This document shows positions 1 to 62,710 of a stretch of DNA of 62,710 nt, in pieces (position 1 is the first letter of the stretch; the number at the start of each line of letters is the position of its first letter). Origin of the DNA: a virus. The stretch covers positions 1 to 62,710 of the IMG/VR virus record IMGVR_UViG_3300009285_005054; one strand, written 5' to 3'. A program made the translations under genes and the position numbers. The notes under the pieces are model-generated. The model ran no database searches. It worked only from the letters and a program-made list of their open reading frames with translations, and was not told where the DNA came from.

Positions 1-540
1 GTCTCAGGGCTTGGCGCAACGGCGGGGATGCTTGCTCGAACAGCGGTGGACGCCTTCGCGGTACGCACGCTTACGGGAACTGCAAATCAGGTCACGATTT
101 CGGATGGTGATGGCGCAGCGGCGAACCCGACGTTCTCGTTGCCGCAGAGTATCGCCACAGCGTCTAGCCCGACATTTACAGGCCTGACACTCAGTGGGCT
201 TACGGCTGCACGGCTTGCTGCGACGGGCGCGTTATCTGTGATGGCGTCTGTGGCGAACCTCACCGCCTGGGTTGCGGGCACAGCGAATCAAGTCGCTGTG
301 GCAGATGATGGTGATGGGACGATCACGCTGAGCCTTGCGTCCGGGATCGATGCCACAAAGATCGGTGGGGGTGGCGTTACCTCGACGGTGTTTGGACACC
401 TCGGGGATGTGACATCGTACGTTCAGGCACAACTCGACGCGAAGCAGCCTCTCGACGCGGACTTGACAGCAATCTCAGGGCTTGGCGCAACGGCGGGGAT
501 GCTTGCTCGCACTGCGACGGACACCTTCGCGGTCCGTACC
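1..540 (+). repeat. Two direct repeats of about 60 bp inside the fibre gene
   Basis: Bases 1-60 and 475-540 are near-identical, encoding SGLGATAGMLART followed by a D-x-FAVRT block. The repeat explains why an assembler would break here. Confidence 0.85.
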
Positions 541-969
541 ATTGCGGGCACGGCAAACGAGATCACCTTCACGAACGGTGATGGCGCAGCGGGCGCCCCA
601 ACCGCAAAGGTCGAGCGGGATCTTGAAATCGTCTGCATTGACTACACGACAGACTGCGCGGTGGGTGATGGTAAAGGCTACATCACTGTACCAAAGGCGA
701 CTGGCAGTAAGGATTTGGCGTTCGTCCACATGGCAGTAATTACTGCCGGCACTACTGGAAGCATGACGGTCCAAATCCACAATGAGACGGACAATGTAGA
801 CATGTTGAGCAGCCCCATCACATTGGATTCTGGAGTGAAGACTTCAATAACGGCTGCCATAGACAACACTAAGGACGATGTTGTTTACGGGGATGTTCTA
901 CGAATCGACGTAGACGCGGTGCATACCACGCCCGCCAAGGGCCTCATCGTCACAATGCACTTCGCGTAG
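1..969 (+). CDS. Tail fibre protein, 5'-truncated by the window edge
   Basis: The reading frame is open from base 1, so the N-terminus lies outside the window. The protein is low-complexity and rich in Gly, Ala and Thr, with repeated blocks of the type GTANQV and SGLGATAGMLART, as in phage fibre shafts. The last ~110 residues (from about base 600) are not repetitive and may be the tip or receptor-facing domain. The gene starting at 61914 carries the same block types (GTVNQVVV, GIDATRIGGGGVTST), so both are probably halves of one gene split by the assembly. The fibre role is inferred from repeats and neighbours. Confidence 0.7.
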   Translation, partial: VSGLGATAGMLARTAVDAFAVRTLTGTANQVTISDGDGAAANPTFSLPQSIATASSPTFTGLTLSGLTAARLAATGALSVMASVANLTAWVAGTANQVAVADDGDGTITLSLASGIDATKIGGGGVTSTVFGHLGDVTSYVQAQLDAKQPLDADLTAISGLGATAGMLARTATDTFAVRTIAGTANEITFTNGDGAAGAPTAKVERDLEIVCIDYTTDCAVGDGKGYITVPKATGSKDLAFVHMAVITAGTTGSMTVQIHNETDNVDMLSSPITLDSGVKTSITAAIDNTKDDVVYGDVLRIDVDAVHTTPAKGLIVTMHFA

Positions 970-980
970 GAGTCCCTGAT

Positions 981-1355
981 ATGGGAACGCACGTGGACTT
1001 CAAGATTGGGCGACGGGACGTCACTGCGAAGGGCGAACCTCGTTGGCTCGTGCGCGTCTACGAAGGCGCTTACCGTCTTTCCAACGCGGCAGAAGTCGAG
1101 TTCGGGGCCAAGGCCGATGAGCTGGTGTACGAACGCGAGAAGGTGCTGCGGGAGTGTGAGGTAGTGCTTCCCGTAGGGTCAACGGATGAAGACTTGCGGG
1201 CCTACATGAACGCAGAACTGACGAAGCACGAGAGCAAGTTGGTCAACCCGGCACAGGTCACGGGCGGCAAGGGCGCGGACCCCACGAGCGCCAAGGTGCC
1301 TGTCGTGGTGAGAGTCGAGGAGACGGTTCTAGATGCCCAGGTCGTCAGGGCCTAA
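981..1355 (+). CDS. Hypothetical virion-module protein, 124 aa
   Basis: I do not recognise this protein. It is charged, with no membrane segment or cysteine motif, and starts 11 bp after the fibre gene. Its last 23 bp overlap the next gene in another frame, which suggests translational coupling in a tail operon. It may be a fibre chaperone or small tail component, but only position supports that. Confidence 0.6.
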   Translation: MGTHVDFKIGRRDVTAKGEPRWLVRVYEGAYRLSNAAEVEFGAKADELVYEREKVLRECEVVLPVGSTDEDLRAYMNAELTKHESKLVNPAQVTGGKGADPTSAKVPVVVRVEETVLDAQVVRA

Positions 1356-2394
1356 AGTCGGCACTCAGGACTGGTTTGACGAGCACCAGGGCTTCCTACT
1401 CTGGTTGTCGAATACACGCGCCGGGCGGGACATGCTCTGCATCCGCCGGGACGTGCCGCAGAACCATTCCGTCGTGCGGCTCAGGCCGCACGGCTTCGAC
1501 ACCGTGCTTCGCGGACCCCGCGAGAACTTCCATCACGCGCTGTGGGGACTGAGAGAAGCGGCGCGGGAAGGGCGGCCCGTCGAGATTCGCGCCGACTTTC
1601 GGTGCCGGCCCAAGATCGCCAATCGGCTCTGTCATTCGTGGGTGCGGAACGTCCCGGCGTGGAATCGTTACCTCGTCGATACGTGGGACCACGTTGGCAG
1701 CCCCTTCCGAATGCGGCCTGCGTTTGCCGCATCGCCGCTGACTGTGTACTCAGAACCGTGGGGGGGGGGTAATAGTTGCGATGGCGAGACGTCCAGGTCG
1801 GTCACTAATGAGGCATGGGCCACAATAATAGCCGGGGCTGGGAGTACTAGCAGTGACGCCCTCAATTCTGTACACATAGTATATATTGGTAGTGGAACTA
1901 CCGCATGGAATGTGGTAACCCGTGGGCTCTTTGGTTATCTAACAAGCACAATAGGCGAGACTAGTACGATAAATACGGGAACAATATCACTATATGGGAA
2001 TAGCAAATCAGACAACCTAGTGGCTACGCCAAACGTAAATATATATGGTGCTACACCAGCATCTAACACCGCTGTTGCCGCCGGGGATTTCGTTCTTACG
2101 CAGTCTACGGCCTTTTCCACCGCGATTACGTATGCCGCGTTCAATGCTGCTGCCTATAATGACTTTGTATTGAACGCTAGTGGCATAGCGGCAATAAGTA
2201 AGACTGGCGTAAGTAACTTTAGCGGAAAGAATGCCAATTATGATGTGGGGGCCACAGAGCCCCCGTATATTGCATCCCAAATCTCCTTACTACGGGTATA
2301 TGGTGCGGACTTCTTTGGCACCACCTCCGACCCCAAGCTCGTCGTCACGTACACCGCTGCGGTGACGTGGATACCGAAGGCCATTGCGGCATAG
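1333..2394 (+). CDS. Tail appendage protein with a G10 tract and possible DNRLRE-like C-terminus
   Basis: The protein has 353 residues in two unlike halves. Residues 1-142 are basic and aromatic with GC-rich codons. The rest is a Ser/Thr/Gly/Asn-rich, beta-strand-type sequence encoded by clearly AT-richer DNA (about 1770-2330). The end, with YGADFFGTTSDPKLVVTYT, resembles the closing strand of DNRLRE/CBM96-like carbohydrate-binding modules (recognised from memory). A run of ten G bases (1760-1769) sits exactly at the join and encodes W-G-G-G. The composition break suggests that the C-terminal half was acquired or swapped. It probably binds a surface glycan. Confidence 0.6.
   Translation: MPRSSGPKVGTQDWFDEHQGFLLWLSNTRAGRDMLCIRRDVPQNHSVVRLRPHGFDTVLRGPRENFHHALWGLREAAREGRPVEIRADFRCRPKIANRLCHSWVRNVPAWNRYLVDTWDHVGSPFRMRPAFAASPLTVYSEPWGGGNSCDGETSRSVTNEAWATIIAGAGSTSSDALNSVHIVYIGSGTTAWNVVTRGLFGYLTSTIGETSTINTGTISLYGNSKSDNLVATPNVNIYGATPASNTAVAAGDFVLTQSTAFSTAITYAAFNAAAYNDFVLNASGIAAISKTGVSNFSGKNANYDVGATEPPYIASQISLLRVYGADFFGTTSDPKLVVTYTAAVTWIPKAIAA
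1760..1769 (+). repeat. Homopolymeric G10 tract within a tail gene
   Basis: Ten consecutive G bases lie in frame. Gaining one G brings a TAA into frame at once (1770-1772). Losing one gives a stop after about 18 codons. Slippage here would therefore remove the whole C-terminal half. Confidence 0.9.
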
Positions 2395-2406
2395 AAAGGA
2401 TTCCGG

Positions 2407-2766
2407 ATGCGACTTCCACTGTGTTGTATCCTGGAGACGGAGCAGGATGGCACGCCAAGGAAGACGGAGGAGAACAAGCCGCTGTACCTCCAGAACGACG
2501 CCTTCATACTCATGTCGCTCTTGCGCTTCGTGAATGACGAGCTTTTCGCGGACGACATGCCACTCGCGATTGGGCTGCATGACAAGCTCCTGGAAGTGTG
2601 GAAGAATGAAGGCAACGAGGTCGAGATCACCGATTCCGAGGCGTTGTTTCTGCGAGTGCTACTGAGGGAGCCGAGGAAGAATCTCCGACCTTCTGCGCCG
2701 TGGTTCATGGACATGTACTATACTCAAAGGACCATCTACACCGTTCTAAAGGTACTGACCTCGTAA
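2407..2766 (+). CDS. Hypothetical protein, 119 aa
   Basis: A mixed alpha/beta-type soluble sequence with no motif I recognise. It starts 12 bp after the putative tail lectin and lies in the same operon, upstream of the scaffold and capsid genes. A head or tail accessory role is possible from position alone. Confidence 0.55.
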   Translation: MRLPLCCILETEQDGTPRKTEENKPLYLQNDAFILMSLLRFVNDELFADDMPLAIGLHDKLLEVWKNEGNEVEITDSEALFLRVLLREPRKNLRPSAPWFMDMYYTQRTIYTVLKVLTS

Positions 2767-2813
2767 AGGTGCGCGTTCGGGATTGGGAATTGACTATCTC
2801 GCAGGAATGAGCG

Positions 2814-2984
2814 ATGGCCCGCAAAGGCTACAAAGACCTGACTTCCGCGCAAAAGCGGAAGTTCAAGATCGTCATGGAAGAGTACTCTGCCGGCACCTTG
2901 AAGTCCTCCAGCGGTGAGAAGGTGACGGATGTGAAGCAGGCGGTCGCGATTGCGTTCTCGGAAGCCAAGAAGGTGAAGGGCTGA
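2814..2984 (+). CDS. Small basic protein resembling the DUF6496 family, 56 aa
   Basis: A short gene starting MARKGYKDLT, with AGGA about 8 bases upstream. The C-terminal half contains GTLKSSSGEKVTDVKQA followed by AIAFSEAKK. This matches the pattern I remember for DUF6496, small basic proteins with a conserved G-x-L-K-S-x-S-G and Q-A-I-A-I-A-x-S-E-A. It sits 3 bp before the scaffold gene. The function is unknown; the basic character would suit nucleic-acid or head association. Confidence 0.7.
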   Translation: MARKGYKDLTSAQKRKFKIVMEEYSAGTLKSSSGEKVTDVKQAVAIAFSEAKKVKG

Positions 2985-2987
2985 ACA

Positions 2988-3782
2988 ATGGCCGATGAGG
3001 AACAGGACGAAGAACTCGACGACGAGGTTGGGGAAGTAGACGACGAGGCGCTCCCACCGGAGGTTAAGGCGGGCGCGCAACTTCCGTCAAGGGCAGACAC
3101 TCGTTCGGTGCCTACGGACCAGCCGGAGGAGCCACAGAAGCCCGCTCAGGAGCAGAAGGCTCCCGTAGCGGCTCCTGCGACTGTGATGGTCGACGGCAAG
3201 GAAATCCCACTGGACGAAGTGGTGACTGCCTACCGTCAGAGGGGTTCGCAGCAACAGGACTACCAGAAAAAGACTTCAGAGCTTGCCGATCAGAGGCGGC
3301 AGTTGGAACGCGCCCTTGGACAACGTCTTGCGGGTGCGTCCGACCAAGCCCCCTCGCGAGAGGCACCGCCGGCACCGCCGGCAGTACGGACAGAGGCTCG
3401 CACTCCCGCTGATGATGTCGTCAGCATGATGGGCGAGCTTCTGCTTGACAAGGAGATCCGTGAGGTACGCGAAGCCTACGGGGACATCGATGAGGACGCA
3501 CTTGTCGAGATCATGGCGGAGACGCGCCTTTCCGGCAAGGAAGCCTACATCCAGCTCGTAGGAAGGAATGCGCTCCGGCAGAACAATCAGGCTACTGCTG
3601 AGACGACTGCCCGAGGCCTCCTCAATCGTTCTCGCGTCGCCGAAGGTTCCTCGTCAAGACTCGCACCCACAACTCAACCCATGACCCCCGACGAAGCAGG
3701 TAAGAAGTCATGGGCGGCTCTCGCAGAAGAGGGCCGCAGTGATCTTCAGCGACGAGGGGGCAAGATTCTCTCCTCTGAATAG
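2988..3782 (+). CDS. Putative capsid scaffolding protein
   Basis: The protein has 264 residues. The first ~40 are extremely acidic (Glu/Asp runs), followed by a Pro/Ala/Gln-rich linker and a helical, coiled-coil-like stretch (about residues 80-105, rich in Gln, Lys and Arg). It lies 9 bp upstream of the major capsid gene. An acidic N-terminus, coiled coil and this position are typical of tailed-phage scaffold proteins. There is no protease motif. The call rests on composition and synteny. Confidence 0.6.
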   Translation: MADEEQDEELDDEVGEVDDEALPPEVKAGAQLPSRADTRSVPTDQPEEPQKPAQEQKAPVAAPATVMVDGKEIPLDEVVTAYRQRGSQQQDYQKKTSELADQRRQLERALGQRLAGASDQAPSREAPPAPPAVRTEARTPADDVVSMMGELLLDKEIREVREAYGDIDEDALVEIMAETRLSGKEAYIQLVGRNALRQNNQATAETTARGLLNRSRVAEGSSSRLAPTTQPMTPDEAGKKSWAALAEEGRSDLQRRGGKILSSE

Positions 3783-3791
3783 GAGTAGATC

Positions 3792-4796
3792 ATGCCCGGT
3801 AGTTTTGACGAGGATGAGGCCACCTCGCTACTCCGGACGAAGTTCGCGCCGAAGATTCAGGACACGATCTTCAAGAGCAACGCGCTCTTTGCGACCCTGT
3901 ATCAGCAGCGCTCCTTCTTCCGTGGTGGGCGGACGATCACTCATCCACTCATGTACGAAGCGGACGTAGAGGGTGAAGGCGGCGAGTTCGACGTTAGCGA
4001 CGAGACGTTTGAAACCTCGACCGCAGACGCCTTCAACACGACCAGCTTCCGGTGGCGTGCTTACCAGTACCCGATCAAGGTGCACGAGATCGAACTCGCC
4101 GAGTTCGGCGACGACGACACTCGTGCGGTCAATCTGCTCGCGGCACGGTCTCAGCGCGCGGCGATGGCGCTCTCCTCACGTCTGGGGAAGCACCTGTTCA
4201 AGGCCATCGGGACCGGACCCAAGCAGATTCTTTCCCTCAACGACGCCTTCGGTCGCACGAACGTCTACGGGAACATCGACCGTTCCAACGCAGACAACGC
4301 ACACTGGCTGTGCAAGCAGGTGAATATGGATCCCGCCGGGACGAGCACGGCGACGACGCTCACCCTGCGGAAGATCCATGACACCATCGAAGAGGCGTCT
4401 GAGGGACAGATTCGTCCGAAGTTCGGGATCACCGACCCACAGGTCTACTCGAAGATCTGGTCTCTTGCGTTGTCGAACCAGCGGTACACCGCGACGGGTC
4501 AGACGACCTATCTCGGCTTCCCGGCGATCCAGGTTGACGGCATTCCGATTGTGAAGAACAAGAACGCCGACAACGACGGGATCGATGCGGCGAGCGAGGA
4601 ACGTCGGAAGATCCGATTCCTCAACACGGACTACTGGGAGTTCGTGACGCACCAGAACTACGACTGGTACGTCCGACCCTTCCGCCTTGTTGGGAACGAT
4701 GGCGTCGTGTGGATCAGCCGAATCTTCTGGTTCGGCAACGTCTACACGATCAACCCGCGCTACAACTCCGAGCTCATCAACATCGATGAGGACTAA
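3792..4796 (+). CDS. Major capsid protein
   Basis: The 334-residue protein fits the size of HK97-fold coat proteins. It begins with a helical region (LLRTKFAPKIQDTIFKSN) and contains the 'arrange target strand and helix' type sequence (MYEADVEGEGGEFDVSDE). It ends with FWFGNVYTINPRYN, which resembles the C-terminal strand of capsid proteins that place virion surface residues near an aromatic-rich end. It follows the scaffold gene and precedes a decoration-type protein. I recognise it by architecture and context rather than by a single diagnostic motif. Confidence 0.75.
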   Translation: MPGSFDEDEATSLLRTKFAPKIQDTIFKSNALFATLYQQRSFFRGGRTITHPLMYEADVEGEGGEFDVSDETFETSTADAFNTTSFRWRAYQYPIKVHEIELAEFGDDDTRAVNLLAARSQRAAMALSSRLGKHLFKAIGTGPKQILSLNDAFGRTNVYGNIDRSNADNAHWLCKQVNMDPAGTSTATTLTLRKIHDTIEEASEGQIRPKFGITDPQVYSKIWSLALSNQRYTATGQTTYLGFPAIQVDGIPIVKNKNADNDGIDAASEERRKIRFLNTDYWEFVTHQNYDWYVRPFRLVGNDGVVWISRIFWFGNVYTINPRYNSELINIDED

Positions 4797-4813
4797 GGGG
4801 AGGAGGGACTGAC

Positions 4814-5833
4814 ATGGCTCGCGTGGATACGATTCAGCAGATGGTCAATTCCATCCGAACCGACTACCCGGCGCATCAGTTGGGCACTCAGGTCCGCGAT
4901 GGGTCTGGCGTCCTCTGGACATATGTGGAGCTCGCAGAGGCAGTTGTGGTCGGAGATGCCGTTCAGGGAACGTTGCAGCACGACCTCACCAACACCCTGA
5001 CGGGGACGATCAACACCAAACAGATCGACGACAGTGCTTCACCCTTCACAGTGGAGGTACGGGACAAAAACGGGATCGTCACGACGAAAGCCGTGCCCCG
5101 GATTGGCTCCCGAATCCACGTCTACGGTGGGACAGGTGACCAGGCGGTGGGACGTGTCGATGGCGTAATCGACACTGGCAGCCTCGCGGTCTACATGCTC
5201 ACCGATGCGGATGGTGAGATCACCACCGCATTCGACAACACCACGGACATGCGTGTCGAGACTCCTGGCCTTGTTCGCAAGGCTGGAACGGGAGTCGCTA
5301 CCCACGGGCATCTGCCATTGGTTGGCGTGGTCCAGCGTCGGCAGGGGTTCGCCTCTGGCGGCTGGGGCTTCGTCGTTTCGCGAGGACGGTGCATAGCCAA
5401 GGTGGGTGCGGGTGCCGTTGCGGGGTCGTCCATCGGGATCGGAACCACCGCGGGAACGTTGCTGCCCCTCTACATGAAGGGTAGCGCGACGTGGGATCCC
5501 GCTTCCATCGCGGACGGCGACGAGGAAGCCAAGGAGATCACTGTCACAGGTGCCGTACTCGGCGACTTCGTCCATGTGGCCTTCTCGCTGGACGTAACGG
5601 ATCTGCAACTCAGTGGTCAGGTCACAGTCGCCGACACGGTTACCGCCACGCTCCTCAACAACACCGGCGGGGCCATCGACCTCGCCTCGGGGACTGTAAC
5701 GGCCCTCGTGGTTTCCTCACGCATCACTACCCATCCACCGGTTGGCCAGGTGGTCTCCCTCGGAACCTCCGGCGAGCTGATGGACATCTACCTGGACTGT
5801 CTCGGCGGCGGGCATGGAAGCATGTTCATCTAA
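4814..5833 (+). CDS. Head decoration / capsid-associated protein
   Basis: The 339-residue protein is beta-strand-rich, with small residues throughout. The C-terminal part (about residues 245-290) contains GDFVHVAFSLDVTDLQLSG, then a VTATLLNNTGGAIDLASGT block. This recurring pattern is typical of phage head proteins encoded just after the coat protein. A strong terminator follows 30 bp downstream, closing the head transcript. A decoration or cement role is inferred. Confidence 0.6.
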   Translation: MARVDTIQQMVNSIRTDYPAHQLGTQVRDGSGVLWTYVELAEAVVVGDAVQGTLQHDLTNTLTGTINTKQIDDSASPFTVEVRDKNGIVTTKAVPRIGSRIHVYGGTGDQAVGRVDGVIDTGSLAVYMLTDADGEITTAFDNTTDMRVETPGLVRKAGTGVATHGHLPLVGVVQRRQGFASGGWGFVVSRGRCIAKVGAGAVAGSSIGIGTTAGTLLPLYMKGSATWDPASIADGDEEAKEITVTGAVLGDFVHVAFSLDVTDLQLSGQVTVADTVTATLLNNTGGAIDLASGTVTALVVSSRITTHPPVGQVVSLGTSGELMDIYLDCLGGGHGSMFI

Positions 5834-5863
5834 GAGACGGTTCGCGCGAGTCCCTATACGGAT

Positions 5864-5897
5864 GGGCGGTGCGGGATCCTCTCGCACTGCCCTTTTT
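5864..5897 (+). terminator. Rho-independent terminator after the head genes
   Basis: A 10-bp stem (5864-5873 with 5883-5892, one G-U pair), a 9-base loop and a T5 run (5893-5897). It separates the capsid genes from the glycan cassette and directly abuts the start codon of the next gene. Confidence 0.85.
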
Positions 5898-5902
5898 ATG
5901 TG

Positions 5903-6772
5903 ATGGAATACCTCGTCTTCTATCGAAAGACGCGCGGGCTCGGCGACGCCATTATGATGCTGAGCGCTGTAGATGACATCTGCCAGCAAGTGGAGGCACG
6001 CTCCGGGCCGCCAAACGTTTCGATCTGTCTTCAAGAGAAGCTCCTACCAGTCTTCTGGAATCACCCACGAGTGCCAAAGCTCATCCCATTGGGCCAGCGT
6101 ATTCCGATGGGAATAGGTGTCAGATTTTGTGACTTCTCTTCCGCGTGCGCACAGTACGAGTCTAAGGTCGAACCGCTCATTACACGTGGGCGTCCGGAGA
6201 TTTGGATTCGATCTTGCGGCTTCGATTTTCACGGAATCCCACCGTGTATCTATCTTAGTGACGAGGAGAAAGCCTTCGCACGAAGATACCGGCAGTCCAC
6301 CGGCGGTAAAGGCCCGGTCATTGGGGTGGGGTACAAGTCCATCGAGGCGTGGCGGGACTACCCGTACATGGATGAGTTGATCCATCAGCTCGCGAAATCC
6401 ATTGGCGGGACCATCGTGGTGCTCCACAACGAGAAAATCGAGCACCAGTTCCCGAAGAATGTCGTGGTAGAGACCTCGCTGCCGTTGCGTACGCTGTTCT
6501 CGGTGGTGTCGGCTTGTGATGTGGTTGTCTCCCCAGACACCGCGCAAATCCATATTGCGGGCGCAACGGGTAGGAAAATCTACGGGATCTTTGGCCCGAC
6601 CGATGGGCACATACGGCTCGACGACTACAAGGTGCCGTACACGCTTTCGAGGGAATTCCGCCCTTGCGGGAGGCAGCCTTGTTGGTATCACCCGTGTTCC
6701 GGAAAGTGGTGTTTGCAGTCCCTCAGTCCTACGGAGATCGTGTACGAAGTCAAGAACCTTCTCTTGAGGTGA
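5903..6772 (+). CDS. GT9-family glycosyltransferase (heptosyltransferase-like)
   Basis: About 289 residues, matching family 9 (ADP-heptose:LPS heptosyltransferase, RfaF/WaaF type), a GT-B fold. Near the N-terminus RGLGDAIMM corresponds to the family's G-x-G-D loop. SPDTAQIHIAGATG (about residues 209-222), followed by IFGPTD, is the family's donor-binding signature. The C-terminus has the usual Cys-rich end (CGRQPCWYHPCSGKWC). The start is ATG 5903 or GTG 5900. Neither has a visible Shine-Dalgarno site, because the terminator T-run lies immediately upstream. It would transfer a heptose-like sugar from a nucleotide donor; the acceptor is unknown. It is first in a seven-gene glycan cassette. Confidence 0.85.
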   Translation: MEYLVFYRKTRGLGDAIMMLSAVDDICQQVEARSGPPNVSICLQEKLLPVFWNHPRVPKLIPLGQRIPMGIGVRFCDFSSACAQYESKVEPLITRGRPEIWIRSCGFDFHGIPPCIYLSDEEKAFARRYRQSTGGKGPVIGVGYKSIEAWRDYPYMDELIHQLAKSIGGTIVVLHNEKIEHQFPKNVVVETSLPLRTLFSVVSACDVVVSPDTAQIHIAGATGRKIYGIFGPTDGHIRLDDYKVPYTLSREFRPCGRQPCWYHPCSGKWCLQSLSPTEIVYEVKNLLLR

Positions 6773-6787
6773 TGGGAGTCTAGTCAG

Positions 6788-7738
6788 ATGAAGATTGTCG
6801 TGGTCGGGTCCGTCGTTCGGCATCGAATCCACACGGAAACCGGGGACACCATCGAGGGTTGGGGCGGCTCCGTAGAGGCCGCGGTCTCCTCGTTGTCTTG
6901 TCTACTCGGTCCTGGAGATCGTGTCGTGCCGGTGGCTCGGGTAGGACGGGAAGATGTGTCTGAGTACGTTGGCCTCCAAGAGGCCACCTACGGGGCGTTG
7001 TTCGGCGCTGAGGGGCTGGTGCCTGATCCAAAGGGCACGAACTTCCACGATGCGACGTGGGTCGGTGAAGGGGATCGGGTGCACACCAACCGGCAGGTGG
7101 AGCCGGTACATTTCTGGGATCTCTTCGCCGCAGGTGGTGACGACGTGAGGGCGGTTCTCTACACCTCCGGGGAGGTGGTAAACTACGATGACGACTTGCT
7201 TCCGCTTGTTGCAGGTCATTGGCCGTGGGCGCATCAGCATGTGGACGTGCATCGGAGCATCAATGCTATCGACGAGGAGAGCACATTCTACAACGCGGGC
7301 TGGCCCATGTGGGTGCATACGCTTCCGTGGTCAGATTCCGTCCACATGAACCGGCCGGAGTGCCGGTCGCTTCTTGGTATCCCGCTCGACACGGTCGACC
7401 AAGCGAAGGACGCGGCAAGGATTCTCCTTGACGGTGACGTGCGAAACGTTGCGATCACACTTGCGGCGGACGGCTGTGTCTACGGCTCGTCGCTCGACAA
7501 AGAGATCGCGCATCTCCCGACGTTCGTGACGGGTGTTGCGCGAGACGTGACGGGGGCTGGGGACGCCTTCGGGACAGGGCTCACCGTCGCTCGTGTTCAT
7601 GGGTTGTCATTTCAGGAGGCGGTGCGCGTCGGGCTTGCACACGCGGCATTCTGCTGCGAACGTCTGGGCTACCTGACTCCGGGGGAAGTAACCTACGAGC
7701 AGTCCGTCGAAAGGGCGCGACGCTTTGGCAGTGGTTGA
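6788..7738 (+). CDS. PfkB/ribokinase-family sugar kinase (HldE kinase-domain-like)
   Basis: The 316-residue protein carries the PfkB signature DVTGAGDAFGTGL (about residues 252-264), whose GAGD aspartate is the catalytic base. The substrate-side glycines lie near the N-terminus (EGWGGSVEAA). It is encoded next to a HIGH-motif nucleotidyltransferase, the same pairing as the two halves of HldE, which phosphorylates heptose-7-phosphate and then adenylates it. The sugar is inferred from this pairing and the neighbouring GT9 gene. Its end overlaps the next gene by 14 bp. Confidence 0.8.
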   Translation: MKIVVVGSVVRHRIHTETGDTIEGWGGSVEAAVSSLSCLLGPGDRVVPVARVGREDVSEYVGLQEATYGALFGAEGLVPDPKGTNFHDATWVGEGDRVHTNRQVEPVHFWDLFAAGGDDVRAVLYTSGEVVNYDDDLLPLVAGHWPWAHQHVDVHRSINAIDEESTFYNAGWPMWVHTLPWSDSVHMNRPECRSLLGIPLDTVDQAKDAARILLDGDVRNVAITLAADGCVYGSSLDKEIAHLPTFVTGVARDVTGAGDAFGTGLTVARVHGLSFQEAVRVGLAHAAFCCERLGYLTPGEVTYEQSVERARRFGSG

Positions 7739-8189
7739 CCTGAACCAACTCACGGCGATCACGTTGACAGCACGATGCGAAGGGAAGAAGATTGTGCTGA
7801 CGGGCGGGATCTTCGATCTTCTTCACATCGGGCACCTACGGTACCTGCAAGACGCGAAGACCTTGGGGGACTTGCTAATCGTAGAAATTGGCAATGACAC
7901 GCTCGCGGCAGCAAAGACTCTCGGCAGGCCCATCATGCCGGAGGAGCATCGTGCAGAACTCGTGGCAGGGCTCAAGCCGGTAGACTACGTCATCATCACG
8001 CAGGATTTGACGCACAAGAAGCAGATCATTATGTCGGTTCGTCCGGACTTCTACGTGCGAGGGAAAGGCTGGACAATGGAGAACTTCCCGGAACGCGCAC
8101 TGGTGGAGTCTCTTGGCGGGCAGGCGATCATCAGCCGGATGTCGACGCCGGACAGTACGACGAAGATACTGAAGGGGCTGGGGCTGTGA
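7725..8189 (+). CDS. Nucleotidyltransferase, HldE C-terminal-like / cytidylyltransferase superfamily
   Basis: The 154-residue protein has the nucleotide-binding loop TGGIFDLLHIGH (H34-I-G-H37), and later YVRGKGW and a closing ISRMSTPDSTTKIL. The S-T-T-x-I end is typical of the adenylyltransferase half of HldE and of related glycerol-phosphate cytidylyltransferases. It would activate a sugar phosphate to an NDP-sugar, plausibly ADP-heptose. The start is TTG, 14 bp inside the kinase gene with AAAGGG upstream, which suggests tight coupling. The exact nucleotide and sugar are not determinable here. Confidence 0.85.
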   Translation: MAVVDLNQLTAITLTARCEGKKIVLTGGIFDLLHIGHLRYLQDAKTLGDLLIVEIGNDTLAAAKTLGRPIMPEEHRAELVAGLKPVDYVIITQDLTHKKQIIMSVRPDFYVRGKGWTMENFPERALVESLGGQAIISRMSTPDSTTKILKGLGL

Positions 8190-9202
8190 AGCGTAAAGTC
8201 ATCATGTCCGGCGGAAACCAGGGGTTTGTTCCCATCGGCTCGTACACTCTTCATGGTGTCGTCATGGGCTTTGAGCACCTCTGGCATACCTTCGATATAT
8301 CTATCTGGGAAGGGATGTACATACAACGGGAAGAGGTTTTCAGGAATCCCGCCATCCTAGACGGTGTGGACTTGTGGCTTCTCGCCACAGAGACCTCATT
8401 TCCTCACGATCCGGCAGTCTTGGCGGCTATCGACTACGCCCAGGCCCGTGGTACCAAGGTGATGGCAGAGCCGAATGGTGGGCATGGAAACAACCTCATG
8501 GGTATCAAGCAGTCACTCGTTGACTTCTGGAAGAAGTTCGACGCCATCGAGATTGGGATCAACGATCCCGAGGCGGTGGAGGCCTTCGAGACTATCACTG
8601 GGAAGCCATGCCTGGGACAGATGCCGCCGTACGTCGAGGAATACTTCGATCACATGGTGCGGTTGGCGGACAACTTCTCTGATATGACTTTGCCAGAGGA
8701 CATCGGAGAACGATTCGTCGTCCCGCACGCGTTGGACCCGCGCAGTTGGGTCACGGCCCAAGTAGCGATGATGTTTGGGATCAAGCTGCACGTTACGGTG
8801 TTCGATTCGCAGGTGCCTGGTTGGATCAACGCGTTGGAAGAGCCAACCGGGAACCTCATCATGCTTGACCCGTCCATCCGAAATCACGCGGCGTGGCTGC
8901 ATGTGCTGCGGCGCTCCGCGGGGATCTTCTTCCTCACGACACAGCCTTCGCATGGACGGAGCATTCCATACGCGACAACTGTTGGTGTACCGTCGTTGTG
9001 CTGCCGTCACGGATGGCAGGTCGAGCTCTACCCGGAGCTGGTTCTGCCGCCAGAGTTCAATGCAGGGGTTGATTGGAAAGCGAAGGTGCGTCTTGCTGAG
9101 AGCTTGATCCCTAGAGGTCAAGAAGCGCTTCGGAGGTACACGCCAGCGTACTGCCAGGACAGAATTGAAACGTGGTTCGACGCGCACGGGTGGTTCCGGT
9201 AA
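8186..9202 (+). CDS. Glycosyltransferase-like protein (GT-B type)
   Basis: The protein has 338 residues and a GTG start overlapping the previous stop by 4 bp (GTGA). The early SGGNQGFVPIGSYTLHG and the second-half RRSAGIFFLTTQPSHGRSIPYA, then GVPSLCC, resemble a GT-B donor domain: a residue chain marking a 'spot in the queue', followed by G-V-P. It lacks a clear E-x7-E motif, so activity is uncertain. Its neighbours place it in the sugar cassette. Confidence 0.5.
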   Translation: MKRKVIMSGGNQGFVPIGSYTLHGVVMGFEHLWHTFDISIWEGMYIQREEVFRNPAILDGVDLWLLATETSFPHDPAVLAAIDYAQARGTKVMAEPNGGHGNNLMGIKQSLVDFWKKFDAIEIGINDPEAVEAFETITGKPCLGQMPPYVEEYFDHMVRLADNFSDMTLPEDIGERFVVPHALDPRSWVTAQVAMMFGIKLHVTVFDSQVPGWINALEEPTGNLIMLDPSIRNHAAWLHVLRRSAGIFFLTTQPSHGRSIPYATTVGVPSLCCRHGWQVELYPELVLPPEFNAGVDWKAKVRLAESLIPRGQEALRRYTPAYCQDRIETWFDAHGWFR

Positions 9203-9220
9203 CGTTGAAAGGAATGGCTG

Positions 9221-9463
9221 ATGGCCTGGTACTGTGAGGATTGCCGTGGTGAGCATGGAAGTGAAACGAATCCCTGTATATGCTGTGCCGGTGCATGGGG
9301 AGACGCGTATGCGGCATGGTCCCGAATGAAGGTGTATGGCTCTTACGACGTCCCTCAAGAAGGGGATGGAAAGGAGTATTGGCCGAGAATCCCGGCGCTT
9401 GGTGGTTGGCTAGTAGGTCGCGATCACATTTCTGACTCCAGACCACGCGGGCATTTCGGCTAA
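9221..9463 (+). CDS. Small zinc-ribbon-like protein, 80 aa
   Basis: Cys5, Cys8, Cys19 and Cys22 form a CxxC-x10-CxxC zinc-ribbon pattern, and the rest is aromatic and polar. There is a good AAAGGA upstream. It lies between two glycosyltransferase-like genes. I do not know its function; it could be a small regulator or a structural adaptor for a cassette enzyme. Confidence 0.6.
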   Translation: MAWYCEDCRGEHGSETNPCICCAGAWGDAYAAWSRMKVYGSYDVPQEGDGKEYWPRIPALGGWLVGRDHISDSRPRGHFG

Positions 9464-9468
9464 TCATT

Positions 9469-10983
9469 GTGAACATCGTCTGGGCGGACACCAGTCCACC
9501 GGAGCGACGCTACCCGCGGCATCTTCCTCCGACATGGGTGGCCCCGTTCACGGATGCGCTCGGGTACCTGTACCCAAAGGACCATGCGTACCATGTTTGC
9601 TACGCTGACCTGCCGATGGTCCTGGATCGGTACGATGTCGGATTCGTCCTGCTCCTCATGCAGGACCTCGAAGGTCTTCAAGAGGCGTATCTTCCGATGA
9701 TCGAGAAGGCCAAGGGCATGGGGATTCCCGTCGCGGTGATGGACGGAGACAGCGTCGGATGTCACTTTCAGACCAAAATGGCATCGAGGGCGGCGCAACT
9801 GGAGGTGATGCAGTCGGCCGACGTCGTCTTCATGCAGCATCCTCGAACGCTCTACGGAACCCGGCAGCTCACGAGCACTCCGGTTGTCCACTTTCCGTTC
9901 TTCAACGCAATGGCGGAAGTGCTGCTGCGTGAGGATGTGGGCTCGTGCGAGAGAGACGTAATCAGCACGCCTCTGAACTATGCGTTCTCTCAGGTAGGGG
10001 CGAAGAACGTCGTCATCAACTATCTCGTGATGAGTGCGCTTCGGCGGGAATTCCCGCAGTACCAGTACAAAGTCCTGAGCGGCTCCAAGGAACCCGATCA
10101 CCTAATGGGGCATCTTGGGCTCGGCGACATGGAGTTGCAGGCAGGCAGCGGGGATAAGTACGAGGTCAAGGAGCTTCTGAAGCGATCCAAGCTCTTCATC
10201 AATGTGGACTTCAGCGCCTCCGGCGGCATGACGACAATTGAGGCGAGCGCGGCGGGAACGCCGACGATTTGCCTGCGAGAGACCCCCGCTGGGGATATTC
10301 TGGGGACGACGATCCTATACCGGTACGACGTGGAAGCTGCCGTCGAAGCAGCACGGCGGTTGCTCGTCGATGACGCTGCATGGAGAAGGGCCTCGACAAC
10401 CGCGAGGGAAAAGAGCAAGCTCTTCACGACCTCGGCGGCGCGATGGAACATCGAGTCGGTGTTCACGAGATTGGGACGTCCGATCCCCGTAGGAGGACAG
10501 CAACGTCTCCTTGTCGCAGATGCGAACGGCCAAGCCTTCGCCCTCGATCCAGGCAAGCGCGTGTTGCAAGAGCCGGCGTGCCCAATGGAGGAATTCCTGA
10601 CACTCGTGGATCCCCACGTATGGACAACGACGTATGAGCACGCCGAGTGGTTGATGACGAGTGGGGGGGACTGGCACGGTGCGGGGGACTACCTGGAGTA
10701 CGTAGACGTGTGGCTTCTCCACACGCCTGGGATGGTAGCAAGCCTCAACAAGCAGGACCCGGAACGGGTCTTGAAGTCGGTCAGGTACGCACAGGAACAT
10801 GGGTGTCTGGTCGGAGCGTTCGTGAACGATGTGATTCCAGAATCCTCTCCATGCCCTGATTACGACTATCTCAACCAGTTCGACTTCATCGAGTGGCAGC
10901 ATCCGAGCGTATTGTTCGCAGAGGTGGCGGGCGGGAGCGTTTCGAGACAACACCTGGCTGGGAAAGGGAAGGCGCGTGCCTAA
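9469..10983 (+). CDS. Glycosyltransferase-like protein (GT-B, group 1 type), 504 aa
   Basis: It begins at GTG 9469. The middle has LLKRSKLFINVDFSASGGM, then TTIEASAAGTPTICLRETPAG. This is the usual GT4-type arrangement in which a Glu near E-A-x-A-x-G-x-P binds the donor. The C-terminal ~150 residues form an extra, apparently duplicated Rossmann-like region (YVDVWLLHTPGMV). The sugar and acceptor are unknown. It overlaps the downstream methyltransferase by 8 bp. Confidence 0.6.
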   Translation: MNIVWADTSPPERRYPRHLPPTWVAPFTDALGYLYPKDHAYHVCYADLPMVLDRYDVGFVLLLMQDLEGLQEAYLPMIEKAKGMGIPVAVMDGDSVGCHFQTKMASRAAQLEVMQSADVVFMQHPRTLYGTRQLTSTPVVHFPFFNAMAEVLLREDVGSCERDVISTPLNYAFSQVGAKNVVINYLVMSALRREFPQYQYKVLSGSKEPDHLMGHLGLGDMELQAGSGDKYEVKELLKRSKLFINVDFSASGGMTTIEASAAGTPTICLRETPAGDILGTTILYRYDVEAAVEAARRLLVDDAAWRRASTTAREKSKLFTTSAARWNIESVFTRLGRPIPVGGQQRLLVADANGQAFALDPGKRVLQEPACPMEEFLTLVDPHVWTTTYEHAEWLMTSGGDWHGAGDYLEYVDVWLLHTPGMVASLNKQDPERVLKSVRYAQEHGCLVGAFVNDVIPESSPCPDYDYLNQFDFIEWQHPSVLFAEVAGGSVSRQHLAGKGKARA

Positions 10984-11698
10984 AGATATTCTCGAGGAGC
11001 TGGAGTTCGGGCCTCGAAAGATTCGGCTGTGGTGTCGGAAGGCGTACTCGAACGACGCGGGTGTCTGTGATGAGGTCTGTCTAGGGGACTACTACGACCT
11101 CGAATACTACGCCCCACGGTTGGCGCTGCTCTACCCCGAAGGACGGGAACTCAACGTCCTCGATTTCGGGGCGCATATCGGTTCGTTCAGTGCAATGGTG
11201 CATGACATCTTCCCAGAGGCGAAGATTCGGGCCTACGAGATGCACCCGGACAACATCCCGCTCTTGAAGCGGAATATCGGCAGCTTCGCGGATGTCTATC
11301 ACGCCTGCGTCCATACTCAGAAAAACCTCGTCTTCGCAGACTCGTACCTCAGCGATGTCACAGGCGGCTCTCGTGCGGTTGATGCCACCCGAAGCGCCGA
11401 GATCAACCGCGGCCAGTACTCCGTAAGGGAACTGGAGTGTCCCGTCGTTTCTTTTGACGAGATCGTCGCGGACCTCGACGACGTTGCGCTGGCGAAGTTC
11501 GACATCGAGGGGGCGGAGATCCCACTCTTCCAGTACAGCGAGCAACTCCACAAGGTGCAGTGCTTCGTTGGAGAGTACCATGGGAGAGAGGAATTCCGCG
11601 TCGCATGTCGAGAGGCGTTGGATCGACACTTCGTGCATGTGGGCGTTGCGGAGCACGGCGAGGGCATCCTTGGGAAGTTCGTCGCCTGGAGAATCTAA
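10976..11698 (+). CDS. FkbM-family methyltransferase
   Basis: The 240-residue class I SAM-dependent methyltransferase has motif I VLDFGAHIGSFS (residues 61-72), a motif II acidic residue in YEMHPDN, and the FkbM hallmark KFDIEGAE. FkbM enzymes methylate hydroxyls of glycans and polyketides, so sugar O-methylation fits this cassette. The GTG start overlaps the previous stop. Confidence 0.85.
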   Translation: MPKDILEELEFGPRKIRLWCRKAYSNDAGVCDEVCLGDYYDLEYYAPRLALLYPEGRELNVLDFGAHIGSFSAMVHDIFPEAKIRAYEMHPDNIPLLKRNIGSFADVYHACVHTQKNLVFADSYLSDVTGGSRAVDATRSAEINRGQYSVRELECPVVSFDEIVADLDDVALAKFDIEGAEIPLFQYSEQLHKVQCFVGEYHGREEFRVACREALDRHFVHVGVAEHGEGILGKFVAWRI

Positions 11699-11700
11699 CA

Positions 11701-11889
11701 ATGAGACGGTCGAAGCTGAAGTATCTCGTCAAGAGGTATCTTCACTTCCCTCTCGTTCTCGTGCTAAATGCGGTTCTCAGCGGCATCGACTACCCGGCAA
11801 CCCTCCAGATCCGCCGCTTCTACGGTGGTTCGTGGGAAGCAGTCGAGGACTGTGACACCTACGTCTACGACTACAACGATTACATCTGA
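11701..11889 (+). CDS. Small protein with hydrophobic N-terminal helix, 62 aa
   Basis: It starts at ATG 11701, two bases after the methyltransferase stop. A basic start (RRSKLKYLVKRYLHF) leads into a hydrophobic stretch (PLVLVLNAVLSG), then a Tyr/Asp-rich C-terminus. It could be peripheral to the membrane. It closes the glycan cassette just before the head-tail adaptor gene. Confidence 0.5.
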   Translation: MRRSKLKYLVKRYLHFPLVLVLNAVLSGIDYPATLQIRRFYGGSWEAVEDCDTYVYDYNDYI

Positions 11890-11897
11890 GGTCGAAG

Positions 11898-12578
11898 ATG
11901 GGCTTCCTGACACTCCTTGACATCCGAACATCCGTCCGAGACGACCTCGGGGAGCCCATCAGCCTGGAGAGCACGGATGCGACCTTCTGGACGAAGGAAG
12001 AGTTGAACCGTCGGATCAATCGGGAACTCCGGGACTTCAGCTTCAAGGCGCACTGCGTCGAGAAGACATGGGAGATGCCCACGGTGGACGGCACGCAGGC
12101 ATACGTCATCCCGAAGACGGCGTTGACGGATGGAATCGTCTATGTCGAATACCGAGAGTCCGACGACACCGTTCACCCACTCGACTACACAGACCACCGA
12201 ATCCTCCGGGGATGGGGCATTGACGACAACGGCACCCCACGCTACTGGACCATTTGGAGATGTTGCATCTACCTCTGGCCCATCCCAGACGCAGCAGAGT
12301 CTCTACGTGTTCGTGGTTTTGCGGTGGCTGAGCCTTTGGTGGACGATACGGACGGGCTTGAACTGCCCGACGAGGCCGCAAACGGGATCATTCATGGTGT
12401 GGTCTACTGGGCGATGGTCAAGGACCAGAACCCGGAGAGGATGGATCACCTCGCCGCACGCAACGCCGCCATCGACGACGTGAACCTCGCGTTCCGAATG
12501 CGCCAGCGGCAAACGCCCCATCGGATACAGTCGGATGCAGAGTTCCGTCCACCGGAACGGTTCCTCTGGAAAGAGTAA
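11898..12578 (+). CDS. Putative head-tail connector / adaptor protein
   Basis: The 226-residue protein has an N-terminus (LLDIRTSVRDDLGEP ... FWTKEELNRRINRELRDFS) resembling podoviral adaptor proteins that bind below the portal. The middle (WRCCIYLWPIPDAAESLRVRG) matches the beta-strand core often seen in that group. It lies between the glycan cassette and the large nozzle-like gene, where a connector is expected. Recognised by pattern and synteny. Confidence 0.6.
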   Translation: MGFLTLLDIRTSVRDDLGEPISLESTDATFWTKEELNRRINRELRDFSFKAHCVEKTWEMPTVDGTQAYVIPKTALTDGIVYVEYRESDDTVHPLDYTDHRILRGWGIDDNGTPRYWTIWRCCIYLWPIPDAAESLRVRGFAVAEPLVDDTDGLELPDEAANGIIHGVVYWAMVKDQNPERMDHLAARNAAIDDVNLAFRMRQRQTPHRIQSDAEFRPPERFLWKE

Positions 12579-14792
12579 ATGCGCCAGAACACCCAGTGGG
12601 AGATGGACCGATTCTCGTTGGGGCTCCACCTTGAGCCGGGCTTCAACAATGCGGACCGCTACACGCTTGAAGAGGCCGTCAACGTGGAGATCTCAGAGGA
12701 TGGGTCGGTTGTTCCTCGAAAAGGGTGCCGACGCATCATGCACTCGTGGACGATCACGTCGGCCAACGAAATGCTCGTTGCGGACATTGACGGAATCCAG
12801 ACGATTCTCCTGAGTGAGATCAACCCAACCTTCGGCAGCGTTGGAAAGTACGGTGTCGGAGTTCATGCTCTGGTGGGCGGCACCATCGTCAACACCGGCG
12901 GCACCGTGGGCTCAGGACTTCTTTCGTACAAACGTGGCACGGGGACATGGAACATCGAGTCGGGGCCTGGCTGGCGGTTCCTACGCTATCGGAACAAGGC
13001 GTACATCACCAGCGGGGATCCTCGGTATGCCGATATGGGGGCCACGAAGCCCATTATGATCGGTGGGATGTACCGCTGGTCATGGTTCCGAAGCGACTCT
13101 GTAAGCGGGCGGTTGGCAGACGATTGGGGCCCGGACGGCATTCAACGTTTACTCGATGCAGACGCGACGTTGGACGCGCCGACCATGCGGGCAGTTCCTT
13201 CGGAGCTTGCGGCACTCTACTCACACAGACGAATCCCTCAGATCATTCTCGATGCGGGAGCACGCCACCTTCGCCGGACAATGCTCCCTCGCCACTGGGA
13301 GGAGCCAGTATCCGCAGTCACGTTGTCGTCGCCTGGAGGGACCCCCGGACTGGTCAAAGGGAAGTACTTCTATGCGATCACCTACGTTCGTCTAGACTCC
13401 CTTGGAGAGTCGGAGTCCTACTGGTTGGACGTGACGATCCCGGAGGACTCCTCTGAAACAGACGCGAGGAACTACTCCGCGCAGATCGTGGACATCCCTA
13501 CGCACCCGGACTCGACGGTGGACCTCGTGCGCATCTATCGGAACGTGAGCCCTGAGTCTACCAGTATGAGGATCTTGGCAGAGTTTCCAAATGGCACCGC
13601 GTCCTACACGGACAACGGCAAGGAACTCGCCGCCGACGAACCTCTGTTCGAGTACAGCCCCCCGCCGGCGGCGCATGTGATACATGCGCATAACGGGCGC
13701 ATCTTCGTAGCAGGGACAACGACCTCCGGCCTTGCGGTCTTCTGGTCAGCCAAGGGGGAACCGGAGAACTTCGATCTTGGTAGAGACTTCATGGTGCTCG
13801 ACGCGCAGCTTGGCGTTCGGGCGGAGGCGATGGGGTCCACCGGCGTCGAGGCGACGACGGAAGATTACAGCGGCTCTTTGCTCCTCTTCACGCCGACGAG
13901 CGTGAGTGTGCTGCATGGAGATCCTCCGGACGTCGTCCACCAGGTCCTCTCGAACGAAGTCGGCTGTGTTGCCTACCGAACGGTTCGGTCCTTCGAGGGG
14001 AGGTGCTTTTGGCTTGCGAAGGATGGCGTCTACGCGAGTGATGGGAAGAACCTCGTGCGCATCTCCGAGCCGAGTGTGTGGAGCAAGGGCAACATCGCGC
14101 CGCGCATCAAGGGGGTGCCGGCGACCACGCTCAAAGACGCCTGTGCGGAAGTCTCTGAGGCAAAGTACTGGCTCGCTCTCCAAGACTCCCGTGGCATCAA
14201 GACGGTCTACGTATTCGACATCATCAAGGGCCTCTGGACGGAGCACGACTACCCGTTTGACATCGTGGCGTTCAGCAACTACCGCACCAAGCAAGGCGAC
14301 TACCTACTCTACGCACTCTCCTCCGGGGCCAAGGGGTTCCTGCTCAACGTCGGGGATCGAGACGAGGATGAGAATGGGACGACGACGAACATCACCATTC
14401 GAGCGCGGCTCAACGCGAACTGGTTTGGCAACAAGGCGCAGTTGAAGCACTTCCGGCTGGTGCATCTCGGGGTGCAGCGGAACACTGCCTTCACGTTGAA
14501 GACGTTCGTCGACAACGCGGGGTTACAAGAGTTCAGGACTACCGGCTCGCCGAAGCTATCCTACGCCCAGACGCAGAAGAGCGAGACGACGTGGGGAAGT
14601 GGATGGAAGTGGGATGATGGCACGACATGGGTGGATCGAGGAGTTCAAAGGACTCTCACGGTTCCTCTGGATATACTGCATCAAGGACGCAATCTCCGCT
14701 TGGAAATCCAAGCGACGAACTACTTGAAGCTGAACAGCCTGAACGTGGAGTTCCGGCGTGGGCGGCAGGGCGCGCTTCCAGGGCAGGGGTAA
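12579..14792 (+). CDS. Putative tail nozzle / beta-propeller stabilisation protein
   Basis: The 737-residue protein begins one base after the adaptor stop. Its N-terminus (EPGFNNADRYTLEEAVNV, then VPRKGCRR) resembles podoviral tail tube/nozzle proteins, which list a 'collection of N and G, R-x-G' strand near the start. Repeated W/F-G and DG-x-Y elements (HNGRIFVAG, VFWSAKGEPENFD, WLAKDGVYASDGK, LWTEHDYPF) suggest propeller blades. It would form the distal tail channel. It could alternatively be a gp10-like plug protein. Confidence 0.6.
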   Translation: MRQNTQWEMDRFSLGLHLEPGFNNADRYTLEEAVNVEISEDGSVVPRKGCRRIMHSWTITSANEMLVADIDGIQTILLSEINPTFGSVGKYGVGVHALVGGTIVNTGGTVGSGLLSYKRGTGTWNIESGPGWRFLRYRNKAYITSGDPRYADMGATKPIMIGGMYRWSWFRSDSVSGRLADDWGPDGIQRLLDADATLDAPTMRAVPSELAALYSHRRIPQIILDAGARHLRRTMLPRHWEEPVSAVTLSSPGGTPGLVKGKYFYAITYVRLDSLGESESYWLDVTIPEDSSETDARNYSAQIVDIPTHPDSTVDLVRIYRNVSPESTSMRILAEFPNGTASYTDNGKELAADEPLFEYSPPPAAHVIHAHNGRIFVAGTTTSGLAVFWSAKGEPENFDLGRDFMVLDAQLGVRAEAMGSTGVEATTEDYSGSLLLFTPTSVSVLHGDPPDVVHQVLSNEVGCVAYRTVRSFEGRCFWLAKDGVYASDGKNLVRISEPSVWSKGNIAPRIKGVPATTLKDACAEVSEAKYWLALQDSRGIKTVYVFDIIKGLWTEHDYPFDIVAFSNYRTKQGDYLLYALSSGAKGFLLNVGDRDEDENGTTTNITIRARLNANWFGNKAQLKHFRLVHLGVQRNTAFTLKTFVDNAGLQEFRTTGSPKLSYAQTQKSETTWGSGWKWDDGTTWVDRGVQRTLTVPLDILHQGRNLRLEIQATNYLKLNSLNVEFRRGRQGALPGQG

Positions 14793-14795
14793 GAC

Positions 14796-15377
14796 ATGGC
14801 ACAGGTCACGCTTCCCAACACGATTTCGGCGGGGAATGCCGCAACGGCGGCCGAGGTTCAGGAGAACTTCGAGGCGGTGCGTGACGGCATCAACGCCATC
14901 GACTCGACTCAGCTTGCCGCGGGTTCCGTGACGGCGGCGGCGATTGCCGACCTCGCAGTGACCACTGCCAAGCTCGCTGCAAATGCCGTGACCGCAGCGA
15001 AGATCGATGCGGGTGCGGTGGGGGCGTCGGAGATCGCGGACGATGTTGTCAACCGGAGCCACATCGACGAGACCTCGATGCAGGTGATGCACTATATCTG
15101 TGTCGATGAAACTATACCTAATGCTGTAACCACGGATATCGAGTTGTCGGGGTTCGATAAATCAGATCTAACGAAGTTTCCTGTTATTCAGATTTGGTAC
15201 TACGACACGACTGCTACGGAGTGGCGTCCCCTAATGTCTGGTGGAGGGGCCCCATCGGCTGGTATGCCGACATTCGTTTGCTTGTGGGTTGGGACAGACT
15301 TCGTAGTGCGCCTCAATCAGACCACTACCGCTAACCTAGATATCCGAGTTGCCGCCATCGGCTTGAAGGCTGCTTAA
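14796..15377 (+). CDS. Tail fibre-like virion protein, 193 aa
   Basis: The first half is a regular Ala/Thr repeat (LAVTTAKLAANAVTAAKID) of the kind found in phage fibres. The C-terminal ~95 residues are non-repetitive and encoded by AT-richer DNA (about 15090-15360), pointing to a swapped tip domain. It lies between the nozzle and internal virion genes. Confidence 0.6.
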   Translation: MAQVTLPNTISAGNAATAAEVQENFEAVRDGINAIDSTQLAAGSVTAAAIADLAVTTAKLAANAVTAAKIDAGAVGASEIADDVVNRSHIDETSMQVMHYICVDETIPNAVTTDIELSGFDKSDLTKFPVIQIWYYDTTATEWRPLMSGGGAPSAGMPTFVCLWVGTDFVVRLNQTTTANLDIRVAAIGLKAA

Positions 15378-15378
15378 A

Positions 15379-16011
15379 ATGCCAATCCCCGCTGCCATAC
15401 CTATTGGGCTTGCCGCTCTCAATGTAGGTGTGGGTCTATACGGCCTTCTCAAAGGCGACCCGTACAAACGCACCTACAAGGAAGCGGGAGCGACGGCGGC
15501 GCGTCTCGAACAGGCGATGGCACATTCCGTCATGCGTCGGCTCGGGGGCGAACTGGACCCCATGGCACGGGCGGAACTCCAGCGCGCCCTCGAAAGCGAG
15601 CGCTCCACGCAGCAGGCGACGGAACGTCAGATCGAACGCGGCATCACCCGACGTGGCCTCCGCGGGTCCGGGCTCTTCGACGCCTCTCAGATGCGCACAC
15701 GGAGAGAGTTCATCCAGCGGCAGGCGGCATTGCGTGCGGGTGTGGAGACTCGGTCGAGGGCGGCCGCGGAAGGCGCGGCAATGGGAATCGCGCAGCAACA
15801 GCGGAATGTGGAGACGCAGTTCAGAACTCTGGCGCTGGCACGGCAGCAAATGTACCTCAACCTGATCGGCGCAGGCGCGAAGCTCTACCAGTCGAATCAG
15901 GAGTTTGAGCAGTTCTCGAAGCTGCTTGGCGAGGAGCAGCCGATTGTACCCCGGTACGGGGAGCCGGAATGGCTGACACCACCAAGACGGGATATTTACC
16001 GCCAAGGATGA
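15379..16011 (+). CDS. Putative internal virion (ejection) protein, 210 aa
   Basis: A hydrophobic N-terminal segment (AAIPIGLAALNVGVGLYGLL) is followed by a long, charged, Ala/Arg/Gln-rich helical body. This is the form of small ejection proteins that insert into the host envelope. It precedes two much larger internal-type proteins. Its last 43 bp overlap the next gene. Confidence 0.55.
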   Translation: MPIPAAIPIGLAALNVGVGLYGLLKGDPYKRTYKEAGATAARLEQAMAHSVMRRLGGELDPMARAELQRALESERSTQQATERQIERGITRRGLRGSGLFDASQMRTRREFIQRQAALRAGVETRSRAAAEGAAMGIAQQQRNVETQFRTLALARQQMYLNLIGAGAKLYQSNQEFEQFSKLLGEEQPIVPRYGEPEWLTPPRRDIYRQG

Positions 16012-19000
16012 ATAACGCAGACACCATAGCCGGGATTCTCGCCGAGATCGGGAACGCGGTTTCTGAGGGCAACACCAGACGTAAGGATGACCTGGTGCGT
16101 GCGATGCAGATCCGCGTTGCGAAGCAGCAGGAACAAGGTCTCAAGATTCAGAACAGGCGTCTTGCAGCAGAGACGGAATCGTTCTTCCGAATGCTTCCTG
16201 ACGACGAGCGCCGTCAAGCAGCAGAGGCCCACTACAAAACCGTAGCGTTCGCGCAACAGTCGAAGGACCTGGAGCTTCAAGATGAGCTTCTGAAACAAGT
16301 GGAGGTCATGGATCGACTGGGCACGTTGAAGGATCCGAACCTACGTGCCTTCTTGGACAACAGACGTGGTGTTATGGCTGCCCGCCAAGCCGCTGCTACC
16401 GCGGGCGCAACAGAGGCGGGCGCTGCCCTGACCAATGAGCAGGCGACCCAACTTCGTGATGCCAACGCGATTCTCAAAGCAACCCAGGCAGTCCGCATCA
16501 AAACCGCAGAAGCAGTGTCCCGTGGGGAACTCTCTGTTGCAGAGGCGCAGGAACTTGTCCTGACGGACTTGGCAGGACGCATCAAGACGGGCCTGCCAGA
16601 GATCTGGGAGAAGCTGGGGGACCAGGGGCTCAATGAGCAACAGAAGTTCTTGGAGAGGATGTACCGAGGACTCGGAGGGGACATCGAGCGACAAAAATCC
16701 CTAGCAGACATCGGGGCAACCATCGCTGGAACGGAGGCCACTCTTGCTGGAGCAGTGGCCACTCGTGCCGGAGCAGCACTCACCGCCCAAGAGACGCGGG
16801 CAAAGCAGTACGCCAATGACCTCGTTGAGGCCTCACTCGATGATGACGCGACGACCGCTCAGATTCTTGGCGCCATGCGTTTGGACGAAGCGCAGCGAGC
16901 AGAGATGCTTGCCAAGATCGTGCGAAGACGAATTGACGCTGCGGGCCTTGAGGCTCTCCTGACTCCGGAGGAGTTGAAGGTCGTTGAAGACGATGCGATT
17001 TCCAGACTTACCGGATTTAGTGAAGGTGCTGCTCAGGCAAACCAAGTGCTCGGAAACACCGTGCAGTTCTTCACGGGATTTCAGAAGGCTACCGGAGCGT
17101 CTAGGACAGCACGAAATGCAACGACCAAAGCGAAGACTCGTGGCGACATAACAAGTCTATACGACGCAACAAGAACCCCTGGGACCGGGCAGGCCGGGCT
17201 ATTTAGTGGGAGCCCACGAGCGTTTACAACCTGGAATGACGCATGGAACGTTCTTCCCGAGGCGTACTCGACAGGGCAAGATTGGGTTGCTGAGAGTGAT
17301 GCTGCGGGAAGATTCTCAGAGGCGACCTTCTATCGTCAGATCAATGACTCCCAGTTTCACCAGCTTCTGAACAAGATCGAGATCGGTATCCCTGGGGAGG
17401 ACGCGACGACAAGGGCGCGGCAAGGCACAGACCTCATCATCCCGAACGAAATTGCAGACGCCGCTGGGCTGGGTAATGCCATCTCAGGAGATGGCGAACC
17501 TCTCGTAGTTCCTGGAACAGACGGAGAATCCTACAACTTGCCAGGGTATGCCCGCGTGAACGTTGAGGACTTCCAGAGTGCGATGCGTCTTCAGGCTGGT
17601 CAGCGTGACATGATGATGAACGCTGCCGCGGAATTGACCGACGCGGTATCCCAAGGGGCCGCCAATACCGAGATGCTCCAGAACTTCGTCTTCTCTGCCA
17701 TGGAGAACATGCTACAGATCCCTGGCGTCAGCCGAACCGCATACGGAAGAGCGCTGAATGCAATGGTCGGCGCGGCAAAGGGCGCAAGAGAGGCTACATC
17801 AATCCCAGGCGTCTCCGTCACCACCGAGGGTGCCGTGGGCGAGCTCCCGCCTGGAATAGTCCCCGAGGCATCTTATACTCCCGAGGAAGAAGCTGCTGCT
17901 GCTGCACGTAAAACAGAACTGGCCGAAGGTTGGGTCCTGGAAACAAGTGCAACGCAGGTTCTTGATGGGATGACTCATGCGGGAGATGCCTTTGGACAGA
18001 AGGTGCAGAATGCCTGGGGCGGAGAATCAACGGTTGTCGATGCCACCGCCACTGAGTTCGTCGTAAAGGATATCCGAACCGGAGAATCCTACAACATCCT
18101 AAAGAGCGGTGCGAAACTGTATGGCAGTGTTTTAGAGGCGCTCCCCGGCGGAGAGTTCTTCGCCAACATCGCTGCGGGGGTTGGTACCGGGCTTTTCAAC
18201 AAGAGGAAGGTAGCACAGATTCATGCAGAGAATAACGTATTGGCCATAAGAGGTGCCGTTAACTACCAAGAGGCTATTTCAGACGTGCTGTACATGGAGC
18301 CGTCAAGTGTAGAAGACGCCCAGCAGATATTGCTTGACATACTTTGGACAATGCGCAATAAACCCGAGGTAGGGGTTGGCCTATTGATGGGTTCTTCGGA
18401 TCAGTACAAGAATGAGATTGGCCGCTGGAGAATGTACCAACAGACACTAGAAGGTCAAGCGCTGGCGGCTGGTAAGGTGCCGCCCCCAACCGCGGAGCGG
18501 CCTATTGCTCCTAAGATCTTGAACGCGCTGAACAACAGGGCAGCCTTCGGGATCGCCATGAAGGTCAAGCAGATCTTTGCCCCCGGAAGTCCGGAGGGGA
18601 TTCTTCTTGACCGCGTGTTGAGGCTCTCACCTGAGCAACGGTACGAGGATTCGGTGCGACAGGAAGAGCGGGAATCAAGCACCGACCAAGTTGATCTCTC
18701 AGATGTTGGGCCTACCCGAGCCCCAGGGAAAGTCATGCCATCTACTGGTGGGATCTATTCCCCCGGCGAGTACCGTGAGGTCTCCGGGAAACTTCCCCCA
18801 GGCCCCGCAACCAAGGGAGCACGTCGTAGTCTAGTTAACGTCAGCATCGCCGCTCTTGAGGCCAAAAATGCTTGGGTAGATATGCAGGATACAGAAGCGA
18901 TACATCAACGAAACCAAAATCCTGCGGCACTGCGATATGTGCCACGCACAGGCATGAAAAAGGGGGAGGGCGGGTTTGCAAAGTTTGCAACCCCTATGGG

Positions 19001-19265
19001 TGGACTTTTTGAATTCCTTAAAACAGTCGAGGGTGGTGTACAACGAAACGATAACCTGGGGCAATTCATATTAAGCGTTCTTCCTCCAGGGGCGAGGCAG
19101 AAAGATGTTTACATTAATGAGGTTGCAGCAGAGGTAAACCGCCGAAGTGGAAAACAAGATATTGGACCATTTACACTAATATGGGAGATCGACCCAATAC
19201 TGTTGAGCCAGGTTATGTTATTGTCTCAAACCGGCTCTAAGTTGCAATTTGGAACAGAGCGCTGA
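15969..19265 (+). CDS. Large internal virion protein with P5-like C-terminal domain, 1098 aa
   Basis: The body is mostly helical and coiled-coil-like, with Ala/Gly-rich heptads (GATIAGTEATLAGAVATRAG). Residues ~979-1070 (NPAALRYVPRTGMKKGEGGFA, KFATPMGG, then NLGQFILSVLPPG) resemble the N-P-G-N-I-R phage structural domain (P5-like) seen in virion proteins and sometimes linked to cell-wall contact. ATG 15969 has GGGGAG six bases upstream; ATG 16008 (ATGA overlap) is the alternative. The DNA becomes AT-richer from about 18200, so the C-terminal third may be exchanged. It probably enters the host with the genome. Confidence 0.6.
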   Translation: MADTTKTGYLPPRMNNADTIAGILAEIGNAVSEGNTRRKDDLVRAMQIRVAKQQEQGLKIQNRRLAAETESFFRMLPDDERRQAAEAHYKTVAFAQQSKDLELQDELLKQVEVMDRLGTLKDPNLRAFLDNRRGVMAARQAAATAGATEAGAALTNEQATQLRDANAILKATQAVRIKTAEAVSRGELSVAEAQELVLTDLAGRIKTGLPEIWEKLGDQGLNEQQKFLERMYRGLGGDIERQKSLADIGATIAGTEATLAGAVATRAGAALTAQETRAKQYANDLVEASLDDDATTAQILGAMRLDEAQRAEMLAKIVRRRIDAAGLEALLTPEELKVVEDDAISRLTGFSEGAAQANQVLGNTVQFFTGFQKATGASRTARNATTKAKTRGDITSLYDATRTPGTGQAGLFSGSPRAFTTWNDAWNVLPEAYSTGQDWVAESDAAGRFSEATFYRQINDSQFHQLLNKIEIGIPGEDATTRARQGTDLIIPNEIADAAGLGNAISGDGEPLVVPGTDGESYNLPGYARVNVEDFQSAMRLQAGQRDMMMNAAAELTDAVSQGAANTEMLQNFVFSAMENMLQIPGVSRTAYGRALNAMVGAAKGAREATSIPGVSVTTEGAVGELPPGIVPEASYTPEEEAAAAARKTELAEGWVLETSATQVLDGMTHAGDAFGQKVQNAWGGESTVVDATATEFVVKDIRTGESYNILKSGAKLYGSVLEALPGGEFFANIAAGVGTGLFNKRKVAQIHAENNVLAIRGAVNYQEAISDVLYMEPSSVEDAQQILLDILWTMRNKPEVGVGLLMGSSDQYKNEIGRWRMYQQTLEGQALAAGKVPPPTAERPIAPKILNALNNRAAFGIAMKVKQIFAPGSPEGILLDRVLRLSPEQRYEDSVRQEERESSTDQVDLSDVGPTRAPGKVMPSTGGIYSPGEYREVSGKLPPGPATKGARRSLVNVSIAALEAKNAWVDMQDTEAIHQRNQNPAALRYVPRTGMKKGEGGFAKFATPMGGLFEFLKTVEGGVQRNDNLGQFILSVLPPGARQKDVYINEVAAEVNRRSGKQDIGPFTLIWEIDPILLSQVMLLSQTGSKLQFGTER

Positions 19266-22200
19266 TGGGATTCTGGGATTCCCCCTATCGAACCGCGCTT
19301 CCCGCCGCCCCTCACGCGGCGGCGCAGAGCCGTCGACGCGTGGAGATCTACGAAGTCGATCCCAAGATCCCCACCGATCCTTTCGAGCGCAGCATCGCCC
19401 GCCTGAAACGTCAGCAGCAAGAAGGACGTGACGGACTGTTCGGGAAGGTCCTTGAGCTCGTCATGCGCCTCGAAGCTCCGATGGCGGGGACGATTCACCG
19501 GAACTACCAGCAAGCAGTCAGCCGCGGGCACAAGCCGAATCTCGGCACATGGTTCGGGGCGCTTGCCGAAACCATTGCCGCCACCCCCGCTGGAATCCCG
19601 GCGGCGGCCGTGGCAGGTGGTGCGTTTGGTGGCCCTCCAGGAGCGCTGCTTGGATTGGGGATCGGCGCTGCAGCAAACGTGGCTGCGTTCGCCTATGATC
19701 CCAAGGAGTACCTCGCCAACATCCAGCAGATGCTCAAGGGCTATCGAGGATTGGTCCGCGCAGGAGATCACCCGGTTGACTTCGGTGCGACGCTTCAAGA
19801 GGCGGGCGTCCCGTTGGTCCCCTCGATGATTGGGGGCTTTGCACTCGCGATCCTCAACCCACTCGACCCCACGAACTATATCGGTTCCGGTGTCGTCAAG
19901 GGCGGAGCGAAGCTGCCATTGAAGATCTCCGGGCGTGTCCTGGATGATGGGCGCTTCATCCGAACAGCTTTTGGCGGCACCGATGAACTGGCCGCCGCGG
20001 CAGCAAAGACTGCGGCCCCCGAGGCCAAGATGGGGAAAGTGTTTGACCTGCCGTTGTCTCAGGCGGGGGCAAAGGCAAAAGCAGACATTGCGGCGAACTT
20101 CATGCGGAAGAAGATCGAGGCTCTTGGAGCGAAGAGCCCGGAGGAGTTGACTCAGTTCCTCGATGCCGCGCAGGGCAGGCTTTCGGAATCGATCAAGCAG
20201 CATGGCGCTCGTGGCGAAGAGTTCAACACCGCGTTTAGGACCTTCCTCGATGAGATGAAGCGCTTTGGTGGCGATACCCCAGCCTCACTCACTGCGATTC
20301 AGGAGTTCGGGCCGGAGGGCAAGGCGCTCATTGCGATGCAGCGGCCGGTCTACAACGCCATCGACACCTTTGAGAATCTTGGTGGGAAGAGCATTCGTCT
20401 GAAACGCACGCGCCTCGGACATGAACTCGCAGACGACGACGTTGTTGGGATGAAGCTCCGTCAGGCAGGCAAGATGGAGGACCTCGAAGAGTACCAGAAG
20501 GCGGTGCGCTGGCTCGAAGACCCGGAGCAGACCTTCAAGCACGTGATGGACCCGACGAAGTGGGACACGCCCATGCGGGACTACATCACGCTCACGCTCA
20601 ACGGGATTCTCCCTATCCCACGAGGCCGCCGCCCCTACATCTTCACTCCGTTCGAGGTTCCGTTGAGCCCCACGCTTTGGGGGAAGAAGTGGCGATTCGG
20701 GATCTACGGCTCCATCGGCGCAGCGTACGGCGGGGCGGCCATCGAGGCCGAGGATACCCCTCTCGAAGCTGCCAAGAAGGTCTTGATCAGCATGACTGCC
20801 GCTGGGCTGTTCGGCTCTCGTGCGCTACGAGATGCCGACCGAGGGCTTGCCCGAGCAGTTGTGGCGTTGCAGAACGGGATGAAGGTTCCGGTAGCGGAAG
20901 AAGCCAAGATCGACGCTGGGCTCATCCGTCGTTACGGATCCCAAGGTCTTGTTCAGATCGCGAAGGCTGGAGGACTCGTTCTAGGAACTCTCCAACAAGC
21001 CATGGGGTATTCCCTAGCCGCCGTAGGAGGAGAGGCATGGACGAACGTCGCTGCCAATCGGCCCCTTGTGAAGATGATTCGGCAGTGGGCGAAAGACTTG
21101 TCAAGTGCAGACGCCTTCAAGCAAATCGCGGCCTTTGAAGTTGCACGAGACATCGCCCGCGTCTACGACCTGATGGTGAAGATGGGCGTGCCTGTCGAGA
21201 AGATTGACGGCGCGAAGCTCTACCGAATTATGACGAACATCCTGGAGAGGAAACCAGTTGATCTCTGGAGAATCGCAAGAGAAGCCGCCGAAGCCCGTGG
21301 CGGAACGCCCGCCGACGTCATCACCCCCGGAACCGCTGAAGACGTTGGACCCATCGACGCCGCTACCCAGGCTCCCACACCAGAGCCGGCAACACCCGCA
21401 AGAGCTCCTGAAGGAGTAATGTCCGAAGAAGTCACACCGTCCGCTGAGGAAGTAGTGCCACCAACCCCCAGCGGAACTGCGGGACCCCAGCCCCCCGCAG
21501 GGGAGCCGCCGCTGACAGTTTCTACACCTCCGGTCCGTCCTCCTACGGAGGTGCTGATCGACGATCTGACCCCAGAGGAGACCCAAGAGCTCCTTGACGA
21601 GATGGTTCGTATCAATGAGGAACTGTCGGCAGGCGCGCTCCCACAACGTACTGTCGAGGACGCCCCGGAGCCTGTACAGACCTCCGTCGGCTGGATTCAA
21701 AAAACAAACCCGAAGATCGTTCTCGGATCCAAGACATCCATAAGGATTCCGGGCACTCGGGACATCCCTGCTCAGTACGCGTTGTTTGAGATTGAGGACC
21801 TCCGTGCATCTCATTCTCGTCTAGTCGACGGGCAGCTTGTACTTGGGGATGCGTACCTGCACAAATGGGGGTACCCGGGGGATCCTGACGCCCCCATGGG
21901 CGCACAGAACATCAACTCAACACGAGACTACGCCAATGATCCGGAGTTCCTGCGTCAGCTCGGCCAGCTTTTCGGTGTTGACCCCGCACACGCGGAGGCG
22001 TTCAACCCGGCGTTGGTGATCGACACGTCCATCACGCCAGAGACCGGCCCGGCGAGCATAGGCGTCTTTGAGGACAAGTCGGTTGTCCTTGGGGGAAGTC
22101 GACGAACCGCATACGAACAGAAGCTCTACGCCTCCGGTTCAGAAGCACACATAGAGCGCTACCTCAATCGGCTACGTGAGACACTACCCTCCGTTGGAAT

Positions 22201-25200
22201 TCAACCAGAGGCTCTTTCGGATTTCCGTCATCCTGTCTTGGGACGCCTGATGGATCGCACTCCGAGCTCGCCGTCAGAACTCCGCGCGCTAGCCTCCGAG
22301 CTGAACACTGTCGCTACCGCAGGTAGTAACGCCGTCAAGGAGATGGCTGCACGATTGGGCGGCCTCTCAATCCCCAAGATCAACGAGCTCACGGAGATCT
22401 TCGAGCAGCTTCCAGATGAAGGCGCATTGACGACGATCCTGCAATCGCCGCTTCCCGTGACGCGGAACCTCATCCGGTGGATGCGGGAGAACAACGTCCT
22501 TCGGCAGACGGAGCTCGGTGCGGCCCTCAAAGACTCGAAGGACGCCTTCACCGAAGCAGGTGCAATCCAGATCAAGAACATGCTTGAGGGGATGATCCTC
22601 AACGACGAGGCCGCACGAGCGCTCATGGGCGAGCGTGTGCGAGCGAGCTTAGGGATGATGAAGAGCTCCCGGCACATTCTTCGTGCTTCTCAGTCCGACC
22701 CCTTGTTTCTCAGCCGCCTGAACCAGGCACTGCGGCACTACAAGCTCTACACCGAATCCAGTCTTCCACTCCAGCAGTGGAAGAACGAACGCCTCGTCAC
22801 GGGCGGGACCAACTGGGACCAGCTCGAACGGGCTCAGAAGATCCTCTTCCACTACTTCGACGAGAACTCAACGGCGTCGAACCGATTCCAAGAGGGCTTC
22901 CAGAAGTACGCGGACTTCTGGCGTGCACAGGCAGGGGAGAAGGCTGCGCAAGCGCGCCTCTTCGACGTGCCGGAGACACAGAGTCCAGAGGTGGCATTTG
23001 AGGCCGCGTTCCAAACGAAGTCGGGTGCTACAGAACTTGGCGGGCTCGTCGGATCGGCGCGGGAGGAGTACGCACAGAACCTGCGGGCGGTTGTACGAGG
23101 AGAAGCCAGGACTCAATTTCAGAAGACGCTCCGGGCGGCATGGAAAGAAGACAAGCTGCCAACGCTTGCAGAAGAGCAAATTGAACCATTCCTGGAATTC
23201 TACGATGCGCTCGGACGGGGCGCGATGCGTGCTCGTCCAGACATGTTCAAGACCCTCGACGACTGGTACAAAGCCGTAGAACTTCAAGTCCCCGGCACTC
23301 AAATAAAGGGGGCTATAGCAGAGGTAACGTATGCCAACAAGACACTAGCTAGAATGACTTTCTACGCCAATGCTGACTTTAGCGCCCTGGTGCATGAGCC
23401 GGGGCACCTACTTAGAGACATACTTCCAGAGTACGATATAGACACGATATTCGATGTTTACGATGCCCTATCTAGGACCCGTCGCAAACGTCCTCTAGGA
23501 GAAGAACTTCGTAGAATAGTGCGTAGAGGCTCTGCCATTAATGCCTATGTACCAAGTGAATCAGACTGGAGATTCTTTGAAGAAAGCTTCGCCCGAGATC
23601 TGGAGCGTTATCTCGTCATCGGAAAGGCCCCCAATGACGAACTCAAACCTCTCTTTGAGAAGATCGCTCACTGGATGCGAGTAGAGGTAGAGATACTTGC
23701 CAAGATGTACGGATATGGCAAAGTGACGAAGCTTACCGCTAAGCAGGTGCCAGACGCCGCGACCCGCATCTTCCTGGAGGAGCTCCCGAACTTCAAGCTC
23801 AACCCACGCATCAAGGAGATTTTCGACCGATTCACCGGTGTTGGGGCAGAGGCACTCGGAGAGCCCAAGTTGTTCGACCAAGCTCTACAACGTGCTCCCA
23901 CCCGAGAAGAGCTCATTCGTCACTACGCCTTCGAGCACAACGTGAACGCCGCGCAGGCACAGGCCGCGCTCGATGGCCCGGACGAAGATATCGTTCAGTG
24001 GCTGGAGAGTTTCGCGGCTCAATATGGTGGCGCGGAGCACTTCTATGCGGCGAAGGCGAAGGTGTTTGAGAAGGTACCTGAGGCCGCTACGGGACCTGTT
24101 GCAACCAAGGGAGTGGTCGGCTTCTCAGTGCCTCGTGAGGAACTCGTAAAGCCACAACGACTTGAGGGCCCCACAGGAAAGATCGTGGAGATACCAGGGC
24201 TCGAGAATCCTGCCCCGGACATCATCTCAAATGCAAAAACTGGTGAACCAATCACGGTCTCAACAGTGCGTGGGTTTGGACGTGCGGAGGCCAATGCCCC
24301 GTACAGCCCTGGAATGCCAGGCGCAGTCCTTGGCCCCGCTCGGTACTCTGCGATCAACTTGGAAGCAGCACAGGAGTTCGGGCCAAACATTGAGCGCCTA
24401 GAAGTCACCCTACAGAATCCGCTGGTGATCTCAACCGACGCACAGTGGGCTGATCTTCTTGCGTCGACCGGCGTGAAGGTGACTCGGCCAGAGGACATCC
24501 TGTTTGCTGCGGCGGAAGAACGCGCTGCCTTGGTGTCGGCTGTCCGACAGCAGCTTGAGCAGATCTACGATGGCGTGATCGTCAATGTACCACAATTCAC
24601 CGATAGCTACCCCGTGGGCACACGCAACTCTATAAAGCGGCTTCGGGAGTGGTTCGGCGATACGCAGGTCATTGAGTTCAGCCCGCCGCCCAGGGAACAA
24701 TTGCGTATCCGCGAGGGCTTTGACGACGCCCGCCAGTTGAACAACGCCCAGAAGAACATGAACCAGCAGGAGGGCGCCAGCGTCGTGAAACGTGAGTCCG
24801 GGTTTGTGACGCGCAACAGGGTCGATCCCGAAGCCTACAAGGACACCGTCTCTATGGCAGGAGGCTACTTCGAGGACGCACGGATGCAGGGCGATGTGAC
24901 ACCTCCCAACGTCCTCGCCGCCGCCATGACAAACGACGCAATCAGGATGGTGATTGCAAGAGCGATGGGCGTCAGCGTCAACGCAGAGGAAATCACCTCG
25001 AAGTTTCTTCAGGATACTGCCGAGTCCGTAGGGTTAGGAAGTGAGCTCATGGACCTGATCAAAGCCGCTCGGAAGGAATTCGGGATCGCCGACGATACCG
25101 AAGACCTGCTGCTCGGGTACGTAGCGCCGCTCTTAGGTATTCGGCACGGATACCGCGCACTGCACATGCAGGAGCAGTTCTTCGGAATCGGGACCGCCGC

Positions 25201-28200
25201 CTTCGAGAGCGAGATGATCCACTACAGCCACCTGCTGTTTGACGACCGCGCCCGGGCACATCTGTCCGGGCAGGGCTTCATGGAGCCCCTTCACAAACGC
25301 TGGCAGAAGATCGGAGTCTTTGCACCGTTCTCGTTGAGACGGCAGTTCCGACCGCAGTTCATGCTCGTCGACGCCCGATTCGCACGTCCAGGAGAACTTG
25401 GACAGCCCACCGGGCTGATGCTCGATGAGGCGATAATTCCGTTCGACGACGACTCGATCCAGTTGTTCCTCGATCCCGAGAAGCTGATGAGTGCTGCGGA
25501 GGCCCTTGCGCAGAAGGACGGCGATCTGCGCACGATGTTCAGGATGTCGCTCCCTGACGGAGAGACGGAAGAATCCCTGCTCAAAGCAGACAGCTACTTC
25601 CGCCCACGGATGTCCTCGCAGACCGTCCGATACAAGGATCAGGACTGGTACGTGCTGGAGCTCCCGGCGAGCGATACCCCCATGACCGTCAAGAACGCGC
25701 TCTACCGTAGTGGGACACTCCGGCTGGATACGATGGAAGATGCGCTCAAGCTGACGCCCGAGGCGCTTGCTGAGGCTTACCCCGGGATGAAGCCGAGAGT
25801 GGTGAAGTCCCTTCGAGGAGAACCACTCTACGTTATGGATCCCGCACTCTCCTTCGCCGCACGGCAAGCAAGCAGCAAGAAGGCGGTGCTGACCGCCGAC
25901 CTGCTCAACTGGACGATGAGCAATCCCACGCATAGTGTGCCGGCGATGACGAGCTCTCCTGACGACTGGGTACAAGACCTCGCCGTTCTGCTAGGCAAGG
26001 ATTTCGACGACAAACGCTCCGTTGCAAGCCTGATGAAAAACTACGTTCTCGCCCACGCCGGCGGTGGGAACACGTACTTCGTCGTGAAGCGGCCGAAGCC
26101 CTTGTCGGCGCCATCCTCTGAGATCGTCGACCTCTCCGACGTGTTCGAGTTCCGCAACTGGAAGGGGATAGACCCCGAAGAGGCTGCGAAGCGGCTCGGT
26201 GCAACCCCGGACGACGTCACGAAGTGGCTTGAAGATGATGGGACGCTTGGGGGGCGTCACCAATTCGTCTACATCAAACGCGACGCGGAGGGGAAGCGAC
26301 ACCGGTGGACTGGATGGGATGACCAGAAGAAGCACGCCGGCCCACAGCATCGGCTACGTGACGATCAGGTTCAGGACATGATGAGCTATCGGCAGGTCAA
26401 GTCCATCCTCGACGACCCCGACGCCACAGATGCTGCACGAGAAGGTGCCGAGCGGGCGCTTCGGATACGGTCGAGCGCCATTCGAGATCCCGAGTCGGCA
26501 CGGCTCCTCGACTACGCTCACAAGGCGTACATGAGCCCAGGGCAGCGGTTCCGAGGCATCGGACGGAACTTCTGGCAACGGTACACGGAGCTCTCCCGAG
26601 AGACCAACCCAGAGACGGGAGAATGGCTTCGTACTCGCAAGGCAGCATGGAACGAGGCCATCGAAGAGCTCAAGCAAGTCTACGACGTGGACAACTTCTT
26701 TAAGGAGCCTGGTGCCCTTGCTATGGCGGGGTTCGAGACGCTTTCCTCGATGTGGGCGAGGCTCACCATCGCGGGTTGGCCTAACTCCCGTGTTCGGGAC
26801 CTTGTCGGGAACACGTTCATGCACACGCTGGGCGGGATGCACTTCTTAGACCCCGACGCGATGGACAGTACCATCCAGGCCGGCATGATGCTGCGTGGGA
26901 ACAAGGTCAACGTCACACTCAACGGAATTCAACATACGACCGAAGACACCATCCGAAGCGCCCGCGGCCACGCGCTTGTCAGCTCCCTCACTGGAACTGA
27001 CGCGGCTCTTGACGAAGGCTGGGAAGCACTCCAGCAGACCGTATACCGGGATGTGCCGCACAATCCAAGAGAGTACATCGACCAAACGCTCTTCGGTGTC
27101 GTTCGAGACGCTGCGGGGAAGAAGCGACATTTCGTCGGCATGAACCCCACGACCGGAATCTTCTACCGTAACGTCCTGATACCAGCCAGCGCGGGCGCTC
27201 TCGGAGGAGCGACACTCGAACAAGGAGATGCAGAGGAACGTGCCAGAGCAGCCTTGAAGGGCGCTGCTCTTCTCGGCGGGCTTGGGACGTTCTTCGGAGT
27301 TGCTCGACTTGCCGCTGGACGCGCCGGCAACCGGTTTAGCATGGGGAGTGTGGACTTCCACAACGCCGCACGCACGAACCGGTGGGTCCACGAACCCTAC
27401 GCTGGTGCCGACTCTGGGTACACCTACTATGTGCGTCGTGTCAGTCAGAACGCGGAAGACATACAACGGCTCGCCTACTGGCTCTTCCTTCGGAAGAAGG
27501 GCTTCAATGAGGCGGACGCCGCACGCAAGGTGCATGACACGATCTTCTCCGCGGCCTCCGTTCCACAGGGGTGGCTAAAGTATCGAAAGTTCATGCCGTT
27601 CATGCGGTGGACGGCGTTCAACGTGCCGAATCAGTTCCGTGGCCTACTCGAGAATCCGAGGATGATGTTCCGCGTCGCGCGTGGTGTCGGCGAGATGCAG
27701 AACAACTACGACGTGAGCGACCGTCGGTACATACCGGAGTTCGTCCAAGGGCAGCCACACATCGCATGGGCGAAGGACCCGAAGACGAATGAGGGCAAGT
27801 ACTACGTCCTCGGCAACTGGCTTCCGCAGGCGGACCTACTCCAATGGCTCGACCCGGCACACTTGGATCGAACCGTTTTGGGAATGATTACGCCGGTCCT
27901 CATGGAAGGCTTCCAGCAGGCCGCCAATCGAGACTTCTACTTCGAGAGGCCCATCGACAAGCTCGATACACGTGGTGGTGGAGGGATGCAGGTCGAGCAG
28001 TTCGCCGGGTTCGATGTGAAAAGTCGCGTCAAGCACTTCCTCGGCACTTCGTTCCGCTTCCTGAAGGAGGTCAACAACGTCTCTCAGGGGGACCCGTTCC
28101 GCTTCCTCGAATCCCGAGCAGCCGAAACGGAACGTCGACATCGGGAGAAGCAACTCGACTTCCGAGAGGTGCCGCGGTGGAACACCATTACGCTGATACA

Positions 28201-28621
28201 GAAACTCAGTACCTCGGGCTTCGGTTACATGCCGCGTTCGTACGAGTTCGGAGAGGATCGTCAGAAGCGGATAGTCGTGCGACGCATCCAGGACACCGTG
28301 AGTCAAGCACGGCAAATCGAGCGTCGGGCGAGCTACCTCACTTCGCCTGCAACGAGACGCGCACAACTACGGGAGGTTCTTTCGCCGTTCTTCAAGCACA
28401 TTCCAGGGTTCCGCACCACGCCGACCTCAGTGATGACGCCCGGGGACATTCGTCAGCTTCATCGCATGATGGAGAAACTCGACGAGACGCAAGAAGAACG
28501 GCGCCCCCGAAGGAGCGCCGCCCCTGAGAAGTCCGAGAAGCCTGCAGTCAGAACGGAACGTCGTCGTCGTCCACCGGCGGAATCGCCGACGCCTTCTCCT
28601 TCAGCGCCGCCGTCTCCATGA
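19265..28621 (+). CDS. Giant polyvalent internal virion protein, 3118 aa (ParB-like, metallopeptidase, ART-like, LPD38-like)
   Basis: It overlaps the previous stop by 1 bp. Visible regions in order are: Gly/Ala-rich hydrophobic segments (~105-143 and ~476-517); a Pro/Thr-rich linker (~690-810); a DdrB-like ParB domain (~814-946, with FEIEDLRASHS and VVLGGSRRTAYE); a zincin-type peptidase with HEPGH at 1377-1381 and a downstream FFEESFARDLERYL helix near 1440; an ADP-ribosyltransferase-like region (~1655-1810, ARYSAINLEAAQEFG ... NPLVIS ... YDGVIV); and an LPD38-like C-terminal part (~2640-2810, GALGGATLEQGDAEE, then FMPFMRWTAFNVPNQF). These are known parts of phage 'polyvalent proteins', which are injected with DNA to counter host defence. 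I see no RNA polymerase motif of the N4 type. Domain calls are from memory of family patterns. Confidence 0.75.
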   Translation: MGFWDSPYRTALPAAPHAAAQSRRRVEIYEVDPKIPTDPFERSIARLKRQQQEGRDGLFGKVLELVMRLEAPMAGTIHRNYQQAVSRGHKPNLGTWFGALAETIAATPAGIPAAAVAGGAFGGPPGALLGLGIGAAANVAAFAYDPKEYLANIQQMLKGYRGLVRAGDHPVDFGATLQEAGVPLVPSMIGGFALAILNPLDPTNYIGSGVVKGGAKLPLKISGRVLDDGRFIRTAFGGTDELAAAAAKTAAPEAKMGKVFDLPLSQAGAKAKADIAANFMRKKIEALGAKSPEELTQFLDAAQGRLSESIKQHGARGEEFNTAFRTFLDEMKRFGGDTPASLTAIQEFGPEGKALIAMQRPVYNAIDTFENLGGKSIRLKRTRLGHELADDDVVGMKLRQAGKMEDLEEYQKAVRWLEDPEQTFKHVMDPTKWDTPMRDYITLTLNGILPIPRGRRPYIFTPFEVPLSPTLWGKKWRFGIYGSIGAAYGGAAIEAEDTPLEAAKKVLISMTAAGLFGSRALRDADRGLARAVVALQNGMKVPVAEEAKIDAGLIRRYGSQGLVQIAKAGGLVLGTLQQAMGYSLAAVGGEAWTNVAANRPLVKMIRQWAKDLSSADAFKQIAAFEVARDIARVYDLMVKMGVPVEKIDGAKLYRIMTNILERKPVDLWRIAREAAEARGGTPADVITPGTAEDVGPIDAATQAPTPEPATPARAPEGVMSEEVTPSAEEVVPPTPSGTAGPQPPAGEPPLTVSTPPVRPPTEVLIDDLTPEETQELLDEMVRINEELSAGALPQRTVEDAPEPVQTSVGWIQKTNPKIVLGSKTSIRIPGTRDIPAQYALFEIEDLRASHSRLVDGQLVLGDAYLHKWGYPGDPDAPMGAQNINSTRDYANDPEFLRQLGQLFGVDPAHAEAFNPALVIDTSITPETGPASIGVFEDKSVVLGGSRRTAYEQKLYASGSEAHIERYLNRLRETLPSVGIQPEALSDFRHPVLGRLMDRTPSSPSELRALASELNTVATAGSNAVKEMAARLGGLSIPKINELTEIFEQLPDEGALTTILQSPLPVTRNLIRWMRENNVLRQTELGAALKDSKDAFTEAGAIQIKNMLEGMILNDEAARALMGERVRASLGMMKSSRHILRASQSDPLFLSRLNQALRHYKLYTESSLPLQQWKNERLVTGGTNWDQLERAQKILFHYFDENSTASNRFQEGFQKYADFWRAQAGEKAAQARLFDVPETQSPEVAFEAAFQTKSGATELGGLVGSAREEYAQNLRAVVRGEARTQFQKTLRAAWKEDKLPTLAEEQIEPFLEFYDALGRGAMRARPDMFKTLDDWYKAVELQVPGTQIKGAIAEVTYANKTLARMTFYANADFSALVHEPGHLLRDILPEYDIDTIFDVYDALSRTRRKRPLGEELRRIVRRGSAINAYVPSESDWRFFEESFARDLERYLVIGKAPNDELKPLFEKIAHWMRVEVEILAKMYGYGKVTKLTAKQVPDAATRIFLEELPNFKLNPRIKEIFDRFTGVGAEALGEPKLFDQALQRAPTREELIRHYAFEHNVNAAQAQAALDGPDEDIVQWLESFAAQYGGAEHFYAAKAKVFEKVPEAATGPVATKGVVGFSVPREELVKPQRLEGPTGKIVEIPGLENPAPDIISNAKTGEPITVSTVRGFGRAEANAPYSPGMPGAVLGPARYSAINLEAAQEFGPNIERLEVTLQNPLVISTDAQWADLLASTGVKVTRPEDILFAAAEERAALVSAVRQQLEQIYDGVIVNVPQFTDSYPVGTRNSIKRLREWFGDTQVIEFSPPPREQLRIREGFDDARQLNNAQKNMNQQEGASVVKRESGFVTRNRVDPEAYKDTVSMAGGYFEDARMQGDVTPPNVLAAAMTNDAIRMVIARAMGVSVNAEEITSKFLQDTAESVGLGSELMDLIKAARKEFGIADDTEDLLLGYVAPLLGIRHGYRALHMQEQFFGIGTAAFESEMIHYSHLLFDDRARAHLSGQGFMEPLHKRWQKIGVFAPFSLRRQFRPQFMLVDARFARPGELGQPTGLMLDEAIIPFDDDSIQLFLDPEKLMSAAEALAQKDGDLRTMFRMSLPDGETEESLLKADSYFRPRMSSQTVRYKDQDWYVLELPASDTPMTVKNALYRSGTLRLDTMEDALKLTPEALAEAYPGMKPRVVKSLRGEPLYVMDPALSFAARQASSKKAVLTADLLNWTMSNPTHSVPAMTSSPDDWVQDLAVLLGKDFDDKRSVASLMKNYVLAHAGGGNTYFVVKRPKPLSAPSSEIVDLSDVFEFRNWKGIDPEEAAKRLGATPDDVTKWLEDDGTLGGRHQFVYIKRDAEGKRHRWTGWDDQKKHAGPQHRLRDDQVQDMMSYRQVKSILDDPDATDAAREGAERALRIRSSAIRDPESARLLDYAHKAYMSPGQRFRGIGRNFWQRYTELSRETNPETGEWLRTRKAAWNEAIEELKQVYDVDNFFKEPGALAMAGFETLSSMWARLTIAGWPNSRVRDLVGNTFMHTLGGMHFLDPDAMDSTIQAGMMLRGNKVNVTLNGIQHTTEDTIRSARGHALVSSLTGTDAALDEGWEALQQTVYRDVPHNPREYIDQTLFGVVRDAAGKKRHFVGMNPTTGIFYRNVLIPASAGALGGATLEQGDAEERARAALKGAALLGGLGTFFGVARLAAGRAGNRFSMGSVDFHNAARTNRWVHEPYAGADSGYTYYVRRVSQNAEDIQRLAYWLFLRKKGFNEADAARKVHDTIFSAASVPQGWLKYRKFMPFMRWTAFNVPNQFRGLLENPRMMFRVARGVGEMQNNYDVSDRRYIPEFVQGQPHIAWAKDPKTNEGKYYVLGNWLPQADLLQWLDPAHLDRTVLGMITPVLMEGFQQAANRDFYFERPIDKLDTRGGGGMQVEQFAGFDVKSRVKHFLGTSFRFLKEVNNVSQGDPFRFLESRAAETERRHREKQLDFREVPRWNTITLIQKLSTSGFGYMPRSYEFGEDRQKRIVVRRIQDTVSQARQIERRASYLTSPATRRAQLREVLSPFFKHIPGFRTTPTSVMTPGDIRQLHRMMEKLDETQEERRPRRSAAPEKSEKPAVRTERRRRPPAESPTPSPSAPPSP

Positions 28622-29060
28622 GGAACGTGAGGTTCGGGCTCGTGCGACGCCACGTCTTCCCATCCCGGCCGGGTGTCTCCTTCGTGTAGTGCGTGAGTTC
28701 GACGACGACGTGCTTGCCCTCCAGGTCGTTTTGGATGACGTCGAAGGCGTCCCGCCCCATCATGTTGATCTGCGCTGCGGCGAAGAGCTCGTCCCACTTG
28801 AAGTTCGCCCCCAGCCCGATTGCGGAGTTGAACTCCAGCGTCTTCCAGTCGCCGTCAAGCACACGGAAGAACAGCAGGCAGTACGCCTTGCCGGTGTGCG
28901 CGCTGCCGTCGATCTCCCCGCCGATGATCTGGAGCGTGTACTTCCCCTCCGGTGGCAGGAACTCCCCCTGCTCGTCCGTCGGGTAGTTCTTCGGCGCATG
29001 GGCGGTGTTGAAGTCCTCGATCTGTGCATCAGTCAGGTTGTCGCCGATCTTGAACGGCAT
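28548..29060 (-). CDS. Putative single-stranded DNA-binding protein
   Basis: The 170-residue protein starts at MPFKIGDNL (an upstream frame extension looks non-coding). It ends in DDDDVPF, the acidic, Phe-terminated tail by which SSBs recruit partners. The central beta-rich part (PPEGKYTLQIIGGEIDG ... HVVVELTHYTKET) resembles DUF669-type phage ssDNA-binding proteins. It is last in the leftward operon, and its 3' end overlaps the giant virion gene antisense by 74 bp. Confidence 0.65.
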   Translation of the reverse strand: MPFKIGDNLTDAQIEDFNTAHAPKNYPTDEQGEFLPPEGKYTLQIIGGEIDGSAHTGKAYCLLFFRVLDGDWKTLEFNSAIGLGANFKWDELFAAAQINMMGRDAFDVIQNDLEGKHVVVELTHYTKETPGRDGKTWRRTSPNLTFLMETAALKEKASAIPPVDDDDVPF

Positions 29061-29061
29061 C

Positions 29062-29400
29062 TCAGGCCCCTTCCTCGTGCGATGTCGGTGCCGACTCGGG
29101 TTGGTTTGTGAACAACACCGCCTGCCCGGTGTCCTCCTCTGCTTGTTTGCGGGCTTGGGCGAGATGTTCGAGTACATCGTCCTCCACAGCCTTCAGGACG
29201 GCGGGAGATGGGTCAGTCTGGGTGATCTTCACTGTGCCAATCGGATTGCCCCCAGCGTCCCACTGAAAGGCTTCCGCGCACTCCTCACGGTAGATGTCGG
29301 ACATGCGATGCAGGAACCAGCGGATCGCCTTCTCGTGGATCCGGTCGCTGCCTTCCAGCTTCACCTTGACGGTGAGCGTTGTCTCAGAGTTCGTCTTCAT
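29062..29400 (-). CDS. Hypothetical protein, 112 aa
   Basis: I do not recognise it. The start at 29400 (MKTNSETT) is preferred over 29409 because GGAGG then has normal spacing of 9 bases. It is acidic, with an alpha/beta character. It lies one base upstream of the SSB-like gene and overlaps the resolvase-like gene, so it probably serves DNA replication or recombination. Confidence 0.6.
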   Translation of the reverse strand: MKTNSETTLTVKVKLEGSDRIHEKAIRWFLHRMSDIYREECAEAFQWDAGGNPIGTVKITQTDPSPAVLKAVEDDVLEHLAQARKQAEEDTGQAVLFTNQPESAPTSHEEGA

Positions 29401-29725
29401 TGGACGCATCCTCCATAGGATTGTCCAGCCCCGCCATGATCTTCGCGAATGTCTTGGCGTCGATCACGACCAACGCCTCGCCCCGATCTTGACGCACGAC
29501 AAGCACCGGCATCTTCGATGCTTCCTCAGCAGCCTGTTTCGTCTCCTCCCACCATGCGTAGATGCTGAGCCGCGCCCGGCGTTTGCACTGGAGCCACAAG
29601 TACTTGTGCGCAACGTCGGCGTGTTCCACATCGCTCCGGCCCTGCACACTGATCCGTCGGGTTCCGAAGATGTCCGCGACTTCGCGCTCGAACCGTGCGC
29701 CCTTCTCACGTTCGGTGCGACTCAT
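29384..29725 (-). CDS. Putative PD-(D/E)XK nuclease (Hjc/resolvase-like)
   Basis: The 113-residue protein begins MSRTEREKGARFEREVA. The layout is GARFEREVADIFG, then RSDVEHADV, then YLWLQCKRRARLSIYAW. This matches Hjc-like/VRR-type nucleases with an E in helix 1, a D and a strand ending in E-x-K. Here the last motif reads Q-C-K rather than E-C-K. It could resolve recombination or replication branches, or be inactive. Confidence 0.6.
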   Translation of the reverse strand: MSRTEREKGARFEREVADIFGTRRISVQGRSDVEHADVAHKYLWLQCKRRARLSIYAWWEETKQAAEEASKMPVLVVRQDRGEALVVIDAKTFAKIMAGLDNPMEDASNEDEL

Positions 29726-30023
29726 CGCTCTCCTCCTCCGTCTCCCAGAAGGAATGTGCTTCCAAGATGAAGAACTCATGTGCCACAGCCCGGGCGTGAA
29801 GCCGCCAGTAGGTTTGACGCGCCACACTCATCTCTTCCCAGCGCCCCGGAAACTCATCCTTCTTGGCAGAGCCATCCAGAACACGAAGTCCGCCCTCCGA
29901 GTACTCGGCGAACAACGCCTTCGCGAGCATCTCCAGTGCTGGACTAGGGTTATCGTCCAGCTCCCCGAAATCCGTGTCGTATGAGGCGGCCATGTCCTCG
30001 CCGTCGTACTCAGGTTCCGGCAT
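29706..30023 (-). CDS. Hypothetical protein, 105 aa
   Basis: An acidic protein with a helical, aromatic middle (ARQTYWRLHARAVAHEFF). No family recognised. It overlaps both neighbours by 14-20 bp, consistent with coupled translation in the replication operon. Confidence 0.6.
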   Translation of the reverse strand: MPEPEYDGEDMAASYDTDFGELDDNPSPALEMLAKALFAEYSEGGLRVLDGSAKKDEFPGRWEEMSVARQTYWRLHARAVAHEFFILEAHSFWETEEESDESHRT

Positions 30024-31041
30024 CTTCGGCTCCTTCCCCCATTGCCCCGTGCTGTTTTACCCAGTCCACGAACTCGTCGTCACGGGCGAGGAGTTTCGTC
30101 CCCACCCGCTTGAACGGTGTCACGTGGCCCAACGACAACTCGTGCTCGTACAACTCCTGGATGAACATGGGGTCGACCGAGAACGTCTGCCCCAACTCCT
30201 CCACGGTGAGGAAGTTCTGCTCGATCCGCCCCATGTCATCCGCCAGCGTGATGGTTTTGGCGAACTGGTACTCTGGATGAAACCGCACCCGAGAGTACTG
30301 AGCCCCGCTCTCGTCGCCGTCCCGCTCCCCGCTCCTTCCAGGTAAGACGTCGGTCAACACGTTCCCGACCGGCACCGCGACAAACTGCCTTGGCACACGA
30401 TCCAAGGCGTAGAGGTTGATCGGCAGGTCGTACTTGGCAATCAGGTTGCGCAACTTCGGGTGCATCTCCCAGAGGAAGATCAACTCCCGCCGGTTGTGCA
30501 GCAAATCCCAGAAGATGTCGAGGTGCTCGCCCGAGTACGCCACCACCTTCCCGTCAGGCCGCTCGACGATCATCGCCGGTGCGACATCCGTAGCGAACTT
30601 CCGGTCGGGAGGACGGTACAAGTTCAGCAGCAACTCCGGGATCATCAGAGTCTTGACCAGCCCCACGGACGGCTGGATGATCGCGTCCACAGTCTCCTCG
30701 GTGAATTCAAATGTGCGGGTCATGTAACCACACTTGCAGCTCTGAACCCGCATGTTGATCCGGCCCGAAGACGCGAAGAACGACTCTTTCAGTGTCGCGC
30801 TGCACGTCGGACAGAGCAGGTTTTCGTAGCGGAAGACGCGTTCGTCAAACGTCAACACGCGCTCCAGCCTCCCCTCTCCCGCATCGGTCATGTAGGTGTA
30901 CCAGAGAAGCAAGTACCAGTTCACGACACTTGGGTGCATGTGGAACTCCGCGCCGATCTCTTCGTTCGACCACCCTTCACGAATTCGCTGCCTCACCCGA
31001 TGGGCAAGTGCGACCTCCTCATCAGCGAAGATGCCCGACAT
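30010..31041 (-). CDS. HTH and zinc-ribbon protein, 343 aa
   Basis: The N-terminus (VRQRIREGWSNEEIGAEFHMHPS) has the form of a helix-turn-helix. It is followed by a likely zinc ribbon (CPTC near residue 77, CKC near 102). The rest is unrecognised. A DNA-binding role in replication or regulation is inferred. It starts 5 bp downstream of a tiny membrane-peptide gene. Confidence 0.55.
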   Translation of the reverse strand: MSGIFADEEVALAHRVRQRIREGWSNEEIGAEFHMHPSVVNWYLLLWYTYMTDAGEGRLERVLTFDERVFRYENLLCPTCSATLKESFFASSGRINMRVQSCKCGYMTRTFEFTEETVDAIIQPSVGLVKTLMIPELLLNLYRPPDRKFATDVAPAMIVERPDGKVVAYSGEHLDIFWDLLHNRRELIFLWEMHPKLRNLIAKYDLPINLYALDRVPRQFVAVPVGNVLTDVLPGRSGERDGDESGAQYSRVRFHPEYQFAKTITLADDMGRIEQNFLTVEELGQTFSVDPMFIQELYEHELSLGHVTPFKRVGTKLLARDDEFVDWVKQHGAMGEGAEDAGT

Positions 31042-31045
31042 TCGT

Positions 31046-31123
31046 TCAACCCCTTGTCCCTCTGAGACTCCACACGATGAACGCCACTATCCAGCACCCG
31101 AGAACGACTGCTACAACGTTCAT
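31046..31123 (-). CDS. Tiny predicted membrane peptide, 25 aa
   Basis: MNVVAVVLGCWIVAFIVW followed by SLRGTRG is one hydrophobic helix with a basic end. It has AAGG just upstream and fills the gap between two genes exactly. It could be a lysis or exclusion peptide, but this is only inference. Confidence 0.4.
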   Translation of the reverse strand: MNVVAVVLGCWIVAFIVWSLRGTRG

Positions 31124-31133
31124 CCTTGTCCCC

Positions 31134-31925
31134 TCAGAAGTTCTCGGGATCTGCGTCGCCACTCGATTCGTCTTCCACCGACATTGGCCGTACCCAATTG
31201 AGAAGAATGACGAAGTCGTCATCATTCGTCTCTGCCGCTCTGAGCTCGGCGCCAAGCTCCGACCACTGCTTGTCGTCCATGTCAGCGCGGCTCGTGACAC
31301 CGAACCGATGCTTCACCGCCGCCCAGAAGCTCTCGTCCGAAACGTTCGCCGCGAGAAGTCTTGGTCGAAGCTTGTTCCAGATGCCGAAGCACATGCGCTG
31401 ATTGAAGCGCTGGTTCTGCGCTTCCGTTCGCGTCGCGGCCTGCGAGACGGGGGCCTTCCCAGCCAGTGCGAGGTAGTGATTGATGACCTGCTTGATCACC
31501 GCCTGCGGGATGAGCTGCTTGAAGGCGTTCCGCTGCGCCTTGCTGATCGCCTTCGTGAAAGCGAACGGGTCCTCACCACCGGTTACGTACGTCTTCGACT
31601 GCTGAAACGCCCCGTACTTCTCGATCCCACGAGCAGTGTCAGTCGCCTTGACGACGGCGAGCCATGAGTCATCCTTCTCCGTCACCTGCTCAAGACTCAC
31701 GGTGTAGCCGCCTCGCTGGTTCACCGCCTCGTTGACGCCCTCGATGCTGAGCCCGACGATTTCCTTCCCACCTTGCTTGAAGGTGTAGATGTAGTCGGGC
31801 ATCGCCTGCCCGATGAGCGTCGCGACGATCTGCTGATCGTCTAGCTGGACGATCTCCGCCTCGCTCTCCAAGACCGGCACCAGTGCGTGGCTTCTCTGTT
31901 CGTCACGTGTCCTGATCTCGACCAT
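31134..31925 (-). CDS. Putative recombination-associated protein, 263 aa
   Basis: ATG 31925 has GAGGAG six bases upstream. The N-terminal two-thirds contain IEGVNEAVNQRGGYTV, a strand with DSWLAVVKATDTA, and AFTKAISKAQRNAFKQLIP. That alternation resembles phage annealing proteins (Rad52/Erf-like) with a conserved TKA...RNA helix. The C-terminus (VEDESSGDADPENF) is acidic with a final Phe, like an SSB-type interaction tail. The Gp157 gene upstream supports a DNA-transaction role. Confidence 0.45.
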   Translation of the reverse strand: MVEIRTRDEQRSHALVPVLESEAEIVQLDDQQIVATLIGQAMPDYIYTFKQGGKEIVGLSIEGVNEAVNQRGGYTVSLEQVTEKDDSWLAVVKATDTARGIEKYGAFQQSKTYVTGGEDPFAFTKAISKAQRNAFKQLIPQAVIKQVINHYLALAGKAPVSQAATRTEAQNQRFNQRMCFGIWNKLRPRLLAANVSDESFWAAVKHRFGVTSRADMDDKQWSELGAELRAAETNDDDFVILLNWVRPMSVEDESSGDADPENF

Positions 31926-31935
31926 CACAGGCTCC

Positions 31936-32439
31936 TCACCGAATCACAAGCGCCTTCGACTCCTCGATGTGCGCGCCCGGGACCGTGCCACCTTCCTTGA
32001 TCGCCTTCCCGATCTCGCTCTTCGCGGGCTCCCGAGTCACACGCCAGTAGAGCTCCGGGATCCGTCTCTCGTCGTCCACCATGACGCTCTCTGTTCGCAT
32101 CGTGTAGAGCGTCGCGACGAGTGTCTTCACCTTCTGGAGGCCCAGCACGTCGAACGCGAGCAACAGCCGACGCCGAAGTCCCTTCCTCGACCGCTCGATG
32201 GACGCCCCCCGCTTGGACAGCGGCTCAATGAGCGCGTACAACGCTGCCAAGTCGGCCGCCAGCATCTTGTCGATGCGCGCGTAGGCATCGCACTTCGCCT
32301 CGAACGGCTCCTTCGCCGACTCGTCGAACTCGGCGATCAGCTTGTCCAGCTCCTCGTCAGTCTCAGCCCCGTCCACCAACCTCTCCATGAAGTCGGCGTA
32401 GTTCTTCGCCAGTTCAAGCAGCGTCTTCTTCTCACTCAT
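31936..32439 (-). CDS. Siphovirus Gp157-like protein
   Basis: The 167-residue protein has a helical N-terminal half and the family's end pattern: VATLYTMRTESVMVDDE, then IPELYWRV, then GGTVPGAHIE. In PF05565 the ending reads 'G-x-x-V-P-G-A'. Gp157 proteins are common in phage replication/recombination operons and were linked to phage resistance in streptococci when cloned. Its start overlaps the upstream stop (ATGA). Confidence 0.8.
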   Translation of the reverse strand: MSEKKTLLELAKNYADFMERLVDGAETDEELDKLIAEFDESAKEPFEAKCDAYARIDKMLAADLAALYALIEPLSKRGASIERSRKGLRRRLLLAFDVLGLQKVKTLVATLYTMRTESVMVDDERRIPELYWRVTREPAKSEIGKAIKEGGTVPGAHIEESKALVIR

Positions 32440-32666
32440 CTCAGGTCCCTCCCAGTGTGATTCGCGTCGGCAGGCAGGTTTGATTCTACCAAGCCCACCG
32501 GTACGACGCTAGCACCAGCCTCCTCAAGAAGCTCCCGCAGCGCCTCCTCCGACATTTCCACCACGTCGCCCTCCGGCACGTCGTCCGGCCCGTACTTCGG
32601 AAACAGGACGTCGGCCGTCAGAATCTCCAGTAGACGCCGCGTGCTCACCCGTAGTAGAATCGACAC
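32436..32666 (-). CDS. Hypothetical protein, 76 aa
   Basis: A GTG start and no recognised family. Its acidic middle (VPEGDVVEMSEEALRELLEEAG) is probably helical. It couples to the Gp157-like gene by a 4-bp overlap. Confidence 0.5.
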   Translation of the reverse strand: MSILLRVSTRRLLEILTADVLFPKYGPDDVPEGDVVEMSEEALRELLEEAGASVVPVGLVESNLPADANHTGRDLR

Positions 32667-32699
32667 CGCACTACCCTTCCAAGGTGCAGGTTGTCAGAC

Positions 32700-32726
32700 G
32701 GCGCGCACCCCCCGCGCGCCTTTTTT
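32700..32726 (+). terminator. Rho-independent terminator reading rightward, inside the leftward operon
   Basis: A 7-bp stem GGCGCGC/GCGCGCC (32700-32706 with 32714-32720) with a C-rich loop, then T6 (32721-32726) on the + strand. The flanking genes are on the - strand, where the hairpin follows a stop codon without a U-run. It would stop antisense transcription more efficiently than sense. Confidence 0.7.
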
Positions 32727-33036
32727 ACACCGGCAAGAAGCCCTCCTTCAATGGTCCCGCCTCTTCCACGCCCTCCGGCTCGATCATCATGTCGAACTGC
32801 TCAAGGAAGAATACGTGGTTGAACGTTCTCCCCTCGATCAGAAAGTGAATCACGCCGGAGCTCACCATACCAGTCTCTAGCACCCACTGACGACAAGACT
32901 CGACCGGGGTACCGTGCTTGTCACGTAGCGACTTCAGCAACGCACGCAGGGCGTCGTAGGCCGCCACAATCAGCGCGGCCTCTTCGTCGTCCGGGGAGAA
33001 GGATTCATGCCTCGTCGCGCCCGAACTGTTCATCAT
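32725..33036 (-). CDS. Hypothetical protein, 103 aa
   Basis: The start at ATG 33036 overlaps the preceding stop by one base (TGATG). It is a soluble, mostly helical protein (EAALIVAAYDALRALLKSL). No family recognised. Confidence 0.55.
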   Translation of the reverse strand: MMNSSGATRHESFSPDDEEAALIVAAYDALRALLKSLRDKHGTPVESCRQWVLETGMVSSGVIHFLIEGRTFNHVFFLEQFDMMIEPEGVEEAGPLKEGFLPV

Positions 33037-33260
33037 CAACGCCCCCACATTTGACAGAACGGCACGTCCAGCCCGGGATCGCTCAGCGGCTGGAAGCCAC
33101 GTGCCGCCAGTTTCGAGCGCTTCACGTGCACGAGATCAATCGCCAGCCACAGATCGCGCGCCTTCAGAACGGCAGCGCCTTTCGGCACCGCCTTCTTGTG
33201 AAGCACGATTCCAATCTCGACATGCTCCTCGGTCTTCCGTTCGTAGACGTAATAGGCCAT
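33036..33260 (-). CDS. Hypothetical protein, 74 aa
   Basis: It begins MAYYVYERKTEEHVEI. A small alpha/beta protein with a conserved-looking DLWLAIDLVHVKR stretch. Unknown function. Coupled to its downstream neighbour by stop/start overlap. Confidence 0.55.
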   Translation of the reverse strand: MAYYVYERKTEEHVEIGIVLHKKAVPKGAAVLKARDLWLAIDLVHVKRSKLAARGFQPLSDPGLDVPFCQMWGR

Positions 33261-33300
33261 GTCACGTCCTCGTCTCAGACTGGACACACCACGTAAACCG

Positions 33301-33501
33301 TCATGGCAAGTCCCTCAGAGCATCTGCCAACGCAGACCTGAACTCCTTTGCTGCAGACTGGAGGATGCTGTGGACACGCCTACTACGCTCCTGAGAGAAC
33401 GCATCCGTACCATCTCGGAGCCCCGTACATCTTAGGGCCCCTGTAATTCCCGCCCCAGCACGAGAAAGCTGAAGGAGCATGTGGATGGTTTCCCGGCTCA
33501 T
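33301..33501 (-). CDS. Hypothetical protein, 66 aa
   Basis: I chose ATG 33501 because GGAG lies eight bases upstream. Longer frames would overlap the next gene heavily. It is a helical protein (SRETIHMLLQLSRAG) with no recognised family. Confidence 0.5.
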   Translation of the reverse strand: MSRETIHMLLQLSRAGAGITGALRCTGLRDGTDAFSQERSRRVHSILQSAAKEFRSALADALRDLP

Positions 33502-33559
33502 TTCACCTTCTCCTACGGCCTCGCAGACCTCGATGATGAGGAGTTCCGCCGCGTCCAGC

Positions 33560-33835
33560 TTATCCCGACATTCCTTGGGCGAGTAGGATCGTGATGTCTC
33601 CCTTGAGTTCTCGCAACGCTTCGCGCGCGATGATCTCGCGGACTGATGGCGACAGGACCCCGCCATCGTAGACGGAGCAGGAGACCACGGGATCACCCTC
33701 TGCGGTCATCTCCACGGTGAGGCGCCCGTTCATGTCGGCGATGCTGTCGGGCGTTCCGTAGCGGTCCCGGAGTTCGGCGTGAAAGAAGATTGTGGCATAC
33801 CCGCTGGTGAAGGTCGTTCGGGATTCGAGACTCAT
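33560..33835 (-). CDS. Hypothetical protein, 91 aa
   Basis: A beta-rich N-terminal half (RTTFTSGYATIFFHAELRD) and helical C-terminus. No family recognised. GAGGG lies upstream of the ATG. Confidence 0.55.
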   Translation of the reverse strand: MSLESRTTFTSGYATIFFHAELRDRYGTPDSIADMNGRLTVEMTAEGDPVVSCSVYDGGVLSPSVREIIAREALRELKGDITILLAQGMSG

Positions 33836-33924
33836 CGTTCATCCCCCTCTGAGTGGGGCCGGGGTTAGGCCAGCCCCGCGATTGGTGACGCTCAGCCCCG
33901 TGGCTCCTCTCCGGGTTGAGACTC

Positions 33925-34623
33925 TTATAACGTGGTGGGTTGCAGTAGTGGTGCCACGTCAATCTCATCGACGACGGTGCAGCGGCGGACACGGAGTTTA
34001 CCATCGGACATCAGCGGGATCGCCACGATGTCTGCGGGCTCAACCGTGACACGTAGGACGCGGTAGCCCTCTGACCATTGCTTTAGGCACCACTGGAGCG
34101 TGCCAAGGTTGATCCCTGCGCCACAGCCGTGCGTTTCGTCGGTGTCGTAATCAGCGATTTCAACCACGTGGCCCACGGCATAGGTGATCCCGCCGTCGTA
34201 GATGCCCTGTCCATCGGCATTGACGAGTCCGAACAGGGTGACTGGTGTGGCGCTCATTCGTAGCGCGTACAGTGGTTGTGTCTTGTACGGCGTTATGCCT
34301 ATCGCGCCGGCGAGGTCCGCATCGGTGAGGTACGCATCGGTGAGGTACGCATCGGCGAGGTACGCGCCAGTTAGGTCCGCGCCGCGGAGGTTCGCGCGGG
34401 TGAGGTACGCGCCGCGGAGGTACGCGCCGCGGAGGTTCGCGTCGGTGAGGTACGCGCTGCGGAGGTTCGCGTTGGTGAGGTTCGCGTTGGTGAGGTTCGC
34501 GCCGGCGAGGTACGCGCCAGTTAGGTCCGCGCCGCGGAGGTCGATCTTCTCGCTCGTTGCGCTCCGCCAGGTATTCCACTCGCTGACGGATCGCCGCAGC
34601 ATGTCGTACTGGGATTGGTTCAT
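33925..34623 (-). CDS. Pentapeptide-repeat protein with DUF5758-like C-terminus
   Basis: Residues ~27-105 are about sixteen A(D/N)LxxA-type pentapeptides (GADLTGAYLAGANLTNANL), which fold as a right-handed quadrilateral beta-helix. The C-terminal half (VTLFGLVNADGQG, then ADYDTDETHGCGAGINLG, then SDGKLRVRRCTVV) matches the pattern I know as DUF5758. Such proteins occur in many phages. Some pentapeptide proteins mimic DNA and inhibit gyrase, but there is no specific evidence for that here. It precedes DnaN's gene product in the operon order by lying just downstream. Confidence 0.8.
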   Translation of the reverse strand: MNQSQYDMLRRSVSEWNTWRSATSEKIDLRGADLTGAYLAGANLTNANLTNANLRSAYLTDANLRGAYLRGAYLTRANLRGADLTGAYLADAYLTDAYLTDADLAGAIGITPYKTQPLYALRMSATPVTLFGLVNADGQGIYDGGITYAVGHVVEIADYDTDETHGCGAGINLGTLQWCLKQWSEGYRVLRVTVEPADIVAIPLMSDGKLRVRRCTVVDEIDVAPLLQPTTL

Positions 34624-34654
34624 TTCGTTCCCTCTCTGGGTTGGGGCTCCGTGG

Positions 34655-35773
34655 TTAGTCCTTGTAGCGCATTGGCATGATGAGTGCGATGGGGTATGAG
34701 TCGGTTGCGTCGTGCAACACGATGGCCGCGAGCGGGTCGTTCATGCCCCACCAGACCTTCTCGCTCTCAACGAGCGTTGTGAGCGCATCAATCAGGTACT
34801 TGGCATTGAGGGCGAACTGGATCGGCTCGTTGCAGGTCGCGTCGAGTGTTTCGGACGCAGCCATGCCGTCCCGGTTCGCACAATGCAGTGTGAGATGATT
34901 CGATTCGCAGTCGATGCGGATGCGCGGATCGCCGCGGTCGGCGGCTTTGCGGACCCGCTTCGCCGATTCCAACAGGGCGCGTCGGTTCACCGTGCCGGAG
35001 ATGCGATGCTCGGTTGGAAGGATGGCGCGGTAAGTGGGGTACGCAGTGCCGACCGGGCGCGTATAGAGCGTGGTTTCGGCGGCACGGAACGCAAGCCATC
35101 CGCCGGCTTCGTTCGTCCCGTAGACTGCAACATCGTCGTCGGACGGGAGCATCGTGATCTGTTGCGCGGCCGTCAGGCAGATGAGTGCTCTCGTAGGCGC
35201 AAGGACCGTCGCGGGAACTTCGGTGAGTGCCACCCGATGGCGGTGCGCCGTCACGACGGCAATGTGATCTGCCTGAAAGTCGAGGTAGACGCCCACAATG
35301 GAGTAGTCGATTCCATCCGTGTCATAGCACGGCAACACCTGCCGGACTGCGTGCTGAAGCGCGCCCGGCTTGACGTGGGCGATCTGCGCACCGAGCGTAG
35401 GAGTGTGGGGAAACTCAGTCGGGTCAAGCCCGGTGAAGGTTATGTAGGGGCGATTCCCGCTCTGTGCAAGGGTGGTGGTGAGCCCAGTGGTCTCGATGGT
35501 GAGCCACGGGCTGCGATCCGCCCGAACCACCTGCTCTAGGAGTCGGGCGGGGATCGTCGCGTGGCCAGGCTGTTCGACCTGGGCCGGCACGGTGATCTTG
35601 ACGGTCGTTTCCAGATTGCTCGCCGTCAGGCAGACGCCGGACTCAGAGGCGTCGAGCAAGACGTGTCCCAGGATCGGAAGCGTCTGTTTGGAAGGTGCGA
35701 GCTTCGCAAGCCGGGCCATTGCGTTGGCCAGGGGTGTGCGTTCCACGTGGGCGATGAGAGTCGATTCGATCAT
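34655..35773 (-). CDS. dnaN: DNA polymerase III beta sliding clamp homologue
   Basis: The 372-residue protein has the usual length. LPILGHVLLDASESGVCLTA near the N-terminus and LIMPMRYKD at the extreme C-terminus are the bacterial beta-clamp patterns (the latter corresponds to the M-P-M-R-L end). TYPTYRAILP, in the second/third domain, matches the clamp Y-P-x-Y/W motif. It would tether a polymerase to DNA. No DNA polymerase is seen in the window, so it probably works with the host enzyme or replaces the host clamp. Confidence 0.9.
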   Translation of the reverse strand: MIESTLIAHVERTPLANAMARLAKLAPSKQTLPILGHVLLDASESGVCLTASNLETTVKITVPAQVEQPGHATIPARLLEQVVRADRSPWLTIETTGLTTTLAQSGNRPYITFTGLDPTEFPHTPTLGAQIAHVKPGALQHAVRQVLPCYDTDGIDYSIVGVYLDFQADHIAVVTAHRHRVALTEVPATVLAPTRALICLTAAQQITMLPSDDDVAVYGTNEAGGWLAFRAAETTLYTRPVGTAYPTYRAILPTEHRISGTVNRRALLESAKRVRKAADRGDPRIRIDCESNHLTLHCANRDGMAASETLDATCNEPIQFALNAKYLIDALTTLVESEKVWWGMNDPLAAIVLHDATDSYPIALIMPMRYKD

Positions 35774-35776
35774 GGT

Positions 35777-36010
35777 TTAGCCTCTCGTGTGTCCCGTGTC
35801 CGTTACGGGTCGTACCGACCCGACGAACGAGTCGCCATGCCAGCACCAGTCAGAGTACTTGGCGATGGTGTAACTGGCGGGGCCTTCGGGCCACTCCTGA
35901 CGCGTGTACGCTCGGTGCCCCACTCGCATCACGAGCACTGGTGGGTCATCTGCGTTGCGCGCTTTATCTCGATGCCGAAGCTCATGGGTCGGCTTCCAGT
36001 TCTCGGTCAT
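35777..36010 (-). CDS. Hypothetical protein, 77 aa
   Basis: A polar protein rich in Trp, Arg and His (DWCWHGDSFVGSV). It ends three bases before the clamp start and has GAAAGG upstream. Unknown. Confidence 0.5.
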   Translation of the reverse strand: MTENWKPTHELRHRDKARNADDPPVLVMRVGHRAYTRQEWPEGPASYTIAKYSDWCWHGDSFVGSVRPVTDTGHTRG

Positions 36011-36047
36011 GGTCTAGCCTTTCGGGGTTGCACGCCTAGCCGACGAC

Positions 36048-36206
36048 TCAGCGGTGATCCTCGGCATCCCAGTGCGCGATGAGGCGATGCGCCTCTGCGT
36101 GGCTCATCGGCCCGTATCCGCACCATCCGAAGCCGCGCCGTTCGATGCCTGCGATGCCGATGCGGTACTCGCCGCCGGTCCAGTACACACACCATTGCCG
36201 TTTCAT
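36048..36206 (-). CDS. Hypothetical small protein, 52 aa
   Basis: It starts MKRQWCVYWTGGEYRIGI. It has an aromatic beta-type start and a His-rich helical end (AEAHRLIAHWDAEDH). A start-associated stem-loop lies directly upstream. Confidence 0.55.
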   Translation of the reverse strand: MKRQWCVYWTGGEYRIGIAGIERRGFGWCGYGPMSHAEAHRLIAHWDAEDHR

Positions 36207-36221
36207 GCCTCTCTCCCTTCG

Positions 36222-36241
36222 GGCGGGCACGGATGCCCGCC
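36222..36241 (-). promoter_or_regulatory. Start-associated stem-loop, copy 1 (UCCG loop)
   Basis: The transcribed strand forms GGCGGGCA-TCCG-TGCCCGCC: a perfect 8-bp stem with a UCCG tetraloop, between a stop codon and the next gene's SD. Confidence 0.75.
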
Positions 36242-36252
36242 TTGTTGCTGCG

Positions 36253-36708
36253 TCAGATGTCCGTTGAGACTTCGGCGCCTGTCTGCTCAGCTATGGACGC
36301 GTACCGTGCCCGTACCTGCTCCGGCGTTTCGTAGCACCATTCGTCGGTCGGGGTCGTGGCGAGTGCTTGGCTCAAGGGTTGGCGATCCATGCGGTAGTGC
36401 ATGATCTCGGCGATTTCCCATTCGTCGCGGGGTGACTCGCCGAGGTAGATTTCGTAGGCGAAGGCCAGGTCGCCGTGTTTGGGACGGCCGGCCTCGATCT
36501 CGAATGTGCCGGGGTCGGCCGCACAGAGCCAAGACGCGGCGATTCCCGCCCTTGGTGAGATGCGCGAATCTGTCTCTCGGTAGAGCGCGTAGGCGTGCGC
36601 GATGCAGGGGACCATGTAGGACGGGTACCCGTCCGTATGGTGGTAGAGCGTGATCGCCTCATCGGGCGCGTTCTCTGCGATGACCGTTACCTGACATCGC
36701 GTACTCAT
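36253..36708 (-). CDS. Conserved-looking phage protein, 151 aa
   Basis: It starts MSTRCQVTVIAENAPD and continues with LYHHTDGYPSYMVP. This opening is one I remember from small conserved phage proteins of unknown function. The body has many charged and aromatic residues (HGDLAFAYEIYLGE). Preceded by stem-loop copy 2. Confidence 0.65.
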   Translation of the reverse strand: MSTRCQVTVIAENAPDEAITLYHHTDGYPSYMVPCIAHAYALYRETDSRISPRAGIAASWLCAADPGTFEIEAGRPKHGDLAFAYEIYLGESPRDEWEIAEIMHYRMDRQPLSQALATTPTDEWCYETPEQVRARYASIAEQTGAEVSTDI

Positions 36709-36724
36709 CGTATCCCTCTCTGTG

Positions 36725-43374: not shown

Positions 43375-43727
43375 TGTGTTTGGGGTCCAGAATGCTTGTA
43401 ACAGGTCGTGAGTTCACGTTGGCGTTGGTGGCGGATACATGTGTTCGTGGGTACCTTTCGCGGGAGGATGCTAAACGGGTTCGCCCCTTGATCCTTCAGG
43501 TCTTTGATGAGGTAGAGCGTGAGTACAGTGCGGCAAAAGCTGCGCTCGTCGATTCTGCAGTTGCGTACGTCGAGAAGAACTCCGCTTCGGAGGCGGTGCG
43601 CGGCATTGAGAACATGGCGGGTAGGTATCGGACGGCGCTGGGTTGGTGGAGAGTGTTGCAGGATCATCGACGCGAAATGTCGATGTCTCGTCCGGGCGAC
43701 CCGGTGGTCGAGGATCCCAAGCAGTAA
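43374..43727 (+). CDS. Hypothetical helical protein, 117 aa
   Basis: The start ATG 43374 overlaps the preceding TGA. Mostly helical (RPLILQVFDEVEREYSAAKA). Unknown. It lies just upstream of the sulfotransferase gene. Confidence 0.5.
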   Translation: MCLGSRMLVTGREFTLALVADTCVRGYLSREDAKRVRPLILQVFDEVEREYSAAKAALVDSAVAYVEKNSASEAVRGIENMAGRYRTALGWWRVLQDHRREMSMSRPGDPVVEDPKQ

Positions 43728-43740
43728 GGGAGGTGCCATG

Positions 43741-44601
43741 ATGGCGTTTCCTGCGAAGATGATCGTCGGCTTGGCGAGGAGTGGGACTTCGTTTCTCTTC
43801 GACGCGTTGCGGCAGGACCCCTCGGTGACGGACTGCTACTTCGAGCCGTTGAATCCTCAAGTTTGGGACGACGCTAGGAGCCCGATCCCGACAGAAGACG
43901 AACGCTTCGCCGTGTATGGTGGCTGCTTGCGGGAGCATGTCCTAGCCCACTACCCAAAGAACTTCTTCATGCAGTGCTACTTCAGGCCTCTATGCGATCC
44001 GTTCCCGGAGTTGAGGGATTACCTATCGCCGATGATTCACGACGGGGCGCTGCTGAAGGTTCTGCATCTGGGGCTGCGGATCCCCTGGCTGCTCGAGAAT
44101 TTCCCGCGTCTGCATCTCATACTCCTGCACCGGCATCCGTTGGCGATTCTCTATTCTGCGGCGAACAAGCCCAAGCCTTGGACGATGGATGCTTCGTGTG
44201 CGGGGTGGATGTACATGCACGCTTGGGAGGGGATGTGGCAGAACCCGGACTTGGCGGCAGACTTCGATGGGTCCGAGCGGCTCCTCGAAGTGGAACGTGC
44301 TGCGCTGGTGATCCGTGTCACCCAGGCGGAGAGTAGGGCGCTGGTACGCTCTTACCCTCGGCGCCACTATGAACTCGTCGACGTCCGTTACGATGCGTTC
44401 CTTCGGCACCCGGACGTTACGCTCCCGGAGGGGTTTCTGGAAGCTCCGGAGAATGTGTTTGAATACGTGCGGTGCAACAGGACCAGGGAGCACGACTTGG
44501 AGTTCTTGGAGATTCCAGAGCAGGACCGGTCTCGGATCATGCTCGTGTCCGGCATGGACAGAGCGCTCGATGTGCCTTGGACGTGGGAAGGTAGGGACTG
44601 A
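43741..44601 (+). CDS. Sulfotransferase-family protein
   Basis: The 286-residue protein has a 5'-phosphosulfate-binding loop, VGLARSGTSFLFDAL (residues 9-23), like the family's P-loop-type R-S-G-T-S. The 3'-phosphate-binding motif LLHRHPLAILYSA lies near residues 129-140 (R-x-P...S). PAPS-dependent enzymes move sulfate to sugar or other hydroxyls, so it may sulfate a glycan built by the upstream cassette or by the host. GGGAGG precedes the double ATG; the second was chosen for spacing. Confidence 0.75.
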   Translation: MAFPAKMIVGLARSGTSFLFDALRQDPSVTDCYFEPLNPQVWDDARSPIPTEDERFAVYGGCLREHVLAHYPKNFFMQCYFRPLCDPFPELRDYLSPMIHDGALLKVLHLGLRIPWLLENFPRLHLILLHRHPLAILYSAANKPKPWTMDASCAGWMYMHAWEGMWQNPDLAADFDGSERLLEVERAALVIRVTQAESRALVRSYPRRHYELVDVRYDAFLRHPDVTLPEGFLEAPENVFEYVRCNRTREHDLEFLEIPEQDRSRIMLVSGMDRALDVPWTWEGRD

Positions 44602-44602
44602 A

Positions 44603-45376
44603 ATGTCAGAACTTGGGGAGCTCATCACTCCGGTCATTTTGGCTGGGGGTATGGGGGTACAACTTCAAGACGTTTGGGACGGGCCGTCGGTTCTTGTTCC
44701 GGTGGACGGGCGTCCGTTTGTAACCCACACGTTGGATAGACTGGTCGACGCGGGATTTCGGCGTGTCGTTATGGTGGTTGAGCACCGGGGCGCGGAGATC
44801 GAGGACACTATCGGGGCGGTGTATCACCGTGGGTTCACCTATCAGACGCCGCACGACTTGGAGATCGACTACGTCTACCAGAACCCTGATGTGTCTATTG
44901 GGACGGGGGGGACGATACGAGGCGTGGTGGATCAAATCGAGACGCAGGGCATCTTGCTCGTGATGGATGGCAACACCTACAACAACACGGTTCTTCGGAA
45001 CTTTTGGGAATGGTTTCGACGGGCCAGAGTCGAGGTTGGGCCACTGGATTTGGGATTGCAGGCCACTCGGATGACTGATACCTCGGGGTGGGATATCGTG
45101 GACCTTGATTCGGCGGATGGGGTCGTCGTGGCGTTCTGTTCGAGAGATCGACGTGGAGAGGAGCAGTGGCTTGGCTGGGTGAGTACGAGGATGTATCTGG
45201 TCCCGAGGACCAACATCATTGAACGGATCCCGGCAGGTGTCGTGAACTCGTTTGAGGAGGACTACATTCCGGGAGCGATTCGGGCGGTGGGCGCGTTGGG
45301 CTATCGGAGATTGTGCAAGGTGCTCGACATCCGAACGGCCGAGGGTCTAGAGAAGACACGGCAGTTCTTTGCGTGA
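44603..45376 (+). CDS. HddC/GlmU-type sugar nucleotidyltransferase fold, catalytic residues changed
   Basis: The 257-residue protein keeps the GT-A-like nucleotidyltransferase frame: VILAGGMG at residues 11-18, a P-V-D-G-R-P-F stretch, IGTGGTIRG near residue 100 and a V-M-D-G loop near 120. Known enzymes have G-x-G-T-R-L, P-K-P and N-G-D; here these read GMGVQL, GPSVL and DGNTY. The catalytic Arg and Lys and the metal-binding Asp seem missing. Probably inactive or repurposed. It follows the sulfotransferase by 1 bp. Confidence 0.7.
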   Translation: MSELGELITPVILAGGMGVQLQDVWDGPSVLVPVDGRPFVTHTLDRLVDAGFRRVVMVVEHRGAEIEDTIGAVYHRGFTYQTPHDLEIDYVYQNPDVSIGTGGTIRGVVDQIETQGILLVMDGNTYNNTVLRNFWEWFRRARVEVGPLDLGLQATRMTDTSGWDIVDLDSADGVVVAFCSRDRRGEEQWLGWVSTRMYLVPRTNIIERIPAGVVNSFEEDYIPGAIRAVGALGYRRLCKVLDIRTAEGLEKTRQFFA

Positions 45377-45387
45377 GAATTTAGCGG

Positions 45388-45480
45388 GTGGTTCTGTTCT
45401 GGATCGGTGTCGTGTTGATCGTCGTCGCTCTCATCGCCCTTGGGCTGCTGTCGGTCTTGGGCTCTGGGGGCCGATGGTAG
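45388..45480 (+). CDS. Tiny predicted membrane peptide, 30 aa
   Basis: A GTG start. VLFWIGVVLIVVALIALGLL is a single strong transmembrane helix, ending SVLGSGGRW. It lies just upstream of the holin candidate, so it could be a lysis regulator, but this is weak inference. Confidence 0.45.
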   Translation: MVLFWIGVVLIVVALIALGLLSVLGSGGRW

Positions 45481-45500
45481 GTGCGTGAAAGGAGCAAGAG

Positions 45501-45731
45501 GTGAAGAAGTGGTGGTTGAGATCCAAGGGTGTTCTTGGCGGGGTGGTTACAGCGGCGGCGTCCGCTGCGGCGTTGGCGTGGCCGGAGGAGCCGTGGATCA
45601 AGTTCGTCATCGGGATTGGTGCGGGCTTGGGCATCATTGGCGTGCGGGCGAAGCAGGAACGTGACTCGGCTGCTTCGGACGCGGCCTTATCGGCGACAGC
45701 TAAGAAGCGAAGGGAGGCGAATCTGAATTGA
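45501..45731 (+). CDS. Putative holin, 76 aa
   Basis: Two hydrophobic segments (GVLGGVVTAAASAAALAW and WIKFVIGIGAGLGIIGV) joined by a short Pro/Glu turn, with a basic start and a charged, helical C-terminal tail. Size, topology and a following terminator fit class II holins. The endolysin gene is 6 kb away on the other strand, so the lysis genes are split. Confidence 0.6.
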   Translation: MKKWWLRSKGVLGGVVTAAASAAALAWPEEPWIKFVIGIGAGLGIIGVRAKQERDSAASDAALSATAKKRREANLN

Positions 45732-45752
45732 GTTTACGGTTGGTTCAACGAG

Positions 45753-45789
45753 GGCGGGCCCAATCAGAAAGGGCTGGGCCCGCCATTTT
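45753..45789 (+). terminator. Rho-independent terminator after the holin candidate
   Basis: A perfect 10-bp stem GGCGGGCCCA/TGGGCCCGCC (45753-45762 with 45775-45784), a 12-base loop, then ATTTTG. Confidence 0.75.
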
Positions 45790-45803
45790 GAGGGGGACTG
45801 ACG

Positions 45804-46016
45804 ATGCACATATCGGTCGAGCGGACGAACGGCATCCGAGATCGCTTCCAGGTTTACGAGGTGGCGCGAAATAAACGACACATCTGCACCGTTGGTAGCG
45901 CAGACCAGGTGAGGCGCTTGCTGGGCTTGCTCGGCGTACCGACGGCACAGATTGCCGAATGGCATCCAACGCGACGAATGGTGTTCACGACGGAACAGGA
46001 GACCGACGATGGCTGA
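45804..46016 (+). CDS. Hypothetical protein, 70 aa
   Basis: MHISVERTNGIRDRFQVYEV is a short beta-rich then helical protein. Unknown. It overlaps the DUF5131 gene by 8 bp. Confidence 0.5.
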   Translation: MHISVERTNGIRDRFQVYEVARNKRHICTVGSADQVRRLLGLLGVPTAQIAEWHPTRRMVFTTEQETDDG

Positions 46017-46812
46017 GACGACGGGGATCGCCTGGACGGATGCGACCTGGAATCCGGTCACGGGCTGCGCGAAGGTGAGCCCAGGGTGCGTCCACTGCTA
46101 TAGTGAACGCATGACGCACCGGATGGCGCATCGGGAGAAGTCGATCCCCAAGTACGACGGCCTCACCGACACCCGAGGCCACTGGACGGGTGAGGTCCGG
46201 TGTCACCCAGACCTGCTCGATATGCCGATCCGCTGGCGAAAACCGCGGTATATATTCGTCTGCTCGATGAGCGACCTCTTCCACCCGGCGGTGCCGTTCG
46301 AGTTCATCGCGCGGGTATTTCTGGCGATGCTCGCCGCGCCACAGCACGTTTATCAGGTCCTGTCGAAAAGGCCGGAACGTATGGTCGAGTTCTTCGAGCG
46401 TTGGAACCGCGCGATCGACGTCCCGCTCCCTAGCAAGTGGCGGCCAGCACCGCTGCCAGGCATCTGGCTCGGCGTCAGTGCTGAGGACCAGGAGCGCGCC
46501 GATGAGCGGATTCCGCTGCTCCTACGAGTGCCGGCGGCGGTGCGGTTCGTGTCGCTGGAGCCCTTGCTTGGTCCGGTTGATCTCGGAGATGTCATACCGC
46601 GGCTGTCACACCCCGAGAGATTTTGGGCCATTTGCGGCGGCGAGAGTGGTCCCGGCGCGCGCCCCATGCAGATCGAGTGGCTCGCGGACATCGTGGCGCA
46701 GTGCCACGACGCCGGAATAGCGACGTTTGTGAAACAGGACAGTGGCCCTAGGGCGGGCAAACAGGGACGCATCCCCGACGACTTATGGGCGCTCAAGGAG
46801 TATCCGACATGA
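46009..46812 (+). CDS. DUF5131 / phage Gp37-Gp68 family protein
   Basis: The 267-residue protein begins MAETTGIAWTDATWNPVTGC. Cys20, Cys27 and Cys30 form the family's C-x6-C-x2-C-Y cluster (CAKVSPGCVHCY), which resembles a radical-SAM iron-sulfur site. Other matching parts are VCSMSDLFH, VYQVLSKRPERM, WLGVSAEDQ and CGGESGPGARPM. The family is widespread in phages and mobile elements; its reaction is not established. Full length, with no missing motif. Confidence 0.85.
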   Translation: MAETTGIAWTDATWNPVTGCAKVSPGCVHCYSERMTHRMAHREKSIPKYDGLTDTRGHWTGEVRCHPDLLDMPIRWRKPRYIFVCSMSDLFHPAVPFEFIARVFLAMLAAPQHVYQVLSKRPERMVEFFERWNRAIDVPLPSKWRPAPLPGIWLGVSAEDQERADERIPLLLRVPAAVRFVSLEPLLGPVDLGDVIPRLSHPERFWAICGGESGPGARPMQIEWLADIVAQCHDAGIATFVKQDSGPRAGKQGRIPDDLWALKEYPT

Positions 46813-46882
46813 GCTTGCGGGCAGCCCCACGAATGGGAGAAGAGGTGCGCTATGAACGCGCGCGGTGAGTGCACCTCGGAGA

Positions 46883-46898
46883 GATCAGGTAGCTGATC
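46883..46898 (+). promoter_or_regulatory. Perfect small hairpin in a 114-bp intergenic gap
   Basis: GATCAG-GTAG-CTGATC lies upstream of the SD of the next gene and has no T-run. It could shield or expose the SD. Structure only. Confidence 0.4.
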
Positions 46899-46926
46899 CG
46901 CTGCCCTACCCCTTGGAGGAATGGTG

Positions 46927-47136
46927 ATGGCATGGTCGGTTGAGAGCGACGATGAGGCCCGCGAGATGCGGCAGTGCATCCGCAAACTAACAAGCATGGC
47001 GGCCCATGCTCTCAGGGCGGGGCATTGTGGGTGGAATCTGGCGGGCGTGGACGGTTGCGAATCTTTGATCGCCGACGCGGAACGCGAACTGCTTCGTTTC
47101 GAGGTGCTGGGGCCACGCGAGGCCGGGTGCCCGTAG
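46927..47136 (+). CDS. Hypothetical protein, 69 aa
   Basis: ATG 46927 has GGAGG with normal spacing; ATG 46921 is too close. Helical (DDEAREMRQCIRKLTSMAA). Unknown. Confidence 0.5.
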   Translation: MAWSVESDDEAREMRQCIRKLTSMAAHALRAGHCGWNLAGVDGCESLIADAERELLRFEVLGPREAGCP

Positions 47137-47150
47137 GAGGGTAGGTACTG

Positions 47151-47465
47151 ATGGCCAAGTTATGGATGCCTGAGCGAATCGACGAGATACTCCAGTGGTG
47201 CTACGAGCACGATTTCATCGTCCGATTTCAGCGCGGGGTGATGTCCCAAGTCCGATTCAAGGGCATGTTCGTCGCGGGTTCTGGTGCCGATCTCCGAACC
47301 GCCGTGCTTGACACGATCCGCCGATGCGACGCGCTGGAACAGATGCTAGATAGGGGCGCACAGGCGCGGGAGGCCGGGCTGGCGCTGGAGCAATGCCCGC
47401 ATCCTCTCGACAGCAATGAGTGGAACATGTGGGTTCGTGGGTGGGAGTTGCGGGACATGAACTGA
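47151..47465 (+). CDS. Hypothetical protein, 104 aa
   Basis: MAKLWMPERIDEILQWCYEH, a mixed alpha/beta sequence with no recognised family. Preceded by GTAGGAGGG-type SD. Confidence 0.55.
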   Translation: MAKLWMPERIDEILQWCYEHDFIVRFQRGVMSQVRFKGMFVAGSGADLRTAVLDTIRRCDALEQMLDRGAQAREAGLALEQCPHPLDSNEWNMWVRGWELRDMN

Positions 47466-47503
47466 ATCGGGCGGAAGAGACTGTGCGGCCGTAGGAGATC
47501 AAG

Positions 47504-47821
47504 ATGGATGAGATACAAGAGGACGGGGGCGTGGAATCAGGGCAGGTGCTAGTCGCTGCCTTTGGAGATCGACGATACATATTGGACGCAGAACCCAAAG
47601 TCCGGGAACTCCTCGACGATGAGGCATGGGGCGAGGTCGCCTGGAACCTGGGGGACATACCCAGTTTGGGGCTCTTGGTGTGGGAAGGCGATTGCATATT
47701 CTACGAGGACGGATCACCGTCGTTCGAGCCGTGCGGCCCGTACGGCGGCACCTACCGTCCCCTCACCGACGCGGAATGGGGGCGGCTCCACAAGGGAAAG
47801 GCGCCGTGGGATGACAAGTGA
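47504..47821 (+). CDS. Hypothetical acidic protein, 105 aa
   Basis: Beta-rich, with many Asp, Glu and Gly and a C-terminal PLTDAEWGRLHKGKAPWDDK. Unknown. It overlaps the next gene by 11 bp. Confidence 0.55.
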   Translation: MDEIQEDGGVESGQVLVAAFGDRRYILDAEPKVRELLDDEAWGEVAWNLGDIPSLGLLVWEGDCIFYEDGSPSFEPCGPYGGTYRPLTDAEWGRLHKGKAPWDDK

Positions 47822-48026
47822 TGAGCAACTAAATGCGGTAATCAAGTCCGCCTTGAGTAACTGCATGGGCGCAGAGGCATCCTGCTTTCAGTTAGCAGAG
47901 TTGATGCGACAGAACGGCATGGGAAGTGAAAAGGCAGATGAGATGGTGAGACACGTGAAGGCGGCTGTACACCTACTTATGAGCGAGTTGCGTGAGCTTC
48001 GCCTAAGCCCGGGCGGGCGCGTCTGA
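47811..48026 (+). CDS. Hypothetical helical protein, 71 aa
   Basis: The start ATG 47811 lies inside the end of the preceding gene. MTSDEQLNAVIKSALSNCMG and a second helix with Met and Ala. Unknown. A ~176-bp gap without a convincing gene follows (48027-48202). Confidence 0.5.
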   Translation: MTSDEQLNAVIKSALSNCMGAEASCFQLAELMRQNGMGSEKADEMVRHVKAAVHLLMSELRELRLSPGGRV

Positions 48027-48179
48027 GAGCGCGACAAGCTTCCAGCGGCCTCGGCGCGGTTTGAGGCAATGCCGGGCGTCCGAGGAGTGAGGGCTACGAC
48101 CCGCCGCTGGGAGCAGGGCTACGGTGTCGGAAGGGCCGCCGAGTCCTGTGGCCGTGATCCCAACGGTAGGCGGCCCAGT

Positions 48180-48430
48180 CGGCACCAACGAGGGGGATCG
48201 AGATGCAAGCTGACCGAACACTTCAGATGCTGTTCCGGTGCGGATGTGTAGTGACGGTTGAGACTCAACCGACTATCGTGGATTTCCGCATCTTCGCGCC
48301 GTTGGTCTGGCGCTGGGAACTGTGCCAGAAACATGAGGGCGTGAATACGGAGCGCAACCCGTTTGCGCCGTCAGCGCAAGCGACGATGACTCTGAAATCG
48401 GTGATGGCTCAGTAGCCGGCACCAACGAGG
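48180..48430 (+). repeat. Repeated gene leader, two copies
   Basis: CGGCACCAACGAGG occurs at 48180-48193 and 48417-48430, each time overlapping the SD of the next gene at 48203 and 48439. A small start-associated repeat on the right arm, without a stem. Confidence 0.7.
48203..48415 (+). CDS. Hypothetical protein, 70 aa
   Basis: MQADRTLQMLFRCGCVVTVE with several Cys and a C-terminal polar tail. A zinc site is possible (C-G-C and a later C-x2-H) but incomplete. Unknown. Confidence 0.45.
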   Translation: MQADRTLQMLFRCGCVVTVETQPTIVDFRIFAPLVWRWELCQKHEGVNTERNPFAPSAQATMTLKSVMAQ

Positions 48431-48438
48431 AGACGACG

Positions 48439-48744
48439 ATGTGTGAGCAGCGCGACGACAGTTTCGATCAGGTCGCCGATTGGTTGGAGGACCATCAGCG
48501 CGCCGAGAGAGCTGAACTGCTAACGCTCCGCGCCCGCGTCGTGGTGCTGGGGAAGGCGCTGCGCGACGTGCTCGGGCACATGCAGCCCGCCGAGGATGAG
48601 TCCTGTACCTGGCTTGACGGACCTGATGGCAAACTAACGATGGGGAGTGGAAGCCTCGCGCGAGCGATCCTTGCGGCCTACGCGGCGCTCGGCGAGACGC
48701 GAAGACAGAGGAGGGCGAGTGATGCCAATTGTCAAGGCGAGTGA
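48439..48744 (+). CDS. Hypothetical protein, 101 aa
   Basis: MCEQRDDSFDQVADWLEDHQ leads into a helical body. The first codons resemble those of the gene at 49055 (MCDDRDDE), pointing to a shared leader or paralogy. Unknown. Confidence 0.5.
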   Translation: MCEQRDDSFDQVADWLEDHQRAERAELLTLRARVVVLGKALRDVLGHMQPAEDESCTWLDGPDGKLTMGSGSLARAILAAYAALGETRRQRRASDANCQGE

Positions 48745-49051
48745 CCTCGCGGCGTGGGCGGCCTCGCTTGATCCCGAGGCGAAGATCGTGCTTGGGAATG
48801 ACTGGTTGTATGATGACGAGGATTTCGATTTACATGTTCGGCCAGTCGAGTGGTTCGTGCGCCAGGTCTACTTGTACGAGTTGGAATCCGATGGGGTGCC
48901 AGAGGGGATCGGCTACGTGAAGGACGATCCCACGGACCTTGTGCCCGAGGATGCGTGGCCCGAGGGCACGTTCGCGGCGGTGCCCGATGGCGAGGAGAGC
49001 AGCGGCATGGTGGTGTGGCACGGCGTGCCGTGCTGGAGGCTAGGAGAGTAG
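48722..49051 (+). CDS. Hypothetical protein, 109 aa
   Basis: Acidic (LGNDWLYDDEDFDLHVRPVE), with alternating strands and loops. Unknown. Overlaps its upstream neighbour by 23 bp. Confidence 0.55.
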   Translation: MPIVKASDLAAWAASLDPEAKIVLGNDWLYDDEDFDLHVRPVEWFVRQVYLYELESDGVPEGIGYVKDDPTDLVPEDAWPEGTFAAVPDGEESSGMVVWHGVPCWRLGE

Positions 49052-49054
49052 ACG

Positions 49055-49450
49055 ATGTGCGATGACCGAGACGACGAAATCTCGATCGACACGGCGCGGA
49101 TGGCGGCGGCGTGCAAGGCGGCGAGTGTGCAACGGCTCCCCGTAACGGCGGAGACCCGTGAGCGGCTGGCGCATGTCCACGTGACAGAACCGCCAAGCGC
49201 CGAAGCGCCCGAGGACTGGCTCGCGGAGTACGAGGCGCTGAATAAGCCTGCCATAGGGCGACCCTACATCCATCGTGCGGACGGCGGCTGGGTATGGGTC
49301 ATCATGGACGACGGGGACCATATTGCGGAGTTCTACGGCTCCATCGGCAGTACCCCGCCACAAGACCCTCGGCGCAACGCGGTCCTGTTCGTCAAGGCGT
49401 GGGAGGCGGCGCACCTCGCGGCACGGCGGCCAGGGACGGATCAACCGTGA
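49055..49450 (+). CDS. Hypothetical protein, 131 aa
   Basis: A basic-to-acidic protein beginning MCDDRDDEISIDTARMAAA, with a beta-rich middle (RADGGWVWVIMDDGDHIAEF). Unknown. Confidence 0.5.
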   Translation: MCDDRDDEISIDTARMAAACKAASVQRLPVTAETRERLAHVHVTEPPSAEAPEDWLAEYEALNKPAIGRPYIHRADGGWVWVIMDDGDHIAEFYGSIGSTPPQDPRRNAVLFVKAWEAAHLAARRPGTDQP

Positions 49451-49509
49451 TCGGGAGCGCATCTGGTTCTCGCCGGGGTGTATGAAGCAGGAGAGGCTCT
49501 TCTAAAGGG

Positions 49510-50439
49510 GTGGGATGCGTGAGTTGGCACTTTTTGCAGGGGCGGGAGGCGGCCTGTTGGGCGGGCTCCTCCTTGGCTGGCGCACCGTCTGTGCTTGTGA
49601 ACTTGATCCCTGGTGCCGAGAATGCCTCCTCCAGCGGCAGCGGGACGGACTCCTGCCGCGATTCCCGATCTGGGACGACGTGCGAACGTTTCAAGGGTTG
49701 CCCTGGCGAGGCCACGTCGACGTCATCTCCGGAGGGTTCCCCTGCCAGGACATATCCGTTGCGGGTCGAGGCGCTGGCATCGATGGTGCTCGAAGCGGTC
49801 TCTGGAGCCACATGGCGCGAATCGTCGATGAGGTTCGACCGCGAGTTGTCTTCGTGGAGAACGTGCCGAACCTTGTTCGACACGGACTTGCCCGAGTCCT
49901 CGGTGATCTTGCCGCGGTGGGGTACGATGCGCGATGGTGTGTGCTTGGCGCTCGACACGTCGGGGCTCCGCATCGCCGAGACCGGCTCTGGTTGCTGGCC
50001 TACCGCGACAGTTCACGGACTACACAATCGCAAGGGGGCTTCCCCGAACAGCGGCGACGGGCTCTCGACGGCGGTGAAGCGGTTCGGAACGTCGACGACC
50101 TCCTCGGAGACGCTTTACGGGACATCGGCACACCAGACGAGAGCTGGGAGTCTCCTGACGAGCGTGAAGGGCACGATGTTCCCGACGCCGAGAGCGAACA
50201 AGTGGGGCCTGCCCGATTCGCACGGCTCTGTCGAAGCATGGGCGACACCGACCGCACATCCGCGCACCCATACCCAGCGACAGGTCGCAAGTGGGGCGCA
50301 GTTAGCGAATCAGGTTGGTGGGAGTCTGAATCCCGCTTGGGTCGAATGGTTGATGGGTTGGCCCATCGGGTGGACCGGCTCAAGGCGCTTGGGAATGGGC
50401 AGGTTCCTCTCGTGGCTGCGGTCGCATGGACTGTGCTGA
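49510..50439 (+). CDS. Overlapping +1-frame ORF inside the methyltransferase gene
   Basis: This 309-codon frame has no good SD and a poor N-terminus. From about base 49800 it reads like a phage protein family I recognise: SSWRTCRTLF, then LPRWGTMRDGVC, ETGSGCWPTAT, MFPTPRANK, WATPTA, and WVEWLMGWPIGWT near the end. At the same bases the methyltransferase frame reads its own conserved motifs. It may be translated by internal initiation or frameshift, or be only a frame-shadow of a strongly conserved gene. Confidence 0.35.
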   Translation: MGCVSWHFLQGREAACWAGSSLAGAPSVLVNLIPGAENASSSGSGTDSCRDSRSGTTCERFKGCPGEATSTSSPEGSPARTYPLRVEALASMVLEAVSGATWRESSMRFDRELSSWRTCRTLFDTDLPESSVILPRWGTMRDGVCLALDTSGLRIAETGSGCWPTATVHGLHNRKGASPNSGDGLSTAVKRFGTSTTSSETLYGTSAHQTRAGSLLTSVKGTMFPTPRANKWGLPDSHGSVEAWATPTAHPRTHTQRQVASGAQLANQVGGSLNPAWVEWLMGWPIGWTGSRRLGMGRFLSWLRSHGLC

Positions 50440-50495
50440 TGAACATGCTGCCGCCGGGTGGCCTGCGCCCGGAGCAGGAAAGGCTGTTCAACTGA
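49515..50495 (+). CDS. C5-cytosine DNA methyltransferase (Dcm type)
   Basis: The 326-residue protein has motif I FAGAGGG (residues 7-13), motif IV GGFPCQDIS with catalytic Cys77, motif VI E115-N-V, motif VIII RHVGAPHRRDRLW, and a motif IX/X region ending RVDRLKALGNGQVP. All catalytic parts are present. The target-recognition region is between ~165 and ~270. No restriction enzyme is adjacent, so an anti-restriction or regulatory role is more likely than a full R-M system. From about 49800 its DNA also encodes a second protein-like frame (see separate entry). Confidence 0.9.
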   Translation: MRELALFAGAGGGLLGGLLLGWRTVCACELDPWCRECLLQRQRDGLLPRFPIWDDVRTFQGLPWRGHVDVISGGFPCQDISVAGRGAGIDGARSGLWSHMARIVDEVRPRVVFVENVPNLVRHGLARVLGDLAAVGYDARWCVLGARHVGAPHRRDRLWLLAYRDSSRTTQSQGGFPEQRRRALDGGEAVRNVDDLLGDALRDIGTPDESWESPDEREGHDVPDAESEQVGPARFARLCRSMGDTDRTSAHPYPATGRKWGAVSESGWWESESRLGRMVDGLAHRVDRLKALGNGQVPLVAAVAWTVLMNMLPPGGLRPEQERLFN

Positions 50496-50571
50496 AACGA
50501 AGGAGACACGATTTGCTTCTCGAACGGATACGAGATATTGAGCATCTTCATTGCTCTTAGGGGGCGTTCTG

Positions 50572-50778
50572 ATGTATCGACTCAGGTCAAATCGTTGGAC
50601 ACATCCTATCCGGGTGTACTACGAGGTCCTGGATGGGATCGGGCTTCTCTGGGGCGACCGCGAGCGTAAGAGCGCGCCTCTGTGGGGCCGGGGCTACCCA
50701 CCGATGATCGTGGGACAGAACACTCTGGAGGCAATGAAGCAAGTGTGGGGCACGTGGATGTTCCCGCTCGACGATTAG
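50572..50778 (+). CDS. Hypothetical protein, 68 aa
   Basis: MYRLRSNRWTHPIRVYYEVL is aromatic and basic, probably beta-rich. AGGGGG precedes the chosen ATG. Unknown. Confidence 0.5.
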   Translation: MYRLRSNRWTHPIRVYYEVLDGIGLLWGDRERKSAPLWGRGYPPMIVGQNTLEAMKQVWGTWMFPLDD

Positions 50779-50789
50779 GAGAGGCTGTG

Positions 50790-51026
50790 ATGATGAGTGC
50801 CAAGGTTCTGTACGGGATAGGTGGGCGGCTGTGTCTTGATGTTGGGGATGACCGCTACGAGATTCTGCGGGCGTTTCACCTCAGAGGTCACCGCGCGGCC
50901 ATCGTGCAGCAGTTTCCCAAGCGCCAATGGGAACCGCGCTTGGTGATCGAACGGGCGGGCGGTTGGTGCTTCGCCGACGAGCCCGCCGCGGACCCGACGA
51001 CGTGGATTGGGGAATCTGTTGACTGA
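50790..51026 (+). CDS. Hypothetical protein, 78 aa
   Basis: MMSAKVLYGIGGRLCLDVGD is a small alpha/beta protein, preceded by TTAGGAGAGG. Unknown. It overlaps the start of the zincin-like gene. Confidence 0.5.
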   Translation: MMSAKVLYGIGGRLCLDVGDDRYEILRAFHLRGHRAAIVQQFPKRQWEPRLVIERAGGWCFADEPAADPTTWIGESVD

Positions 51027-51495
51027 ACCGTGTGAGACCAAGATCGCCACTACGGCAGAGCACTTCGAGCTCTTCCGGGCCGCGTGCGCGAAGTACCTGC
51101 AACTCTTCGGGATCACCGAGTGGAAGGTGTACTACGGCCTGGACGCCGCACCGGACTGTTTCGCCGACACCATCCTGAACACCCAAGATTCGGTGGCGAC
51201 GATTCGGCTGACTGCGCAATGGAACGTGACGTACTGGCCACTGACCGCGGAAACGCTCGACCAGAACGCACGCCACGAAGTGATCCACGTGCTGATCGGC
51301 AGCCTCACGGGCGCCGCGTATTCCCGGTGGGTCGCAAGTGAGGGGCAAGTGGATCGCGTTGTGGAGCGGACGGTGCATCAGATCGAGCACGTGCTGGACG
51401 CCGTAGCGGGGAACGCCTTGGCCCCGCGAATGCCCTGGCTTGGGCCACCACTCACGTTCTCACAACCCCAAGGCGAGAAGGAGAACGCATCGTGA
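51019..51495 (+). CDS. Putative zinc metallopeptidase-like protein (HEVIH)
   Basis: The TTG start at 51019 overlaps the preceding TGA; TTG 51007 is an alternative. The 158-residue protein has RHEVIHVLIGSLTG with H86-E-V-I-H90, the zincin H-E-x-x-H pattern, and a later acidic SEGQVDRVVERTVH helix that may give the third ligand. Its small size fits SprT/minimal zincins of phages. The substrate is unknown. It lies immediately upstream of an HU gene. Confidence 0.6.
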   Translation: MTEPCETKIATTAEHFELFRAACAKYLQLFGITEWKVYYGLDAAPDCFADTILNTQDSVATIRLTAQWNVTYWPLTAETLDQNARHEVIHVLIGSLTGAAYSRWVASEGQVDRVVERTVHQIEHVLDAVAGNALAPRMPWLGPPLTFSQPQGEKENAS

Positions 51496-51764
51496 ACAAG
51501 CAGGACCTCATCAACGAGGTGTACTCCCGCATCGAGTACATAACGAAGAGGGACATTACCAAGGTCATTGACGTGGTGCTGGAGGCGATCAAGCAGGCCA
51601 CGCGAGAGGAGGAGGTCAGGCTCATCAACTTCGGCACGTTCGAGTCTCATGTCCGAGAGGCGCGCGTCGGGCGCAACCCCATTACAGGCGAGAGGGTCGA
51701 CGTCCCTCAGAAGCGCGCCCCGGTCTTTCACGCGGCGCAGGCGTTCAAGAACGCGATGCAGTAG
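51492..51764 (+). CDS. HU/IHF-family DNA-binding protein
   Basis: The 90-residue protein of standard HU length. It starts GTG 51492 (4-bp overlap): MNKQDLINEVYSRIEYITKR, INFGTFESHVREARVGRNP, then TGERVDVPQKRAPVF. The arm motif GRNPxTGExVxVP is diagnostic. It would bend and compact phage DNA or help at the origin. Confidence 0.95.
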   Translation: MNKQDLINEVYSRIEYITKRDITKVIDVVLEAIKQATREEEVRLINFGTFESHVREARVGRNPITGERVDVPQKRAPVFHAAQAFKNAMQ

Positions 51765-51775
51765 GCGACCACTTC

Positions 51776-51804
51776 TTGCAAACCTACTGAGAGTCTGCTA
51801 GTAT
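51776..51804 (+). promoter_or_regulatory. Rightward promoter with no downstream gene in its direction
   Basis: TTGCAA (51776-51781), a 17-bp spacer, TAGTAT (51799-51804). The next rightward gene is at 55561; the sequence just downstream is antisense to the endolysin gene. Confidence 0.6.
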
Positions 51805-51838
51805 CAGGGCGTTCGACTTTCAGGCTCCAGCACTCGGG

Positions 51839-51861
51839 GGCGGGCAGATTCGTAGCCCGCC
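51839..51861 (+). promoter_or_regulatory. Hairpin in the HU/endolysin gap
   Basis: GGCGGGC pairs with GCCCGCC (51839-51845 with 51855-51861) around a 9-base loop. There is only a weak TT after it. It may end a short RNA started at ~51811 or terminate both converging transcripts. Confidence 0.5.
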
Positions 51862-51872
51862 TTCAGTGCGTA

Positions 51873-52454
51873 CTAGACTAGGAGACGCCTTGTCCATCCA
51901 AGGGAGAACGCTCTGCGGACCTTGGCGGTTTCCGTGCTCTCGATGTAGTGGGTACCCTGGAGGGATCGTAGCAGCCGAACGAGAAGATCGGTGGTTTCGT
52001 TCCCGAAACGGATGTAGACCGCGTTGAGCGCGGCACGTGTTTTCTGCCCGGCTGCGCCGTCTACTTTCAGATCCTTGAAGAGGTCCTCCTCATCGTTGAG
52101 GAAGTTGAGAATCCTTTGGAGCATCGTGATGGCAGTCTTCGGGTGCATGTTCACGGCGATGTCGAATAGGACTGTTGCCAGAACGTCGCTCTTGATGTTT
52201 CTCCCGTCGATGGGCTCCCAGAACATCTTCACGTAGAAAGCCACGGCAAGGCTTTCAAGCTGCTCGTTCCCACGAAGATTCTCGGGGAATCCAGGCTGGG
52301 CCTTCATGTTGTCGACGAGTTGCCAGCCCGCCCAGCCTGGGTGGAAGTTCCTGGCGATTCCCTTGTAGGTTTCCCCTCCTGCGTCTGCGGGGTGGTTTCC
52401 CCACCCGCCCTCGACAGCATCGAGTGCCTTGTACGCCTCTGAGAAGTCAGCCAC
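51873..52454 (-). CDS. Endolysin, glycoside hydrolase family 108 (N-acetylmuramidase)
   Basis: The 193-residue protein starts GTG. The N-terminal VEGGWGNHPADAGGETYKG contains the catalytic Glu15 of GH108 (E-G-G-Y/W-x-x-D/H-P-x-D-x-G-G-x-T). The C-terminal half (VDGAAGQKTRAALNAV and ETTDLLVRLL) resembles the PG_binding_3 domain often joined to it. No signal peptide, so it would need the holin. It overlaps the membrane-HTH gene by 8 bp. Confidence 0.9.
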   Translation of the reverse strand: MADFSEAYKALDAVEGGWGNHPADAGGETYKGIARNFHPGWAGWQLVDNMKAQPGFPENLRGNEQLESLAVAFYVKMFWEPIDGRNIKSDVLATVLFDIAVNMHPKTAITMLQRILNFLNDEEDLFKDLKVDGAAGQKTRAALNAVYIRFGNETTDLLVRLLRSLQGTHYIESTETAKVRRAFSLGWTRRLLV

Positions 52455-52872
52455 GCTGTTTCTCCTTGAAGTAGGCTTCGAGATCCCGGCAATTTATGAC
52501 GATGATGCGTTGATTGGGGTGGACAACCCTGTGATGTAGTCCGCTGGTACACCATCGTCGGATCGTGCTGCAGTTCTTCTTTGCGTAGAGTGCTGCCTGA
52601 GTGATGGTGAGGTCGTCCTCGCGTTGAAAGTTGTTGAGGGCGAGGCGGCGAGTGGCAACGAGTGCAGAGTCCGTCTCACGGAGCTTGGTGGCGAGCTGTT
52701 CCCTCTGGCGCTCTTGCTCGTCGAATCGCGCAGAGAGGAGCTTGAATCGATTGAGTTGCCCGTCGAAGGCCTGTCCGAGGGTTCGGTACCGGACCCACAG
52801 AACGAAAAGTAGCGTGCTGGCGACTGCGCCGACGAGGAATAGGCAGATTGCTCCGATTTCTCTGATATCCAC
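52447..52872 (-). CDS. Membrane-anchored protein with coiled coil and excisionase-like HTH
   Basis: The 141-residue protein has a transmembrane helix at residues ~7-27 (GAICLFLVGAVASTLLFVLW), then a charged coiled coil (~35-75) and a helix-turn-helix of excisionase/MerR type (TITQAALYAKKNCSTIRRWC, then VINCRDLEAYFKEKQRG). This mix is unusual. A TM-plus-coiled-coil protein beside an endolysin would normally be a spanin, but the HTH argues for membrane-linked DNA binding. Confidence 0.6.
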   Translation of the reverse strand: MDIREIGAICLFLVGAVASTLLFVLWVRYRTLGQAFDGQLNRFKLLSARFDEQERQREQLATKLRETDSALVATRRLALNNFQREDDLTITQAALYAKKNCSTIRRWCTSGLHHRVVHPNQRIIVINCRDLEAYFKEKQRG

Positions 52873-52875
52873 GAG

Positions 52876-55410
52876 TCAATCCTCCATACAGAGTGCGATC
52901 CCTCGCCAGATTCTCACCCGGCTGAGATCGCCATCTTTTACATCACCCCGAGCCTCCCTCACGTTCGTAAGTCCTGCAATCGTATCGTTGAAGGTTCGTC
53001 TGCCTACTGGTTTTACGCCTTCCTTAGAGCACCAGTCCATGGAGTATACCCGGTAGAAGACCTCCTTGCTGACCGCGAAGATCTTCCTATCGTCATGCTC
53101 TAGAAGCACTGGGATGGTGTGTGGGGAAAGAATCGTGCAGGAATCGACGAACGCCATTGTGGACTCGTTGACCACGCGCATCCGAATCATCTGCTCCTCC
53201 ACACTGTGTGGGATCTCAAACTTCCCCGCCGCCTCCAACGCACGCACGCCCAGCAGAGCGTGATTGAACAATCCGGACATGAGCTCCGGGGTAGTCATTC
53301 TGGCGACAAGCACGTCTCGTTTGATCTCGTTCGAGGTGTTTCGGAAGACGTTCCCGAAGAAGATCGGAAGCCACCGGATGTAGTAGGCATCTGTGCGCTC
53401 AGAGGAGCGTGGGATTTCGTTGCAGGAGAAGATTAGCCGGGCAACGGGACGAAACGCGATGGGGTTCTCAAACTTGCGTTGCGCCACGATCATGTTCCCG
53501 GACACGAACTTCTTGAACTCTGCCGTCTCTATGAGTTGCTTCGGGGAAATGTCGTCGCCGATGTTCAGCAGCTTGTCCTTGACCTCAATGCGTTCCCACT
53601 GGCTGTCGAACATGTTCTGAAGGGTAGACGACCCCGTGTTACATCTTCCGATGAACGCGGTAAGAACCTCCAGGAAGGCGCTCTTGCCGGTTCCTTGGGG
53701 ACCCACGAGAAGAAACGCCTTCTCGTGGCGTGTTGTCGGGAGAAGGAAGTAGCCGAGTATGGTGTAGATGAGTTTGAGGCAATCCTCTGGGAAAATGGAT
53801 CGGATGAAGTCTTTAATGGGTTCGCAGGTGGCGGTGGGGTCGTAGTGTACAGGAATCTGGATGGTGGAGACGGCCTCGGGAGTATGCGGACGGATCTCGC
53901 CGGTCTTCCAACTCACCCATCCGGATATCGTGTTTATCCATGTGTGCCGGTCATCGTTCTTGTCGAGCATCCCTGAATTGGATGTGTCGTCGGCGTCTGC
54001 GGCGAGCGTCTCCTGCTTGAGCGCATCTAGGATTTGCTCAGCGAGAAACGGCTTCCAGTGTTCCGCGAGCGTCTCGTGAATGAGTTCCCGAGCGATTCCT
54101 GCGCCGTTGCTTCGATAGACCCCGTTCTCATAGTGGTAGAGCATCGATGGGCTACCGTCTGGAGTTGGCCATGTGAACCAGTGCTCGAAGCGCGCGAGCG
54201 CGGTTCCGAAGAGCGCAGGTCGGAAGGGGTTCCGAAGTTTCTCGCCGAAGCCTTTCTGCACGAGGTTTTGCCGCATCCACCGGACACCCTCGATCTCTGT
54301 CGGGATGTGGATTGGCTCCTGCACGGGGAGTTCGATCACCGTGGCGGGGCGCGACTTCTTGGGCTTAGGCGTGTCTGGGAAGTGGTCGTCTGGGGGTTGG
54401 CGTAGAACCTTGGATCGGAACCCTTGTGAGACACGTCCGAAGAGCAAGACGCCGTCGTGAGGTTCTCCGAAGGCGTCTCTTCGCGTGGGGGTGCGGATTC
54501 TCTTGTAGGCACTCCCGATGGTGGCGATGATCTCTTCCTCTGGGAAGGGGTGTGGGTTCTGCTTTCGTTTCCTACCGAGCTCATCCGCCTTCCGTGCGGC
54601 GGTCATCAGCCTTTCGAGGGCCTCTTCGTAGGGGTAGTTGCAGCCTGCCATGTCACATGCGGCGGCGAACAGTTGATTGTTCCGGTAATCGGCGGTGGGC
54701 TTCAAGATGAAGTTGGTGGTACGGGCGGAAAGGCCGCCTCGTACGTTGCCATCAACGGGCTTCGCCGGATAGCTCCATACGGTTGGGCGATCTTGGAGAA
54801 AATCGTAGCCAGCGGGACTGAACTGTGCGATGTTGGTGCGGCTGGGAAGCTGGTCGTCTGTCTCGCCGGTTCGCAGGTTGAGGTGAGTGTAGACGGTCTG
54901 TCCGGATTGATGAACAGATGGTGGCGCGACTACGTAGCCGCCATCTCCCCGAAGTTCCCACCCGGGCGCGATGTCGGATCGTAACCCGATGTGGAACTCA
55001 GGGCCGGGGTGAACGTAGTAGAAGTGGAGTCCGCGCCAGGTCTTGACGACGAACGTCTTCGGGAATCCTTGTTCGTACAGCCAGTTGCGATGTTGGCCGT
55101 CGGCGTCCTTGTCGGAGTCGTAGTCGAAAACGATGAGGTTCGAGACGGTGCCACAGATGATTGCGATGTTCGCGGTTGGCCATCGTGTCCACCAGGCGAG
55201 GATCTGCTCTTTTGTGGCGCGCCCCTTCTTGAAACGATCCCATGTGATGGGCGGTATCTTCCCGAGGGATCGTCCTTGTGGGAAGTCCACCGAAGGACTC
55301 TCCCGATCCGTTGACGGATGTAGGGGAATGATCGAGAATTGTTGCTCGTGGTAGTACAGCGCGGCGTTGCGCAGGCGGTCGGATGGTATGGCGAGTGGTT
55401 CGACTTTCAT
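52876..55410 (-). CDS. Bifunctional primase-polymerase / D5-type helicase
   Basis: About 844 residues, starting at MKVEPLAIP (AGGG upstream); a longer frame adds an unlikely N-terminus. The N-terminal archaeo-eukaryotic-type prim-pol domain has IVFDYDSD (~92-99), WRGLHFYYVHPG and LRGDGGYVVAPPSVH. The C-terminal superfamily-3 helicase has Walker A VGPQGTGKSAFLEVL (~568-582), Walker B KLLNIGDDIS and motif C LIFSCNEIPRS (~656). It would prime and unwind DNA, and possibly extend it, at the phage origin. Last three genes on this strand are packed without gaps. Confidence 0.9.
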   Translation of the reverse strand: MKVEPLAIPSDRLRNAALYYHEQQFSIIPLHPSTDRESPSVDFPQGRSLGKIPPITWDRFKKGRATKEQILAWWTRWPTANIAIICGTVSNLIVFDYDSDKDADGQHRNWLYEQGFPKTFVVKTWRGLHFYYVHPGPEFHIGLRSDIAPGWELRGDGGYVVAPPSVHQSGQTVYTHLNLRTGETDDQLPSRTNIAQFSPAGYDFLQDRPTVWSYPAKPVDGNVRGGLSARTTNFILKPTADYRNNQLFAAACDMAGCNYPYEEALERLMTAARKADELGRKRKQNPHPFPEEEIIATIGSAYKRIRTPTRRDAFGEPHDGVLLFGRVSQGFRSKVLRQPPDDHFPDTPKPKKSRPATVIELPVQEPIHIPTEIEGVRWMRQNLVQKGFGEKLRNPFRPALFGTALARFEHWFTWPTPDGSPSMLYHYENGVYRSNGAGIARELIHETLAEHWKPFLAEQILDALKQETLAADADDTSNSGMLDKNDDRHTWINTISGWVSWKTGEIRPHTPEAVSTIQIPVHYDPTATCEPIKDFIRSIFPEDCLKLIYTILGYFLLPTTRHEKAFLLVGPQGTGKSAFLEVLTAFIGRCNTGSSTLQNMFDSQWERIEVKDKLLNIGDDISPKQLIETAEFKKFVSGNMIVAQRKFENPIAFRPVARLIFSCNEIPRSSERTDAYYIRWLPIFFGNVFRNTSNEIKRDVLVARMTTPELMSGLFNHALLGVRALEAAGKFEIPHSVEEQMIRMRVVNESTMAFVDSCTILSPHTIPVLLEHDDRKIFAVSKEVFYRVYSMDWCSKEGVKPVGRRTFNDTIAGLTNVREARGDVKDGDLSRVRIWRGIALCMED

Positions 55411-55560
55411 AGTAGCCCTCATTGAGAGGTAGCCAACGTCGCGCTCCAAGGACGACGCTGACTGAAATAGAATGTCGCAAGTGTACACCAGGACGGCGGT
55501 TGCCGCAAGGGGCCGATGTGCGGTACGGTGTAGGTACCCGACACGGCGAAGGGGGATTGA

Positions 55561-55902
55561 ATGTCGATGATCGTTCTGGGCCTTCTCATCAGTGTACTAT
55601 TCCTTCTCGGGCAAGCATACGTCGTCGTGCGGGTGTTCCGCATCGGCTACGCGCGTGGCAGAGAGGACGCCGATGCTGCTGCTCGAGAGTGTGGGGAGTA
55701 CTTAGCGCGTCTCCGGGAGATGCGTCAAGCTCACGCTGGGATCGCCGACTTGCTTTCGACCTTCTCGAAGCGCATCCACGCGGTCGAGACCTCTGTGGCC
55801 GACACCTACGGATCGGAAGAAGATGGGACACGGTTCCTTGAATCCGTTCAACCGCGGGAAGAGGACGAAGACCTCTTTCATATCCGGCACGGACTCCGAT
55901 AG
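55561..55902 (+). CDS. Hypothetical protein with N-terminal membrane helix, 113 aa
   Basis: MSMIVLGLLISVLFLLGQAY is a transmembrane helix, then an Arg/Ala/Glu-rich coiled-coil region. It opens the rightward packaging operon, with GGGGG as SD. It could be a spanin-like protein. Unknown. Confidence 0.55.
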   Translation: MSMIVLGLLISVLFLLGQAYVVVRVFRIGYARGREDADAAARECGEYLARLREMRQAHAGIADLLSTFSKRIHAVETSVADTYGSEEDGTRFLESVQPREEDEDLFHIRHGLR

Positions 55903-56434
55903 TCTCCGCGAGGATGGTTCGTTCAAGTCCGAACGGAGGCAGGCTGCGGAGCAGGTCATCTACGAGACTCATGTGCTTGAAGATGGCTCCCGTGTCCAGG
56001 AAATTCGCCCCGTGATTATGACTCGGGCGAAACTAGAGGCACAACATGGCCTGGCTGAGGAACTTCCCGAAGGCTGGGACCAATGGGTTCTGGACAGGCT
56101 TGACGGCGTAAGTATCCGAGAAGTCTCCCGCAGGTATCAAGTGCCGGTCATGCTCTTGATCCGGGTGTTCCAAGGCGATGGGGTTGCGAAGGACCTCTTC
56201 GTTGCGTTGTCGGAGGAAGTCTACGTCCAGGGGCGGATGACGGCGCTCTGGGGGATCATCGAGGACATGTCTCAGAGTAGCGATCTTGCACTGAGGGCGC
56301 ACGCACAAGGCCGGTTCCTTCTCTACTTGAATCAGCGAGGCAAGTCTGAACGGAAGCGCCCGGAGGAACTCGATGCGGACGCGCTGGATCGGGAAGCCTT
56401 CGATGTCGTCACACGCAGGAAACTTGGCGCATGA
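55823..56434 (+). CDS. Putative terminase small subunit
   Basis: The 203-residue protein contains an HTH-like segment (DGVSIREVSRRYQVPVMLL), followed by helices (MTALWGIIEDMSQSSDLALR) and a charged C-terminus. Its last 4 bp (ATGA) overlap the large-subunit start. This position and the HTH fit DNA-recognising TerS, and family identity is inferred. Confidence 0.65.
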   Translation: MGHGSLNPFNRGKRTKTSFISGTDSDSLREDGSFKSERRQAAEQVIYETHVLEDGSRVQEIRPVIMTRAKLEAQHGLAEELPEGWDQWVLDRLDGVSIREVSRRYQVPVMLLIRVFQGDGVAKDLFVALSEEVYVQGRMTALWGIIEDMSQSSDLALRAHAQGRFLLYLNQRGKSERKRPEELDADALDREAFDVVTRRKLGA

Positions 56435-58143
56435 ACTGGCGAACGTCAACTCGTGAGCACGAAGAGGCGGTCCGGCTCCGAAGGACCGCGCGTGAGGAGC
56501 TCCAAGAGGTCATTCGTCGGAAGCGTGAGTACGAGGAAGACCCTGGGGCGTTCACGAAGCTGTCTCGGGATGAGCGCACCGAGTTCATGTACGCCTCGCT
56601 TCAAGCGGATGACGCCGTTCGTGAGGACCCCACCCTCTTCTACTTCCCGTTCGACAAGCAGATCGAGTTCCACCGGCACGTGAAGCTCGCCACTGTTGAG
56701 ATGCTGATCGCGGCAAATCGGAGCGGCAAGACGACGCCGTGTGCGATTGAGGCCGCGTGGTGGGCGATGGGTGTGCATCCCTACATCTGGACGCCACCGC
56801 CACCGATCGTTCTCTGGTTTGTCTCGGTGGACAGATTGTTTGCCAAGGGTGTCGTGAAGCGGATGCTCGACGAGTACCTGCCGAAGGGCACGATCTACCA
56901 CAAGCAGGACATGTTCTACCTACTTCCGAACGGCTCCGAAATCGTCTTGAAGTCCCAAGAGGCTGGACGCACTAAGTTCCAGGGGACCTCGATCCCACTC
57001 ATCGTGTGGGATGAGGAGGGCGAGTCTGAAATCGACTCTGAGGAGATCTACAAGGAGTGTCGCGCCCGCATGATCGATCAGGCTGGCATGATGATCATGT
57101 GCCTGACGATGATCGATTACTTCCAGTGGATGGCGGATCTTGCCGACCGTGGGGAGAATGACGACCCGACCGTCGCGCTCTACGGCTGGACTATGCGTGA
57201 TAACCCCCACCTCAATGAAGCGGAGATCATGGAGTTCGAGCAGGACCTCACCGAAGAGGAGGCCCTGGTTCGTGTGTATGGCCGGCGAGTCCGTATCGGC
57301 ATTCGGTCCATCTTCCCCAGTGATAGGCTGTTGGTGTGGCTGGAGAAGACGAAGGAGCGATTGTACCATCACGCGGAACTGAAAGAAGACCCTGGAACGA
57401 AGCGTGTGGGGCTGGTCTCGTCTGGCGAACATACGGAGTTGCGCATCTTTGAGTGGCCTGAGCCGTGGAACGAGAACGAAAAGAACGAGGTCGAGTACAT
57501 CCTGACTGCGGACCCTGCGGGCGGGGATGGCGGCAACAACTCTGCGGCGATCATCTTGCGTCGGAACCCACTGCGGGTCTGTGCGGTGATCCGATCAAAC
57601 GAGCTCTCCCCCAAGGATTTTGGGCAGGTCCTCTACAAGTTGGGGGCCGCCTACTGGCAGATGCCGCTCAACATGCCGGCGCTTGTTGCAGTCGAGCAGA
57701 ACAACCACGGTCACGCGGTCCTTGTGGAACTTGGGAACTTGGGGTACCAGAACCTCTGGAAGAGCACGACGCCCTCCGGCAAGGAGGCGTCCGAGGCCGG
57801 CTGGCGGAACAACCCCCAGACGAAGCCTCAGATGGAGGGCTACATCCTCGATGCTTGTCGTGCAGACGTCCTCGACGTGAGCGACTACCGAATCGTCGAG
57901 GAGTTGATGGCATACCGCCGGGATCCTCGGACGAACAAGACGGGCGCGTCGACCGGAAAGCAGGATGACCTTGTGATCGCCCTCGGGATTGCGTTATACG
58001 TACATGACTCGGAACCGATGGAGGTCCTGTCGATCTCGTTTCCCAAGAACGATGCGCTGATGAAGTACAAGCGGGACACCCCCGAGGCGGTGTGGCGGGA
58101 CGCGATGAGCACGGACCCCTGGAAGGAAGTGGAGCTCTACTGA
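56431..58143 (+). CDS. Terminase large subunit
   Basis: The 570-residue protein has Walker A ANRSGKTT (~95-102), Walker B IVWDEEGE (~191-198, with catalytic Glu), a coupling region, and a C-terminal RNase H-like nuclease with TADPAGGDGG (~359-368) and KQDDLVIALG (~509). All motifs appear intact. It packages DNA through the portal and cuts concatemers. Confidence 0.9.
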   Translation: MNWRTSTREHEEAVRLRRTAREELQEVIRRKREYEEDPGAFTKLSRDERTEFMYASLQADDAVREDPTLFYFPFDKQIEFHRHVKLATVEMLIAANRSGKTTPCAIEAAWWAMGVHPYIWTPPPPIVLWFVSVDRLFAKGVVKRMLDEYLPKGTIYHKQDMFYLLPNGSEIVLKSQEAGRTKFQGTSIPLIVWDEEGESEIDSEEIYKECRARMIDQAGMMIMCLTMIDYFQWMADLADRGENDDPTVALYGWTMRDNPHLNEAEIMEFEQDLTEEEALVRVYGRRVRIGIRSIFPSDRLLVWLEKTKERLYHHAELKEDPGTKRVGLVSSGEHTELRIFEWPEPWNENEKNEVEYILTADPAGGDGGNNSAAIILRRNPLRVCAVIRSNELSPKDFGQVLYKLGAAYWQMPLNMPALVAVEQNNHGHAVLVELGNLGYQNLWKSTTPSGKEASEAGWRNNPQTKPQMEGYILDACRADVLDVSDYRIVEELMAYRRDPRTNKTGASTGKQDDLVIALGIALYVHDSEPMEVLSISFPKNDALMKYKRDTPEAVWRDAMSTDPWKEVELY

Positions 58144-58727
58144 TGGTCGAAGAACGGCAGTGCTTGGCGTTGACGGCGAAGGGGGAACGGTGTCGAGGAC
58201 GGGCACTCTCTGAGTCGGAGTTTTGCATGGTGCACCAGTCGGCGGCACCTGTCGAGGATGGTGCCCAGGAGGATGTCCTCAAGGACAACTTCGAGGAACT
58301 CGATGCGACGGTTCATGCTGGGGCGTCGGACATACGAGAGATCAAGGAGAGGTTGGGAGACCTGACCGCGACACTCTTCGCTGTTGGGGAGAACCTCAAG
58401 AGCATCTTCTTGAAGAACCAGGGGAACGTTGAAGCGCAACAAGACGAGTTTCGGAAGGCGCTTGAGGTCATCATGGCGTACTATACCATGGATGAGGAAG
58501 TCATTCGCCTGGTGTCTACCGCCGCGTCGGAACGGGGAATCAGTTACGGGGAACTACTCTCTTCCTACGTGCTCGAACGTTCCACTTGGGAGAAGGGTGT
58601 CGGATGTACACTCATCCGATCGGACCTCTGGAAAGAGGCCGTCACCTTAGCTCATGGTCGTGGCATCTCGCCGCGTGACGTGATTGAGGCCGCCGTTCTC
58701 GCACAACTCCAAGCAGATGCGTTGTAG
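58143..58727 (+). CDS. Hypothetical protein with N-terminal zinc-binding motif, 194 aa
   Basis: The start overlaps the terminase stop (TGATG). Cys7, Cys17, Cys28 and His31 (CLALTAKGERC, then CMVH) match the small 'C...KG..C......C..H' motif seen in DUF5763-like proteins. The rest is coiled-coil and helical, ending in a possible ribbon-helix (GISPRDVIEAAVLAQL). A DNA-packaging accessory is plausible. Confidence 0.55.
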   Translation: MVEERQCLALTAKGERCRGRALSESEFCMVHQSAAPVEDGAQEDVLKDNFEELDATVHAGASDIREIKERLGDLTATLFAVGENLKSIFLKNQGNVEAQQDEFRKALEVIMAYYTMDEEVIRLVSTAASERGISYGELLSSYVLERSTWEKGVGCTLIRSDLWKEAVTLAHGRGISPRDVIEAAVLAQLQADAL

Positions 58728-58734
58728 GTGAAGC

Positions 58735-59013
58735 ATGGTTCAACAGGCACGCGCGGGCGCGGAGATGGGGATGCCAAGGCTTGAGGAGATGGTGCGGATG
58801 TTCCTCCAGCAGGCACCGACGATGGGTGTCGCCGAAGATCAGTTGCTTTCGATGTTTGGTGGGTTCATGTCTCAGGTCCAAGAGGCGGCGATGAGTCAGG
58901 GCCAAGAGACCTCCCCCAACGCACCCGCGGGGGTGGGGGCGGCGGAGGAGACGACCGCCGCACCTCGTGGAATGATGTCCGCCCAACTACCAGAACCTCT
59001 ACGTCGTCGATAG
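58735..59013 (+). CDS. Hypothetical protein, 92 aa
   Basis: Met/Gln/Ala-rich, with a helical first half (MPRLEEMVRMFLQQAP) and a disordered Pro/Thr-rich end. Unknown. Confidence 0.5.
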   Translation: MVQQARAGAEMGMPRLEEMVRMFLQQAPTMGVAEDQLLSMFGGFMSQVQEAAMSQGQETSPNAPAGVGAAEETTAAPRGMMSAQLPEPLRRR

Positions 59014-59022
59014 GAGATCGTC

Positions 59023-59256
59023 ATGCCAGGTCCCACGGACCCCAAGGTACAGACGGGACAAGCGTTTTCGGGGACTCCAAACGATTTGGGTCCCACGAAG
59101 CCTGGGCGGGAGTTGTCCGAGCCGTCAACCTCGGGCGAGGTGATTGCGACCCCCCAGGAGATGAACGAGAAGCCCAAGCAGAAGGACTCGACGCCCCCGG
59201 CGCCGTCCAGTGGCCGGAGGGCAGGGGACTTCAAGGGCACGCCGGAGCACGTCTAG
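59023..59256 (+). CDS. Hypothetical disordered protein, 77 aa
   Basis: Pro/Thr/Ser/Lys-rich with no hydrophobic core. TAGGAGA lies upstream. Unknown; it could be an internal linker or a head-assembly factor. Confidence 0.45.
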   Translation: MPGPTDPKVQTGQAFSGTPNDLGPTKPGRELSEPSTSGEVIATPQEMNEKPKQKDSTPPAPSSGRRAGDFKGTPEHV

Positions 59257-59289
59257 GCCTCCGGACATCTGGGAATTGATTGCCTCGCT

Positions 59290-61179
59290 GTGGAAGTTCA
59301 GAATCCCTACCACGGTGAAGACCTTCTACTCGTACGTGAGCCGGAGGTTCCGCTAGATCGTCGCAAGGGAAAGGACCTGCTTGCGGCGGTTTGGCGACTC
59401 CACGACCGAGGGCGTTACGCACGGAAGCCTTACGAGCCTCTCTGGGATGAGTACCGTCGCTTCTGGAGAGGCGACCAACGGACCGCTCGCGAGAGCCCCA
59501 AGTACATCTTCAATCACGTCTTCAAGATCGTCGAGCAGATTGTCGCGACGATGACGGAGGAGATGTTCACGATCAACGTCCTGCCGACGGAGCCGCAGGA
59601 TGAAGAGCTCACTGAGACTCTGACGAAGGCGGCGCAGTGGTCGGTTGAGCGGATGAACGCGCTCATGTTGATGAGGCAGTTCATCCGTGACGGCTACGTA
59701 GACGGCACCGCAATCGGAAAGACGTTCTGGAATCCAGACCTTGAACGTGGCTTAGGAAACTCGGGCTTCCGCCCAGTCGACAACCTGCGTTTCATCCCGG
59801 ACCCCGACGCGACCTCCATCCATCCCGCCGCGAATGATGCCCTCTTCGTCGTTCAGGAACTCCTAGTCGATACCGACTATGTCTACCGTCGTTACGGGAA
59901 ACGTGTAGACGCTGACGAGGACCTGACGGACAAGAAGTACCCTGGCGACGAGGTGATGACTGCCAGTCGAGTGACACCTACGGGCACGGTCTCCATGCCG
60001 CCGGTGCAAGGGTCTCCGCGTCAGATTCTCACTCGAAGATGCCGGATGATCGAAGCGTGGGTGAGGGACTTCCTCCTCGTCGATTATGGCGTATCGCTTC
60101 CCGACAAGCTCCGCCAGAAGGCTGAAGAGCCGAATTGGGTGATCGTTACGGCGACGCGGGACCAGCTTCTCGATGTTCGTCCCAATCCGTACCCCTATTT
60201 CCCGTTCGTTTCCTACGTTCCTACGGGGATATCGAATCAGTTCTACGGATTCAGCGAAGTCCAGAACATGATCGATCCGCAGCGGGAGTACAACACCCGT
60301 CGAACTCAGGTCGCAAAGCACGCTGCGTACCATGCCTCTCCTGCCGGGATGATTAGCCCCAGGTCTCGTCTGGACCACAACAACCTTCGGATCGAGCCGG
60401 GGCGTGTGTACCCGCTCTTTGGGGACTTCCAGTGGTTGCAGGCAGCGCCTTTGGACTCGGCGGTCATCACGTCGGCGCAGCTTTCCCTCAACGACTTGGA
60501 GGACATCACGGGGGTTCCGCCGATTGCGCGGGGATACAAGGAGCCGAACGTCTCCGCTGGTGTGGCGATTGAGGCGCTTCAGGGGCAGGCCTTGACGCGT
60601 ATCAACGCCAAGACGAAAGCGTTCGAGGAGCCCCTCCGGCAAATCGCTGAGAACATAGTCGGGAACATCCTTCGTTACTGGACGGAGCCGCGGATCATTC
60701 GGCTCATTGGTGACACGGACACCCCGATCTTCCAGAAGATCGACCTTGCGGACGTCCTTCGGAGGGCGAGGGATGTTCTCCAATTCGATGTTCGTGTGAG
60801 GGTCGGGAACACGGTGGCGCAGAAGATCGCGAAGCAGAATACCGCCATCGCGTTGGCGAATTTTCAGATACTCGACGCGGAGGCGATCTTGGAAGCGTTC
60901 GAGTGGCCGGGGCGGCGACAGATTCTCGAGCGTTTGGAGAAGCGTCGTCAGGAAGAGATGCAACTTGCAGCCTCGCAGCAGCAGCAAGCGGCAGGTCCCC
61001 CGGAGAATCCGCTGGATCCTGGTGTTGTGTCGCAGGCCCAATCTGTTGAAGACCTCCCCCCAGAGATTCGGGCGTTGTTTGATGAACTACGATCCTCTGG
61101 TATGAGCGAAGAGGATATGAACACCACCTTGCTCATGCTTCAAGAGGAACTCCCTGCAGGAATGGAACAGTCAGGATGA
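59290..61179 (+). CDS. Portal protein
   Basis: About 629 residues from GTG 59290, with little SD. YIFNHVFKIVEQIVATMTEE near the N-terminus, FSEVQNMIDPQREYNTRRTQ in the middle and LNDLEDITGVPPIARGYKEP, then ALTRINAKTKAFEEPL, are the usual portal wing and stem/crown patterns of podoviral-size portals. The C-terminus is Gln/Pro-rich and acidic (a likely barrel or tail). It sits between packaging and tail genes as expected. Confidence 0.85.
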   Translation: MEVQNPYHGEDLLLVREPEVPLDRRKGKDLLAAVWRLHDRGRYARKPYEPLWDEYRRFWRGDQRTARESPKYIFNHVFKIVEQIVATMTEEMFTINVLPTEPQDEELTETLTKAAQWSVERMNALMLMRQFIRDGYVDGTAIGKTFWNPDLERGLGNSGFRPVDNLRFIPDPDATSIHPAANDALFVVQELLVDTDYVYRRYGKRVDADEDLTDKKYPGDEVMTASRVTPTGTVSMPPVQGSPRQILTRRCRMIEAWVRDFLLVDYGVSLPDKLRQKAEEPNWVIVTATRDQLLDVRPNPYPYFPFVSYVPTGISNQFYGFSEVQNMIDPQREYNTRRTQVAKHAAYHASPAGMISPRSRLDHNNLRIEPGRVYPLFGDFQWLQAAPLDSAVITSAQLSLNDLEDITGVPPIARGYKEPNVSAGVAIEALQGQALTRINAKTKAFEEPLRQIAENIVGNILRYWTEPRIIRLIGDTDTPIFQKIDLADVLRRARDVLQFDVRVRVGNTVAQKIAKQNTAIALANFQILDAEAILEAFEWPGRRQILERLEKRRQEEMQLAASQQQQAAGPPENPLDPGVVSQAQSVEDLPPEIRALFDELRSSGMSEEDMNTTLLMLQEELPAGMEQSG

Positions 61180-61490
61180 CCGAGCAACTGCCCGAGATGC
61201 CGATGTATGTCCTCATCGTGATTCTCACCGTTCGATTCACAGCGGAGCTTCTCGTCAAGTTGTTCCCACGCGCTCTTGCTGGAATCGCGTCGTCGAATGG
61301 GACGGAGAAGCTGGTGGCCGAACTACGGACGCATGAGGGGCGTACCGAGACATTGGCGCAAATGATCCTTGAGGCCATTCAGCAGCAGAATATACGGATG
61401 TCCGACCAAAGCGATGACCTTAAGAACCTTGTTCAGACGTTGAACACTCAGGTGGAAGTGCTTCGGGTAATCGTCGATAGGAGAGGATAG
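61176..61490 (+). CDS. Hypothetical membrane/coiled-coil protein, 104 aa
   Basis: One hydrophobic helix (YVLIVILTVRFTAELLVKLF), then a long helical coiled-coil tail. ATGA overlap with the portal stop. It could act at the membrane during assembly or lysis. Unknown. Confidence 0.55.
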   Translation: MTEQLPEMPMYVLIVILTVRFTAELLVKLFPRALAGIASSNGTEKLVAELRTHEGRTETLAQMILEAIQQQNIRMSDQSDDLKNLVQTLNTQVEVLRVIVDRRG

Positions 61491-61494
61491 GGGC

Positions 61495-61914
61495 ATGGCA
61501 ACGCTGGCCTTTGAATTTGACCACTCTGCGAATTCGTGGGCTCCGTCTGAGGCGTATCAAATCGTCGACGACTCGACGCTTACAGACTACGACACGGCGG
61601 CGGAGACCTCGGGCGAGACCAAGCTGAACGGCGCGTCACGTGTGGAAGTGTTCGTCACGGTGACGCCCGAAGCAGCTCAGGATGTTGTGCTTTCCTTCCA
61701 GAGTTACCATACTTCTGGTGGGACGGCGTTCAGCGCAGCGGACATGAACAAGGCGAGTATGGATGCGGATGAGTACGTGTTTGAGACGGCTGGGAGCTTC
61801 TCTTTCATCCTTGACTCGGTGGGAAAGAATATCCGCGCGAAGTACGGGTACCGAGGGGGCACCGGGGCAGGTGCCTCACTGACGGTCAATCTGGTTGGTA
61901 GAAGGGCAGTCTGA
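61495..61914 (+). CDS. Beta-rich virion protein, 139 aa
   Basis: Alternating Thr, Ser, Val and Ala throughout, with 'NLVGRRAV' at the end. It looks like a small structural (fibre or head) domain, and it directly precedes the fibre gene. Confidence 0.5.
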   Translation: MATLAFEFDHSANSWAPSEAYQIVDDSTLTDYDTAAETSGETKLNGASRVEVFVTVTPEAAQDVVLSFQSYHTSGGTAFSAADMNKASMDADEYVFETAGSFSFILDSVGKNIRAKYGYRGGTGAGASLTVNLVGRRAV

Positions 61915-62465
61915 TGCACGCTCCCAGGCCGTATGCCCCAGGCGGATTGGATGTCTCAGTCGCAGACGGCGGTACGGGCGCGTCGACGGCTGCCGCCGCA
62001 CGTACGAACCTTGGGATCGACCCTCTCTCGGCACTGCAATCGAACCTTTCCGCCACCACTGCGCCTACTGCCAACGACGATTCCGATGATGGGTACTCGG
62101 TTGGGTCCACCTGGATCAATGTGACAACCGATGAGGCCTACGTGTGCCTCGACGCAACCGTTGGGGCTGCGGTTTGGGAGAACACAACCACCACGGGCTC
62201 AGGGGCACCGGTAGACGCGAGCTACGTCACGATGGGTCTGAATGGGACCCTCACGGCGGAGCGTGTGCTGACCGGGACGGTGAATCAGGTTGTTGTCACC
62301 GACGATTACCCCGGGGCGTATACGGTGACGTTGTCCTTGGCCTACGGGATCGATGCGACGAGGATCGGCGGGGGCGGCGTCACCTCGACGCGGAATGTCC
62401 CGATACGCACGATTGCGGCTCCCGATGCCATGGCGCTATCTCCTCTCGCTTCCGTTCGGCGGTGA
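61914..62465 (+). CDS. Tail fibre N-terminal part, probably broken by the assembly end
   Basis: MHAPRPYAPGGLDVSVADGG opens a fibre-type protein with repeats GTVNQVVVTDD and GIDATRIGGGGVTST. The same blocks occur at residues ~80-125 of the fibre fragment at window start. After about base 62391 the translation stops resembling the fibre. If the gene is joined to the start through a missing repeat of about 90 bp, the frame would continue. So the true gene likely runs across both window ends. Confidence 0.6.
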   Translation: MHAPRPYAPGGLDVSVADGGTGASTAAAARTNLGIDPLSALQSNLSATTAPTANDDSDDGYSVGSTWINVTTDEAYVCLDATVGAAVWENTTTTGSGAPVDASYVTMGLNGTLTAERVLTGTVNQVVVTDDYPGAYTVTLSLAYGIDATRIGGGGVTSTRNVPIRTIAAPDAMALSPLASVRR

Positions 62466-62710
62466 TGGTCCCTCCGAGTCCGGGACCGCCTCTTCGATGA
62501 TCTCCCCCTCGTCCACCATCTTCATCTCCCTGCGCATCTGCAGCACCTGTCCTTGAATGACAGGAGCGTCGCCGGGCTGGAGATCGATGTCAAGGTCGTT
62601 GCGGGCGAAGGCCGCGTAGGGCGGCAGCGCATCGGTGGCGCCCGTCTTGCCCCTCACCCGGGGGCGTAGGATATTAGCCGATGCCCATGACGCGAGGATT
62701 CATCGACATC
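62392..62710 (-). other. Terminal segment that does not fit the fibre gene
   Basis: From 62392 on, similarity to the fibre repeat ends abruptly. The minus strand is open from about 62699 to 62436 and reads a plausible protein end (FARNDLDIDLQPGDAPVIQ, then MRREMKMVDEGEIIEEA). It may be a chimeric read, a real neighbouring gene, or an inversion. Confidence 0.4.

What the first reader, a model, noticed from the sequence alone, without database searches (positions are those of the whole stretch)
19265..28621. 3118-residue polyvalent protein in the internal-virion position
One reading frame of 9.4 kb combines a DdrB-like ParB domain, an HEPGH metallopeptidase, an ART-like region and an LPD38-like end. 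These are known building blocks of proteins injected with phage or conjugative DNA to resist host defence. That it is encoded just after ejection-protein genes supports virion packaging. Long unassigned parts (about 946-1377 and 1860-2640) may hold new domains.
Basis: partly seen in the sequence, partly recalled or inferred. Interest (0 to 1): 0.72.

Follow-up and report, generated by a model that had tools for sequence, protein, structure and literature searches.

The report
Giant cysteine-free phage injected-protein candidate
A virus of bacteria encodes one 3118-residue protein that joins a DNA-related domain and a protein-cutting enzyme domain and contains no cysteine at all, which fits a protein packed in the virus particle and pushed into the host with the DNA; the kind is known, this member is very divergent and its middle and end remain unassigned.

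Summary
The 3118-aa frame is real. No Pfam family fits it above cut-off, and tblastn at E 0.01 found no relative in 50,697 phage records. A DdrB-like ParB domain (about 820-1023) scores 11.4 bits against the P1 DdrB family; the best of 300 shuffles scores 1.3. A zincin metallopeptidase (about 1361-1475) has H1377, E1378, H1381 and E1440 invariant in 81-83 aligned rows. The ART-like and LPD38-like calls are inconclusive. The span 946-1377 begins inside ParB; 1860-2640 stays unassigned. Virion delivery is supported by gene order shared with two environmental podoviruses, by Bcep22-like JC1, whose giant protein in the same place is in virions, and by cysteine exclusion: the protein and its two upstream neighbours have 0 Cys in 4426 residues, against 1.04% in the other proteins examined; P22 gp7/gp20/gp16 (0/1309) and N4 vRNAP (0/3500) behave alike. 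Cysteine loss was already in print for N4-type polymerases. I file it as a new, very divergent polyvalent protein.

The parts
19265..28621 (+). 3118-aa polyvalent protein, 0 Cys
21332..21664 (+). proline-rich linker before the ParB domain (aa about 690-800)
   Evidence: 34 Pro in aa 601-900; read from the translation
21722..22333 (+). DdrB-like ParB domain, aa about 820-1023; D937, G944, R947 and Y966 align with conserved family positions
   Evidence: HMM 11.4 bits against 1.3 best of 300 shuffles; hhalign 79%, score 49.6 against 26.4 best of 60 shuffles; alignment A2
22835..22975 (+). possible match to the helical extension that follows ParB in the DdrB family (aa 1191-1237), colinear
   Evidence: weak: score 19.3, 2 of 100 shuffles higher; second hit
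23345..23689 (+). zincin-like metallopeptidase, aa about 1361-1475: HEPGH 1377-1381, third ligand E1440, D1385
   Evidence: AF2 pLDDT about 63-93 over most of it, with one block of 47 at aa 1420-1429
24842..27184 (+). unassigned, aa 1860-2640
   Evidence: no family or relative; single-sequence AF2 not informative
27431..27634 (+). possible LPD38-like segment (aa about 2723-2790) near the C-terminus; inconclusive
15969..19265 (+). 1098-aa neighbour, Cys-free, candidate ejection protein; no family match
15379..16011 (+). 210-aa neighbour, Cys-free, candidate ejection protein
12579..14792 (+). tail-hub or stabilisation protein (internal virion / Hc3-type profiles), anchor of the gene order
   Evidence: phrog_511 9.6e-10, phrog_578 2.6e-4

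Best explanation
A polyvalent protein of a short-tailed phage with a P22-type portal and head. Made late, it is packed into the head with two ejection proteins (genes 15379 and 15969) and leaves through the portal and tail as one poorly folded chain that carries no cysteine, so it cannot be trapped by disulphides on the way. Its internal zinc metallopeptidase then cuts the chain, in the head or after entry, and frees the N-terminal part with the DdrB-type ParB domain and the C-terminal parts. The ParB part acts on DNA or nucleotides at the start of infection, most simply to protect the incoming genome as the P1 Dar system does. Shown here: the frame, the two domains, intact catalytic residues, gene order, zero cysteine. 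Inferred: packaging, ejection, self-cleavage, and the anti-restriction role.
For: ParB: 11.4 bits; best of 300 shuffles 1.3; 9.9 against 3.2. Peptidase: hhalign 94.6% with two podoviral relatives, phmmer about 1e-9, 113 of 204 candidate stretches in viral contigs encode a relative, catalytic residues invariant in 81-83 rows. Gene order as in ctype202 and ctCJ8213: stabilisation protein, small genes, SLT-domain protein, then a protein of about 2480 residues with ParB followed by peptidase. JC1 gp69 (4515 aa, last virion gene, 51 unique peptides in CsCl virions) and P1 DdrB (39 unique peptides, head) are virion proteins (passages and tables). Cysteine: 0 of 4426 in the three genes against 92 of 8822 in 27 other proteins examined, binomial 7e-21; off-frames of the giant gene's DNA hold 87 and 112 Cys codons. 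P22 gp7/gp20/gp16 0/1309, N4 vRNAP 0/3500, JC1 gp69 0/4515.
Against: No direct evidence of packaging, cleavage or function. The two upstream neighbours were counted in the Cys block after their counts were seen; for the 3118-aa protein alone the same rate predicts about 32 Cys. Proteins of 300-660 aa without Cys occur elsewhere too: P22 scaffold and GtrB, N4 MCP and gp57, JC1 gp64, a ctype202 fibre, a Y3 protein. Not all polyvalent proteins are Cys-free: P1 DarB has 9 in 2255. The canonical ParB motif GNGR is GSRR here. Eight records with the closest or related major capsid proteins (seven fetched whole, one nearly) carry neither this ParB nor this peptidase by profile.
Confidence: 0.72

Rival explanations
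1. Mainly structural: a giant ejection or conduit protein that helps the DNA across the envelope (like P22 gp16/gp20/gp7), with the ParB and peptidase domains as relics or assembly aids, not effectors.
For: It sits where P22 places its ejection genes, shares their Cys-free composition, and P1 DdrB is described as helping DarB into the capsid.
Against: It is far larger than P22 gp7, gp20 and gp16 (229-609 aa); the peptidase active site is fully conserved, unlike a relic.
Confidence: 0.2
2. A virion-delivered polymerase-type giant like N4 vRNAP, with the enzyme hidden in the unassigned middle.
For: Same size class, zero Cys (0/3500 in N4 vRNAP); Iyer et al. describe a metallopeptidase in N4 vRNAP.
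Against: No RNA polymerase family in Pfam or PHROGs scans of the whole protein or of pieces.
Confidence: 0.03
3. Not a virion protein: a late protein that acts in the producing cell.
For: No proteomics exists for this phage.
Against: Total Cys exclusion over 3118 residues, gene order, JC1 and P1 precedents.
Confidence: 0.05

Closest known systems
Polyvalent proteins of podoviruses ctype202 (MW202473) and ctCJ8213 (MW202738), annotated 'crystallin beta/gamma motif-containing protein'
   Same: Same gene order; ddrB-ParB followed by the same peptidase; 0 and 1 Cys in 2480 and 2476 aa
   Different: 24% identity over the peptidase region only; they have an N-terminal LPD22 match (one of the two above Pfam's cut-off), not found here; the window protein is about 640 aa longer
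Bcep22-like giant 'DarB-like' protein, JC1 gp69
   Same: Last gene of the virion module, giant, Cys-free, in virions
   Different: Lytic transglycosylase-like, methylase and helicase domains and a clear LPD38; no ParB by PF18763; no significant alignment with the window protein
P1 DdrB
   Same: ParB domain family; head protein; Iyer et al. place a metallopeptidase in it
   Different: 995 aa; Pfam ddrB-ParB matches clearly while the window protein is below detection by that model
N4 virion RNA polymerase
   Same: Giant Cys-free protein delivered from the virion
   Different: No polymerase detected in the window protein

Membership tests
Polyvalent proteins (Iyer et al. 2017) | at least two domains of disparate activity in one polypeptide | tested here: met
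   ParB and zincin peptidase in one frame
Polyvalent proteins (Iyer et al. 2017) | phage type: encoded among late virion genes | tested here: met
   terL, portal, MCP and Hc3-type genes on the same strand
Polyvalent proteins (Iyer et al. 2017) | carried in the virion and injected | not testable with these tools
   indirect only: Cys exclusion, precedents
DdrB-like ParB domain | Pfam PF18763 above its cut-off | tested here: not met
   no match in the window at E <= 10
DdrB-like ParB domain | profile homology to the P1 DdrB family over the ParB domain | tested here: met
   11.4 bits, 300 shuffles at most 1.3; hhalign 79%, 49.6 against 26.4
DdrB-like ParB domain | conserved Arg, Asp/Asn at end of strand 2, helix with conserved Tyr | tested here: met
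   R947 and Y966 invariant in 8 of 8 rows; D937 aligned with the family Asp in the HMM alignments; GNGR itself is changed to GSRR
Zincin-like metallopeptidase of polyvalent proteins | HExxH and downstream Glu | tested here: met
   H1377, E1378, H1381, E1440 invariant in 81-83 rows
Zincin-like metallopeptidase of polyvalent proteins | zincin fold | tested here: inconclusive
   AF2: two strands, HExxH helix and Glu helix mostly at pLDDT 75-93; best VIA-align Z 5.8 to a zincin-like domain; Foldseek in PDB not significant
ART-PolyVal (PF18760) | profile match | tested here: not met
   Pfam none; own profile no hit in the region; hhalign with 31 rows aligns 12 columns
ART-PolyVal (PF18760) | His-Tyr-Asp active site | tested here: inconclusive
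   no alignment reliable enough to place the residues
LPD38 (PF18857) | profile match above cut-off | tested here: not met
   none in the window; own profile 0.9 bits at 2723-2755, 2 of 300 shuffles had a higher domain score
LPD38 (PF18857) | C-terminal position as in its eight reference proteins | tested here: inconclusive
   best match of the LPD38 profile lies near the C-terminus; hhalign 24.8 against 21.5 best of 60 shuffles
N4-type virion RNA polymerase | single-subunit RNA polymerase domain | tested here: not met
   no polymerase family in Pfam/PHROGs scans

The most novel reading that the evidence does not exclude
Cysteine exclusion is a general mark of everything a phage ejects, polyvalent effectors included, because these chains cross the tail and the periplasm unfolded. 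If so, the ejected cohort of any uncultured phage can be read from sequence alone, the window protein travels as one 3118-residue chain together with its two upstream neighbours, and its unassigned 1860-2640 part is a new injected domain.
Probability: 0.4. Interest if true: 0.72.

Novelty: new member of a known kind. Interest (0 to 1): 0.45.

Why it matters
Giant injected proteins are a poorly understood part of phage infection, and many are called only from position. Here a homology-free sign, total loss of cysteine over thousands of residues, agrees with position and with two domains, and it also holds for proteins known to be ejected (P22 gp7, gp16, gp20; N4 vRNAP). That makes a plain test possible on many uncultured phages, and it narrows where new injected domains should be sought in this protein (aa 1860-2640 and the first 690 residues).

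Tried and rejected
Searches that found no relative: whole protein in viral contigs and genome contigs, C-terminal part in viral contigs, the upstream structural gene, tblastn in phages in two overlapping parts at E 0.01 and of the C-terminal and ParB pieces at E 10, chance-level hits only, PDB sequences. ParB scans in viral contigs: no pattern with 8 rows, then 96 stretches and no confirmed relative with 4 rows. The one genome-contig hit for the peptidase is Desulfovibrio sp. A2; it shares the peptidase and has LPD22, which the window protein lacks. Residues 801-3118 matched none of 50 records found through the major capsid protein (no positive control rang).

LPD22 at the N-terminus: rejected. 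Regex for an LPD38-like motif in 350 large frames: nothing useful. AlphaFold: aa 1330-1900 with 33 relatives, mean pLDDT 58, only the peptidase well predicted, ART region about 34-74; aa 1880-3070 alone, mean 36, not usable. Foldseek PDB: no match at E <= 0.001. BFVD: one match at E <= 0.001, an unnamed viral protein A0A516LSB4_2 at 4.7e-5 with TM 0.19. VIA-align listed the N-terminal domain of anthrax lethal factor at Z 5.8 as best; I take it as a common fold only and fetched nothing of it.

In two alignments the ParB rows were drawn onto peptidase columns; these alignments were discarded and the two ParB rows dropped before prediction (34 of 36 rows).

Is the cysteine idea in print? For N4-type polymerases yes (passages). 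For ejection or polyvalent proteins in general my searches returned 0 papers; one search (any 3 of 4 terms) returned 31, of which I saw the 8 listed titles and abstract starts; none was on this. Subscription papers are not held, so this is weak evidence of absence.
Full report
The frame. Window 19265..28621 (+) is one open frame of 3118 aa from an ATG. It begins on the stop codon of the gene before it (TGATG) and ends a long plus-strand late module. The window is itself a virus record of 62,710 bp. The module holds a terminase large subunit, a P22-type portal (PF16510 at 1e-42), a major head protein (phrog_9953 at 1e-34) and an Hc3 or internal-virion type protein. The nearest named major capsid protein by E-value is that of Myxococcus phage Mx9, 24% identical. 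The best match in viral contigs is 26% identical. The host is unknown.

ParB. Pfam's ddrB-ParB model does not match, so the claim was tested with own profiles. A profile grown from P1 DdrB (16 proteins) scores the window protein at 11.4 bits; the best of 300 shuffles scores 1.3. A separate six-sequence profile gave 9.9 against 3.2. Profile against sequence with hhalign gave 79% and a score of 49.6 over aa 820-1023; the best of 60 shuffles scored 26.4. R947, G944 and Y966 fall on invariant positions of an eight-row alignment, and D937 on the family Asp; the usual GNGR is GSRR. A second, colinear match puts aa 1191-1237 on the helical extension that follows ParB in P1 DdrB. It is weak: 2 of 100 shuffles score higher.

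Peptidase. PHROG 9880 (7e-7), hhalign 94.6% with two podoviral relatives and phmmer near 1e-9 agree on aa 1361-1475. A scan of viral contigs gave 204 candidate stretches, of which 113 encode a relative and 80 were kept. In the resulting alignment H1377, E1378 and H1381 are invariant in 81 rows and E1440 in 83. The scan patterns did not include these four residues, so their conservation was not selected for. The Asp three residues after HExxH that Iyer et al. describe for a phage clade (section read) is D1385, invariant in the first three-row alignment; the strand-2 His of the same clade is not evident. AlphaFold predicts the peptidase core mostly at 75-93 pLDDT, with a low loop at 1420-1429.

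ART and LPD38. An ART-PolyVal profile does not hit the region, and hhalign with 31 rows aligns only 12 columns around YDGVIVN, score 20.7 against 17.6 best of 60 shuffles. The LPD38 profile (nine rows from eight proteins) finds its best place at aa 2723-2755, where that domain would be expected, but with 0.9 bits, below 2 of 300 shuffles by domain score; hhalign gives 24.8 against 21.5 best of 60. Both are leads, not findings.

Gene order. In ctype202 and ctCJ8213 (podoviruses from Manatee Spring) a stabilisation protein is followed by small genes, an SLT transglycosylase-domain protein and a polyvalent protein of about 2480 aa, with ParB at about 740-856 and the peptidase near 1120-1297. The window has a matching order with genes at 12579, 14796, 15379, 15969 and 19265. 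P22 itself has its ejection genes 7, 20 and 16 downstream of gene 10. In Burkholderia phage JC1 the 4515-aa giant is the last virion gene and was found in CsCl-purified virions with 51 unique peptides (passages and tables). P1 DdrB was found in virions with 39 unique peptides and is listed as head (one table). Of eight records with related capsid proteins that I read in pieces, none carries this ParB or peptidase by profile; one has an LPD38 fragment and one an ART protein, so such modules come and go.

Cysteine. The protein has no Cys in 3118 residues, and its two upstream neighbours none in 1308. Over 27 other window proteins examined the rate is 92 of 8822, 1.04%; zero in 4426 has binomial probability 7e-21. 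The neighbours were put in the block after their counts were seen; the giant alone would be expected to hold about 32. The giant gene's DNA read in the two other forward frames gives 87 and 112 Cys codons, so base composition is not the reason. Yardsticks in the same call: P22 gp7, gp20, gp16 0 of 1309 against 1.32% in 36 other P22 proteins; N4 vRNAP 0 of 3500; JC1 gp67-69 0 of 5221; ctype202 block 3 of 3462; ctCJ8213 block 2 of 4057; Y3 block 0 of 4272. N4's gp51, gp52 and gp54 (3 Cys, all in gp54) and the small genes of the other phages were put in the blocks by position, by me. Seventy frames over 1500 aa that carry the peptidase have a median of 0.38 Cys per 1000 residues. That N4-type polymerases lack cysteine, and that this may serve passage through tail and periplasm, is in print (passages). 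I did not find the wider claim in three searches.

Working model. Late synthesis, packaging with the ejection proteins, exit through portal and tail, cleavage by the internal peptidase, action of the ParB part on DNA or nucleotides at the start of infection. The frame, domains, active-site residues, gene order and cysteine loss are shown. Packaging, ejection, cleavage and anti-restriction are inferred.

Verdict. A real, very divergent polyvalent protein; two of four domains confirmed, two open, one long stretch unassigned. New member of a known kind. The part of most general interest is the cysteine sign.

Noticed in passing
28548-29177 (-): Convergent 209-aa gene overlaps the last 74 bases of the giant gene; [quoted passage not shown] Pfam finds nothing.
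   Followed up: partly
34655-35773 (-): Phage-encoded sliding clamp: DNA polymerase III beta domains, best 2.7e-18.
   Followed up: no
33925-34623 (-), 31936-32439 (-), 49515-50495 (+), 52876-55488 (-): Pentapeptide-repeat protein, Gp157-like protein, C5 cytosine methylase, and a primase-polymerase with D5-type helicase.
   Followed up: no
9469-11698 (+): A group 1 glycosyltransferase and an FkbM methyltransferase lie inside the virion module.
   Followed up: no
2-121 and 473-592: 120-nt direct repeat, 83% identical, in and just before the gene at 28-969.
   Followed up: no
L209 (record G050, 1-573) and L213 (record G084, 54981-56378): Records with related capsid proteins carry an LPD38 fragment and an ART-PolyVal protein respectively.
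   Followed up: no
L115 6614-13552: Desulfovibrio sp. A2 contig with a 2313-residue frame that has LPD22 and the same peptidase.
   Followed up: partly

Follow-up and report, generated by a model that had tools for sequence, protein, structure and literature searches.

A phage C5-cytosine methyltransferase gene with two frames under coding selection and motif IX in the +1 frame

Introduction

The described systems closest in layout to the locus reported here are M.EcoHK31I and M.EaeI, a further system of the same kind. In M.EcoHK31I (YGGCCR; credited to Lee, Kam and Shaw, 1995), the β subunit is said to be encoded in an alternative frame within α, and it is reportedly short, with a start well inside the α gene. 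The larger subunit of this naturally split enzyme (PMC3439449) carries motifs I-VIII and X and the smaller one only motif IX (PMC3404938). M.AquI (CYCGRG) is a two-polypeptide C5 methyltransferase with motifs I-VIII in its α chain (PMC3404938); its β chain holds motifs IX and X. In a literature search with most subscription papers outside its scope, we found no overlapping or alternative-frame phage cytosine methyltransferases, which is weak evidence. A phage methylase interrupted by an HNH insertion that is out of frame (PMC11855218) is a different phenomenon and was set aside.

The locus described here encodes α in the methyltransferase frame (A) and β in the +1 frame (B). Like M.EcoHK31I, it has motifs I-VIII and X in a first polypeptide and motif IX in a second one that is read from another frame of the same DNA, and it appears to be of the M.EcoHK31I kind, as judged by motif layout and frame and not by sequence homology. 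It differs in that β overlaps α almost end to end from a start at +4, whereas the M.EcoHK31I β is, as noted above, short and internal, and in that the TRD, predicted in α for M.EcoHK31I, would lie in β, as split relatives of the locus suggest. It also differs from M.AquI, since motif X is in α; the M.AquI arrangement is found only in those split relatives (L177, L180, L181, L202, L240, L254). The single-chain enzymes M.HhaI and M.HaeIII have a catalytic domain like α but, unlike the locus, read motif IX in frame with the rest of their one chain.

Results

The locus and its two chains

The window, that is, the whole stretch of 62,710 nucleotides analyzed, is a tailed-phage record from IMG/VR with terminase-like and P22-portal-like genes. 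It also contains a 3118-aa open reading frame (19265-28621), a sulfotransferase-like ORF (PF13469, 43519-44601) and a nucleotidyltransferase-like ORF (PF00483/PF12804, 44315-45376) that share 287 nt, read in different frames, an HU/IHF-like DNA-binding protein (phrog_379, 51492-51764) about 1 kb downstream of the methyltransferase, and a large primase/polymerase-like gene (phrog_864, phrog_1156; 52876-55488, minus strand) on the strand opposite to its neighbours.

Frames A and B are both open in the window (Table 1). An initial annotation had proposed that a C5-cytosine methyltransferase frame and an open +1 frame occupy the same bases, and this is what is found, A being assigned by its match to PF00145. 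The motif pairs that it had read from shared bases hold as well, namely VFVENVPNLV/SSWRTCRTLF, DVPDAESE/MFPTPRANK and GRMVDGLAHRVDR/WVEWLMGWPIGWT. The overlap that it had placed at 49800-50439 is real but too short, as the +1 frame is open across 49510-50439 and B covers nearly the whole methyltransferase gene.

Table 1. Positions in the window of the two coding frames and of their main features
Feature	Position	Strand	Description
α (frame A), C5-cytosine methyltransferase catalytic subunit	49515..50495	+	326 aa; motifs I-VIII and X
β (frame +1, B)	49519..50439	+	306 aa; GTG start, TGA stop; carries motif IX
Nested starts, ATGCGTG	49515..49521	+	A ATG at 49515, B GTG at 49519
A motif IV Pro-Cys, aa 76-77	49740..49745	+	catalytic Cys; invariant in 67 homologues
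A motif VI ENV, aa 115-117	49857..49865	+	same bases read WRTC in B
Variable segment	50008..50325	+	A: unconserved, predicted disordered; B: PTP-repeat segment
B motif IX, LNPAWVEWLMGWPIGWT	50326..50376	+	most conserved part of B
A motif X, GNGQVP	50391..50408	+	G293, N294 and V297 invariant

Frame A contains the catalytic motifs I, IV (PC), VI (ENV) and VIII of a C5-cytosine methyltransferase as well as motif X (GNxxP), which aligns with canonical motif X at an hhalign E of 0.003. Its match to phrog_363 is 5.7e-68, and the matches to PF00145 (3e-33) and M.HhaI (9e-16) are confined to residues 2-199 and 2-168, respectively. The motif IX that a single-chain enzyme has in the same frame was not found in A, where PF00145 stops at residue 199. 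In homologue alignments E115 and N116 of A are invariant, and W113 and T115 of B are nearly so. The single-chain AF2 model of A has a large domain with pLDDT above 90, which Foldseek matched to M.HhaI over about 168 columns, and a confident motif X helix. Residues from about 186 to 292, where the TRD and motif IX would be expected, are disordered in the model (pLDDT about 36-60), and α alone is predicted to be without a folded small domain.

Frame B matches phrog_1008 (1.6e-20), phrog_26627, phrog_35493 and phrog_27243, and had no match in Pfam, NCBIfam and PADLOC searches. Its conserved core across homologues reads LNPxWVEWLMGWPIGWT, and in the window B motif IX and the A motif X region are superimposed on shared bases. 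The PTP-repeat segment of B is probably the target-recognition region. Searches of solved structures with B and with a profile of the split β chains gave no reliable match, and the single-chain AF2 model of B (mean pLDDT of 54.8) gave no fold match by Foldseek. A subunit that needs its partner in order to fold could give such a poor model, and so could a badly sampled alignment. Taken as a pair, the AF2 models of A and B are consistent with two halves of one enzyme, though neither is proof.

Motif IX in B, split relatives and a matched control

By itself, B matches canonical motif IX weakly (hhalign E of 0.15), and the motif IX assignment in the window rests on the split relatives. These come from Spirochaetia (L202), Paraburkholderia (L240), Kiritimatiellae (L254) and the actinophages Medusa, Ryadel and Lilbooboo (L177, L180, L181). 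In all of them α terminates after motif VIII and a +1-frame β holds motifs IX and X in a single chain, and a profile of this split-β IX-X region aligns with that of ordinary C5 methyltransferases (LTPREAARLQGFPDDY...GNAVPP) with an hhalign probability of 86 and an E of 4.7e-6. In the single-chain phrog_116, the α catalytic part at 212-402 is followed by the split-β tail at 409-497. The extent of α-β overlap varies among the split relatives, which may represent intermediates of the dual-coded gene or be derived from it. We also noticed loci with the catalytic domain and the B tail in one frame, a fusion without motif X (L011 at 746-1642, L013, L014, and also L115); when L027 is taken for comparison, the fusion appears to stem from an indel at a G run, and sequencing error, decay or a natural fusion are all possible.

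For a matched control, C5 methyltransferases were gathered from eight genomes that carry the dual gene. Enzymes with an in-frame motif IX have about 283 stops in the +1 frame vs 295 expected, and their match to B is none or negligible. IX-like sequence is absent from all seven A-type enzymes of these genomes, and all seven carry B, at 192-398 bits. This control links the presence of B to the absence of motif IX in A.

Frame-specific coding selection

Loci were collected with A-only, B-only and whole-A queries, and 152 of 166 have the catalytic domain and motif X in one ORF with B as its +1 frame. Openness of B was judged by a shuffling test in which synonymous codons are permuted within each gene, which preserves the A protein and its codon usage. 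For the window by itself (GC 64%), B openness is borderline, with P about 0.06, and the case therefore rests on the homologues. Across 89 homologues of <80% identity, interior +1 stops number 28 vs 381.2 expected and the +2 control frame shows no depletion (1209 vs 1113), these being counts from related homologues whose events are not independent. The initial annotation had named +1 stops in many homologues as one observation that would speak against dual coding, and such stops are nearly absent. Between the ENV motif and the end of the variable region, B has no stop in 12,424 codons of 85 non-redundant homologues where 160 are expected, and this holds also in loci of 44-50% GC. Along the gene, the observed and expected +1 stops in 85 genes are 73/66.9 in the first 12 codons, 33/104.5 thence to motif IV, 2/50.5 from motif IV to ENV, 0/94.6 in ENV plus 50 codons, 0/65.5 in the variable region, 2/58.3 before motif X and 81/51.2 after it. 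The constraint starts and stops at the boundaries of the B gene, with no depletion at either edge.

A B profile was trained on half of the homologues and scored on the held-out genes and on their A-synonymous shuffles. The held-out genes reach 316 bits vs 149 for the shuffles, and all shuffles are beaten in 45 of 45 genes. The shuffled score of about 150 bits is an echo of A's own motifs in the B profile, and it gauges how much of the resemblance noted in the initial annotation is automatic. That annotation had raised two possibilities, an overlapping gene that is conserved and an artefact of long standing in annotation; the overlapping gene is supported and the artefact accounts for a part only. 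The real B score also exceeds the best of 100 shuffles in each of 13 distant phage and plasmid loci, whose hosts include Bacteroides, Porphyromonas, Vibrio, Mycobacterium and Paenibacillus. In a regional analysis, the variable residues 166-262 of B score 40.9 bits vs 3.2 for shuffles (all shuffles beaten in 44 of 45 genes) and residues 263-306 score 82 bits vs 18 (45 of 45 genes). The window was excluded from training in this analysis, with 80.6 vs 18.2 bits for the motif IX region. The B-specific signal is strong at residues 101-306 and weak at 61-100. There is thus little constraint at 61-100 beyond that of A, and the long N-terminus of β may have little function.

Extra constraint at A-synonymous sites, which the initial annotation had suggested looking for, is present: of the codons for conserved residues, a fraction of only 0.18 differs synonymously over the motif IX region vs 0.52 between the PC and ENV motifs. 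Synonymous divergence over the whole gene is modestly below that of flanking genes (0.50 vs 0.60, from few flanking pairs), and the regional and close-pair synonymous analyses are more telling than this comparison. Frames A and B are both under protein-coding selection, and the dual-coding reading of the locus is strongly supported.

Selection for a nested start

The start sequence of the window, ATGCGTGAG, places the two start codons 4 nt apart, and among homologues with a recognizable start 69 of 75 have a B ATG or GTG exactly 4 nt past the A start. An extra in-frame GTG for B at 49510 is present in the window; the conserved codon is the one at +4. With the B start conserved at this position, the choice of A codon 2 is constrained. 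Where that codon is Asn, AAT outnumbers AAC by 61:1, compared with 132:135 elsewhere in the same genes before G, and where it is Arg, CGT is used in 8 of 9 CGN codons, compared with 9 of 90 elsewhere in these genes. Conserved flanking genes, as a control, have AAT:AAC at codon 2 in the ratio 8:8. Codon 2 of A is chosen so as to create the start of B.

Distribution and annotation

Bacterial genomes were scanned with B only, by a single pattern (PxWVEWLM); of the 80 loci kept as best, 72 have the full dual arrangement, and such a selection gives no true frequency. These best 80 loci span Proteobacteria, Planctomycetes, Verrucomicrobia, Spirochaetes, Bacteroidota, Firmicutes and others. The Salmonella phage copy has a relative in 4 of 5426 E. 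coli genomes. Phage records vary, with A only, B only or both frames annotated. B alone is annotated in Pseudomonas phage phPA-G, Mycobacterium phage DosHalletts (gp71) and Stenotrophomonas phage SOVA965, and both frames in Paenibacillus phage Shelly (noted as g55 internal gene) and Escherichia phage K1ind2. The families matched by α and β, phrog_363 and phrog_1008, are both labelled DNA methyltransferase, and nothing in the labels tells that one gene, read in two frames, underlies both.

Discussion

Motif IX lies in B and motifs I-VIII and X lie in A, and the locus very probably encodes a two-subunit C5-cytosine DNA methyltransferase with α (A) and β (B) on the same DNA. In such an enzyme α would provide the catalytic large domain (AdoMet site, Pro-Cys nucleophile, ENV and motif VIII) together with the motif X helix, and β would contribute motif IX and probably the target-recognition segment. 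With motif IX supplied by β, the enzyme would be complete only on assembly of both chains. With 4 nt between them (ATGNATG or ATGCGTG), both starts would be served by a single translation-initiation region, so that one mRNA would give both chains. We infer that B is translated, that A and B assemble and methylate DNA, and that the likely role in the phage would be methylation of its own DNA against host restriction. The initial annotation had described +1-frame proteins of this type as often labelled methylases, but B is not a second methylase and is best read as the subunit that brings motif IX to this one enzyme.

An annotation artefact, in which B would be no more than an untranslated reflection of the motifs conserved in A at high GC, would explain the roughly 150 bits that these motifs alone yield in the B profile and the borderline openness of B in the window. 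As the whole story it is already refuted by the stop-free B codons, loci of 44-50% GC included, by real B scores above every shuffle, by the selected B start codon and by ordinary methyltransferases without a comparable +1 effect, and we give it hardly any credence. An artefact of codon usage was also considered and is ruled out by the synonymous shuffles and the matched control. The low synonymous divergence, taken alone, could fit an RNA or DNA element in place of a second protein; however, stop depletion is restricted to the +1 frame and absent in +2, and conservation of the start codon and of the B protein profile reaches across distant loci. This frame specificity rules out the RNA-element reading, whose probability we regard as negligible.

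Two further readings accept a product from B. Ribosomal frameshifting from A would join the N-terminus of α to the C-terminus of B, which would then have no start of its own. The peak of B-specific constraint downstream of the ENV motif and the one-frame fusions in L011, L013 and L014 would be in line with it, but the selection on A codon 2 that keeps the B ATG or GTG, together with the stop depletion in the N-terminal third, points to initiation at +4. A frameshift product would moreover be without motif X, and the difference between L011 and its relative L027 around a G run resembles an indel, so that frameshifting seems unlikely. The other reading, which is very unlikely, makes B a separate protein, such as a DNA-binding or anti-restriction factor, whose overlap with the methyltransferase gene is incidental. 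B is without a confident fold and is sometimes called a hypothetical protein by annotators, as such a factor might be; yet it has motif IX where A is without one, in the split relatives a single B chain holds both IX and X, the two parts are joined in phrog_116, and none of the genome-contig loci from the B-only query had B without adjacent methyltransferase sequence.

A few dual-frame enzymes like the two-subunit methyltransferase proposed here are already known, and that of the window belongs to a large, mostly mis-annotated phage and bacterial family. We see about an even chance that this family is a class of phage and prophage C5 methyltransferases, present in many bacterial phyla, that is obligately dual-coded, with the +4 starts setting the subunit ratio and with the motif IX and X regions sharing bases, so that the subunits and the specificity region could not evolve apart. 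Gene callers retain one frame, so that one subunit of this common phage enzyme is regularly missing from records or entered as a hypothetical protein or a methylase; α expressed alone may then resemble a dead enzyme. A simple rule follows for annotation, that an A-type methyltransferase without an in-frame motif IX calls for inspection of its +1 frame. The family represents a very long same-strand overlap with a function proposed for both products and with many homologues, which makes it useful for studies of overprinting.
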